DNA of 64,000 nucleotides. Source: Lepisosteus oculatus (taxonomy: Eukaryota > Chordata > Actinopteri > Semionotiformes > Lepisosteidae). Position numbers and translations under genes: made by a program. Below the pieces are notes generated by a model that saw nothing but the letters and a program-made list of their open reading frames with translations, searched no databases and was not told the DNA's origin. Below are positions 1 to 64,000 of this stretch, piece by piece (the stretch's first letter is position 1; every line of letters begins with the position of its first letter). Where the stretch lies: contig NC_090716.1 of the NCBI RefSeq assembly GCF_040954835.1, forward strand, positions 12,151,275-12,215,274. Reading direction: 5' to 3'.

Positions 1-754
1 TGGTTTAGAAGACAGCGGTTGCCTTAGCCATGTGAACAGACAATCTGAATCAATCACTGTATTCAGACGTTCAGGTGAAATTTCAGTTCTGGCACAAGAA
101 AGGGGGAAATAAGTCTGGCATTATACGAATAATAAGCTTCATGCAAAAGGGGCAAAATGGGGAAACAGTGTTCATATATCAAAACATTGTGCAGATTCAT
201 AGAATAAGTTTGCCGTAGTTATAAACAAGCTAGTCATACATATACTCATTAACAAGGATTCCAATATACAGTACAGTACATATAGCGAGTGCAAAAAACT
301 GTAGGAAGAAACCTAGACAGAGAAACCTAGACAAAATGAACATTGAAATGAGAGCTTGGTGGCTAGACAAAAAGTCATTTAATAAAGATAAAATTACATA
401 CTTCAAAACTAAATTGAGTGATTACTCTTATGTACAGTACAAAGTTTAAACAGACTAATAAATGCATGTTCTCTGCTTATAGGTGCCTACAAGACACAGG
501 TGGTCAGGAGACCGGGTCATTTCTCTTATTCACACATCTGTCAGTCAGACTACAAATGCAGTCCTTTAATCAGGCAGACACGGGCATATACATTTCTCTT
601 CTAACTACCTTTGACAATACAAAATGCTTAAAAATGAACACGAACTTTTCTTTCATATGTTGAATGTATGTTTCAGTCTAGTAAATATCACTGTAATAAT
701 CAGAGGCCTCACAGTTCTACATCACATCACCCTGCTGTGTTTCTTTTCAAACAG
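1..754 (+). other. Intronic sequence upstream of the first visible tnnt3 exon
   Basis: No exon of the expected preceding type (the troponin T block that precedes the EKRR motif) is visible here. The stretch is AT-rich and non-coding in all frames, and it ends in a clean acceptor (tttcttttcaaacag) at 740-754. The promoter, start codon and N-terminal alternatively spliced exons of the gene must lie to the left of the window. Confidence 0.6.
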
Positions 755-3700
755 GAGAAGCGCAGAACAGAGAGAGCCGAACAACAGAGAGAAAGAGCTG
801 AGAAGGATAAAGAGCGCCAGGCGAGACGAGAGGTGAATGTCAAGCCTATAGGAATCACTTATGACATAGGAAACCGATATGGGCTGCTGCATTATCCCTA
901 TCATTACAAATTAACAGCAACTTGCACATCTATTGTATAATACAGTGCCTTGCACAAATCAGGCAGTGTCTTTTATAATGATACAATGATGATGTATTAA
1001 TTCCAGTGATGTCTTCTTGTGTTGTATTCCTAATGCTCTATACACACGTATTCAAAGTGAATGCTGAAGTTGAAAGTTTGCAGCCAATCACGCACATACT
1101 GATGTCATCTTGCATAGAGCGCCATGTCCAAAAGCTGAGAATGAACTGACGAGGGGATCTTGACCTTCCTGCGGCCTGTTTGACCGAACTGTGCATGTGT
1201 GTGTGCTTTGTCCCACAGGAGGAGAGGCTCAGGAAAGAGGAGGAAGATCAGAAGAAGAGGGCTGAAGAGGATGCCAAGAAGAAGAAGGCCCTCACCAACA
1301 TGGGCTCTCAGTACAGCAGCTACCTTGCTAAGGTAAGAGTTCCCGCACACTGCACAGAGACTGAGCATGCCATCAGTGGGCCTCAGTGTTACTGGAGACG
1401 AGTGTCAGGGTTGAACTAGATAACAACAATGCAGTACAGTATGTGCAGCTATTTTTTTCCCCATGACATTATAATCTTAAGTGACTTTAAAATCATTGGC
1501 CTTCATTGTTTCATTAGCAGTTTCACAAGGAAACAGGATATCTCTGACTAGAACCGTTCTATTACAGTTTGGCACACATGGGTTTCTTGTTTTACAAATG
1601 TTTCTGTGCCATGTGCATCGGCTGGCGGTTACATCGTTTGTGGTAGCGTCATTGACCTTTACTGTTCTTGGAAATTTAGGCTGATCAGAAGAGAGGCAAA
1701 AAGCAGACCGAGAGAGAAAAGAAGAAGAAGATCCTGGCAGACAGACGCAAGCCTCTGAACATTGACCATCTGAGTGAGGACAAGCTGAGGTACGAATCGC
1801 TAAATTGATCAAACAGATTTGCAAATATGGAAAATTCACAAAGGCATGGTTTACATTGTTTGTTTATCCCCATGTCAAATGTCCTGGATTTTAGTGATTA
1901 ATATAAAACTTTAGCATTTCTGTTTATTTTCCTATTCATTTCTTTAGTGAAAGTGACTTCTACTTAAGAAAAGAAATCATAATAAAATCAAGCAACAGCT
2001 GCATAAGCAGAGAATGGCATGGAAAACAACAGGTTTTCCAGGCACACGTTCCTTGTAAAGAGCATTCTTGGAGCTGTATGAAACCAGACTGGCTCATTCC
2101 TATGGCTGTATTTCTGCTACAGAGAGAAAGCTAAGGAGCTGTGGGACTGGATGCACTCCCTGGAGTCTGAGAAATTTGACTTCACGGAGAAGCTGAAGAG
2201 ACAGAAGTATGAGGTGAGTGTTTCTGATTTCCAGAGCTCTAACACTCCTGAAGGAAAAGGCAAATGTGACTGTATTTTCTTTTTTCATGACCTTTCTACA
2301 CGTGGTTTACTGTATGAAGACAAACCTGAAGTTTGCTTTTCTTTCCCCAGCTTCTTTCAGCTTTTTAATGTAGCGCCTGGATGATTTCAGAAGTCTGTGC
2401 TTTTAAAGCAAATTAAAATGTGAAATTCCATAATGAAGATAGAAGATCCGTGGGTACCGAAGGCAGATAACCATTAGTAGCAACAAACTATGCCACCCCA
2501 GTCTTAGAGGCTCTGAGGTTTTAAAACCTCTACAATTATATTAGTAGCATCAGTGGTGCAACGGTTTTTACTTAGGTCTGTTATGTTCATTTCATGGAAA
2601 GGTTTTTTCTAAGACAGCCTGCTGAATTCCTGGAATCACCTTGCTGGAGATTGGTGGAGCTATAGGACAAGGAATATGTTCAGGGTAATTTTGCAGTGTA
2701 ATACATTGGCAAGACCATGGTTAACTAAAAAGATGTAATTTCATACCTTTAAAAAAAGAGAGTTGACTGAAGAACAACTAATTACCTAATTAATTGCAAC
2801 GCAACTCACAAATTAGGTGCTAATTTATGCCGAGAGCCAAAATAAAATAGAATGTTGTGGGGACACAAACCAGTGTTGTGGTGAAAACCAGTTTTGCTTT
2901 AATCTCCCTCAGGTGGTAACACTACGTAAGAGGGTGGAAGAGCTGAGTAAATTGTAAGTACAGAGTGCCTGTGACAAAGCTCCCAGGCTCAGCCAGCAAC
3001 GCATGGTCTGCCTGCATGGGCCACTTCAAGGTGACCATGGAACTGGGGCATTAGGTCAGTGTTCACCAAGAGGTCTTTCAAGGATCATGCAACTGAAGCC
3101 TGGATAAGAAATTCACCCCGTTTGTCCCACAGACATCAACATCTAAAATGAAAGGGGTGAAAGACAATGCTCTTCCGATTGTATAAACACTTCCCATATA
3201 AAAAGTATTCCAATGTCTGAATTTTCTTTGTTCTTCAAAGTAGCAGACCAGGTTCCTGCATATTCAGACATGAGGTTTTAAACTTCAAGACCCCGGCTTA
3301 TAGGATAACAGTGCAAATTCTGTACTACCACTTCCATTTCTCCTCTTCTCTCCTTCGATCCCATCCTTATAATAGACCTCTGAACCTCTTGCCCCATGTA
3401 TATAAGGTTTAGGCACAGGTCCTCCTACGGTAAGTGTGCTCTTTGATTAGCCACGGGGTCAGACTAAAATTTTTTCCCCCCTTCCTCTAGCATTAAGGAG
3501 GCTCCACAGGAAGCTGTAAGTAACTGGATTCTCATGTTCCAGGTGTTTTATTTTAAGAGGTGGAAAACATCTGCCTAATAAACCCTCTGGACATTTAGAA
3601 ATTTAGAAACTGGCTAAAAAGAGAGACCACTAATAGCTGTGATCTTCCTTTTTATTTTTTAGTAATAATACAAAGCTCACTGTAAGGAGTACTACAGCCA

Positions 3701-6395
3701 AAGACACTTTTTGGACATTTCTGAGTCTTTTTTTATATGGATTTCTTATACTTTTTAATATTCATAAGAAACAAGGCAGTTGGGTCTAAATCATCACTGA
3801 CTCAAATTTTGCATGTAACTGGTGTATCTGGTTAATTTTAAGTTAGGTATCAATAATAATGAGAAACTAACAAGTTTCATCTCGAACATACATTGTGCTT
3901 AGGGCTGGGCACTTGTTTTCCACCTCAACTTGCAGGATGTACTCTGTGGAAAGTGGTCTTCAGAAAGGACATGGTTGCTGCTGTGATAAGGTAACGTTCC
4001 TTGGCCCAGCCCACACATGGAGCCAAGCTTTCTCCTGAATAAATGCAATCGTATGTTGTTTTCAGGTCATCTCACTCAGAAACCGAATTGATGAGCTGGA
4101 GAAACAGTAAGTAGAGCCTCCCCATTCCATTCAGTTTCATCTGACAGCATCATGGGACTCCGGTTCATTTCTAACAGATCTTCGTCATCCCAACGTACAT
4201 GAAACAAACACACAGCTTTTTTCACAAAGCTGCTTTTGGTCTTTGATGAAACATGCCATTAACTCTGTTTGCCTTCAGCATAATAAGGAAGTCAATGCAA
4301 AATCCTTCAGTGCTGAATTAGCATCTGGATTATTAGAGATAAGAGTTTGAATAAGCATACTGCATATCACGACCAATGAAATATCTTTTAAGACTACAAA
4401 GACTAAATTACCAATGCAGATTTAGGAAGACTGTACAGAAGAATCGGAATTGTACTCTTTTGTACCTCACAGTACAACAGAGATCACATTACAATCATAC
4501 ACAATTTAGTAGCCCATGTTTTTTGTTATGATGTCTTGTGGTTTTGTGTTTGCTGCAGTGTTTTCACGGATACAGTCAAAGAAAATGCATACAGCAATGT
4601 ATCTGGGAAATTGCCTGTAATATCACTGTCTATTATTTGTAAGGTCTCTATGTGTGAAACATCAAGAAAAATGTCTATGTATGCAAAGCTCTTAAAATCT
4701 TAAATGAGGAAATGTGGTATTCCAATTTCAATACTTGGACATCTAGAACAAAAATGTGTAATTAAAAAAACTGCTGGCTTTTATCAAGTTATAAATTGTT
4801 ATCCACAATCCTGCATTATGAATTCCCCTATCTACTGGACATAAATGCATTTTCTTTGCCATCTCCGGTGCCTCTGTTAGTGTTAAGTGTTTGACTGCTT
4901 CTACAAGGGATTTCAAGAAGGTATGTGATCAGTAGCCAAGTTGCGTGTTGCGAATATTCTTTCTTCATAGAAGAAAAACATTGCATGAATCTCATCACAA
5001 TAAACTGCTTAACATTAAGCAGTCTATTCAACAGGTCAGTTGCAGATCCATGCAACAATTTGTTTTGGTGTATTTAATAGCCCTTTCTGTAAAACAAAAA
5101 GTAAGTACTGCATGGTTTGAGATAAAGAAGCATGCTTACTTTTATGATTTTCTGTTCCTTTCATACCTCAGTGGTTGCAAGCATGTTGTATGAGACTTCA
5201 CTATGTCTTTAAAGCAGTAAATCATTATCAAATCTGTACGTATTTCTTATGTGAAGCATTGATCATTTAATTCAACTTTATTTGTCATTATACTTACACA
5301 GGTGCATAGTATAGTGAAAAGTGTTTCTCATTAGTCACTCAGGTGCAGTATATAAATAGAACAGAAGATAAGACAATAGACAGTACCACAATAACAATAA
5401 CAGTTTAATAACATGACATTTAATCAAAACTGTAATCAATACTGTACCTTACAAAAGTAATAGATCAATCAAGCCATAGGGAGAATGGAGTAAAGCAGCA
5501 AAAATACAGAAAAAAAAATGCATTCATTTTTCCATGTGAAAAGTATTCAATGAATTTGCATCGTTTTAACTAAATAAGAAAATGTTTGGATCACAAGCTA
5601 AGCAGATCTCATTTATATATGTCTTATGAATTGGTAATGGCCACATACAGTATATCATCGCTTAAAAGGTGTACTAACAAACAAAAAGTACACCTTGCAT
5701 TGTGCTTCCATAATAAATTATACCTTTTGATTTTCTGTAGTTATACTAGAGGCTGTCTTGTATGTATTATTTACTTTTACAGGCATAGTCTATTATTTTC
5801 AGACCTTTCTAGACTCACACAGCTGTGCAAAGGTCTTTTTCACTGGTCTATTTTTCACCCACATCTTTATTTCTTTGTTTAGTTCCAAGGTATCCATTAA
5901 TCTTTCTAGATCTATATTTTGTAGTACAAAAGGTAACCCTTTAGATTTATGGATGTGAAGAGAGGAGCAAATCACGTAATAACAATCTAAACTCTTTTTT
6001 AATTGTAGAAAACTAGTGGTGGCTTTGAGCAAATTGCTGATGTTCATGATATACATTTATCACTGCAGAATATTTTCTGTTTATAGTACAAGACCGGTGG
6101 AGCGGGTTATGTTTTTATCACATGAATGGCAGATGTTTAATTCAGAAGAAAAATAAAATGACAGCAAATCTTGTGAAGGTTTTAAAGGAATCAGACCTTA
6201 CTCTATCCCTTATAAATGAGATCAAAAGCCAGAGATCAAAGGAAGTCTAGAGCTTAGTGTGCCACACCTCTGTTTCTCGGGCGCGAATCCTGTCTGTCAG
6301 CAGTGGGGACAGGAAAATTAAAGTGCTTTTCTCTCTCGCCTTCCTTGTCGTATTACAGCAGCAAGAAGGGTGCTGCTGTTCGTCGCAGGAAGTAA
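755..6395 (+). CDS. tnnt3: Troponin T, fast skeletal type (3' part of gene, multi-exon)
   Basis: Troponin T anchors the troponin complex to tropomyosin on the thin filament. Constitutive exons seen: 755-832 (26 codons, begins [11 protein letters not shown]), 1219-1332 (ends [15 protein letters not shown]), 1680-1789 ([23 protein letters not shown]) and 2123-2213 ([14 protein letters not shown] to KRQKYE). Then come two 41-nt alternatives, 2913-2953 and 4066-4106, and the terminal exon 6359-6395 with stop TAA at 6393. All junctions are GT-AG and phases agree. Exon sizes of 78, 110, 91 and 41 nt and the residues match fast (TNNT3) better than cardiac (TNNT2) or slow (TNNT1) forms, notably [16 protein letters not shown] and RKPLNIDHL. 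The visible part covers the tropomyosin/TnI-TnC binding core (coiled coil around EKLKRQKYE and the following exon). The N-terminal half is outside the window. Oddity: the C-terminus is [11 protein letters not shown] and lacks the mammalian GGRWK end. Confidence 0.93.
2913..2953 (+). CDS. tnnt3: tnnt3 mutually exclusive exon A (41 nt)
   Basis: The exon sits between acceptor ctccctcag and donor GTAAGT and encodes [13 protein letters not shown] plus two bases. It starts in phase 0 and ends with two bases of a split codon, exactly as the 4066-4106 exon does. Either one therefore joins the terminal exon in frame, while joining both directly would shift the frame. This is the known alpha/beta exon choice of fast troponin T, which tunes TnI/TnC binding and Ca2+ sensitivity. 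Which exon corresponds to the adult or fetal form cannot be read from sequence alone. Confidence 0.88.
3491..3515 (+). other. Candidate 25-nt microexon between the two alternative tnnt3 exons
   Basis: A strong polypyrimidine tract and acceptor (ttttttccccccttcctctag) end at 3490, then 25 nt, then a perfect GTAAGT donor. After exon 2913-2953 it reads in frame as F-IKEAPQEA. Because 41 + 25 = 66 nt, exon A plus this microexon would restore phase and allow exon B (4066-4106) to follow in frame, giving a longer isoform with both alternatives. No transcript evidence is available, and mammalian TNNT3 is not known to have such an exon, so it could be a chance pair of splice sites. Confidence 0.4.
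4066..4106 (+). CDS. tnnt3: tnnt3 mutually exclusive exon B (41 nt)
   Basis: Acceptor tgttgttttcag, donor GTAAGTAG. It encodes [13 protein letters not shown] plus CA, and the split codon is completed by C of the terminal exon to give His (EKH-SKK). It is close to the mammalian TTLRSRIDQAQKH block, so it is probably the more conserved of the pair. The 1112-nt intron between exons A and B contains the candidate microexon. Confidence 0.88.
5265..5425. repeat. Interspersed repeat fragment (fish type)
   Basis: Contains the recurrent fish motif 'caactttatttgtcattata' followed by a CAGGTGCA...AGTGAAAAGTGTTTCTCATT stretch and an 'acaataacaataacagt' tail. Recognised as a common dispersed repeat from memory of the pattern; the family is not assigned. 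It lies in the last tnnt3 intron. Confidence 0.5.
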
Positions 6396-6712
6396 GCAGC
6401 CCAACCAGCAGCATTCAATCCCAGACTGCACCCACCCCACTGCTTGGAGCTTGGACTACTTCAGTAGAGGACACCTGCCTGCCGAAGCAATCCAGATTTC
6501 AACTAGAACAATGGCTTGGCAACAGCTCACACTCTTGTCTTACTCTCTGTTTGGTGTTGTGACAGGTCCAGCAGAACCATTATTTCTTCTCTTAGAATAG
6601 CTGCCATTGTACCTTCCCATCCTGGACTGGCATGGTTCTCATTTTTGTAAATAAAAGCGTAACTGTTCTACATTACTGTCTGTAGCCCTATGATTGTTTG
6701 CATCTCAATAAA
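6359..6712 (+). other. tnnt3: tnnt3 terminal exon with 3'UTR and two poly(A) signals
   Basis: Coding is 6359-6395 ([11 protein letters not shown] then TAA). The 3'UTR runs to about 6670-6725, with AATAAA signals at 6650-6655 and 6707-6712. The acceptor is a NAGNAG tandem (ttacagcag). Use of the second AG would delete the Ser codon and give HKKGAA in place of HSKKGAA. Confidence 0.8.
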
Positions 6713-6989
6713 AAAAAAACAGTCAATCGAAAGCTCTGTTGTTTTGCTAAGAAGGAAATTAATAAGTGGAGAAGATCAGATCCTGGTGGCAACCTGGAAG
6801 AAGCCCAAGATATTATTCGTTAAAAGAATGAAATGGTCAGGTGGGCATCACATTCTATGAAATACTGAAATTAGCTGGAAATAAAGCTACTATGCTATCA
6901 TGTATACATGTAAACACCAGAAACAAACAAGCAGATGTTTTGATATACATTTTTAAAGATAAAATAACTTAGCTCTTTTCGTCTCAAAG

Positions 6990-7145
6990 GATCCGTGCTT
7001 GCGTGAGTTTGATCAGGGGGCTCCGGTTTCCTCCCACGGTCCAAAGACATACTGGTAGATTAGCTGGCTTCTGTGCACACCGGCCCTGTGCCCTGTGCCG
7101 TGTGTGTGTGCGTGTCTGTTTGTGCCCTGCGATGGATAGTAACTT
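6990..7145 (+). repeat. Fragment of fish L2-tail/SINE-like repeat
   Basis: Contains 'ctccggtttcctcccacggt', then 'ccaaagacatactggtagat' and 'ccctgcgatggata'. These are the diagnostic boxes of a very abundant fish element seen in opposite orientation at 58868-59222 and, degraded, at 51035-51225. The open frame across it (7003-7266) is not a gene. Confidence 0.75.
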
Positions 7146-7699
7146 GCCGAGACTGGATCCGGATCCTCCCGGAGTAGCGCTTTTTGTGCTGGAGATGGAC
7201 CGTGTTTTAAAAATGCTGAAGAAGCAAAAGGAAAGAAATTATTCTAAAAAAAATAACGGTTTGTGAGCACAGCAAATGGTTTTAACTAACGTTTTTTTAT
7301 TCATTAAATGGTTCGTTATTACGGAGCGCTTAAGGGGACAAGGTGTAATTTCTTTTTTTGAAACATTTCCTATGCATACACCAGTTCAGATTCTATTTCC
7401 ATGTATTGCTTTTGATTTTTAAATCTTTAATCTGAAGGATTAAACTTCTATTTGGAACCTTGTCAAACGTCCATGGAAATATATCATGTCGTGACACCTA
7501 CTATAAAGGAACTAAAGGGATACTCTGCCCAGACACCAGCTAGGGTATACAACATTTACATGAATTTAATCGTTCATGTAGTTTTAAATTGTCTTTAGAA
7601 TAATTCCAGGTATTTTGTATAATAAATAAAAAACATTAACATTTTAACCCCCCAGAATTCACGTCATACACCCTAAACTCTCCTGCGAATTTGATACTT

Positions 7700-7995
7700 A
7701 AATTTTTCACCGTCACTCGAAAAGATAAACAAGTCATGTGCAGTCACAAAAAAAGGCTCGAAAAGCGCTTTACAAAGGAGTCTCGGTAGCATTAATGCTT
7801 GAAAAGCGAGCAAACGGGGGGAACAGCCTAGTCTCGGAACTGAAACGTGTAGCTGTATCTGAATCCACAGCTGTCATTCAGGAGCCGAGCCCGCCCCCAG
7901 AGTGACCTTCCTCAGCGGACACGCCCCGTCCACCTGGTCCACAGGTGCGCCCGGCAAGATGGCGGCGGGGCGAGTTTCTGCGGCTTTAGGTGCGT
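7700..7995 (+). promoter_or_regulatory. CpG-rich promoter with YY1-type start and orphan first exon
   Basis: GC and CpG rise sharply here against AT-rich flanks. At 7955-7967 the string CAAGATGGCGGCG matches the YY1 motif that often overlaps the start codon of housekeeping genes. ATG at 7959 opens MAAGRVSAAL, ending in phase 1 at a plausible donor (TTTAG|GTGCGT, 7989/7990). Two E-boxes face each other just upstream (CACCTG 7931-7936, CAGGTG 7942-7947). No recognised downstream exon was found. One possible in-frame partner is 9749-10008 (acceptor ctttctag), but its protein resembles nothing I know. It could be a protein gene continuing in small exons, or a non-coding transcript. Confidence 0.45.
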
Positions 7996-7999
7996 TTGC

Positions 8000-10885
8000 G
8001 TTTTATTTCTATTTTTCTTATTTTAAATGCAAAAAAATAAAATCTAAGTTCCAGGAAAGCAAGACAGACAAAATGCACTGTCGTTGCTACTTTTGTTAAT
8101 TATATCTGTTTTCGGTTTAATTTGTGTTTTAGGACGCCGAAATTAATGTTTTGTCCGTTTGTTCGTGCTCTCTGAAGTTTTAAAGATCTGCATTAAGCGT
8201 TTTTATACTATCTTTCATTTAAGTATGTTTTTTTTAACATATTGTATCTCAATGTCCTTTAACGAAAAAAAGCTGTAGTTTACCTTCAAACATTTGCGTT
8301 ATAAAGTCAATAGATGTTTAATTTCTCCCTTTCGGATTCAGGTTATCAGCGCTTTCCGCTCCGAAATTATAAAATATTGTCTAAATTAAATTGATTAATT
8401 CGTAAGTTTTTTATGTCTCCAGATGGCACTAGGAATTTAAGAATGGTCCCACAGTTATGAAAAGGGGTTTCTTCCTGGTTAAGTTATATTGCCTTCCGCT
8501 ATTCTATTTATATTTGTGTAACACGATAAGACAACACGTCTTTCCCAGCATTTTAACACCAGAACACCAGGATTTATGCAAACTATATAACTTATTTTCG
8601 TTGTTCTTTTGTTGAAAGAAACAGGAAATTCTAAGGCGCTGGTTCTTTTATTCATCTATTGGGTAAAGATGGGGGAAAATAACAATTGTAACGATGGTGT
8701 TCAAAGCAGGGAGTTAAATCGTATATGATACACGCTGTAAGTGGTACGTGCTCTTACATTTATAGGTAGCATTGAATTTCTATGTGGCTGAATGTATATT
8801 CTAAATATTAGAGGTGGGACAGGAATGTGTCTGATTTCCTATTAAATTACCTATTGGTTTCTTATTGAATTTGTGCGTGTTTGGCTAGGCTAGGTTTGAT
8901 TGATGGAGATAACGCCCAGAAAAATACCCGAGATATGCAAGTTTTTTGGCAGGAAAATCTGGAGCCACTTAAAAAGGGGGTGGCCTCTGCAGTTTCCAAG
9001 TCAAAATGCGATAGGGTGTCCCCTTTCAGTCGGTGACTGCAAGGATAAGACAGCCCACCCATCGCCTCGTTTCTCAGAAACTGTTCGCACAATCTCTCCG
9101 CCAAAAAACTCACCAACATTTTTCTGGACCACGGGGGTACGGGGGGTGGGACTGTCTCTGCATGAGAAAGGAAATAAAATCAAACTTCCATTCATTTATT
9201 GAGCGAAAATTGTATATGAAACATGGCATTCCAGTACAACAGATGCACAGGTTTGGAAGTGAAAATCAAGATGCACTTAAATTGCAAAGTGTTCAAGTAC
9301 GTGATACATTATCACTCTATTTTTAATAGTGATACATTATCACTATTTTTTATACAAGTAAACAGTACGAAAAGATTTGCAAGCAACTACATGGAAAAAC
9401 ACAGAGCACGTTACTGTTTCTCCAACGCACCTCCACTTCCTGCAAAACAACAGAAATCATCAGTATTAGCTGCGGTTTCTGTTTCGAACACAGGACATCG
9501 AAATTTATTCCAGTTAGTCAAACTGTATTGACGGACACGTTCAGAAGATGAAACAGTTTTAAAAGATTTACAGCTGGAATAAAGCGCTTAGCCTGGTGTA
9601 ACAGAAAATGTTCCTGATCAACAGGGTATTGAAGTACTCAGGCTTACATTTAAAGTGTGATTACCGAAGACACAACACTATTAGCATATTCTTCCGAAAC
9701 AACGTAGTTAACACATGAATAATTAATAATTAATCCAAATCTTTCTAGGCTACGTGGGATTAATTGTTGTGGTGCAAAACGGTTTCTTAAGAATCTGTAT
9801 TATGCGCATTCAAAAAAAACTGATCGCAGTTTTAGCCGAAAATGATTTCTATAAACTGCACGCCTACAGTGTTGTCGAGTCAAAACCATTTCTGCCGTGG
9901 AGAAATCTAGTATCGCCTAGTTTGACTCTTTTCTTTTTTTTTTTGACAATGTGGATCACATTTTCCAACAGTTTTTGGGGGTTCAGTATATATTGTACTT
10001 CAATATGATATACGTAACGAATAAAAGGTTTATACTTGAGCCAAGCATGGCCTGTCGGAAGACACCAAACTGGAAACGCAAGAACAGATGTATTTAGACG
10101 AATATTTATTTAAACGCAGAATACATTTCAATAAGATACATGTGAAGAAATGAATAAAAAATGTTTATACTTACGTCTATACTCCCATTATTTACTGCGA
10201 ATCATGTCCTGCCCAAACACTAAACTGAAAACACAAAACAGCAGAATTTAGAATTTAAACACCATTTCAATTGAGAAATTTTAGATGCAAGAGTAATTTT
10301 ACCATGATTATAAGAACATAATCACACAACATACTCTGGAAAATAACTTAAAAACTACAATTCTAGGCAGGCTATTTTCGGTTTGGTTAAATGCACACGC
10401 TTGATTTTTTTAAAGTTCATGAAGTGTTTGAAAAAGAAAGATTAAGATAAAGAAGTATACATTCTGCCAATACAGCAGTGCCTTTACTGCTACAATAGAG
10501 CTCTTCTTCGATGTAAAAGGAGCACACGTTAAGTTTCCAAAGCGTTGGAAAAGAAAACCCATGGAAAAAATGCTATTTTTCTCTCAACAAAAGTACGTTT
10601 TACCCCTTCCCCCTGCGAGGCTTAGACTACATAATTATATAATTTAATCTACATTAAAGGGAAAAATGTGGGCGTGGTCAGACTGACGGTGCAGGTTGTT
10701 TTTTTTTCTTTGCTCCACCTGAAAACATGTGGAAGAAATCGAGGACGTTTTCAGAATCCCCAATGAGTAACACGTTTCCTTTTTTCCCCACAAGGCCATA
10801 TGAGTAATCGCAGTTAGTTAATTTACTCCTTATGAGTATTTGAGAGTCACAGGAATGGAATGTGAATGAAAGAATTTAGAAATAG
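8000..10885. other. Intergenic, no recognised gene
   Basis: AT-rich DNA with a somewhat less AT-rich island at 8900-9180, where short open frames exist but look unconstrained. A small direct and inverted repeat lies at 9304-9351. Nothing else was recognised. Confidence 0.5.
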
Positions 10886-10889
10886 TTCG

Positions 10890-11085
10890 AGTAGGTCGCT
10901 GCGTCAGCATACGTAGGCTGCAAGGGAGCAAGTAAAGGTTTATTCCATGCTGAAAAGAGTTGAAAAGAAACAACGTTTCGGCTGTGGAGCCTTCTTCAGT
11001 TGTGTCAGCCTTCTCAGGTCACACACCTAAAGAGGGCTCCACAGCCAAAACGTTGTGTTTCTTTCCTTCTCTATTCAGCATGGAA
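10890..11085. repeat. Foldback repeat: two inverted copies of a dispersed element
   Basis: The left arm (about 10949-10995) reads GCTGAAAAGAGTTGAAAAG, then AACGTTTCGGCTGTGGAGCC. The right arm (about 11032-11082) is its reverse complement (GGCTCCACAGCCAAAACGTT, then TTCAGCATGG). The same family, with its outer part (tcagcatacgtaggctgcaa and relatives), recurs at 23896-23990 and, reversed, at 36455-36578. Confidence 0.7.
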
Positions 11086-11919
11086 TTTAGAAATATGTTG
11101 GCAAGCTGTGGGGTCTATAGTTCTTTGCAGTATCTTAATGCTGCACCAATAAATCAGATTTTCCATCTGTGAACACTTATCATTCAGTTTCCCACCTTTG
11201 TACTTATTATTCATGCAGGTGATGTGTTACAAGAGCATGAGAAAGTTCACATGAGAGGACAGTATTTGATCCATGTAGCCCTTTTGGTGACTGCCAATAT
11301 GGGCACCAACAGGCATATGTTAAACTCCAGACACAACCCTCATAGCCTGCTGGGGAACATCACTATTTTTAAAATGAGTACAGAGGAGCAAAGCAATGTT
11401 TTTATAATGGGACTGCAGCACTGACTTTCTCTGTTGTGATACATCAACAGGCTGGGTATGCCGAAAGGTTTAGAAACAACATACTTCTAATAATGTTCAA
11501 GGAACATTTATTAAAGCGATGTCGTAGTGTCCCTAGAAGGCTTCTGTAGGAACCCAGCATTTTGGCTCAAGCCCAGATTGTGGTGTATGCACCTATGCAC
11601 CGCACTATCAGAAATGTCCCCCCGGTGTTTCTCTGGCTTGCCGATCACCTTCCCTGCAATAGGAACTATTCTAGAAATCTTGTTAATACACTTCATGCTC
11701 CGGTTCCAAGTAAAACAGTTGGAATGGCAATCTCTTGTTCTGACACGAGGCGGCGCTGTCCCTCACCAATATCGGTGTCAACATTCCCTACGACTGCAAA
11801 ACCTCATCTACTGTCAGTCCTACAACGGTATGCAATATTCTACTTTGTATCAGATAAGAGCAGTTCTTCACTGAACACTTAATTTGTCTGAGTTGCCCAT
11901 ACAAATTCACACAGAAACG

Positions 11920-12458
11920 CTGAGGTTATATATCACCCTGCAACTCACAACTGGTGTGAGCCTGGTCAGTACCTGGATGAGAGACCTCCTGGGAAAAACT
12001 AAGTTTGCTGCTGGAAGAGGCGTTAGTGGGGCCAGCAGGGGGCGCTCACCCTGCGGTCCATGTGGGCTAATGCCCCAGTATAGTGACGGGGACACTATAC
12101 TGTAAACAGGCGCCGTCCTTCGGATGAGACGTAAAACCGAGGTCCTGACTCTCTGTGGTCATTAACAATCCCAGGGCGTTTCTCGAAAAGAGTAGGGGTG
12201 TAACCCCGGCGTCCTGGCAAAATTTCCCGTTGGCCCTTACCAATCATGGCCTCCTAATAATCCCCCTCTATGAATTGGCTTCATTACTCTGCTCTCCTCC
12301 CCACTGAAGGCTGATGTGTGGGGAGCGTTCTGGCGCACTATGGCTGCCGTCGCATCATCCAGGTGGGGCTGCACACTGGTGGTGGTGGAGGGGAGTCCCC
12401 ATTACCTGTAAAGCGCTTTGAGTGGAGTGTCCAGAAAAGCACTATATAAGTGTAAGCA

Positions 12459-12500
<42 letters not shown>
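11920..12500 (+). mobile_element. 5S-rRNA-headed SINE with L2-type tail and (TTA)n end
   Basis: The head matches the 3' half of vertebrate 5S rRNA (GCCTGGTCAGTACCTGGATG, AGAGACCTCCTGGGAA), i.e. the internal RNA polymerase III promoter region. A long body follows, then a tail typical of fish SINE/LINE partners (AAAGCGCTTTGAGTGG, AGCACTATATAAGTGTAAGC), ending in a (TTA)n microsatellite at about 12460-12500. This fits the SINE3 class. Part of the 5S-like head appears deleted. The body contains a CTCF-like motif at 12032-12045 and a hairpin with arms CAGTATAGTG/CACTATACTG at 12076-12102. Confidence 0.8.
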
Positions 12501-12501
<1 letters not shown>

Positions 12502-13054
12502 TGCAAAGATGTGAAACAGCTTCGGTTAGACCCTAGTCTGACCGACTTGAACTACCTTGCTACCCACTTGAACCGCTTCGGTTAGACTACCCTATTACTT
12601 AGTTGCATATATAGAAATGATATAAATTGATATGCATTACCATCGTTTTGATGAATGTATGTATGCAAAACTATATTATTTGATGAACCTTGTGCTCCCT
12701 TTCTTCCTCCGTGGTCGGCTTTTCTTTCGTATAGTGATGAATATCTCACTATATGAATATAGTGCTGTAATGAAGTTGCGAAAGCATGTAGTGCATTCTG
12801 TTCTAATTATAGATCTTTTAATGGCGCCGTTTAAAATAGCACCCTCTCACTGCTAACAGAGCATTCCGCGAAACAGATATTAAAGTTTATCGTTTTACAG
12901 TGTGTTTCCAATGGGTGTATACAGCGTTTTAGTGAAGGTTTTATATTCGATTCCTTGCCTTTTATGCCCTATAGACATTAAATCCTTCTTTTCACTTTAC
13001 GGTGCGTTACAGTAATGGTAGTTGATCAAGTATTTTGCTGCGATTGTGCTGTTT

Positions 13055-13092
13055 CCCCCCTGGATAAGGGCGTCAGCTAAAATATTAATAAT
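13055..13092 (+). repeat. SINE/L2 tail fragment
   Basis: 'ctggataagggcgtcagcta' followed by A/T-rich 'aaatattaataat' is the usual 3' end of fish tRNA-type SINEs. No head was found directly upstream. Confidence 0.55.
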
Positions 13093-13094
13093 AT

Positions 13095-14430
13095 AGTAAA
13101 GTATTTATATAAATGAACAGATTATTGAATTTGATGTATTTATTTTTGTGTCAATTCTATAAAACCTAAAGGTATTTCTAAAATATTAAAATGTATAGGC
13201 GCAAATAAACCTTGTAAGGGAAAACTTAATACATAAACATAATTGTTTAAATAAATGTATAATTTTATCCGTTTCAGTATTTTAGAATTAAATAAACGTT
13301 ATTTATTGAATAAATGCAAACATATTCTACACCACAGGAAATCGGCACAGAACTGTATTTCAGTTAGTGCTTTTAATATGTGCAACTTGAAATGAGATCA
13401 ACTTACAGAGAAGACCGGTTTAACCCTTGTGTCCGATCAAAATAGTTTTTGTTTCTCAGTTTGTTCACGAACGCTTCGAATGTCACAATTCTGTTGTATA
13501 ATTAGTGTACAGGATTAAAATGATGTGGAATATTTAATTTTAATATTTAAATTATATTACAATGATTAGAATATGAACTGCATACGACTCTACACGAGTT
13601 CTCTTGATAACGTTCAGTAGTTTTTTTTCTCCAAAATAGTTCTGCCTTCAGATTTGAACAGTTGATTTTCGACAGAACTGTTGCCATCACCCCTCTCAAA
13701 ATGTACCGATTTCGAGGGAATATTCTTGCCATTGATGACTGCTCTTTTCCAAAGAAGGTTACCTATTAAGCTATTTTTTTATCATAAATGGAGTTTATTC
13801 GTATTTAAGCTAAAATCGAAAGAATTTGAATATTTTGTGCTTTCTATATACCTGGTTTTTTAAAGTTATTTGCTCAAGATATTCAGACAGTATAAGTTTT
13901 TGCTACGTACAAACGAATCGTTGATAAATCCTACGGAGTTCAACGGACACATAGCTTAAAGATCACTTATTCTTGTAAACCGGATGTGAAGATTAAAAAT
14001 TGTCTTCTCGCAAAAAATGAAAAATCTTGTTGTGCATGTTCACCAAAATAACAGGCGACCTATTAAAAGAATGGCGTGTAAAATCTTACTTATATAATCA
14101 TATAAACACACAGTTAGCAGTACAGTGTCTTTAAAATAAAATTGATATTACTTCTGATGTTTTATGTACATGACAGAGTATCCCCAATCTAAACGTTTAG
14201 ATATTATTTCAATTAGAATAATGTAAAAGCAATATATGTAAAAGCATTTGCAACAAATAACGAATATACTGTCGTTTGTTCCCTACTAACAATTACCTTC
14301 AATTCGTTCTTCATCTTTATACTGCCTAAATTATTATTATTAGCCTAAATTGTGATTTTGTCAACAAAGAATTCACAAGGTAAAAAAGATAAAACAGACC
14401 ACGTCATTTATATATAAATATTCGTGTTGG
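13095..14430. other. AT-rich intergenic DNA, nothing recognised
   Basis: Strongly AT-rich, with no splice-supported coding frame and no clear repeat. It separates the SINE cluster from the 3' end of myod1. Confidence 0.5.
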
Positions 14431-14434
14431 TTTC

Positions 14435-15126
14435 TTTATTTAAACTGTGACATTCACCCAGATTTTAAGATATATAAATATAAAGTTAAAGATTTGACAC
14501 AACAAACCAAGCGACTCTATAAACAAGCAACATTAAATATTTAAACATTTTAAGCAAAGCAGCTCTTATTTACAAGTATACATTACAAAAATGGTCCACA
14601 TTCTCCAGATGAGTTTCGTTTTGGCTTTTTGTTTGTTTTTTTTTATATAAAGTGGAAATACTTTGCGGAGATGACTTTGTTTCCGAGATGAAATGATCTA
14701 GAGCGGTACCGCTTTATAATGGCATTAATAAATGACACCGCTTATCATATCAGCCCTGATACGGATCTGTACCACATGACCCAAATCTCCTTTAGGAAAA
14801 ACATGCTGTTCTATAAATACTGTTTGTTGACACAAATACATTTCTCTTCGCCAGAGTTTTCTGACGTAAGTATTCACATTTTCTTGTTAGTCTTTGACAG
14901 TGCATCTGATATAATACTGTAAATCAATCAATACTGAAATGGCATGAAAAGGGATATGTCGCCTTTAAGGCATTGGAACACCTTTCTATTAATAGGAAGA
15001 GAATGGCAACCATTCCCCGGTTTAGTCAGAAACGTGGTAACTTTGTCCACCGTCTTTAGAGGAATAATCGTTCGTTAAAGAATGTATAGTTTGTTCGTCA
15101 GTCATTTCGGGAGAAACCCGGCGCAT
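14435..15126 (-). other. myod1: myod1 3'UTR with poly(A) signal
   Basis: On the minus strand the first AATAAA downstream of the myod1 stop lies at 14435-14440, giving a 3'UTR of about 690 nt, a usual size for fish myod1. The exact cleavage site is not visible. Confidence 0.55.
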
Positions 15127-16387
15127 TTATAACACTTGGTAGATGGGGTTGGGGTCGTGGGCCAGCTGAGTGCAGTTGGTGGGGGACTGGACGGGCGCCC
15201 CGGCTTCACTCAAGATGGATCCCTCTCGGGGTGACGAGGGGCTGCCTTCGCCCCCGTCCTGCGCGGGCAGCGCCGGGCACGTCGAGGTGTCTGTTGAAAT
15301 GCGCTCCACGATGCTGGACAGACAATCCAAGCTGGAAATGACCGAGTTCTTACTAGTCCTGGAATCTGAAGATATAAGAAATAATTGTGACGTTGTGCTG
15401 CTAACGGAACTGATTTCACGGGATCTGAAATGTACTCATGCATAAACATCCTTCTGACTAAGTTCGTGCTTTACATATGTGTATACCTATATGCTGACAT
15501 GGTCATTCTTGAGACCAGCATTCCCGTTACACTTGCTAGAAGGCCACAATAAAACATCTCAACTAATGTCAGACGATACTGTATGATTCCCAAGCCTGCT
15601 ATCCCGTCCTTCTAAAGGAAAAACAAACAGCTGCAGCCGGATGGGTCTAGCCTGACACTTACCATTTGGAGTTTCGGAAAAGTAAGCGCTGTCATAACTG
15701 TTTCTTCTCCTCGAAGTGCATGTTGGGCCGCCGAAATCCATCTGGAAGAAAGACATTTCGAAATGTTCGGCTTGCGGTACAACGCACATGAATCGCATGA
15801 AGTTTACAGTCAAACCAACGCGCCACTAAGTTACGATGGCAAATCTCACTATGTTAAAATCATTAAAATCATCTCACCATTCCATCCGAGCAGTTGGACC
15901 GGGGGCTGGACGCGTCGGAGTCCCCGCTATAGTGCTCCAGTACTGGGTAGTAGTTTTCATCCTGACCTCGGAGTAGGGATTGTAGGGACTCAATGTAGCT
16001 AATGGCGTTTCTGAGAATTTCAACCTTGGGTAGCCTCTGGTTGGGGTTTGTGGATGTGCACCTCTTCAGGGTCTCGAACGCCTCGTTCACTTTGCTCAGC
16101 CGCCTCCTCTCCCTCATCGTGGCCGCTTTCCGGCGGTCGGCGTTGGTGGTCTTCCTCTTGCAGGCTTTGCAAGCCCAGAGCAGGCATCGGCCCGCCTGGT
16201 GGTGCCCGCTGGGAGCCCGAATGTGTTCGTCTTCGTTGTGATGGTGGTCGTCCGCCTTCAGCAAGCCCACGTGAACCAGCCTGGGGTCCAGGTCTTCGAA
16301 AAAGTGCATGTCGCTGGTGTTAAAGCACGGGTCATCGTAGAAGTCGTCAGCGCTGGTGATGGGAAAAGTGATATCCGATAACTCCAT
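15127..16387 (-). CDS. myod1: Myoblast determination protein MyoD (complete, 3 exons, 275 aa)
   Basis: MyoD is a nuclear bHLH activator that binds CANNTG E-boxes as a heterodimer with E-proteins and commits cells to skeletal muscle. Exon 1 is 16387-15878 (170 codons), exon 2 is 15741-15663 (79 nt) and exon 3 is 15365-15127. Introns are 136 and 297 nt, all GT-AG. The start is the first ATG ([10 protein letters not shown]); the open frame above it begins at a TTG. Visible domains: N-terminal acidic activation segment (1-50), His/Cys-rich region with WACKACKRK (63-79), bHLH about 84-139 with the myogenic Ala-Thr pair ([13 protein letters not shown], residues 89-90) and a perfect [16 protein letters not shown] loop/helix 2. 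C-terminal helix III ([18 protein letters not shown], about 204-221) is followed by the end YQVL. No defects were seen. It is convergent with tnnt3, and its 5' side faces the ferritin-like and second MRF genes. Confidence 0.98.
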
Positions 16388-16644
16388 GGTGAAGGGCTGA
16401 TTTCTGCCTCCAGAAAACAAAACAAAAAAACAACAACGAAAAAGTTTACTTTGGCTTTTGCCTTTCTCTTCTAGGAGTAAAGTTTAACTTCAGTTCTTCA
16501 AATGTTACAAAAACAAAAACCCCGAACGCGTCTTAAATGTAGAACTTGACGTGACGTTAAAACCAAGGATGGTGAGTGCTTGTCTCCAGGACTGCCTGCT
16601 TAAAGCACCCTTTGGGTACCTGTTGCTGAGCATGTGTTTTTTGC

Positions 16645-16654
16645 TCTATTTATG
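16645..16654 (-). promoter_or_regulatory. myod1: myod1 TATA-like element
   Basis: On the minus strand CATAAATAG lies about 260 nt upstream of the ATG, close to where the MyoD TATA box sits in other vertebrates, implying a 5'UTR near 230 nt. The core also approaches a MEF2 site (CTAWWWWTAR) with mismatches. An E-box (CATGTG) is at 16631-16636. Confidence 0.55.
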
Positions 16655-16659
16655 AGGAC

Positions 16660-19600
16660 TTGCAGCTCTTGGGCGTATCTTGGCTTTCGGACACCTCTCT
16701 GCAGTGACCAATGAGCACGGAGAGAGGCAGGGCACGGGCGAGCCTCTTGGGAGGAGTTCGCTGTTCCCCTCTCCTCTCCGGTGTCATCCTGGAGAATGTT
16801 CAGGAAAGAGAAAACACCGCGGGTGATAAGGGGATCACGCACAACTTTTGAATTTTAGTAATAAAAACATCATTTTTATCATGTTTTAGGGAGCGCATTT
16901 TTGTTAACCATCTATTCAACTCACCCCCGAGAAAATAATACATAAAGCAGAATAGACCGCTGATGTGTTTGGATACACGAATTATTTTGCGACTCGCATA
17001 AGCTTCTGTATACTTGTTAAACTGGCCATTACGCCTTTTTATTGAAGGGTCTTTCAAAAAAATATTTTTCTACATTATCAAGTTTAAAAGTTCACAAACT
17101 AACCTTAGAAATGCTCAGGGATAATTTTTATTATTATTTGAAGCAAATCACTGAACAGCTTTTCTTTCTTATTGTCAGACCGGGTTTATCTCACTAACGG
17201 GTTTATTTTGATACTGGAAAACATGGACGTTTCGATGTTGTCCTTTATCGTTTTAGATGGTTTTCTTTTTTATTCTAATTTCAGCCTTTAACAGCTAGTT
17301 TTCTCAGAAGGGGGTAGTTTTTCACTTATTTGAAATGTTGATCTCACTCTCTCATTTATCGTCAAATAGGTTATATACAGTATCAACTTGCTGACTGGTT
17401 TAATCGTGAATGTTTTAACTCAAATGTTTTATTCGAAAAGTTTTTTAGAAAGTGTTCTCATTACCACAAGCACCCTTGGGTTATAAAATATGCTAAACGA
17501 CTACATTACTTCCTTTTAAATCGAAACCGTATTTTTTACAAGATTGATCATACATTTTTCACGGTGCCTTCTTATTTATAACTCTTTAGATTTAATTCTA
17601 ATAAGCGTGTCGTTCCTGAACGGTTCTTGAGGTTTTAAATTTCATAATAACATTCCATAAATAGTTGGATATTTAAACCATATTATATTATATTTTTATT
17701 AAAAGCTGAATTATTTTAATTCATTTTAACGAAGTTATTTCTGTATTATGTTTTATTGTGAAGAAAGATGCCGCATCACCAGATACAACAACCGTAGCCC
17801 TGAAGTTTCCGATGACAGCACCCTTCTGCTCTCAGGTAGTGAGTTTTATCATGCGCCACTAGATGGCAGTAAAGAGTCGAGGTAAAGCGAATAGATCGTT
17901 CCCACTTAACGCACATCTCAAGCCTACCTTATAGTATTTGTATATACGTATTAAAAAAAAAGTATCTGGAAAAGTACATTCGTCCCCAAAGTTTACTTGT
18001 TTTAGCACCATACACTGTCTCATTGAAAAACAGCGAGAGAAACCTACGTTATTTCAAAGGTCCTATTTTCATTTTAAATTTTACCACGATCCGATTTTTT
18101 TTTGTTGGCCTGTAAGAAAGTGCAAGGTTCCGTGATTAAACCAACAAAAAATCACCCTAAAAAGGAATATGTGCTTTATATTTCGTTAAAGGTAGCTTTA
18201 TTGTAGAATACTGTATCATCAAACATTAGAATGTAAATCGTGGTTAGCCAATTAGCTCATACACCATTCAGGGTACAAATCCATGAGTTAAATTGGGTTT
18301 AAGTTTCTTTTCCTGATTCTGTCAGGGTTCCCTTTGTTATGTACAGGTTTAAAAGCCAGGCAGGCAATTTACAGAATCCTAAAACAATGCAAGATCTCGG
18401 GTGTATCGCCACATCTTAACGAATGTACCAATGTATGTAGAACAATGTATTTTTTCGTTGTATTAATTTCCTTAGGAAATACACACCTTGAAGTCGTACA
18501 ATTCTATACATTTTTGGGTTCATTTCTTTACATATTACGTCTAGAAAAAATGTTAAACGATTTTATTGAAATAATAGAGCAATCATAAAATAATAATAAT
18601 AAAAGAGCAATCATAATAAGACAAAGTCTAACAGTTTATATATGAGTAAGGATTTCTTTTCATTGTGGGCATTTTTATTTCAGGACGAAAGACGGGGTTC
18701 CTAATATTCGGGTTAAATACGGAACAGCTTAGTTACAGTAAGTAGTTGTTTAGCATTAATAACCCAATAATTATCCAATCTACAATTGAAGAAAAAAATA
18801 CATGATCTACAAAGTTCTTTATCACAACTTTAAAACTTTACAGCGATTCCACAATACAAACACAATTCAGTAACATTTTGAAAAGGTTTAAATTTATCTG
18901 AAGCCGGTGAGCGTTTAATGTCGTGTAACGAATAACCGCTTGAAGGAATTTTAATCAAAACGTCGCTGCTTAATATTTCCTGGGACAATCATATTAATGC
19001 GTGTCGGGTGTTATTTTAAACAAAAGGCACCTGGTCATCTACAAATGTGCAATTAGATCTGTTTATTAGTGTTCGTGTTCGCCCATTTCTGGGAACGTAA
19101 GTGTAAGGAATTATTATTAATTAATAAGAGGTGGGAAATTTAATTAGAAAACAAGGAGAACTGTCTAGGTAGGGGCAGTCAACAACGTCTTCCGACTTAA
19201 ACGCGCGGAACCGGTATACAAACGGATATCGCAGTGAACAGAGGACAGGAAAGAGGGGTAGTTTGCTGTATACTGTAGTGCAGTCTCAAGTCCCATTGTT
19301 TGGCATCAAGTAGTACTTAAAGCACTTGATAACACTTATTGTAGTATTATTTTTTTAATTAACCCCTCTTTAATAGTTTAGCGCTTTGAAATTGTAATTA
19401 TTAGTAGTAATAACAGTTAGAATTCAGTGTAATCGGTTCTGCAGAGGAAATAAGGACTTTTAAACAAAAGATACAAACAAGCTCATTAACAATAAATTTA
19501 TCAGTACCACCTCTATGAATAAAGCAGTTTTATTATAATATTATTACACCCCAAAATGAATATTTTTAAAATGCGAATGAATAAAAGCTGTTGCGAGATT

Positions 19601-20220
19601 CTCGCAACCATTTATATGGTTTTACTAAAAAGCAATAACCCACTCGCTCGATGTCATTAACAGAGCCTGGATTAAGGAGCATTCGGATTATTTGATACTT
19701 TTTTATCACTATAATTGTGTTGAATGCAAGATTTAAGGAAAATCACATCTGACTTCAGTAAAACACGACAGTGTACCTAGTCAATATCTTTACGTCTACG
19801 GCAATAGAAGCCATACAGTATGCTCATGTTCTGTTAATGTTTATATCGCATTGTCAGTGAGCGAATAAAACCCATAAAGCTGTCTTCTGTTCTGAATACG
19901 CTTTGTAACATAAAAGCATTTAGAAAGACTAACATTTCACAGTTGTATCCAGTCTCTGATTGTTTTTTTTTTTACATATTTAAATAGATGTAATACTAGC
20001 TACTGCATTTAATCACCATTGCTTCATCAAAGACCCAAGCTTTCTTTCACGCGGTTGAACCTATGCAATATTTTTAGTCTTGGTCATCCTTTTCTATCTG
20101 TCCGTCATAATCCTACATACAAAAAAATCAACAGAAATTAATCTGTTTTAGGATTGCTTTTCAGTTTTCAGTTAGAACTAAAAATGACGTATTTGTTGGG
20201 CTATAAGTTAGTTGTTGATC
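16660..20220. other. myod1 upstream region, no gene recognised
   Basis: AT-rich, with no splice-supported coding sequence on either strand. The one motif that stands out is the CTCF-like site at 17856-17869. Proximal MyoD regulatory sequence is expected here from family knowledge but cannot be delimited without alignments. Confidence 0.5.
17856..17869 (+). promoter_or_regulatory. CTCF-like motif
   Basis: CCACTAGATGGCAG fits every position of the CTCF core CCASYAGRKGGCRS. It lies about 1.5 kb upstream of the myod1 ATG, between myod1 and the ferritin-like/second MRF genes. Motif only; occupancy is unknown. Confidence 0.5.
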
Positions 20221-20224
20221 CAAG

Positions 20225-20420
20225 AATTTCATTCACCCTTCTCTCAAAATAAGACGGAGTATCGGCTCCATCAACATAGCTGGGTAGTTTGTTCCATACC
20301 CCCACACCCCTTTGTCTAAAGGAGCGCTTCCTGCTCCCTGTTTTAGAAGTACTTAAACTCTTTCTGAAAAGAAAGTATGATTTTACAGGCTGTACCTGTA
20401 GATATAGGCTAGATATTTTT
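20225..20420. repeat. Probable interspersed repeat fragment
   Basis: 'ctgggtagtttgttccatac' then 'tctaaaggagcgcttcctgc' are wordings that recur in many fish genomes as part of a degraded repeat. Family not assigned. Confidence 0.4.
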
Positions 20421-20577
20421 CACTAAAAGTAGCTATTCTACCAGGTGTAACAAAGTATTCACCTTAAGTGGCAGTTTTCACACTCACAGCCTATTGACCT
20501 ACTAACAGCCTAATTAAATTCAATTTGCCATCCTATGGGAATTGTAAAGTTTGTCCCTAACATCAATATGCTAATTT

Positions 20578-20672
20578 TGTGTGTAATATGATCGGGACAT
20601 GCCCGTTGCTTGCCGGGATAGACTCCAGCTCCCCGTGACCCTGATGGCTAAGGAAGTGGGTGGATGATTAAG
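20578..20672 (+). repeat. L2-type LINE/SINE 3' end fragment
   Basis: 'cttgccgggatagactccag' then 'ctccccgtgaccctgatggc' and 'gggtggatgatta' form the typical 3' end of fish L2-related elements. Confidence 0.7.
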
Positions 20673-20679
20673 AAAGAGT

Positions 20680-22080
20680 CCGACGTTTTCCACTTCACAG
20701 TTTTGGCACAAAGGTTCTGGTCTAAAATCACCATATTGTGATAAACCTTGTTTTTTACCAAGAAGCCCATTGTCCTAGCTGCCCAGGATGAGCCGAGGGG
20801 GATGATCAGTGTTCTTGGGATAGGGGGTACCATGTGAAATTTAGACAGATGTTTTCAAATCTCTGAAAATCTGTTTAAAAACTTGAACATCATTTTCTTA
20901 ATCTCTCATTAAAGTGCAACAATTCAGTATTCTGAAGCTACTACTGTACTTTCAGATTTATCCCAGATAAAATACTATTCACTTCTTTCATGGGTATGAA
21001 ATGCTTTTATCCAAAACTAAACTTAAATGTTTGTGCTGGTAATATACGTTGCTTTATGTCTCCAACTCCTCTTCAGCCGTGTACTTATAGTAAATCTCCA
21101 TCTCCTTTACTCTAGTTAGTAGCATCAAGATACAAGAAGCTTCATACACACATAGGACTGTAAGTATGTGAATGATAGTATGGAAATAAATAAAGGTTAA
21201 AGCAAGATCCTACAACCACACCAGGTTTTAAAGTACTTTCATATCCTTTTTATTTTTTTTAAAAAGTGAAAGACAAACAAGACTTGAAAAGATGACCAAC
21301 TGTTTTCCTGTTCCAAACACAACTGTACCATTGTATCGTGCTCAGAGGTAGGAAACCTGCTTATTTGCAGATCAAACATTATAGTGTTTTAACTTACAAT
21401 AGTTTAATCCAGCCCTGTAAAATGAGGAATTCTTCCCCGATCAATAACAAAAATAATTTAAATGTTTGCTTTTTGCTCAAAAATGTGAGTGATAATGTTT
21501 GCATCAAAGGCAGAAAATGACAAAAATGCTTGAAACAGGAAAGAAATGAAAAGTTTTCCCTTCCACCTCTCACGCACCACAACCCACACACAACATGTGC
21601 TGTAAACTGTAGTTTTCAGAGCAGAAAACCTATATGAGTGTTACAAGTCAGAGAACATTTACTCAGTTGTTACAATTGGTATTGGTAGCTCATTGACCTG
21701 AGTATCTAGACTTTTATTAAAAGATTTCTTAAGTAATACGTACAAAAATATTTCTTAAAAGGAGCCAGGAATGTCCCCTGAAAGGGTTTCTTTGGTCAGG
21801 TTCCCTTCCATGTCGGAAAAGAATACGAACACTTGTTTTTTTTTTTTCAAAAGCTTATACTGAAATATCAACTCAATAAAATCAATTGGTTTTCACAAAG
21901 GAAAAGCCAAGAGTTATTTTAGAAAAGCTGACATTGAAGGTTGAACCAATTTGCAGGAACCGCTTAACACAGGATTAAAAACACACTGTTGAACTCCAGT
22001 TGTGCTGAACGTGCACACTTCTTACCTTTCCCAATGGGAACAGTGTCGACTGTCGAAGTGCTGGTGAACATGCAGTGGCC
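20680..22080. other. Intergenic, nothing recognised
   Basis: No coding exon or clear repeat. On the minus strand an AATAAA near 21711-21717 lies about 800 nt beyond the ferritin-like stop and could serve as its poly(A) signal, but nothing ties it to that transcript. Confidence 0.4.
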
Positions 22081-22085
22081 TTGGG

Positions 22086-22366
22086 CAGTGTTTCTCAACC
22101 TTTTCCGTCCCATAGCACACTTGCAAAAAGATAACGCGTTTGTGGCACACTGCCCCCTAACCTGCATGCACATACGTGTCACTGACCCAAGCACATCTCA
22201 GTGTTCAATCAGAGCTGGTCTAGAAGTACATCGGTACAATTCCTGCTCAGCTGCTCTCAGATATTCCGTTTCTTTAATCTTCATCAGACTTGAGAAACAT
22301 AATTTGCACCTCACAATGTTCCACACCTGTTAATGGCTGAAGGCAGCCCATCGTTGAGAAACCCTG
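22086..22366. mobile_element. Non-autonomous hAT-type element (281 bp)
   Basis: Terminal inverted repeats: CAGTGTTTCTCAAC at the left end and, reverse-complemented, CAGGGTTTCTCAAC at the right. They are flanked by a diverged 8-bp repeat (GCCTTGGG / CCCTAGGA). TIR sequence, length and 8-bp target size fit a hAT (Charlie/Tip100-like) MITE. No transposase remains. It lies just downstream of the ferritin-like gene. Confidence 0.75.
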
Positions 22367-22532
22367 CCCTAGGATACTGACATGGCTTAAAGGTTGTTGC
22401 CCTACAAAGTAAAGATGTTCTAAACTAACTGTTTATAGTCTAAACTAAGATGTTCACAAACTAGAAACAAAAGACTGAAGGCAAACAGAATTGTTAGGAA
22501 AGGGGTTTTAGGCGAGCAAGAGTTTGGAGAGT

Positions 22533-25500
22533 TCAGAGATTTGTCAGCTCTTTCTGGAGCTGGTCAATCAGGTACTCCCCGAAACCTGTTTCATCCTTAC
22601 AGCCCACCCTCCTGGCATTAGTCAGGAGGGCGCCCACCACTTCGATCTTGCCAATGGCTGGTGTGACAAAACGCTTCTTGACCACGCTGGCTGTGTGAGG
22701 GTCTCCATTTTGCTTGCTCTGCTGACAGAGCTCCGTCAGGATTCTGGCCACCTCCTTCCACTGTGCCAGCATCAGTTCCAGGGCCTGCAGAACGCTGCCC
22801 ACTGCCTCGCACCCCGGTTTCTGCCAGAGACAATGCAGAGCGCCAGTTTAGAGATTCATGTCGCATTAACTGGGAGCTCTCGAGGGGATGTTTTATTATA
22901 CTGAGCACAGTTCAGTGAACAAGATTTTGTTTTTGGCTTTATATATTCTAATTAGGGAACAGGCATTTAAATGTATTCTCTCCTTCCTGCTATTTCTAAA
23001 TCATTCTGCACAATAGTCATAAACAAGATTACATTCTAAAATAGAGAAACTGGCTCTATGCAGTGAATATAAAACCTATGTAATAAACTTATATGTAGTG
23101 CCCTTGAAAGCGATCTCAAAGTTATTCGGCTATAGTGTGTCATCTGAATGTTCTTTTGCAGTCGAATACTTCAAAGTGTTCTGACAACAAGGACAGAGCA
23201 CATTATTCTCAGATCTTAAGTCTTTAAAGGATAACAAGGTGTCTCAAATTGCTGATGACGGACTCTTGCTTTACCTCAGGATCAATTTAACATGAATTCT
23301 AACAGCAGGGGAAACAGACAATACACAGTGCTACAGCAAGAACTTACTGTACATCTGGCGGTACAATTAAAGTAACCGTCCTTCTGTACATGCATTCATC
23401 TCCCCAGTTCTCCAGAACTCAGATGTAATGTCAACTCTGACAAGTATTACCGCTATAACCCCTGAAAAGTTCATATTTACCCCCTTTTTTCTCTTCCTTT
23501 GACTTGAGTGATTTATTTAATCAAAGATGAGCTCAAACACTGCAGTTCAAAGTGCTGTATATGTTCTGTTTTTTTAAAACACTTGCATATTAACGTTTTT
23601 ATCGTTCATTTTATGCAAGTACATATTTAAAACTGCACCAGTTGACCTGGCTGTGTATGAGGAATCCTGACCATGCTATGGTACAGCAGCTGTAAGGGCC
23701 AGGCCCGTACCTGGATGTCTTTATTGCAGTACTGTCCTCCTCGCTCTCGCAGGTATTCAAGCAGAGACTCTGCTTCCTTCTGCTCCTGCTCAGCTTCCTG
23801 GTGGAAAAATGCTGCTATTCTTGGTAAAGCAATATCATCCCGTTCAAACAGTTTCGCCTGTCAGAAACAAAAAACAGCGATATTGATCGTGTTTCAAGTA
23901 GGTGGCTGTGTCAGCATGTGTAGGCTGCAAAGGAACAGGCAGCCGGTTTATTCCTGCTGAAAAGAGAAGAAAGGAAACGCAATGTTCTACAGGTGTGATA
24001 TTGATAATGTCAGCTTTCTCTATTCTGAAACAATAAACATCCTATAAATATGCTAAATTCAACTTTTTATTTGGACATTTAATAAGACAGTAACTTCTGT
24101 AGTGATTTCATGCACATAACCCACAAATATTTCTACAAAGCTATACAATATGATCAAAAACAAAATGCAATAACTCTTTATATTTATTTATTTTAAAAAA
24201 TAATATATTTATTTAGATATTCTCAATATACTTATTGCTGGACAGCCAGGGTCCTTCAATCTAAATGGAACTTGTTGATAATTTGTAATTGTTCTCCATG
24301 GTTTATGCTATATTCCATTTATTTTAGTATAAACATAATACCGTCTGTAATGTAGTCTATGCCTTCATTTTTATTGCATAAGGATGGGTACATCTCTGAA
24401 CATTTTCAGCAGAACACTGCTTATTTGACACTTGTAGTGAACACACTTTTTTTTTTTTAAGTGCAACAGGGAAGACCTGCCCCTGGAACATTTTAGCAAT
24501 TAAACACCAAGTTTACCAAAATTCCTAACGTTTACATCTGAAAATCCAGCATATGTATATGCTGACCCAACAGTTGTGTTTTTGAAGATAAATTATTTGT
24601 TTAAAAAGTGTTTATCAAAATCTAGAATTAACTCAAAGCAAAGAAAACTGGAATAAATCTTGCATGTTGGATGAAAAGCCCTCGATTCGATACTAGAACT
24701 AACGGACTGAAATACCAGCTGCTGGAAGATGGAAGGAACATTCGCTAAAAGTTTCATTTAATAACCCAGTATTAGATTAAGTGCAGCATAAGGTATGAGT
24801 GTGAAACAGAAGTGAAAAAAGTTCTCATCTCAGTCTGAAGGAAGCCCTTGTGAGCAGTATGATGAATGGTGATTCATCTGAGACTGGGAAAAACTCTGAG
24901 ATATTAGAAGTGATGTTGTATTGGGATGCCACAGTTTTCTAAAAGATAACATATTCTCTGGTGAAGTGGATGATTGTGGCCAAGTTCATTCCAGTGCTCT
25001 TACCCTTTTGTCTTTGAATATTAAGCCCAAAACCCTGTTAGTATTGTTACTGTGTTTTTTTGGGGGGTAGGTTTTAATTTTGTAACAGTTCTCTATTTCC
25101 TGTAACAACGTCTGCTGCATAGATATGCTACTATCCTGCAACACACGTTCTCTAGACTGTGGGTCTTTCTTGGAAGTGAAGGGCTGTGCAAAAGTTAGTT
25201 GTTATTTGTAAATTTATGATGGGCTATCGTGCCCTTTTTAGTGCAATTACAAATCATACTTCATTGTAAAAGTTTTGGGAGCGTGACTCCCAGAAAGTTT
25301 ACACAAAACATTGTGATTTACCGCAAATTAATCATACTTAATTAATACAATACTTAAAACTGTGGCATCCCAATAAAACATCACTTCTAATATCTCAGAG
25401 TTCTTCCCAGTGAGATTAAAACACCTGTACTTTTTTTTCTGGATTGCTTTTTTCATCATGTTTTTGAACTGTATGAAACATTTAAAAAAATGTATTAAAA

Positions 25501-25905
25501 TATACGAACAACTTAAAAAAGGTTACTTACAATACATTTATAAGGGTATATTTATAGTTTATAAGCAGAGCGCAGTACTGTTATAGATGAAGTGATAAAT
25601 GCATTGGCTTTGTAGTCTAATTGGTAAATGTGTAATAACTCAAACCTCAATACCTCTTTTTGATAAGGAACAGAGAGAGGCTCTCAGAATAAAATACATA
25701 CAGTATCGTTCACGAAGACCAGCTTGTTTCGCCTTACCAGGGCTTGAAGTCGATAAGCAACCGCCATCAGCACCGTTATAACGCCGCACAAACTTTCCTC
25801 AACTACCAAGGGAAAGTTGTGCTTCACCCGGGTCCCGGTGAGCGTCCGGTGGGCCGTGCAGACAGGCAAGGTTAGTTTGAGCCGTTTGCCTGCAGGTTCC
25901 GACAT
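22533..25905 (-). CDS. Ferritin-like protein, divergent (3 exons, 200 aa)
   Basis: Exons: 25905-25738 (56 codons), 23857-23711 (49 codons) and 22820-22533 (95 codons plus TGA), all phase 0 with GT-AG ends. The second exon has exactly the 147-nt size and borders of ferritin H exon 2 (FERDDIALPRIAAFFHQEAE, ending RGGQYCNKDIQ). The last begins KPGCEAVGSVLQALEL and ends in the E-helix-like GFGEYLIDQ, but exons 3 and 4 of ferritin H are fused here. Aligned by eye to H ferritin, the ferroxidase ligands E27, Y34, H65 and Q141 become L, L, E and A, while E62 and E107 persist. Iron oxidation is therefore probably lost. The N-terminus is extended by about 19 residues and contains PAGKRLKL. It may be a structural/regulatory ferritin subunit, possibly ferritoid-like. 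A TATA-like GATTATATACG lies near 26097-26107. Identity as a ferritin-fold gene is firm; orthology is not. Confidence 0.85.
23896..23990. repeat. Copy of the foldback-type dispersed element
   Basis: 'ggctgtgtcagcatgtgtag', 'gctgcaaaggaaca', 'ggtttattcctgctgaaaag' match the outer part of the 10890-11085 repeat in the same orientation. It sits in an intron of the ferritin-like gene. Confidence 0.65.
24883..25411. mobile_element. MITE with about 56-bp inverted repeats
   Basis: The left arm 24883-24938 (ACTGGGAAAAACTCTGAGAT ... GGGATGCCACAGTTTT) and right arm about 25356-25411 are reverse complements with about two mismatches. The interior of some 420 bp shows no coding frame. Arm length and absence of a gene fit a MITE or foldback element. 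No target duplication could be fixed. It lies in an intron of the ferritin-like gene. Confidence 0.7.
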
Positions 25906-26109
25906 TTTATCAAAACTGTCGCTTAAAAATAAAATCGCGGAAAACGGAATCTACTGCAGATGATTTCACTGGAGCATGACGACCGAGTATTTGGCGGAAT
26001 GTTGTCATGTAGCAATCCCGGTAATTTTATAGGTTGTGAAAGAAAAAAAGTGGAGCAACTGCCTGCTCCGCAGTTAAATTTAGACTCTACAAGAAGGCGT
26101 ATATAATCC

Positions 26110-27390
26110 AGTTCTCTTCCCGTTCAGCTACTTTGTTCATCCGGTGCATTTGAGCTACAGGTTTTGAACTTTCCAAATTAGGTTACACATCAACGATCAA
26201 AAAGTTATGATAAAACTGGACGTTTGTAATGCAGTTGTGACTGTTGATTGTGGCGTACTGACACATAACGTGTTACTGCACACCTGAATTATAGACGTCA
26301 CCAAAAGCGCACCCCCTGTGCAGTAATCTTTTTAAACACTGTTTATGCACTTTGTCCGCGTATGTGCACGTACCTCGCCGCTTTTTTACCTAGAAAAAAA
26401 AACACTTTTCACACTCACTGTAAGGTCATTCATTTTAGGACGAGAGCTTCCACATATAATATTTATCGGGGCCGAATATCCTGTACTATAAAACTATAAT
26501 ACTGGTGACTTTTTCAATCTGCATCGTAAATGTCCTGATAGTAGATGATCTTAACTCGTGCAATGAGTGAAAAGCATACATTAGCACACATACAAACTTG
26601 TTTTTCCCCCCCAATTACCTTGGAAAAAATAACATGAATCGTTATCGTTAAATTATTTATTTTAAACAACCATACATACCTACAAGTGGCAAAGTATGGG
26701 CTTTAGGTTTCCAGCACAAGTTAAATTTACTCAAGTATTACAAACTGACATAAGGTTTCTGCAACTTTTGTAAGGACGACTATATAAGGTAGAAAAAGTC
26801 ACTGACAGCAAAACGTATATTGATAAGAAATAATATTTTCTATCTCCGAGGGAAATGACAACTTTAATAGCTTGGTACTATTGTAAAGGCGATCTGTTCA
26901 GAGAGAATGTGAAGAGATCATAGTATTCATTTATTATGCAAATATTTGGTATACAGTATATGACTTTACTAATGTACACATTTAACACATTATACAGTAA
27001 CTTAGAACAACATATTCATTGACCAAGTTGTAATTACACTATATCTGTGTGAAGATCTGTGCTTTGAATTGAATACATTGAGAAAACAAAGTTTAAACTG
27101 ATTGAGAATTGATGAGAAAAAAAAAACAACAACAGACATTGCAGTTACATCAGAGTGCAGTTGCCAAACAGAACAGTTCTTTGGTCATATGAGTGTTTTG
27201 GGGGAATGATTCAGTACTCATTTGTAATATTGAAACCGCACGTTCATTTTTTCCCTCTGGATCATAGAAGTAAACCATTTTACATCTGAGATGAGCAAAG
27301 CGGTGCTCAACTTTGATTGAACCATGCGGTAACTGAAGTATTTCCCAGCGATAAGCATCTGTTTTTCCAGCTCCAATAGACACGTGTTAC
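26110..27390. other. Interval between ferritin-like gene and second MRF
   Basis: Mostly AT-rich, with no assigned feature. An open frame on the minus strand (27383-27150) reads continuously but has no splice support and resembles no known domain. On the minus strand an AATAAA near 26935 could terminate the second MRF transcript. Confidence 0.4.
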
Positions 27391-27394
27391 GTTA

Positions 27395-27526
27395 TTATTG
27401 CCTGGTGTGTATTGTGAAGTCCTGAGTGTGAAAGACGGTGCTCTTTTGCCACGTGCCACTTGTCCAGAGCCTTCCCCCCGTCTTCCTGCTTTCCTCTGTG
27501 GATAACACACTGGAGGACGGCCAGTC
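27395..27526 (-). CDS. Candidate 3' exon of the second MRF gene
   Basis: After a TGCTCGTCCGCAG acceptor the frame opens as DWPSSSVLSTEESRK and runs 43 codons to TAA at 27395-27397. Phase 0 matches the donor of the bHLH exon (28550), which would give a 190-aa protein after a 1024-nt intron. DWPSSSVLS weakly recalls the QWPSVSDHS segment that opens MYF6 after its first exon. No helix III (SLxSIVDSI-like) is seen. The alternative is that the bHLH exon simply reads on to TAG at 28413. Confidence 0.3.
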   Translation of the reverse strand, partial: DWPSSSVLSTEESRKTGGRLWTSGTWQKSTVFHTQDFTIHTRQ

Positions 27527-28550
27527 CTGCGGACGAGCAAAAAGGTCAGGTCCAGACACTTGCCCGACAACATTACCAGCAAACTGCACATACGTCTCTT
27601 AGTGCTTTTGGAGTTTCTGCATAGTGAATGAAAATGTATCATCAGGCTAGTCTTGTAGCAAACGTTTTTTTTTTCTCAGCATATGACAAATTCTGAATCT
27701 TACATGAACATCATCTAGAAAAAGACACTCGGACAGTTAGAAAAGCACTGAATAGGAGATCATATGTCTTTCCCTTCTGCACCTTGTCTTTGTCCTCAGA
27801 GTGAGCAGATGTAGCGTCTTGTCTTGACTCTAGTATGGAACACTGTGGTGGTGGGACTGGTCAGCACAGCACTCAGGCTCATAGAAAACGAAAACAGAAA
27901 AGAGGAGAGAGGTTTGGACCAGCTAGCTTTGCAGGCTGAATTGTCATATTTAGTATAGGAAATTAAGCCTAGTAAACTGTTTAGTCTAAGCAATAGTGTA
28001 TCTCATAAATAAATACAAATGATCATTTTAAGTCCTGCTGTGGTATATAATCATAAATCACAGCAAATCTACATAGTAGAATTGTTTAAACTGCAGCATA
28101 AGCTAACAAAGAGCATAGGAACATACCAAAATCTGAAGCATCAAATGCAAAGCTTTATATCAGGAAAACCAAAAGAAAAAAATATATAGCAGTTATCTAC
28201 AGTAAATCAGTTGTAGTGCATCATCATTCATTGAAGTACTTTTTACCATTGCATTTTAGGGATAGTACAGATTTAACTGAGTATATATGTGAATTCCTTT
28301 ACTTGTCGCATTAAGATATGCTAAGTTGTATAAGATATACAATCTTTATAATTGATGTACTTATTTTTGGATTTTAAGTTTGTTTAGATGTTTTTTTTTT
28401 CTGAAAACAGGGCTAGCTGTCAAAAAGAGAGAGTGCATTACATCTGGGGGGGAGTTTAGAAAGTGTCCGAAATGAAAACTGCAAGGTCATCATATTTTCT
28501 TGTCTGTTTGGGATAGCTGGAAGAAAAACAATAATAAAGAGATTCCCTAC

Positions 28551-28991
28551 TTGAGGGCCGCAGTGGCAGGTGGCTATTCTGCTGCCGGGCACAGCTCCCT
28601 GTTCCCTCGCAGCTCCCAGGAGAGACTGTAGCCTCATTATGTGCTGTATGGCGTGGCGAAGAATCTCCACCTTGGACAGCCTCCGTTTGGGGTTTGGCAC
28701 CGTCTTTTGCTTCAGAGCTTCGAAAGCCTCGTTGACCCTTTTCAGCCTCTTCCTCTCCCTCAGAGTGGCAGCCCTCCTGCGGTCTGTCTGGGAGGGCCTT
28801 CTCTTATAGACCCCGCAGGCCCACACCACGCACTGCCTCTCTGAGAGTCCGGGCCGGGGAGAGGGGCCAATGTGTTCTTCTGTTGGACTGTTCATTCTAG
28901 AGCAGACCTGGGGTTCTGCCTCGTCATCCCCACTGTCTTTGCTGGTCGTTACATGCCGCTCATTAGCGCAGACAAAATGGGGATGCTGCAT
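28551..28991 (-). CDS. Second myogenic regulatory factor: Myf6/myogenin-like bHLH, exon 1 (147 codons)
   Basis: MRF-family DNA-binding protein, distinct from MyoD. Start: first in-frame ATG (28989-28991, context AAAATGC); the frame above begins at GTG. Seen in order: [15 protein letters not shown] (35-49), matching the EEHVLAPPGL segment of Myf6; a His/Cys-type motif [14 protein letters not shown] (52-65) with Trp and WAC kept but the second CxxC cysteine changed to Tyr; and bHLH about 71-125. The basic region [13 protein letters not shown] keeps the myogenic Ala-Thr. Helix 1 [16 protein letters not shown] is Myf6/MyoG type. Loop/helix 2 is [24 protein letters not shown]. The aromatic N-terminal activation segment of Myf6 is absent. 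There is no stop or frameshift in 147 codons. Exon end at donor CAA|GTAGGG, near where human MYF6 exon 1 ends. It is co-oriented with myod1 and about 12.6 kb upstream of it, mirroring MYF6-MYF5. MRF identity is firm; orthology and the 3' end are not. Confidence 0.88.
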
Positions 28992-29201
28992 TTTCCCCTC
29001 CAGTGAAATGCAGGTTCTGGAACCAGCTGTCACTGTGCAGAGATCTTTTGGGAGACGGTGCTTCTACTTCATTGCTGTTTTTTTTTATGTGTGGCTCTGC
29101 CTCCCCCCCCCACCCCCACCCCCCATCTTTGTTACTGTTGTGGAAAAGATTTCGATCTTAAATGCCTTTACAAAAGCAGTGGCAAAATTGAACTCACAGC
29201 T

Positions 29202-29211
29202 TTATATATAG
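29202..29211 (-). promoter_or_regulatory. TATA box / MEF2-consensus site of the second MRF gene
   Basis: The minus strand reads CTATATATAA, continuing AGC. It is at once a strong TATA box and a full match to the MEF2 consensus YTAWWWWTAR, 211 nt upstream of the ATG. MEF2 sites near the TATA box are a known feature of myogenin and Mrf4 promoters. E-boxes flank it: CAAGTG at 29231-29236 upstream and CAGCTG at 29024-29029 in the expected 5'UTR. Confidence 0.65.
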
Positions 29212-29219
29212 AAGCTTGT

Positions 29220-32200
29220 GAAACTCAATACAAGTGTCCTTTTACTTCAAACTGGTTTTTATTGGCACATTTCCATCTACTGGATGGGCATCCAGCTCAC
29301 TGTACAACATAAGTCCACAGCTACAGAGGAATCTACTACTGAACAACTGTTGGGGATTTGCGTTCCTATGGACTTTGTGGTGTCCTTTAATAAATTCTTT
29401 GTTGGGGGTTTCTTACGTCTTTCATTGTGGCAAGTGTTGCTCAGGGGACGTGAATATGTTCATCGGATGCTGCTTATCATGTTCTTACCATGGATTTTGA
29501 AGCACCCTGTGAAAAAATGGTGTGCTCTTTGAACTTCTGTGTTGCTGTATTATGTTTCTTTCTGGTTTCCTAGCAACCTGTTTGTGACGTTGGTCCTGGA
29601 GAGTCCATGGAAGATGCCACGGCAGAGGCCGCCAACATAGCCCCATCCCATCGGAGTGGAGTCAGAACACAAATGTCCCAGATCATTTTCAGAGTGTTTC
29701 AGAGTGTTTACAATCACAACATGGGGAGGGACCATAGGTCTTCTTCAGGGATTTTAACAGGTAGAAGTTACCTCTTTTTGTCAGGTCTCTGTACTTAGTA
29801 CAGATAGTAAAGTTTGACGAGCAAGCTTGGGATCGTGTAACATAATGAGCACAGCAAAGACGTAATTGTGAACATCACGGTCTATTATATTTTATTTTTT
29901 ACTCCCAAAATTCCATTCTGTCCATATAGTCTGTGGTTGAGTGTGCCAGTTAAACCCCCTGATAATTTGGTCCTCTTTAAATGTCTGTGCTAAAACGTTT
30001 CAGAGAACAGTAACTAATTTGTATTTTCAATAGATGTGTTTTTTTCATTTCTTGAGATCACTGTAGGAAGTAACCACAGACATGTAACATTGCACTATTA
30101 AATTGATGTGGTAGGTTAATGACTTAAATTCTTCTTCAATTAAGGCTTAATGCTTAATTGCTTATTTGGCTTTGATCACAGCTAGAAGCAGGAAGTGTTC
30201 CTTTATTAAACGGATATAAACAAAACCTGCCTGGAGCAAAGCAGTGTGCAGGCCTTTTAATGCAAAAGGAGCAGACAAAACAATGGAGTCCGATGACCCA
30301 AACAAAATCACCTTTTCAGCCAAACAGCTCATGGCCTGGGGTCCTCATGTAGTTCAGACATTTCACTGAACCGCTCAGTCATGTGATCTGCAGGGACATG
30401 GATTTGGATTTGTAACACCCCCTTTGCATAGTCCTGTAACTCAGAAATGGCAATCCATCATGTGTTGTTCCTCAAAGATCATTCATATGGGTTTATTTGA
30501 TGAGTTCTGAAAATTTCAAATGTAGTTAGAAGTAAAAAAAACTCATTCATTAGTCGCAGCTCTTAGCTGTACCTTTCTGAGAGAGAAATCTTGAACGGAT
30601 GTGTAAGAGCTCTGCACATGACGTGTGGAGGAGAGACCTACTGGCAAAGTGGCAACCTTGGTGGACATGGGATGTCATTCTTCACACCTGCTTCAGAGCG
30701 TAACGACAGCAAACTGCCTTAACCCTAGCCACTACAACACCAGCATTGTGCTGTGACACAGGCTGGGCAGAGATTACATTACACACTGATTAGAGCTTCA
30801 GTTACAGCCCCTTAGCGTGGACAATGGGGGATCAGAGCAGTGGACATGAGAGTTTTAACATGCCTTGTGCCTGAGGAGCAAAAGGGATTACTAATGAAAC
30901 AGCCAATTGCAAGCCATCCAAGAGCCACTTAACTGTTCTGACTGAAAATCCCAGCTTTTAGTTTGAACTGCTCAGTGTTGCAGTGACAGTCGCCTTCATT
31001 GGGATAAACACTGGCTTTAAGTCTTCTGCATACTTAGTTATGCAGATTTGTATCACCGTGTCTGTTCAAAAGTTAATGTCTGAACTGAGTCTTTGTAGGT
31101 TTATAGAAGCAACACAATTTATTGACAAATATGCATGGACATGAGCTCCTGATTTCCATTATCTTACAAATGGAAGTGATTAGTGTGAGGTATACTGAAG
31201 TATTGTTATTGTATTAATACATCCTGAACTGAATAATTAAATAAGAAGTACAGAGAGACGTAAAACACATATGCTGTATTTGACTATTTGCATTAGTACC
31301 TCAATTTTAAATTTTACAGCAACACGTGACTGGCCATCTTGTGCCTGTTGCTTGCTGGGTTGCTCCTCTGCAACCCCAAATTGGAAGAAGTGGTTAGAAA
31401 AGTTAGTTGGAGTTCCAATACATTGACATGCTTGGGTCTAGGAAACACTGGTATACTATGTCAGGTCATGTGCTTGTTACTGACATTTCTCTTCTGACTA
31501 AGACTTGCTGGGATCTAGATATGAACAGTCACTCAAGTCCGCCTCATCCAAGTCCTGCGTTGCTTGGCCATTGGCCATTTGAGAACTATTCTGACAGGAC
31601 CTCCCCACGTGTTGGGCAGTGATACGGCCTAGATTTGAACTGGCAGCTCCAGGGGCACAGGACACATGCTGATTTTTATCTTTGTTGTTTACTCTTCTAT
31701 TTTTAGACAATAGGGATGAAATATTTTGAGATTGCATTTGTTAGATTTATTTTTCTTTATAATGCAAAACAAATATTTGATAATGAGGTGTTAGGTGGGT
31801 GAGTCCCATAACAACTTGCCATAGCAATTTCAATAACCAGTGTCTCTTATGTGCTAAAATAAGGATCTAATTGTGGTAAATCATTACAGCCATGTGGCTA
31901 TTTTTTGAAACCGTTAAGCTCTTCCCGCAGAGATAATTCAGTTTTTAGCCCTTTGTTAATGCTCGGTATGCCAGTCTTGGAATGCTCCACAGTAATTTTA
32001 ATTCCTGTCTAGTGCCGCCATATGTATCTAAATATAATAAAGGTATTGTGTTTTATGCATGTAGCGATTTATATATTACTGATAATGTGAATGTTGATAA
32101 GAAGGATTGTGACACTATGTTTTACTACCTTAGATAATCACCATTGTATAAAAATGGGAGTCCAGTAACATATGTCAGTGTCCATCTTCCATACAGAAAC

Positions 32201-35200
32201 GACAAAAGTGAAAGGTTCATTAGGCAAACAGACAGCCTTACTCAGTATTTACTATAGAAAAGCCTATCTGGTGATTAAATTGGCAACAGATTGGTGGAAA
32301 TAAATTAAAACAAGATTGGACGTATGATTGTCTAGACTAGATTAAAATTTTTGCATCAGTGCATGATAAGAAATAACATAGGAGACACTTATTTTCTTCA
32401 GCAAAAAAAATCTGCTTTACATTTTTAACTAATTCTTCAAACTGTATTTAAGTGAATTAAATAAAATATATTTGAATGAGAAAAATCTTTTTTGCCTAAC
32501 TACATCACCCTTGGAACATTTTTGATCGCTTTAAAAAATGCTTTTGGAGAAAACATGCTTTCAAAGCTCCCATACCTGTCAGTTTGTTGGACTCTGATGG
32601 GATTTTGGCACCAGTTCCTTGGCAATGGGAGATGTGGGAATCTGCCCACAATACCCTGGCTTCCTCCAAGAAATGACTCGATGAGCCGCTAACTTCCAAA
32701 TGTGGCTACATGGCCACCTCTCATTTGTACTCTTTCTTATGTTTTTATGTTTATAATTTAAATGGTTTCTCTGTGGTCAGGGTTGTCTGTAGTCTTAGTG
32801 AGGAAGGCCAATGCGTGTGTGGATGATTGTATACTGCACGGAAACATAAACTATTGTGTACTGTTACTTAAGCAAAAGTTTGTAGGGCTGTAACCTCTGT
32901 TTTAAATCGTATCCCTGCAATGCAACAATGAAAGGTGTGGTATTTCAGCATATTGTAAGAGATTAAAGCATGCACATCTGTTTCCCTCTGCAGCTCTCAG
33001 CCTTTCATTCAAGCCATCTAACTCCCAAGTGTTGAAGTCCACTCCACTCAGTACTGTTTGACAAACCTAAATTAGGCTAAAAGCATAGATTCTTTGAAAA
33101 CTGAAACTAGAACCCAAGCTAGTGGAAGTGATTTATAGGGTAAAAAAAGGAACATTTCGTGTCGGAATAAAGTTTTCAGTACCTTCCCTATCTTCCTAGT
33201 GTTTTTGAAGAGAAAATGCATTATCGCCCATTCAGAAAGTGTATTTTTGGTTGTTTAATTGAAAGGGAGGCGGAGAAAAACAATCTTTTCTGGGTACTCG
33301 CCAAATTATTAAAGTTCTCATTCATCAGCAGATCCTTTTTAATGACAATGTTGAGAAGGCTGCCTGTGGTTGAAAGTGCAGCTGGGAAAGAGATCAATAG
33401 GGCTTTGCTGTTACCGAGGCCAACAGCTGTTTAATGGTGATATTCTGTAATGTCATCAGCAGACCTGAACTCAGCTCAGTGCCTTGCTAATTGTACTCAA
33501 AATGAGAAAAGAGAATTCATTATCAGAGCTAAATGGGATTTTATTCTTTTTTCTAGTTTCGTTAAATGCATATCAATAAAATTTTGCTGCTGGGTTCTGC
33601 TTTGCTTGATTGGCTTTCTTTGGAATGTGGAATCTGAGGGTTTCCTCAGAAGTTTTAGTCAGGGTTTTGTGCTGAAAGCCAAACAGGCCGCACTCTCCTT
33701 GTGAAAGCATGACAAATAAACAGAATGCTTCAAAAATTAAAGAACAATTTAACTTCAAAGATCAATTTGCTCCTCTCTGTTTCAAATCTGGGAATTCAGT
33801 TTATGTAATAAAAAAAGGAAATGTTTTTTTAATCCGTTTCAGCAGCTTTAAGAGCTTATCCATTTTAAATTTACAGTATTTTACCTACAGTAACAACTTT
33901 ACATATACATGGTAATGGGCCTTGTGTTGTGTTGAAATGCTTACATTGGTATCTTGGTTTAACCTGTGATTGAAGAAGAGTTTCCTAATGGATTATTTTA
34001 ATTTATAACTGAAACCTGTGTGTCCCAGAAATAATTAGAAATGTATAAGTGACATAATGCACTTTGAGACGAATCAAAGATTTACCTTCTCACAATGTAA
34101 GTGAGATTTGTCTTTTTGGAATAAAATTACAGCATTAACTTGTTTTGCTTCATGTATCATTTCCTTAGCTGCAAACACAACAAAAGTAATCATCTCACAA
34201 TGTTATAAATATATTTGAACCCATATAGTCCTTTGAAGAAGAGCACATTTCCTCAGATGGGTTTTGAAATGCTGCTGTGCATCACTATTAAGGCTGACAG
34301 TATGTCTAATATTTTAGACTCGTTTGAAATTCTAACAATAATGGCGAGCAAATCAGCAGCATGAAATCAGCGAGTGATTTTCACTGATTTTGTTTAGTGT
34401 TGTTTTGACCATGAAGTTTTTGTTGTAGGGGTCACTAGTGCCACTAAACCTCCAGTGCACAGTAAGTCGTACGTGCAGACGGGGATTGTTTGGAATCTAG
34501 TTGTGCCTGAAATTGCCTGGAGGCTCCTGGGAATTCCTTTCTGCCCTTGGCTTTGGAATGGCTTAGGGTAAAGCATCTGGCGAGCAATCACCTTCAGGGC
34601 CCAGCCAAGTTCAACAGCATCAGGCTGGGGTCAGCGGCAGACATGTGTGGGTTTGGTGTATCAGAATAAAAGAAAATCTTGTTAAAAGGTGAGGACAGAA
34701 GACATCCAGTTCTCAAACTCCTTGTCAAGATGTACCTGGTGTAAGTTGAAAAACAAAGCTGTATTTTCAAGTAGGAAGGAAAAATAGAGACGTGTTATGT
34801 GAAAAATAGTTTAATACTGTACATGTAGAACTTTATTTAGATCTAAACATTATGCAAGATCTATGTTCTCTACGTAAACAGAAATGTAGAATTCTGTCTG
34901 TACTTAAAGAAGTCTGACATATGCTAGCAATGAATATTGAGCTATTTTGTCCTTTTTAAACTGATTCTGATTGCAATTCATCTGCAATACTTATCTGCTT
35001 TGATTAGTAAATTACATGTTCAGAATTATTAAAAAAGAAGACGTGATTTTCTTATGATGAATTATTAGGAGGTGTGAGAGTGACGTTCTCTTAAATACTT
35101 TTAAGTGAGGCTTTGTTTTATGAGGTACACAATGTTTTTTATGATTTTAGGGGGAGAACGGTTGTGTGTGTGTGGGAGGGGGTATTGACGTTTTTAAACA

Positions 35201-36450
35201 GAGAACTAATGTAGTGAGTATACCAGAATATTGTCTGGTAAAAGTTTTAGGTTTACAAGGCAGCACAAATCCTTAGACAAGAAAAAAACAGAGCACAAAC
35301 CTCAAGAAAATCACATGGAAAGTGGACTAGAATAACAATCTATACATATATGCGTGGTAGACTGCATTTTATAGGATTGAACAAATTGGAATATCAGACC
35401 CCAGTAAAACTCTAAGGAGGCAGAGGAGACTTCCTTGGGAGCATAAAATAATTTAAAGGCCAATGTAATTCTATGAGATGCATGGATGAAACCAAACACT
35501 CCTTAGACAGCGCACTCTCAGCAGTGGTGGTTGTTTTAGAGAAATGTGGGTGCACTGTATTGCTGTGATCCAGCCCACCCCATCTTCATGTGCTCCACCT
35601 GAATAACTAACGCTGAGCCATAGATCAGAGGAGGGCATTCCTCTGTGACAAGGCCCTGCAGCCGAGAGGACACAGGCCACCACTGCCCCTCATTGCCTCC
35701 CGTGTAAACACCTACTTTGAAGAGGAGTCCTACAACAACATGGGAACAGCCGAAAAAAGGCCACCCAGACACAGCACACAGAGTGCCATTAGCACTAAAT
35801 ATGTCTCAAGTTTATTTTGCTTTCAATGTGGGGTTCTGGTTTGTGCACGTAATTGCTCTTGTGTCTCTTCTTTCCACTCTAAGGCATTAATAGCTTTATA
35901 AGAATGCAGTAATTGAAGATTAAAGGTAGGTAGAGGAAAAATGGCTATGCAAAACCTATAGAGACCATAGCTATGTAGTCCCTTAATTAATGTGTTATTT
36001 AAACTTATACATGATAGTAATTTGGTTCATGAAGTCGAAGTAATTCATTTTAATTAATTTTCTTTTCTTACATTTAAATGTAATGAATATTCAGAATATT
36101 AATTTTAATATGCTATATAATAATGCCATTAATTCTGATACTTTTCTTTCTCTAGACCAATAGCTTCAACACTGTACCTCTCCACATCTCAGTCCTTTCC
36201 TTTATAACTTCATTACACTTTGGCACCCATTGTCTTCAAATGCACTTTCTTACATGATCTGTGCTAAGGTTACATGCACATCTAAACTTAAAACATGCCT
36301 CTTTTATAGATGTGGATGAGGTCTTTCTGAAAAAGTCATTGCGTTCGTTGAACCTTGTATGGCTACGGTATGTCACCTCTCACGTAGAACCAATGTCAGC
36401 TTTGGAAATAAATCAAGAAATCATTGTGAGAGCTACAAATGTTTATTTCA
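29220..36450. other. Upstream desert, part 1: no gene, candidate regulatory blocks
   Basis: Open frames here are short and lack splice or family support. Two non-repetitive, low-CpG blocks dense in transcription-factor-like words stand out (30115-30295 and 33195-33560; see findings). No RNA gene was recognised. Confidence 0.5.
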
Positions 36451-36454
36451 TGCT

Positions 36455-36578
36455 GTCACAACCGAAGAAGGCTCCACAGCCGAAACATAGTGTTTCTTTT
36501 CTACTCTTTTCAGCATGGAATAAACCTTTACTCGTTCTTTTGCAGCCTACGCATGCTGGCGACGCTACCTAGTTGGAC
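36455..36578. repeat. Copy of the foldback-type dispersed element (reverse orientation)
   Basis: 'gaagaaggctccacagccga', 'tcttttcagcatggaataaa', 'tgcagcctacgcatgctggc' match the elements at 10890-11085 and 23896-23990 in the opposite orientation. Small open frames across it are not genes. Confidence 0.75.
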
Positions 36579-36579
36579 T

Positions 36580-39500
36580 GCTGTTGTTAGAGTTATACTA
36601 CCCATTACTCTACAGATTAAATGATGTTAAGCAGAGAATGATCATACTTTCTGTGTGGTCTTGAATGCCATGCCCCCTTTCTCCACACTCTTCAGTGGAA
36701 GCAGCGTCTCCAACTGGAAAAAAAATATCAGACTTTCTTAACTCTTTATGGCCTGAATTTGTTACATGAAAAATCAAGTTATTATATATTGTAGGCCATT
36801 AGTGATATATTGTATACTCTTTGGGAGATGAACTCTGGCCAGTGTTACAGCTCAGTTCTGCGGTCTGTCTTTGTGTGCTGAAAAACTTTCCTTCCTATTC
36901 CCAGATTCAGAATTCATAGACTTTTCTACTGGTGGGACTTTCAAAGAGTTAACAGTGTGTGCATATTTATATCATTTATATTTAAATCATTTAGGGCTGC
37001 CAGTTCATGCTATGCATTGTATTGTGCACTGATCTCTATTCATCAATTGCCATTTGTTGCTTTGTGTCTGCACTAATCTATAAAGCTTGTTAAGGGAATT
37101 ATCTTAAGGAAATTACTTAGTAGGCTTTACTTTCAGCCATGAGGTTTACTGAAAGCAGTTGTGAGCTGTATCAATCAAACCTTACCTTTTCCCCTCAATG
37201 TATCTGCTTTTTTGTTAAACTGTAAGGATTGCTTAGCATTAATTCAGGCATTTTAGTATTTGATTGTGTGCCATTTTTCAAATTGTTTTGTGTAACACAG
37301 AGACATTAAGGAACTTGAATTGCATGTATGTTTTAAGATGTATTGTATACAGATTTATATTGGCTTACCAGAAGATGTAACACCTACTAAGGTTTAGTCT
37401 TACAAACCATGTTTTTTTTCTGGTGGATGAGAAGGTGCATTAGCCTTCATTTTGAAATGACACAGCTGATGGTAAGTAGTTGTCTGTACTTTTTGGGTGC
37501 TTGCCTTTGATCTTCCCCTGCCACCAGTGAAAATATCCCAGGCCAAGGCATATGGAACACCCACCAACATAACAAATGACAACAGGACATTAACAGACTG
37601 GGAGAAAGAGCAGTCTGTCCCCAGGAGCAGACAGGATCAGCAGGTGTGAAGGGAACACAGTGGCCAAATATAGCTCAGGTGGCCAAAGCCAGGGGTGGCA
37701 GGTAGCCACAGCCTCTATCTTTCTTGGGTGGTAGAAAGAGCTCCTTTCTTTTTCGTACTTTTGTGGTGGGTGGTCCAATTGTTACTCTTCCTACAAATGG
37801 CAAAAGGCGGCAGCATCTTGTTTTACATGTTGACAAATATCAACAACCAGTGAAGTCCTACTGATGCATCGTCACCACCCTGACTGCATCCATTCAGTCT
37901 AGTAACAGTGATCTGATTCACTCTCTCTTTCGTGCTCAAAGCGAACTTTCCAGAGCTGAATGTCAAAGTACCAATTACATATCCTATCACAAAAAGCTAG
38001 TTTTAGTATTCACATTGTTATATAGCAAGTACTGTACAAGTCTTTAGAACTGCTGAACACGTTGCTGTTTGCTTTGATTTGAAGGGATTTTTATTTTTTA
38101 CATTATCTTTCATTATGTACAGTAGAAGCTTTAAATTGTGTTCCTATTTTTTGGGGAGTTATTAGGATGAATCATCAAATTGCTGAGTCCAACACTACAG
38201 TTTATATACTCAAAAGCATAACGAACAAATGGTATGAACACAAATGAAGAACAATATGTCACATTATTGTTTAATTAGCATTTTCTTAGTTTAGAGTCTG
38301 TGCATTACAAGTATATGTATTGCATAACATTTACTTTTTTCCTAAATTATTAATAAAATAATTCAGTCTTTTAAAAACTAAACTTAAACAACCATTTTTA
38401 ATACTCTGTGTTCTCCAGTTTAAAACGGAGTACTACAGCTCGGTTGATTTTAAGTTGTACTTAGATTGTTTGAAATTTGTGAGATGAGTGACATTTTGCA
38501 TCCAGAATTGTATTTAAAAAATAGTATCCAAACTGCACTAAATATTCATTCAATGCATTATGAATACTACCTGGTAGTACAGGGTAGCTGTTACCTGAAG
38601 ATAAGAAATACAGTATGCCATTTTACACAACTGCTGTGTTTGAGGATGGAGCAGTTAAATAAAGCCATCAAAAGGAGACCAAGAAGACTGTAAAGATTTG
38701 AAAAGGGTGAAGTTGTATAGCTAGAGTATACTGTATGGTTGGGTGTCTTTGAGCCTTCATATGGTAACCATTTCTAAAGTTGTCTGTACCATTCATTTGG
38801 ACAGATTAATTTGTTTTGAGAACATTACAAGTGATGCAGGATTTAACAGAAAATCCAGTCAGAAGATCAACAGTAAACACATGCAATACATTTATTTTTT
38901 CTAGCTGAACGACACAAATTTACTGCAATCTAGTGATATGGAAGCAGTTGCTGATATTGAGCACGGAACCACCATTTCGAATTCTGAAACCATTGTCATC
39001 ACTCATCATCTTTCCTACCAAAACATTTGATACTCTCAGCATTGTAGTCAATAATGAGCATCTTCAGAGAGCTGCTGGGGATATGTATAACTCAATATGT
39101 CCCGACATCTTTTTCCCAGCCCAAATATGAAGCCCAAAATGCTAGCTAGCTCAAAAATGATAAAATCCTTTTATGTCTTGTGTTTTTTAAATGTCTCATT
39201 CTATTGCTTGCAAGCACCCTTTCCTTTTGCAGCAACACTTCATTGAGTGTTTTGCACTATTTTGCATTCCCTGCCAGATAGAATACTGGTCTTTTACTAC
39301 TGGACTGTCTAGCATGTTTTAGCTCTTTGCATCTCTGAATGCGTTCACTCCAGGATCAGCATTTCAAAGTTCATATGGGGTTCACAAATGGACGGAAACA
39401 ATGGGCGCACAACAGGCCTGTCTCTCTCTGCCAAGGCATGTACAGTATCACAGTGGGGGGAAATGTGTTGTTGTGGAGGGGGATTAAGAAGAAAAGTGAA

Positions 39501-42500
39501 ACCTCTTCACAGGATGGTACAGATCATACCTGTCACCATAAGTAATGATGTTTGAATTAGATGTCTGGATGCTTTCTAAACGGTCCTGTACAAAAAGTGT
39601 ATTAAGTGAAAAAAAATTTTTCTTGTATGTCTGTTTCCTGCGATTTGTTGGTGTCTCTTTCGGGATGTTGCCCTACATTGAAAGGTATCACATACCTTAA
39701 TGGGGATAAGCAAATTTCTGATAATGGACGGGTAGGTGGATATTTTTTATTTAGTGTGGAGTTGCTTCTACGCAGGTGCTTGAAAGACTCCTCTACTTCA
39801 GAAAAAAAAGTAAACAATGTTCATTATGACTGTGTTTAAGTGCCTTAATGTCTTATATAAATTCCTCTAGTTTTTGTAAGTTTTCCTCATCACAAATAGA
39901 TTAAATTAAATGTTAGAAATAGCATTTTCAGCTGTGTCACTCTCGAAAACCACATTTTGCAGTGCTGTAATCAAGGTCTTTGAGAAATCAAACACAAAAG
40001 GATCTTGCTTAAGACGGCTTTCGGTTGCTGGTTTTACAATTTCCTTTTTTATTGTGCTGGTTACTAGTTTGTAAAATTCTCCAAAATTTCTTAATTGCCG
40101 TTTCAAGCGTGGCTGTGACAAAATCAGCGGAATGCACTTGCCATTGGTAGTAAAGTGACTGCTCCCGTGTTTATAGCAAGCGCTATACAGTTACACTGTT
40201 AATTCCAGCTCCTGGGATTCCTGTAAAACACTGCTGGATTGGGTTACTTTCGCTAACGGTATGCACTTAAAATGCATCAGGCAGTAAAGAGACATGCATT
40301 CCTTATCAAATAGCTGATTCATTTACAAGAAAAGAAAAAAAAAAGAATTGAAGGTGGAAAAAATGCATATTTTTAATTTTTCATTGAGTACTAAACATTT
40401 ACTGGCTTTAACATTTCCCATGTGGGATTCAGGATGACTGAGTCGGCTGTCTGAAATTCGTAACAACTTGTAAAAACTTCCTTTAAGAACTTTTTTTTTA
40501 CAGATGCTGTTATGGATAACAGAAAAAAAAGCTGTTACAGACTAAGCATCACCTCTGTTTTGATGTATCTTTGTCCTAAAAGCTGGAATTTGTACTAAAT
40601 TAGATTTTATTCTGAAAATTAACAACTGCAAATGGTTTGTTTGGTCTTGCTTTTGTGCAGACGTTTGTTCTATGGTGTGTGTTTTAGCTTGTATTTTAAT
40701 GGTTTCTTTAGGCTTCGAAATAAGATTGTTTCATTTGCATCTCTTGAAAGCGTTCAAATTAAATAGGAATATTCGTAAAGTATCGGTCACTCTTCCACTA
40801 GAGGTCTTTGGATTGCTGCATTTTATTGTTCTTTTTGAAATGCTTCTGTGAGGACATTTGGACCCTGACATACATAAATGTTTTCAAGATGACCTCACGA
40901 GCCATTTCAAGATCACAGGTGGATTGTACCTACAGTATTTTGAAATCCTATCTTGGTCCATTTCTTTCTGTACATGAATATCCTAAAGTTCACAGACAAT
41001 AGAGTTTGGAGGTTCACGTGCTAGAAACAACACTGTTAACTTACATTATGACATGCAGACAGGGCATATAGTAGCTCCAGACACCTACTGTAAATGCCTT
41101 CTAGGAACCAGCATACAGAGTATGTCAGGGAACGAATAAATAAATACAGTATGGCTAACAATGTAGTTTTGTTCTTCTTTTGGTCTGTCTTGGACACCCT
41201 GCTCAGCACAGTATTTTTATCCAATATAACAGTAGTTTCATAGTGCCTATCTACATACATTATAACCAGTTAAATTCAGATTGACAGACTATAGAATTAA
41301 GGAAACAAAATAGTGATTCATTTCGGTGTCTGTCATCCACCCTTCTTTCCAGAGATTTGGTTAAGAAAAATCTTTTGGAATTAGTCGTTTGTTCTTTTTG
41401 GTATTCACATACCAAATGTTTGTATTTGAAAGGATTGAGACTGAGCGTGATTTCTTAATACACTATGAGAAAAAGGTCCTTGAAAATGAAATATTTACCT
41501 TTTTGGAAAATCAGCATTTTAGTCCTTTTTCTAGTTATTTTGCTTTTAGGTTTTTGTAACAGGTCACAATTATGTACTGTATACAACCAAACCAGTGGAA
41601 AAATACTATAGGATAACCCAAGAAATGAAATGTAAATTCTGAGACCTTAAAATAAGTTCTTGGCATGTAAATATGAAATAGCTAACAGAGCCTCCAACAT
41701 TATACCTTTGATTTTTTTCTGAATGTAGCAGTTTCTTATGTGAAAGTGGCTCATTATGTCTCAGTGTTGGGTACTGCATTCCTCTGTAGTTGGGGTTTTA
41801 AAGAAAGTTTTTTTTAATTCACATGTAGATGAGAATTGGTCTTTTTTTAATTGCCATTAGCAAACAGTTTGGCGTGAGTGAATAACATTATGGAGTTTGT
41901 CCCAATCAGCACCTGCAAATGCTGCCAAATCTCTCCCAAATGTCTGCAGTCAAACTCAGGTTTTTAAGAAACAGTAGTTTAAAAATTCTACTGGCACATA
42001 AAAGAAAATGAGAAAATGTACTGCATTAAAAATCATTGGCACTAGCTGATGAATTGAAAGATGAACTGTTATTTTCCCATAACAAAACTACTTAGCAAAA
42101 AAAAGGAATGATGTGCATAACTTAATTGTAGAAGGAAAGCAGATGAGATGACATTGAGGACACAGACAAGCCTCAGGAAATATTCATTATAATTCCTTTT
42201 TGTGTGGGGAAGCACAAGTAATCTATTCCTTATTTCTTACCACGGTACACCTTAGCACACATAATATGTAAATGGGTTCTCTGAATTTTTATTCACCTCA
42301 AACAAAAACAAACATTTATTTTGGAGATACAAGCCTTGTCATCTCCTGATCTTTACTTCACGGCTTCAAGACTTTACAGGCCCCTTTCTTTCTCAAACTA
42401 TGGCCATGAATGTTAATTTATTATGTTTATTTAAAAATGGAAATATTTAAGAAGTAAGTTATACTTGATGGCAGGGAAGAGGTAACTCGCTGAATCACCA

Positions 42501-45500
42501 AACCTTTGAAACATCTATGTGATTTTACAGGAGCCTTGCAGGTAAAGAAAATGCATTTAATCAGTGGAATTCTGAAATACAATTTCTGCAGTAAATTAGT
42601 TAATAACACTATGCATTCTGTCTCAAACAATTCATTCCACAATGAATTCTTCTTTTCTATTTTAAATGGAACCTACTGTATCATAACAGAAAGTAGTAGC
42701 AGTAGTTAAACCATAAAATCGTTTTTTTCTTAAATCTTGAAACCAGATAAAGAATAAAGTTGACTGCTTCACAGTAATTTCTTATAAGAGCATACTAAAC
42801 AATTCTGATGGCTTTACTGTTTACTTCCAGCCTATATCAGGTGTAGTTTTATGCCGTCCACTCTGTAATGCCAGATGTAATCCTCAGTTTCGCTCTCTAA
42901 TCGGCTCCGCTTATGCGTTGTTTCCTGGTGCAGTATTGAAAAACCACATGCTGATCCTTTCCTGCTCCCCGGATTTAGAGAACTTGAGCAAATAATCCAC
43001 GGTCCCACAATGATGTAAAACATTAAATATTGTTTTAAGTATGGAAGGCGCCGTCCTGCCTACACGGTACTTAGTGTGGGCATCATGCCAGTGCATTTAT
43101 TGGCATCAGCTTCGGAAACAGGGCATGCTCACTCGGAGGGAACAAAGCAGAGCTGGGACAATAAGGCAGAAATGATGAAAGACACAAGGAAGCTGTGATG
43201 TCCTGCCCATCTGTAGCCTTAGTGTAGGACCTTCACTAATGTCTTGGCTATTGGAATAATAACACTCTCTGCAGTGGCTCTACTTAACAGTAGAATTATC
43301 AAGTCTTTTGTCCGTGTTCTCCTTGAGCAACTGTGATGGACCAATTGCAATTGTAATTGCAAACAGCCTTTGCAGCAAGATCAGTGAAACGTTATGCATT
43401 TTATATTGATTCATAGGCTTATTGAAATTGCATCTTCTCTGTTTCTACAATAAAATGATTTAACTTAGCAAAAAAGGAATGACATGCATAATTCTAATTC
43501 TAAAGCTAATCTTAATGAGATGGGTGACATAGAGGGCACAGAAAACACTCAGGAAATATTTATTATAATGACTTGCATCATCACTGTATAGCATACAGTT
43601 GCTATACCTATCTCCTTGGCTTTAACATGCATGGAGAAAGCACAGCTACATGGCACTGTTCAGCAATCCTGCATCACTGTTAATTTATTGCGTCCCTCTT
43701 TGTTTTTCTCTGATTTCCTTTGATCCACTTATCCTGGCACAATTCTGGTGAAAGAGTCATTATTCTGTAGCAGTGTATGAGATTACATAATGAGATCTCA
43801 TTATAATCTCCAGTCCTGTTTGTTAAATGACATCAACTGCTTGATATCAAAGTATACAATGTTATGGTAATCCATTACAGAAAAACCAGTATGAGGTAAT
43901 GTCCTTGTAAACTTGCAGTCTTTGTTCTGAGTGAAACTACAGTTATCCCAAAGCTGGAGTAAACTCTACAAGCTATGGACTATCAGCCTTAGTCTTGGAA
44001 AGTGAGTTCTAAAGCATTAACAGTGGGACTCCTAAGAGGCTCATTCTCCATGTCCAATCTCATCTGTCATGCTACTTTCACACTCCCCATTAACTCTAAC
44101 AATCAAATCATTTTCCACTGCATTAGGAGTGTTACAACAGCTTGCTGATATCGACAGCTAGGTGGGAATGTAATACCTCACAGGAGGGAGTCCAGGGTTT
44201 TGATAGTGCTGTCTTCACTTAGCTAATGAAAGTAACCAATATGTTTTTACTAGATGTCCATATTTCATGAAACAAATCCTACTTGTAAGTGTTTAGAAAG
44301 CTTAAATAAACCGCATGACAAAAGAAGTGCTGCACGTTTCTATAGCTTTTTGAAAGAATGTTATTAAAATGTGGTTTCAGTATGTGCAGGAAAAAACACA
44401 GATATATTTACATAAATAAATGACTTAGCAAGGAGCTACAGTTTAACAAAAGAGTTAATGCAACCAGAGTGCATTTTTCAGCACTAGATTGCTATGTCAT
44501 GCTGTATAAACAGTGCTGTGCCATTCGTACAGTATCAGGTTTAGTATTAAACTGCAGAATTGTTCTTTCATTGCACCTAAGGGGTTTAGTACTCTGGATG
44601 ATTCCCAGCTCAGACGGAACCTGAGTGCCTGTGAATAATTGCCCCATATCCAGGTATATTTGACCAGGGTTTGTAGAGCTTGTTCATTGGCTACAGATAC
44701 GCTTCACCCCTGTCACTCAGGTTGTATTGTAATGCCTACGGTAATTCATTACTTCCACAGGAACCAGCTGTTTGTTCGCCCTGAAAGGCTGTTCAGGAAA
44801 AGGATAAACCCATTTGCAAAAGACATTTCAGGCTGGCTCATACTACACTGAAGTCTCCCCTGAATAGATGATTGTTGGGTGTCGAGTTCTGCATGTTGGC
44901 AGAATTTTCCCAGGACAGCTCAATTGCTTTACAACCTTGCTTTGGTGATACTTACTAGCACATCTTTTTTCATCCTGTGCTTTGTGGGAAAAATCAGGCT
45001 GGACCTTTAATACTATTTCAGGCTGTTGATGCTATTGTAAATGTATTGTATTTCTCTCGAGAACAGCTCTTATCCTGTTCAATTGTCATGGGAGCTCAGT
45101 GTCAGTATTCCTGATGTATTATCAAAAATAAAACAACTTCATTATAACTGGTAAGTATAATGCAGATTTCTGTAATATATCAGTACAGTCACAGACACAG
45201 GTATTTTGCACCCCAATCCACAATACATTACTATCTAGTTTATAAGTCTAATAAATAAATATTTTTATTTTTTTAAATTATACTTATTAAACACTTATTC
45301 ATTCAAATGAATATATTGGCTAAGAGGTGAAAATTTATTTCTGCAAATTCATTGCAGACTATACGCTATAGATCGATTGTTCAATACACTTAAATATTAT
45401 TGTCAGTTTTCTGTACCTACTAGATTAGTGCCTCATACACTTACAATAGAGGGCTGAAACATGTCTATTTAATAACTTTGCTCTGTATACTACATATTTT

Positions 45501-48500
45501 CCAAAATGTTTAAATCTGACCAATCATTCTGTATTGATAACTTATTTAAAATATATTTTATAATATATTGAAATAATTTCTACTCCTTCATTTTTATCTG
45601 TGAAAACATGGGACCAGTATTCAGACAAATTTTTTCTAGACTTTAAGATTCTTTTGGCTCATGTTTTGAATCTGGCTGTGGAACAAGCCCTTGAAAATGT
45701 ATGAGCTTCTTTAATCCAGGATAAACTAACTGCATTGATTTGGTAGGTAGAAGACTTAATTTCTTATCTTCCTTATCAGAATTACACTGACGTCCATGGA
45801 GTATTTTTTAATTTGAGGGATATTTCATATTCCATTAAAACTCATCAAATAGTTTATTAATTTACATTATGTTTAAGAGGTTATGCATGAGCTGGAGAAT
45901 GTAGTATTTGCGTATTTACTTATTTAAGCTCTGCGGTTGTTTTCATTAATTGCCAAAATGAACACCACAATGCCACACATACTGTATTTCCAAACGTACT
46001 GCACAAAATAAAGCAGTCCTAGCTTGGGTTTGACATTTTTTAGATTCTGTTTTTTCCTCCAAAATGAATCTGTGCGTGGTGTACATACAGTATGACAGAT
46101 TATTACTGCTATCCTCAGATGTTCCTGCCTTAATGAGGTGAGGCCTAATCTCTGCTTTGCATTGTGCTTGCTCATGTTTTGCACAAGCATTGTATCTTTA
46201 AGATACAGACTGAGCTAGTTTATAAGGTCCCAATCAACCAATGAAAAACAATTATATTTCAGGACAAAACCTGGAAGAGAAGAACATCCACTAACATCTA
46301 GAGTAATGTTGTGTCAGTGAGATTCCAAGAACTCCAGACTCCAGCACATTGCGTGAAGCATGCTTTCTTTATATTTTGCACTTATGTGAATTTTCACTTC
46401 ATATGAAACTGTACTAATACAGATACTGTTGATAGGAGTAGTACATGTTCAGCATTGCTAACATGTTCTACTTTCTAGATTCAGAACTCTACAGGCTCCG
46501 ACAGGCTTGTCATACAACTAAACCTTACATCAGTTATAGCTTTGCAAGACTGTATACAGTCAGTGCTTATGAAACATAACAATATTTCAGATTAAAAGGA
46601 AATATTTATAAATGAAAATTTCTTCAAACTAAATTGAAATTTAGATTCCCACATAGATACATAAAAAACATGAATTTGTGAAGGAAATGCAAGGGGCTTT
46701 TGAACTCTGATGCAAATCACAAATTTGTGAATATTCATCTTCATTTAAGGATGGAGAGAGCTTTAGAAGTAAAGAAAATAATTGATATAAATTAGATTTT
46801 GATTGTGTTTAGTCTGCACTTGGCCCAGGGACTGTTAACAGGTGGAGAGCTCTCCTCATTTTCAGAAATAGCTTGAAATTGCACTGGCAGCCTCTGAATT
46901 ACAAGTTTTCTTCCTGTGCCATGACCCTAGGTCTCTGACCCACAACTGCAATGTGTTTTGTGTGACTAACAGCTGTAATTCCCCAATTATCACGCTTTGT
47001 TCTCCCACTGCACTACAAGTTTAGTTACCAGGGAGCTACAGCCAAGTTTTTTTCATTTCCAGTCCAACTCTTCACACTTCTCCCTTCATGCCTCTCTAAA
47101 GCTACCTTCTTTCTTAGTGTGTACTTAAGGTACATCACAGCTTTCCTATTTAATGAAATGTCGGCTGGTATACACATGAAAGACAATATAGCAAGCAATC
47201 TTCTATTATTCCAAATCCATAAACTTCTCTATCTTAAATGTGAGACTTGAAGAGGTGTTGACAAACCCATATAGGACATATTTTTATGCTGACTTTGGCA
47301 AGAGTACCCTTCTGGACACTAACCCTGATATTGTGACTCAGTCAAGATGGGACTCCACCTCACCGAAAAAAATCCTCAAAAATCAAACCTCCCCTCATCT
47401 CCTACTCCCTCTTATTATTACTAGTAACCAAAAAAATGAGAAGGTCACCACACTCTTCCTTGTTTAATGGAGAATTCATGTTTCAATTAAGGCATTTGTT
47501 TTTCACAATCATGGTTTTCATTTCTCTATATAATTCCTGGTCTCTTATCTTCATTTTTCTCTCATTTTGATTTGTTTATGGTTATCATCACTTTCTGTGA
47601 AGGTAGTACAGGGGAGAAGGCCATATTAAATTAAAGTGATTTTAAAACAAAAACTAAGTATTAGCTTCAAATCAGGCTAAAATATTTTTAACAGCCATTG
47701 ATTGATATACTCCATGGCAGGTCCAATATATTACCTATTTTAGTATATATCAAGACTTAAAACATTTTGGAAACATTCAAAAGGATGAACTATAAACATT
47801 ACTAGTTTAGATTTAGCTTGTATTCAAGCTTCTTGTAGTGTATTTGAAATGGTGAGAAAGTGCTTCTCATTGAAATGAAGCCCAAAACAAGTAAATCAGA
47901 GCTGAAATCCTGTTTCCTTTCCCAGCAATACTTTTTAGTACTGAATCCAAAACTGTCAGTAGGCGGCCCAGCCCTGTCTTTCATAAGAGTTTGGCAACCT
48001 TCTCTGCTGCCCTTACTTCTGTCACTCAGGAAAGACTTTTAATGCTTCCGTTACAGCAAACATCTATACAGTTTACACAGCTTAAATATATATTTTTTTC
48101 ATTTTTAATACTAAAAAAGAGAGTATTACAGGTTTATCTTGGTAATATTGCAATATATATATATATTTTGAAAAGTATTATTAGCAAAGAAATACAGTTT
48201 AATGTTTAATAATCTTTCACTACTGTGTATACCTGTCACAGTGTATAGTTATGTCAGTATGAAGAAATAAACATATTCTTAATTTTGTTAAAGGATCTAA
48301 ACTCTTGATACACATCGTTTCCTTCGACATAAGGAAATACGCTGCTGAAAAGGTGAAACCAAGCTCTTGTATGTCCATTTCCTGGAGGCTGCTTACTCCT
48401 AGGAAGAAGTGTGTCAACCTGGAAAATAAGAGATCGAGGGACCTTGTCGCAGTAAACCTGCAGTGTTTGGTGGCACAGAAGGCCTACTGTGTGCCTCAGG

Positions 48501-51030
48501 GACGGTGCTGTTTTCTTTCTGTCTCCAACGCTTTCTCTGTGGATCCTGCCTCAAACTGAGGTAAAGGCTATCGTGATTGTAGGCGCCCAGGAATTTAGAT
48601 GAATCCTTTCCCTTTATATTATGCAACATACTGTGAAACTGCATTCCGCTGAAAGGCTGTGAAGTGGTAATCTGGAGCATCTGCTCGCTTTCTTGGAGTG
48701 TCCATGTCATCATCTCAGTGGCGAGGCTTGGCTTCTTGTGCAGTGTTCACTGGTGGTTCCCACAGTAATTTCATCAGTGAATCAGGCCAGAACACCATCC
48801 TGCTACAGTACCACAGACGCCTTTTTTGTCCCATGAATCACCCTCTTACTGGATATTCTTTCTGTATTAGGCCTCTATGTGGGATATTATTAGCCGGAAT
48901 CTGGATGATGGTGTGTGCTGCTGGTAAGACACACTCGTAGCAGGGATTTTCAAGTTACTGTATGTCTCCTGGGGTAAAGTTACCCAGGGCTATTTTTGCT
49001 GTACTTTGCTTGTGGCCTTGCTAGTTTGTGCTTCATTGTTCTTGTTCCAAGCCATTTATTTGCTTAAATGAAAGGTCTGAATTAGACCAAGCTGAAAATT
49101 AATCTAAAATATTTTGTTTCTTGTGATATATTTATAACATACTATACTGTAGCAAGGTCTTGCGATAAAGTGATCAGGAGGAGTGGAAGCGCGGAATCCT
49201 AAGTGTCTTAACCTGTAAACTTCAAGTTCTTCCAGTAGATGGCCGTGCTGTGGAGGGGGGTGTGGTGCATACTTCCATTACTACTTCCAGTAGGGCCTTT
49301 TGGTAAAGACTTCATCCCTTCTGGGTGACACAGGGTGTTTTGCCTATTTACTGTGGCTACCATCCTTAATCAATGTGAGTTACATTTAGTTATCCATAGT
49401 TCACAAGTCGCAGAGTATTGAATGAAATAACAAAATATTTACTGCAGACCATACCGAGTATGTAAAGCATAAGGTAGATGGAAAAGTGAATGACATTGAA
49501 AGGAACGATTAAAAAAATCAACACTTCTGAATATTACGCATGTGGAAGGGTTAAAGGTCAAATGAAAGATCTTTGAGATCTGATTATCCAAAGAGGGTAG
49601 CATGAATTGGCATTGCAGTGGTACTGAGGGCTCTTACAGGGCAGGCAGGCAGGATCTGAAGAGATCTGAGGGTGGCCAGAGACAGGGCAGCTCTGATGCA
49701 CCTGTTTATCGGGCTCCACTGCCGTGGCAAAAGGCTGTAAAAGGCTGCAGTGTGAAGACGAGGAGTAACTAATCTGCTGACAGGAGGCGAGAAGTGCAGT
49801 AAGAACAAGAGAGAATTAGCAGAGACAAGGAATTGTGTGTTAGTGTTGACCTGCAAAATGTTTGCAGCTTCAGAAGGGAAACGTGTGCCTTGGGAAGTTG
49901 CGAACCATGATTCTTCAGCACTGTAGCTGAAACCGGGAATGCAATATCAAATCATTCATTCGAACATTCCTTTATAAACAACAGCAGCTACGACAGAGCT
50001 CATTAAAATAGTGTACTTTTCGCAGGGCTGTGAAAAAAATCCATACGCTGCCTTTGTACATTAACAATAAGAACACAATACACCCCTCTCATCTCACTGC
50101 GGTCACATCTCTTTAACGAAGACATAAATACATTCTCATTGATTTCCAAAATAGTGAAAATTTGTCATAAATCTGTCCTCTCAATATATCTTGTGAAATC
50201 AGTGATGATTGTTATTTCAGCCAAAGGGCAGGGTGGCCCAAACAGCTTCTTCTCCTTTGTGATTAGTCTTGTATTCTTATTTAATATTCCTATACGTAAT
50301 AATATGTAATATGTAATAGTTTGTTTACTGCTTAATGGTATAGTGTGAAGGCTGCATATTTATTTTCCTAAAAGTTGGTAACAACAGTAATACAAGCCTC
50401 TTTTGGTAGCAACAATACATGTTTCTGTTATTTATACTGAATCGTAACCTACAGTAAATAGTAGTTAATTATCTATGTGGAACTGTCCTTCAGTGGGATC
50501 TGAAACTTCATGTCTGTAAAAGAAACTGAATCGGTCACTAGCACTCTGTAAATACATGCTTTTGAAAATCAGTTTTAAAAAGTATCTCATATTATTTTAA
50601 GTGTAAAATTGTCATTAAGGTTATGGCGATTCGTTGCCAGTAGGCAATTTGTCGTTTTCTACATTTAAACAACCCGTTTTGTTTAACTTACAGTAAATAT
50701 GGTGCTGCCCTACAGTTTTTAAACATGAAGAACCATAATAAACATGTCAGAGGAGACATCAGTATTAAGTTTCAAGATGGCATGAAGCTTACTTATTTTA
50801 TCATGTAGAATACAGAGTGCTGGAATCTTGTTTGACTATTGTATTTCTAACAGCCAGCCAAATATAGAAAGCAATGCACAGAGTCATTAGAGAGGGCAAT
50901 GCAGTGCTTTTAATCACCTAGCTTTAGAAGAACATGAAAAGATTAAAAAAAACATATGACTTGTACTTCCTAAAAGTGAACTATCTAAAGTGAAGTAAGA
51001 GTTGTAAAGACGTTTTTAGTTCATGAAGCA
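36580..51030. other. Upstream desert, part 2: no gene recognised
   Basis: About 14 kb of AT-rich DNA. A diverged local duplication (42085-42200 / 43455-43575), a 32-bp palindrome (43779-43810) and a weak CTCF-like site near 49232 are the only structures I could single out. Confidence 0.5.
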
Positions 51031-51034
51031 ATGC

Positions 51035-51225
51035 CATTTTATCCATCACAGGGCACATCACTCACACGTAGGGTGGGTTAATATAGAGACAGAGCTAAAA
51101 TGGACAAAAATCTTGGGATTGTGGGCGGAAAAGTCCAAGAAAGCACAGAAGAATGTGCAGACTCCACACAGACAGAGATATCCAAATCCAGGATGGTGGA
51201 TCTAGAACCAACAGTGCCACTCTCT
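51035..51225 (-). repeat. Degraded L2-tail/SINE-like repeat fragment
   Basis: 'catcacagggcacatcactc', 'gcagactccacacagacaga', 'ccaggatggtggatctagaa' correspond, with decay, to the boxes of the better preserved copy at 58868-59222. Confidence 0.6.
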
Positions 51226-51229
51226 GTGT

Positions 51230-54200
51230 CTTTGTTCCCCCCCTTATTAGGCATCAGGAATTCTTAAAAATAGTTCTCTAAGTTACAGAAATTGTGTGAA
51301 CCTTTGGATTACAGAGTTTACAATTTCATTTAGACATTTCATATACTGTAACTTGGAAATGATTAACAGCACAAGTTGGTAGAGTAATCTTGTATGTATT
51401 AGCCTCTATTAATGCTCAATTACATTTCTTTACAAAGATGTGATCTTATTAGAACATGATTGCTGGAGGCATTTTTGATTATGCGATAATAAAATGTTAT
51501 TTGCTACCCCTAAACTGAAAAATATAAGAGATACCATATCTCTTTAACGGAAAATATTCATGATTTGTAGAACGTACCGTTCATTCAGAACATTTAATGG
51601 TTGCATAGTTTGAGCACATTGCTATGTTTCCATAGCACGAGGCATTGTATAACTTCTATAACTGTATAATTAATTTATTATCCCTTGCCCAGATGCAATT
51701 CAGAACTCAATTTCAGTTTCACAGTCATATCCCCGGAATATGAGAACAAATTATCTTCTGTTTTGCAGAGTGGTTTGTTTATCTCTTTCTGGGCTATCCA
51801 AGCTTGTCTCAGAGCTTCTGAAACTGAAGGTTTCTAAACCAAGTATACACACTAGCCAAACTCTTCTGTTAACTAAGCCATGTCCAGCAAGGTCAGTGCG
51901 TGCTTAAAGGTACAGTACTGCACTCACTTTAAACTTTTATTCAATGTAGGTCTGTTGCCATTACTGATTTGACCCTTTTCACATTCGGTTTCAATAAAAT
52001 CCCAGTTTGGCACTCTCGGAGCCATGACATTACACACACCATGCTCTAATTAGCCAGCGACTTTTTCCAGGAACATTGACCTGAGTAGTTTCTGCTCACA
52101 ACAAAACCTGAAAGATCTTCCCAGCTGTCAACATTGGAGCTGCCTGCTTTGGAAGGTGTTCTTTTAAAGAACCAAAAACCCACTGGAAGCTGATGAAAAC
52201 ATGTGGGTTTGTACATATGGCTACTTCATTTCTAAACCGTATTCTTTTAACACTTGGAAGAAAAGTGGTAAAAAAAGTACTTTCTGAGGTAGGGAACATT
52301 ATATAAATAGCTCCCGGGGGTGTATTCTGGAGTGATAAAGTCCAAGCGTCTATTCCCTTGTGGTCTGGGTCTCAATGTAAGAAACACACAGGGCCAAAGT
52401 GTGAGCTATAGGATACAGGCTTTGTCAGATTCGAGCCCACTCGTGTAACTGAATCATTATTGAACATTTCATCAACATCTGCAGTTTAGAGTTGTTTAAG
52501 AAATAGTATATGTTAGTGGTCAACCACTAACTAACTATGATCAACTGCAGGTTGCAAAGGCTCCTTCATTAATTCTGTCAGTCTTTGATGGATAGTGACT
52601 CTCATTTTGAATGTTCATTAAGTGATCATTTGGGCTAAACTTGTTAATTAAATGAACTGAATGGAATCTAGGTGGTGGTGGTACTCACTTCACTTTCTCT
52701 GTCTTTCTGCTGTTAATGTGCCTTAGATTTCAGACAAAGCCTGAATCTTGTCATGAGCAGAAAATCTCAAGAGGTGCAGAAGCAACTTGTTCTTGGCAGA
52801 ATACTCAGTTGTAGACGTCTACTGTTGGGAAAACTACTAAGAGCCCAGCAGGTCTTGTATAGTGAAATGCTCTTTGTTGGAAGCAAATTTGAAGTAAATT
52901 CAAGACTAAAATCTGTGTCTCTGCAGTGATTATATTTATGTTTAAATATATAATGGGGGGTTGTACAACAGAAGGTATCGTGATACTGTTACTGTTACCT
53001 GTTATTTCTGTTCCTCAATGAAGCATAAATGAGGCAGATCATTGTGGGCTTTTATTATTAAACAAATTCAAATAAATGCATCAGTAGATAATATTGTGCC
53101 ACTTTATATAATATATTGAGATATATCCCTCAGTTTGTTTTTTTATAACTTTGAACATCCCCATCATGAAAACCCAAGAAGTCCAAGTCTGACCAAGTCT
53201 CAGGGTGTGAGTCATGAATATAAGAACAAACTTATTACCATAAATGTTTTTGGGCAGCAGTGTGGAGTACTGCTTAGGGCTTTGGACTCATAATATTGTG
53301 GACCCAGATCCTGGTGGGAGCACTGCTGTTGTATCCTAAAGCAAGGTATCTTACTCAGATCAGTCCAGTAAAACGCCCATGTAGAAATGGCTTTAAATTG
53401 TAAATGCAAATTGAAAATTTCATCCAAATAAAAGGGTTAAAAAGATTTTATGCTGCAAGTTGATTATTATATATGTGTGTTTATGTGGTAGTTGTCGTAG
53501 AACGAAGAAGAGCTTTTTAGGCTTCAGAATCTTGGTTTCATAATTCATTGTAACTTGCAGGTCATGGTTATTTAGAAGAATATGTTTCCAGTGGGGTAGA
53601 GATGAGCCTATCCTGGCTTCAGATTACCTAGAAAGCTGTACGTACTCGGATCAGGTCATTCACTTCATGAAGTCGTTTGATTAATTGCAATCTACTAGAA
53701 CAAAAATGACTCCAGCCATTTCCACATAATACAGATATAATTCGCTGTGGAAGTGGTGAAGGGCAGGTTCAGAGATCCACAGAGAGGTCAGACTGTCAGT
53801 CAGACAGCAGACAGGGATGAAGGGAGACAATCCTGGTAATCTGTAGATAAGTAGAAAAGCATTGCCTATAGTTTGTACAAGGTCAGGTAAAGAATGTGTA
53901 AGTGTTCTGTAATGAAAGTGAATAGGGTCCATCATTTGGAGTTCAAGCAGGGCACATTGGAGTGATGAATTTGTTTTTAAATTGGATTTTTGTCTTGCCT
54001 ATATATATATACCATGGAATTGTTGTTGCATTTCTTAATTTACTTACGTGTATAGTATTTTTGTATTTACTTACATTTATAGAAGCACCTATGAAGAGTA
54101 AATAGGACAAAGAAAGCTATTTATGACATTGCAAATTAAGATGATGTGTACATTTAAATACTTATTAATATGCCAAGGGCATATTCATATTGATATTTTT

Positions 54201-57200
54201 TCTGGCATGTGGCTTTATATAATTCCTTTGTAATAATGTAGAAAAACGTATTAGTTTTTTTTTTAATTATATCTTAAAATGTCTGAGAAATGGCATTTCA
54301 GGGTGACATATGCTTATTCTGAGATAAACACAGTAGCTCCATGGCCGGTACGCAGTAATGGATACCTAAGACAAGTCGTGTTCTTTATTTACTCAACTGC
54401 TCTGGTTAAAACTTATGCCAATAGGTATTTTTTTTTGCATGATCCATGTTAATACTGATAAATGAGTTTAAAACCAGGAAGTCGGAAAACAACAGGAGGC
54501 ATACTATGAGTGTAATTGTATCATGAAAAGGTCTTTGTCTCTAGCCTGACCTGGTGGAAAGGTGATATAAAAGAACAGTAGAGCACAGACCCTGCATCTC
54601 ATCATAAAGGTCATATTTCAAAACTCTTTAAAGGCTGGTAAAATAGACATAATAACATAAAACAAGCAAGACATAGTTACCTTTATTGTACTTCGGAATG
54701 ATATATTTTAATTATTCCTCGATAATTCTTAATACCTGCCTCAGAGCATTAATTGGGTTTCAGCAGTTTGTCACAAACACATTTCACCAAATAACACTGA
54801 CATGATTTTTCATGGTTTCGTTGATCCACCTTGAATACATCTTAATAGCTACTTTGAAAATCTTGTCCAGCTTCGTATCAGGAAAAATCAGATTCTGTTT
54901 CAAAGAATGGCAAGTATAGGATGCTTTTTGCATTTCAGTGCTGTCTAATTAAAGCTGGTGAAAAACAAGAATCCTGATATGGTGTGAGGTCCTTTTCTGC
55001 CAAAAAAGTAGATATCATTAAAACATGGGTCATTATGGCTATGGCTATGTTTGTGCTTTAGCTGGGTTATGACTCTACAAATGGATTTTTGCAGGATACG
55101 TTTTTTTTTCTCAAGAAACCTTATCTGAAAGAGTTCCAACACAAAGAAAACAAATGTGAATTTAAGAGTTGTTATGACAAGCAGTTTCAAGAAGCTTTAA
55201 TTTCTTTTCCATTTTTATGATTTCTGCCCTCGTTCTGTTTTGTATTTCTTTAATGTGGCTGAAAAGATTGATTTTAAAGTTACTGAGCAGAATTCTACTT
55301 TAGCGTACAGTCCATCGCCAGAGTAGGTTTTATTAAAGGTTGGGATGGATCTATTCTGAAAATATAAAGCTGGTCAATATTACTTATTATAGCATTATAG
55401 TAAGCCCGCTTCAATGACAGGTGTTCGCCAGAATGATGCCAATAACTTTCTACCAACTCAATAAATGTTAACTTGTCTCAAAAAATAAGAAGAAATAGTA
55501 TATTCATCACAGAATAAAGTATACTGGGGTGTCGTGTGCATCTTCCAGTGCCAGTGCCTGTGTAAGTATTTGTGGTACAGCCCATGGACGTCCTCCAACA
55601 CATTTCCATCTCTACCAGCTCCTTTAGGAGTGTAACAGACTATTCCATCTCTTGTACAATCGTAGCAAGCAAAAACCTTGGAAAAATGTCAAGCCTTGGT
55701 CAAGTCTTATGTGTCTCTTATACAGGATTGAAAACATCCTTAAAAGCTTCCTTATTAATAGGTTATTCTACTAAATCAATACTAGCGTCTCAGAGGAGGC
55801 AATATTCTCATATTTTTCTGAATATCCCAATTTTCTTTTTTCTCTTTCTATAATGAATCGAATAGTTTTACTTGGATTTTCTTCAGAAAACTTTTTGCTA
55901 TCTATTATAAACCCTTCAAAAAACAAAGGGTGCATTTAAAGCAGCCTACACTGTAAAACACTTGATCTTTTTTTGAAATCACAAAATACAAAGTTCATCT
56001 GGGCATTATTTACATACAGAAAATCATGTGAGATCACTTCTGGTAATATTTTTCATGGTGCAGACATTTTCCGAAAACAGTTCTTAAACAGAACCATTTC
56101 AGAGGAAGATAATAGTCTTTAGTTCAGAATAACCAGTGGTGGTTACATGGCAGACCTGTGTGTACAGGCATGTGTCTTTTTTGGGTATTGTAGGAAAACA
56201 TACCAAGTAAAGGTTTGAACTGGAGGTTAGCTTAGCCACAGCTTCACCAATATTACTCATTAATCCTGTGAGGCAGTTTTCATTGCACTATGGGGACATA
56301 ATGTAGGTGTGTTCTTCTTTTATAAGTAAAGGACTGGCTTTGCAGTTGTTAAAAGTGCCTAAAGAGATCGCTTTTCCAAAATGCTGCACTGGCAGTATCA
56401 AACATGTTTCACATTCCCTAATTCTTAGTCCAATTATTCCATTAAAGATCAAAGTGGGCATGGAATGGATCTGGTATCCCTAACTTCCCAAAAGAAATCA
56501 AAAGGAATCTTAATTAGATATAAAAACCCTCGGCGAAGGGAAAGGTGGCACATCTCAGCCCAATTATTTGCACTCTTGTCTGTCATCGAGTTTATTAAAC
56601 TTATCTCGGAGGAAATCCAGTAAGTGTACACGTTGACTGCATGCAAGGAAGACGTGCCAGGAGAGCAGTGTGTTTCAAAGAGCCTCCTCTGATGTCAGGC
56701 AGCCAGTTAGGAGTGGCTGCTGACAGTATTGTACATGTGGAGAGAGGCCAACTACAGCCATTGTAGAGGAGTTAATATCTGGTGTGAAAGCAGAAAAGCA
56801 CACTGTCCTGTGGTTCTGCTTGGGGACAAGTGCTTGTTTTGATATTCCCCTATTTGGCAGCGTATATGTACATCCTATGTAACAGGGTATCATTAGATTA
56901 ATCTAATTCAAAATAATTCCATGTCTTTCAAGTTTAAGAGTTGCTGTTTTCATGGTGGCTCTCAAACATGGTTGTGAAAGCTAACAACCTCTGTGCGACA
57001 TTATTTTTAGAATTTCCTCTCTGCAAACACAGGAAATAAGGAGTGTGTTCTTCTGACTTCACAGTGCAACTCTCATCACTTGAGTGATAGTTAAATATAA
57101 TTTTGTTGTTATCCTAATAGACTCTTGTGGCCCTCAGTAGTTAAAATACACATTATTTTTGTTCAGTCATGAAATAGCTGTAGTACATTTATTCCAAAAC

Positions 57201-58860
57201 CTGTGCTGAGTATAACTCTGTTGTAATAAAGGTGTTTCTGTAAGGTGTATGCAAAATATGTGATAAAAAATAATTAACATATTCACTCTCAATATTATTC
57301 AAGCTTGGCAGATATATATGTACGTATAAGAATGAATATATATTCAGAATATATAAGACTGCATTTAGCCTTGCAATCATATAATATGTACAGGATATTT
57401 TCAAAACCAGATTGTCTTTTCTGTACTGTTATACTGATATACTGAAATAGTCTTGGAAATCATCTTTGTGGTCCTTATCTTTTAACAACAAAAAGCAACC
57501 CATCAGTAGTATTAAATATATGTCTCTGATTAGGCGGTTAGTATTTGCAGTTTTGTTATTGGATCTGTGAAACTATTTTCATCCAAAGAAACAGCGTGCA
57601 GCTCCACTCCTGGAGACATGGTTCCATGATCTCCATGTCTATGTAGTGTCAATTTTCATTGAAGTCTCATATAAAGTCTGAGTTTCCATGTGAAAGTCTC
57701 CCATTGCATTCCTTGTTCAAGTGGATTTATTGCATTAGGGTGATTTTTGCACAGGTGGAGAAAGGTTGGGTTGCAGACAGAGTCCAGGGTGGGTCTGGAT
57801 ACATAAATGAAGCTTGCACAGTAACACTATCTCTGATTGCAGTTACTTCTTAGTGTGATGCCTGTTGTTCTGCTGGGTGGTAGAAGACCTCTGAGCTTGT
57901 CGAAGGTCGTTAAAGTCATGAATTTATGGGACACTGGATGACAGCAGCTAGTTAAGGCTAAAGGTGACACATGATGAAGCTTTCCTTAGGATACTCACAG
58001 TTGCTTTCATCACATATTTATACCAATTTTACAAATATTTAAAGAGAATGTTCATTATATAGGATGATAATCATACATGAGAATTCCTTGAAATTAAACT
58101 GATTCTGAAATATTGCAATACTGAGATACTGTAGCATTCACGCATTTTAATGGTTTGCTAGTGAGCGTATCAAAATGTAATTCAATCTGCAGTATGTTGC
58201 AATACAATATGTATTAACTGTATGTTAATGTGAAATTTTCTAAAAAGAAAAAGCAATGAGATGTGAACATGTGTTCACATATGTTTTAAAAAATGATGAC
58301 ACACTGTTTATGTTCCAAGAAGAGCTTTAAGCATAAACCTTTCATGAGATTCCTTTGGTAAAATGTAACACAAAAAGCAGACGTTAGATTCCATTCTTTG
58401 TTTTAGGCTACAGTCACTGCAATGTGTTATCGGTTTTTCTGCAACATTGATAACCCCCAACTTTGTCTGTTAGCTGTTCAGTTTGATCACATGTTTTTAT
58501 CGAATTACTCCAGTGGTTTATGCATTGGTTAAGAAATCCTTTTGTGGTTTACCATTTACTGCTTACAATTTCAAACACAGACTGTGGTTTTTGAAACTGG
58601 CTGTAGCCATTAGTATAATGTTTCTGTGTTTGACTGTAAATCCTTAATGGAACTCAGATGCATGTCAGAGGGGTTGATCTTCTAGTCAGCCAGATGAGTT
58701 AGCTGAAAACACAGGCTATGCTTTCTTTTCTAGCACATCCGCATCCTATTCACTTTGACAGAGTCTTTAATAGGCCTGTCAGGCCAGGCTTGAAATCTTG
58801 AAATTCAGGTGGACTGAACAAGCTCAGAGCTTCCACATGAAGTGAACTAATGAACTGCTA
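51230..58860. other. Upstream desert, part 3: no gene recognised
   Basis: AT-rich, with one tRNA-SINE fragment (53246-53430). The stretch 56500-56650 is non-repetitive and could be conserved non-coding DNA, but that cannot be judged from one sequence. Short (TA)n runs occur near 54000. Confidence 0.45.
53246..53430 (+). mobile_element. tRNA-derived SINE fragment
   Basis: 'gggcagcagtgtggagtact', then 'tttggactcataatattgtg' (anticodon-stem region), then 'tcctggtgggagcactgctg' and 'aaagcaaggtatcttactca' follow the order of common fish tRNA-headed SINEs. The A- and B-box regions are diverged, so it is not a functional tRNA. Confidence 0.65.
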
Positions 58861-58867
58861 AGTATTA

Positions 58868-59222
58868 CATCCATCCATCTTCTGACTTATTTTCCAATAC
58901 AGGGTAGTGTAGGAGCCGGAGCCTACTCCAGCAAGCAATGGGCACAGGGCAGGGTACACCCTGGACAGGACGTCAGTCTTTTGCATCTAACACAGACACA
59001 GACATGCCCACACTCACACTTTGCAACACCAGGACCAATTTTCCCAGAAGCCAATTAAATTACCAGTACGTTTTAAGACTGTGGGAGGAAACTGGAGCAT
59101 CTGGAGGAAACCCATGTGAACATATGGAGAACGTACATACCCCACGCAGAACGCAAACCAGGAACTGAACCAAGGGCTTCAGTGTTGCAAAGCAGCAATG
59201 CACCATTGTACAGTGCCACCCG
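58868..59222 (-). repeat. Fish L2-tail/SINE-like repeat, near full length
   Basis: Runs from 'catccatcttctgacttatt' through 'gcacagggcagggtacaccc', 'tggacaggacgtcagtcttt', 'gactgtgggaggaaactgga' to 'gcaccattgtacagtgccac'. This is the standard order of a very abundant fish repeat, here reversed. The open frame 58938-59168 lies inside it and is not a gene. Confidence 0.85.
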
Positions 59223-59224
59223 CA

Positions 59225-62100
59225 TACTTTTCAGAGTGTGTACTGTAGGTTTCTGTTTTTAAATTCAAATATTGCATGTCTCCGCAATGATCAAATCATG
59301 GAACTACAATTATATGCCTTGGAAAGTCACATGAGATTCGCAACTTCATTGTTGGGGATTTTCTTTTTATTTAAATTTATTTTTTATATGATGCTTCAAA
59401 CTGGGTTACAGCCCAAAACTGAACCAGCAACTCCAGAGTTAAAGGGCTCAATGTGTGGTTCAAACAGTCATTTAGTTATTGAGTCAGTCAGGCTTCCCTA
59501 AACAAAAATGTTTTTGTTTTTGCAAGGAATGTATTTTATTTAGTATATGATTCTCTATATTTTTGGTTCTCTTCTTGGTACTTCATTTTATTTTATTTTT
59601 TTAATTCTGGGACTGAAGTTTACTTTTTATAAGGACAGTTTCATCTACCAGAAAAAAGCAAAATGATTAATTCCCAATTAGCATTTTTATTTTAAAGAAT
59701 GCAAATGGTTGATTCACCCCTTCTCAACTTCATTAGACTCAGACCATATTTTCATAGTTAACAACTCCCTCCTGCTGTGAGGAACCTGTTGTTACGACCA
59801 CTGAAGTGAGAAACAGCTGATCTCTAATGCATTCCCAATCCAGGACAGATGTTAATTAGCTCAAAAAATAGCTTTCAAGGCCTGCAAAAATGGCAGATTT
59901 TAGATACTGTATTACCAGAATATACAAACTATGGGAATAAATTCAAGGAGATTTTGAGTTCATATTTGTTAGGTAATATGTTTGTATTGATAGCAGGGAA
60001 AATGTGACTGTGTCCTTACTAATACCTGAGCCCCGGTCCAGGTTACAAAGAGGAAAATTATGATAGCTGGCCAAAGTAATTAGTCCTGATCTGTCTCTGC
60101 ATGTAAGAAGGTGTCAGGTCACTTCCTGAAAGAGGTGTCTGAGGACAAATGTCATGCACTTTCTCACTGTTGTCGCTGGGTCAATCACTTTACCACTCCC
60201 TCCAGACACTTCTGTCATCCTCCCTGAGTTTGGGATGTCTAAGTCATTAAAGGCCACTGCCTCATATGATTCTAACATTACAAACACATTCTGTGTTTTC
60301 CCACACCACCCATTGCAAACAGATTACACCAATCAGCTCTTTTCAGCTTGTAAATGAGGTAATGACAAAGGGGTGGGAACAGAAGAGTCTGTGATGAAAA
60401 GATTAAAGAGTTTTAGAAATGAATGGTTGCTTATGTGGAAGCTTTTTGTGGTGTGCTGCGTTTTGCATCTACAACAATGCATCTACAGAACAAAGAGAAC
60501 TAGCATCAATAAAACTCCTCAATTCTTCAAAGGTTTCTTGTGCCCTATTCCAACAGCCAATGCCTACTTATCAGATTTCTATCACTTTGTTCATTTTTCA
60601 TGATAATATATTTTTAAAAGTACCACAAAATAGAATCCACATGTTTGGGTTTGAAACATGCAGATACTCTTGTAGGATCCTTCTTTTATGAATTAATGCA
60701 AACAACGGCCACAAATTATTACTCACTAAATACTATGACATAATTTCTGAATACATCAAATACGTCATGTAAATCACAAACAATGTTGATCAGATGGTGA
60801 ACCAGAACAAATCGAAAATTATTTCTTACTGTGTGCGTATTTTCTTAAATGTACAGTAACTATGAATTAAATATAATATATATTTCTAATGTATAATATT
60901 TTGCTGAATTGTTTCAGATAATGCTTTCAATTATTAACATAATGATATAAACATTTCATTAAGACTTGTAGCTTCTTTCTTCACCAGTTCTGAAATAGAT
61001 TTGACTTTTGAGGTTATGAGTTCTTCAGGTTACTGTCATGAGTCCGAGCTCACTGACTGCCACATCTCCATCATCATGTGTATGTGCATGTCTCGTATGT
61101 AAAATAGTCTGCCTGAGAAGCGAAGTCTCCACTGTTCAGGCTGACCTGGTCTGTAATAAATACTTTTGAACATTCAGAGAAATATTAGCAGTGCAATTAA
61201 ATTGTTCAGTGAAAGCTTTCTCTTCCTATGCTTACATTGGTGCCATTCCTGTGCTGCCCAATAATTTCAGTCATTTTTGACACCATCATCGAATGTGAAT
61301 CTGAATCTGAATCTGATTTCATCTCCAGTTGCTCTCCTGCTGAAGCCCTCCAGGCACCTGCTGTTGCTTTTTCAAGGTCAGCGTCCTGCATTGTTTACAG
61401 CTGGGAGATGGCTGTGGCTGCTGCTGCTCTTCTGGTTAACAGATCAATTGCTGCCCTACCGCATGATGTGTGTTAAAAGAGAGCACAGCAAGCACCCTGC
61501 TTACTCTTACTTCTCACTCCCAAACTATAACACATTTGGAAGCAGCATTAGGTGCTCCTACACATGGGATCGTGCCCAGTCTGTTCCCAAACTTCAGTGT
61601 TTCTTTTGTTCTAGAAGGGGAAATTGCTTATGCTATTCGATTTCAATTCGGATTTTAATTTTAAGTGACATTTAAGGGTGGAGAGATGCAACCATTTACC
61701 TGCAGAAGAGTTTGCATTTCTTTACAAAATTAAAAGAGTTTTGAAGTTAAATTAATTTCTATTGCCCTGTATTATGAATACATTTGGCATGAATATCTTG
61801 CTTATGCCAATTTGAATGAATTGGCTTCTTTGTGCTGTTTAAACCATGAAATAAATCCAGCAGCTTCATAGACACCTGTGTTTCAGCCATGAAATGCTGC
61901 CATCAGACCTATCACAAGCAGGCAACATCAATAATACAAAACTTGTACTTGTGTCACAGTTTCAGGATCTCATGACATTCATGATCTAGTTAATGCCTGA
62001 AATTTAACATAACATGTCCAAGAGTAGAGGACCTGACGGCATTGCTGATAGTGAAGACGCCTCACAGCTCTTAGGGCATGGGATCTAGAGAGGGGTGCCT
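59225..62100. other. Upstream desert, part 4: no gene recognised
   Basis: No splice-supported exon. The longest open frames (around 61206-61675) overlap on both strands and in several frames, which argues against real coding. A short block at 59655-59720, rich in TTAAT/TAATT words, looks enhancer-like but is unproven. Confidence 0.45.
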
Positions 62101-62106
62101 TCTGCC

Positions 62107-62194
62107 CTGTGTGTCTGTGTGTCTGTGTGTCTGTGTGTCTGTGTGTCTGTGTGTCTGTGTGTCTGTGTGTCTGTGTGTCTGTGTGTCTGTGTGC
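62107..62194. repeat. Tandem repeat, unit CTGTGTGT (about 11 copies)
   Basis: Near-perfect 8-bp period from 62107, ending in CTGTGTGCGTG. Open frames on both strands across it are simple-repeat translations. Confidence 0.95.
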
Positions 62195-62335
62195 GTGAAT
62201 GGGTACTGTGATGTACCAGGGTTAAGTCCAGGGTGCAGGCTCACCATGTTTCCCGTGTATCTGGGATTGCCTTTGAATCGCCATAGCCCTTTCCAAGAAT
62301 AAGCTTTATCATAGTGGATGAGCGGATGACTCTGA
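62195..62335. repeat. Degraded L2-tail fragment next to the tandem repeat
   Basis: 'gtccagggtgcaggctcacc' and 'aataagctttatcatagtgg' then 'atgagcggatga' resemble decayed boxes of fish L2-type 3' ends. Weak on its own. Confidence 0.4.
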
Positions 62336-62468
62336 GTGAGAAGTAATACAGACAAGTACAACAAAACATCTAAGTGCCATTCCTAGTAAATAATTAAAAA
62401 AATAATTATTCCTCATTACACATTCAGATCACAATAGAAAGAGTTATTAGGAAAATAATTTTCTAGAT

Positions 62469-62826
62469 CAGGGGTTCCCAACCTTTTTTGTCAGCTGACG
62501 CCCTTCAACCTAAATTATTTGCCTTAAGTACCCCCTTGAGATTTTAACTAAATCAAACCTTTCAATAAATGTAGATAAATGCTACAGCAAACCTCTTAAC
62601 ATCTTATTCATTCTTTTCAATGGTAAAATATGAATATTATTATTATTGTTTTTCTTATTCTTATTATTACATTGTTATTTATTAATAGGGCCATTTAACA
62701 ACTCAAAACAATATATATATATGTTTTTAAAATTGAATTTAATTTGACATTGACGTTTCTCACGAACCCCCTGCAGTACCGTAACGAACCCCTAGGGGGT
62801 CGCGAACCCCCGTTTGGGAACCTCTG
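62469..62826. mobile_element. Non-autonomous hAT-type element (358 bp)
   Basis: TIRs CAGGGGTTCCCAACC (left) and, reverse-complemented, CAGAGGTTCCCAAAC (right). They are flanked by an 8-bp target duplication with two changes (TTCTAGAT / GCCTAGAT). The interior is AT-rich without a transposase frame. Confidence 0.8.
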
Positions 62827-62829
62827 GCC

Positions 62830-64000
62830 TAGATCAACATTTTTGATTTCTCATTATTAACGTGTGTTTTCGATTTTTTGTGTAGATTATGCATTTATTT
62901 TGCCTTATTTCTGCTACAGAAATCATGCTTTCACTTGTGATGGGTGTCATCCCCACCTATTTGAGTCACAGGGACTATACTCTTAACAATTTGGTGGTCT
63001 TTGAAGTCTGTCTCAATGAACTCCTTGGATTTCAGTAACAATTGTAATACATTCTTTGCTTGGCAACATCTCCTAATAAAGGCCACCTGTCTCTGGTGGC
63101 ACTTTTGCTACTGTTTGCATATAAATATATTACAGTAAACAGACTGACCATTAAGAACACCTGTTTTAAAGAGCTAGGATGTCTTCAGAGTCTCCCAGTC
63201 CCTTGAGTGTGCAGGGCAGGGTACAGTAACCCACTCTTTCTTTAAATCGTTGTGTTTTAGAGTTTTGGCTTAACGTGGGAATTTGCTTTTGAAGTATGTA
63301 GCTCATCTAATAAACATTTAAAGAAATAGGAAAGCAGGTAAAATAGGTACAAACTAAGATATTGTCATGCTGACCTACTAACAGTAGGCTTATCTGTGGT
63401 GTGGAGAAGTATCTGTGGCCTGTAACGCAGTCTGTATAATAAGTACTCATGACCTCTTATACCTGCCTAAGCAAAGAAGAAATATCTTATGTATGGGGGG
63501 CTCAGTGTGGCATGTGTTAAATGGTCCCATTGAAATGCATCTTCTGCCTGGGCCTCTATGGGCTAAATTGACAGGTAACCCATAACTGTGAAGCCCGATG
63601 ATCACTCCCTGACCGCTTTATGAGTCCGGCAGTGACGGCGTGTCGTGTTATTGTGTATGTGTGAATGGGCAGATTTGCCCTACCCTGACCCTCAGGGTCC
63701 TGGAATGGTGTTTACAGTCAACAGCCAACTGGCCCTCCAGACTCTGCCATCTGAGTGCACCCGGCTTGTCTTGCTCCCTCGCCGCAGCTCTCTCCCGATT
63801 GGCAGAGAGTGTCGTCACGGAGACAACAGCTGTCTCTGGGATGAAGAAGCTACTTTCAGGGTGCCAGCCAGTCTGACTGCCTGCAACTAGAGAAACCCAG
63901 AGTCCCTCATGGCCTTCAAAACACATAACGCTCTCTTTATAATTTTATATAAAGTAGAAATACTGCCCTCTATAGGCCATAGTTTAGAAACAGGCATCTG
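62830..64000. other. Right end of window, no gene recognised
   Basis: A GC-richer stretch at 63590-63910 has overlapping short open frames on both strands but no splice sites or known domain. It may be a repeat or regulatory DNA. Confidence 0.4.

Follow-up and report, generated by a model that had tools for sequence, protein, structure and literature searches.

The exon at positions 28551 to 28991 on the minus strand of the window, the whole 64,000-nucleotide stretch of Lepisosteus oculatus DNA analyzed here, almost certainly belongs to the gene Myf7. Taking identity, place and type together, it is very probably exon 1 of Myf7, a gene of the myogenic regulatory factor (MRF) type lying beside MyoD. 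This gene is already known: Aase-Remedios, Coll-Llado and Ferrier (Mol Biol Evol 2020, PMC7530620) reported it from spotted gar, sterlet and coelacanth and gave it the name Myf7. A preliminary description of the stretch had presented a fifth MRF as new, and that novelty is not borne out. In the published account, Myf7 and MyoD flank a ferritin-like gene, with Myf7 on the upstream side at a distance of 10 kb in gar and 32 kb in coelacanth (PMC7530620). Its authors class it as Myog/Myf6-type, infer from it an ancestral two-gene MRF state, and, with Myf7 absent from tetrapods and teleosts, infer losses in three lineages (PMC7530620). Our gene matches by description and position: it is upstream of MyoD (12.6 kb here), a ferritin-like gene stands between the two, and its residues are mostly of Myog/Myf6 type.

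The exon lies in a stop-to-stop frame (29063-28413, minus) that contains one uninterrupted MRF-type bHLH. It runs for 147 codons from an ATG at 28991, above which there is an in-frame stop, to a phase-0 splice donor, CAA/GTAGGG, directly after base 28551 (donor at 28550); the exon ends given in the preliminary description are exactly this donor and this ATG, and the gene strand, left unstated there, is minus. Scored with a donor weight table, it ranked top of the six GTs between 28665 and 28413, at 1.5, compared with 2.4-6.1 for the donors of the sister MRF genes. The bHLH itself (28617..28784, minus) matched Pfam HLH with E 4.4e-15. Among solved structures, the exon was nearest to MyoD and Myf5 (E 5e-18 to 5e-16), with the bHLH matching PDB entries 1mdy (MyoD, E 4.9e-18) and 7z5k (Myf5, E 2.2e-16), whereas Twist gave 2.4e-5. 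The Pfam Myogenic Basic model matched over positions 35-86 of its 86 at 22.4 bits, below the curated cut-off of 25 that serves as its detection threshold, and the four sister genes scored 65.6 to 111.8 bits, all above it. The classic basic-region code of MRFs is A-T-K; the Ala-Thr pair is present in Myf7, and at the Lys it has Arg. The claim of an intact MRF-type bHLH exon stands for exon 1, which is open throughout; exons 2 and 3 were not recognized.

We searched the 1.2 Gb assembly, in which the window sits on a 17.4 Mb contig, with the Myf7 exon (at least 13 matches) and with MyoD (at least 19 matches). Both searches returned the identical five MRF-grade loci and then dropped to other bHLH genes (at least 85 bits vs at most 38). 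With the Myf7 exon as query, the other four MRFs scored 85-108 bits and the next locus 37.9 bits. Identities over 84-104 aligned amino acids were 57% to Myf6 (E 2.3e-28), 57% to MyoG, 53% to MyoD and 50% to Myf5; that to Myf6, over 96 aa, was the highest among the genome's own MRFs. The exon thus differs from MyoD, as had been proposed. Myf7 and MyoD are on contig C21, Myf6 and Myf5 on C7, and MyoG on C5. Since MyoD, Myf5, Myf6 and MyoG have one locus apiece in the genome searched, Myf7 is a fifth MRF, as the preliminary description had claimed. The same genome holds an MRF-like bHLH stretch at C3:64084603-64084899 (39% identity to Myf7, E 7.5e-7) with one in-frame TGA within the match; this is probably a member of a different bHLH family, with the match running past the end of an exon.

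Measured between start codons, Myf7 and myod1 are 12,604 bp apart on the minus strand, with Myf7 upstream, in line with the approximately 12.6 kb given in the preliminary description. Myf6 and Myf5 of this genome keep the same order and orientation, with Myf6 upstream and 10,432 bp between the start codons, so the two clusters mirror each other; the MYF6-upstream-of-MYF5 arrangement that had been cited as the usual vertebrate state is thereby seen here as well. Exon 1 of myod1, from start to splice donor, occupies 15878..16387 (minus; ATG at 16387) and matches Pfam Basic (89.1 bits), HLH and Myf5. The open frame holding its last exon, with helix III (LSSIVERI), is at 15130..15435 (minus); our helix III model found it with E 7.9e-11 when MyoD itself was among the model's four rows, and with E 2.7e-5 when MyoD was held out.

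Two ferritin-like exons stand between Myf7 and MyoD on the minus strand. The internal exon (23711..23848) matched Pfam PF00210 at 27.7 bits (cut-off 24.5) and human FTH1 at 37% identity (E 0.003); the last exon (22560..22823) matched FTH1 by tblastn at 32% (E 2e-10) and PF00210 at 23.9 bits, just below 24.5. The tblastn search with FTH1 did not find the first exon. At 32-37% identity to FTH1, the ferritin-like gene (22560-23848) is far diverged.

The coelacanth and gar orthologues adjoin the same ferritin-like gene (PMC7530620), which places the origin of Myf7 before the bony-fish ancestor. Some non-teleost bony fishes still carry Myf7 next to MyoD, and mammals and zebrafish are without it. 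The idea that the gene is a remnant of an ancestral two-gene arrangement, lost in tetrapods and teleosts, agrees with the published account (PMC7530620), with the ferritin-like gene in the window and with the like-ordered Myf6-Myf5 pair. Orthologues at the same position in other lineages, which the preliminary description had listed as a check, are published for spotted gar, sterlet and coelacanth (PMC7530620). The published argument that vertebrate MRFs derive from a pair of clustered genes, not a single one, already present before the genome duplications rests on Myf7.

We compared residues across 12 MRF rows, four from this genome and eight from human and zebrafish. At the nine columns in which the early genes MyoD and Myf5 differ from the late genes MyoG and Myf6, Myf7 was late at six, early at one and neither at two; at the 11 columns separating Myf6 from MyoG, it was Myf6-like at five, MyoG-like at two and neither at four. 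With the genome's own Myf6 (MRF4) it also shares the EEH...PGL segment and KTVPNP before the loop, and each is the upstream partner of an early-type MRF. A maximum likelihood tree of 13 rows (Myf7 plus the 12) put Myf7 on the late side with support 99/100, on a very long end branch (3.69), and in the free tree it joined the Myf6 rows with support 38/76. Of nine placements considered, these two were already in the free tree, and the other seven were compared with it by the AU test with single-test p-values. Four were not rejected, namely Myf7 with the early group (p 0.46), as a duplicate of Myf6 from the same genome (0.39), with the MyoG rows (0.38) and with the MyoD rows (0.097); duplicates of the own MyoG (0.025), Myf5 (0.026) and MyoD (0.043) were rejected at 0.05. 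On the proposed Myf6/MyoG type, the diagnostic columns lean late (6 to 1, with two neither), and the tree supports the late side weakly, the early placement being unrejected. This tree does not fix the place of Myf7, so the case for an ancient gene comes from the published orthologues, such as that of coelacanth.

A core-promoter block common to Myf7 and its own-genome relative Myf6 lies at 29191..29232 (minus) and holds CTATATATAA, a MEF2/TATA-type element at 29202-29211, which is at -220 in Myf7 and -115 in Myf6. We compared 600 bp upstream of the ATG among the five MRF genes by best local alignment (ten pairs, single-test), with first-order Markov copies, not strict shuffles, as the randomized controls. 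Myf7-Myf6, with a score of 35, was the only pair of the ten above all 300 randomized copies; Myf6-MyoG came next, with 6/300 copies as good. In a larger set, 1/1,500 randomized copies reached 35. When the Myf6 upstream sequence was slid over the window, the Myf7 promoter outscored all other chunks among 424, with 35 against 33 for the runner-up elsewhere; with the last 200 bp of that sequence, a segment chosen after the first result, it scored 35 vs 27. With the core masked, the Myf7 site ranked first of 208 TATA/MEF2-like sites, at 31 vs 28 for the next, in a tie with an overlapping Myf7 site. The MEF2 site by itself was dropped as evidence (26 such sites in the window vs 14.7 expected), and a pattern built from the Myf7 site, which had a single match in the window, proves nothing. 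The CACCTG E-box touching the Myf6 element is CACAAG in Myf7, whose upstream region shows E-box patterns elsewhere, CACTTG at -245 and CAGCTG at -38. In the MyoG promoter, the known core combines a TATA box with a Mef2 site and an E-box (PMC3395204). The statistics are modest, and we read the shared block as a putative homologous late-MRF promoter.

The protein is more changed than its sisters. Of 48 columns invariant in the 12 other MRFs, within a 77-column His/Cys-bHLH stretch, Myf7 keeps 36 and changes 12. Against the four own genes only, it keeps 37/50, compared with 50 of 52-54 for each own gene when held out. In the His/Cys region the His and one Cys are among the changed residues; further changes include the Pro of the loop, where LPK has become LSK, the Lys at the junction, replaced by Arg, and the Tyr and Glu of helix 2. 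The C..WAC core is retained. Six of the columns invariant across the 12 rows are changed in the bHLH proper. Differences between Myf7 and the own Myf6 at codon positions 1, 2 and 3 number 19, 16 and 37 of 77. Third positions differ most, so the pattern is as expected under selection on the protein; these counts sum both branches since the split and cannot date an end of constraint.

The own Myf6 has MMDLFETNAYFF, a helix III exon and the His/Cys region in full, whereas in Myf7 the His/Cys region is reduced and neither a MMDLFETNAYFF-type motif nor helix III was recognized. No FETNxYFF-type N-terminus was recognized in 28801-45000. The best N-terminal-motif match (33186-33157; 10 residues, E 0.027, 80%) was taken as chance. 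All four sister genes carry a helix III exon (e.g. LSSIVERL), and a model built from three of them ranked the fourth as top match in 4/4 trials. Across the 64 kb, the four-sister model recognized the helix III of MyoD alone; its second match (E 0.27, in a frame from 23286, minus, between the ferritin-like exons) was taken as chance. Exons 2 and 3 of Myf7 were not found by reading the three minus-strand frames of 24000-29100 or by a motif scan of 14500-29100. A tblastn search of 16484-40000 with the sisters' last exons gave a best E of 0.074 (plus strand) and a best minus-strand E of 0.51. The published MRF alignment took in 19 helix III residues (PMC7530620). Because Myf7 is more diverged than the genes used as controls, and exons 2 and 3 were not located, a diverged helix III in Myf7 is possible.

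Several of these observations could also be explained by decay, in which a once-working Myf7 was stripped of the N-terminal motif and the last exons within this lineage, leaving only exon 1. The identity of the gene as Myf7 would be unaffected. The lack of a recognized N-terminal motif in 28801-45000, the absence of a recognizable helix III although the held-out control succeeded every time, the weak donor and the very long branch all fit such a relic. However, exon 1 is open from end to end, the bHLH proper departs from the other MRFs at just six of their invariant columns with Ala-Thr retained, and the promoter block is still there. The codon-position differences likewise speak of protein constraint, albeit of a kind whose end is undatable. 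We consider decay unlikely.

A more recent origin has also to be weighed, namely that the species' Myf6 was duplicated within this lineage and the copy came to lie next to MyoD and then changed rapidly. The preliminary description had held that nesting as a recent duplicate of the species' own Myf6 would count against its reading. Our tree leaves that outcome unrejected (p 0.39), and Myf6 is both the best own-genome match and the gene sharing the promoter block. Against it, published coelacanth and gar orthologues occupy the same place next to the same ferritin-like neighbor (PMC7530620), and identity to the own Myf6 is just 57%, which together make a local duplication very improbable. The sub-threshold Basic score would suit a bHLH gene of another family, such as musculin or twist, that merely resembles an MRF. 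That identity was rejected by the structure matches, in which MyoD and Myf5 had E-values about 11 to 13 orders of magnitude better than Twist, and by the gap in bit score between the other four MRFs and the next own-genome locus; we give it practically no weight.

As a true Myf7, the gene most likely encodes a late-type, E-box-binding muscle factor, judging from its sequence, and a late-type role in muscle is probable. In differentiating muscle it would be switched on by MEF2 and MRFs through the Myf6-like promoter, a timing suggested by the promoter likeness and the late-type residues; the authors who named Myf7 also suggest muscle expression in the differentiation phase (PMC7530620). Because it has a bHLH, its protein is predicted to pair with E-proteins and, in the manner of a late-type MRF, to bind CANNTG sites in muscle genes. 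It might activate more weakly or more selectively than Myf6 does, or temper its sister MRFs, since the late-MRF N-terminal motif is lacking and helix III was not found; we regard reduced or tempering activity as possible but short of an even chance. A more specific version is doubtful and offered tentatively: a stripped-down MRF that has kept the Myf6-type promoter and the E-box/E-protein bHLH, has shed the activation motif and helix III, and would moderate its four sisters rather than act as a fifth activator.

Helix III of MyoD is described as serving chromatin access (PMC7530293). In the account of Ciona MRF in PMC6589888, the protein functions when either helix III or the His/Cys region is absent, and losing both kills activity. 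Isoform 1 of Ciona Mrf resembles our picture of Myf7 in being an MRF without helix III, but it is a splice form of a helix III-bearing gene and is described as myogenic (PMC6589888). A restraining role would not be strange for a late MRF, because MRF4 is described as repressing MEF2 activity in adult muscle (PMC4976255). If the missing activation parts of Myf7 are real, they offer a definite, cheap test of its role. With a copy of Myf7 and its promoter in hand, it can be asked why some lineages kept the gene and three, by the published inference, lost it.

Other features were seen in the window. Four pieces of troponin T exons lie at 755-2222 on the plus strand (62-89% identity to TNNT3; one piece matching Pfam Troponin at 25.6 bits, cut-off 26.2), about 13 kb beyond the 3' end of myod1 and on the other strand. 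An open frame at 20419-20204 (minus) has a VWNKLPSYV-type stretch, which we take to resemble the tail of a LINE reverse transcriptase; the Pfam search gave no LINE reverse transcriptase match there. Between the ferritin-like gene and Myf7 there is a 56-nt inverted repeat (24883-24938 and 25356-25411; 96% complementary, 417 nt apart), which looks like a small hairpin transposon.
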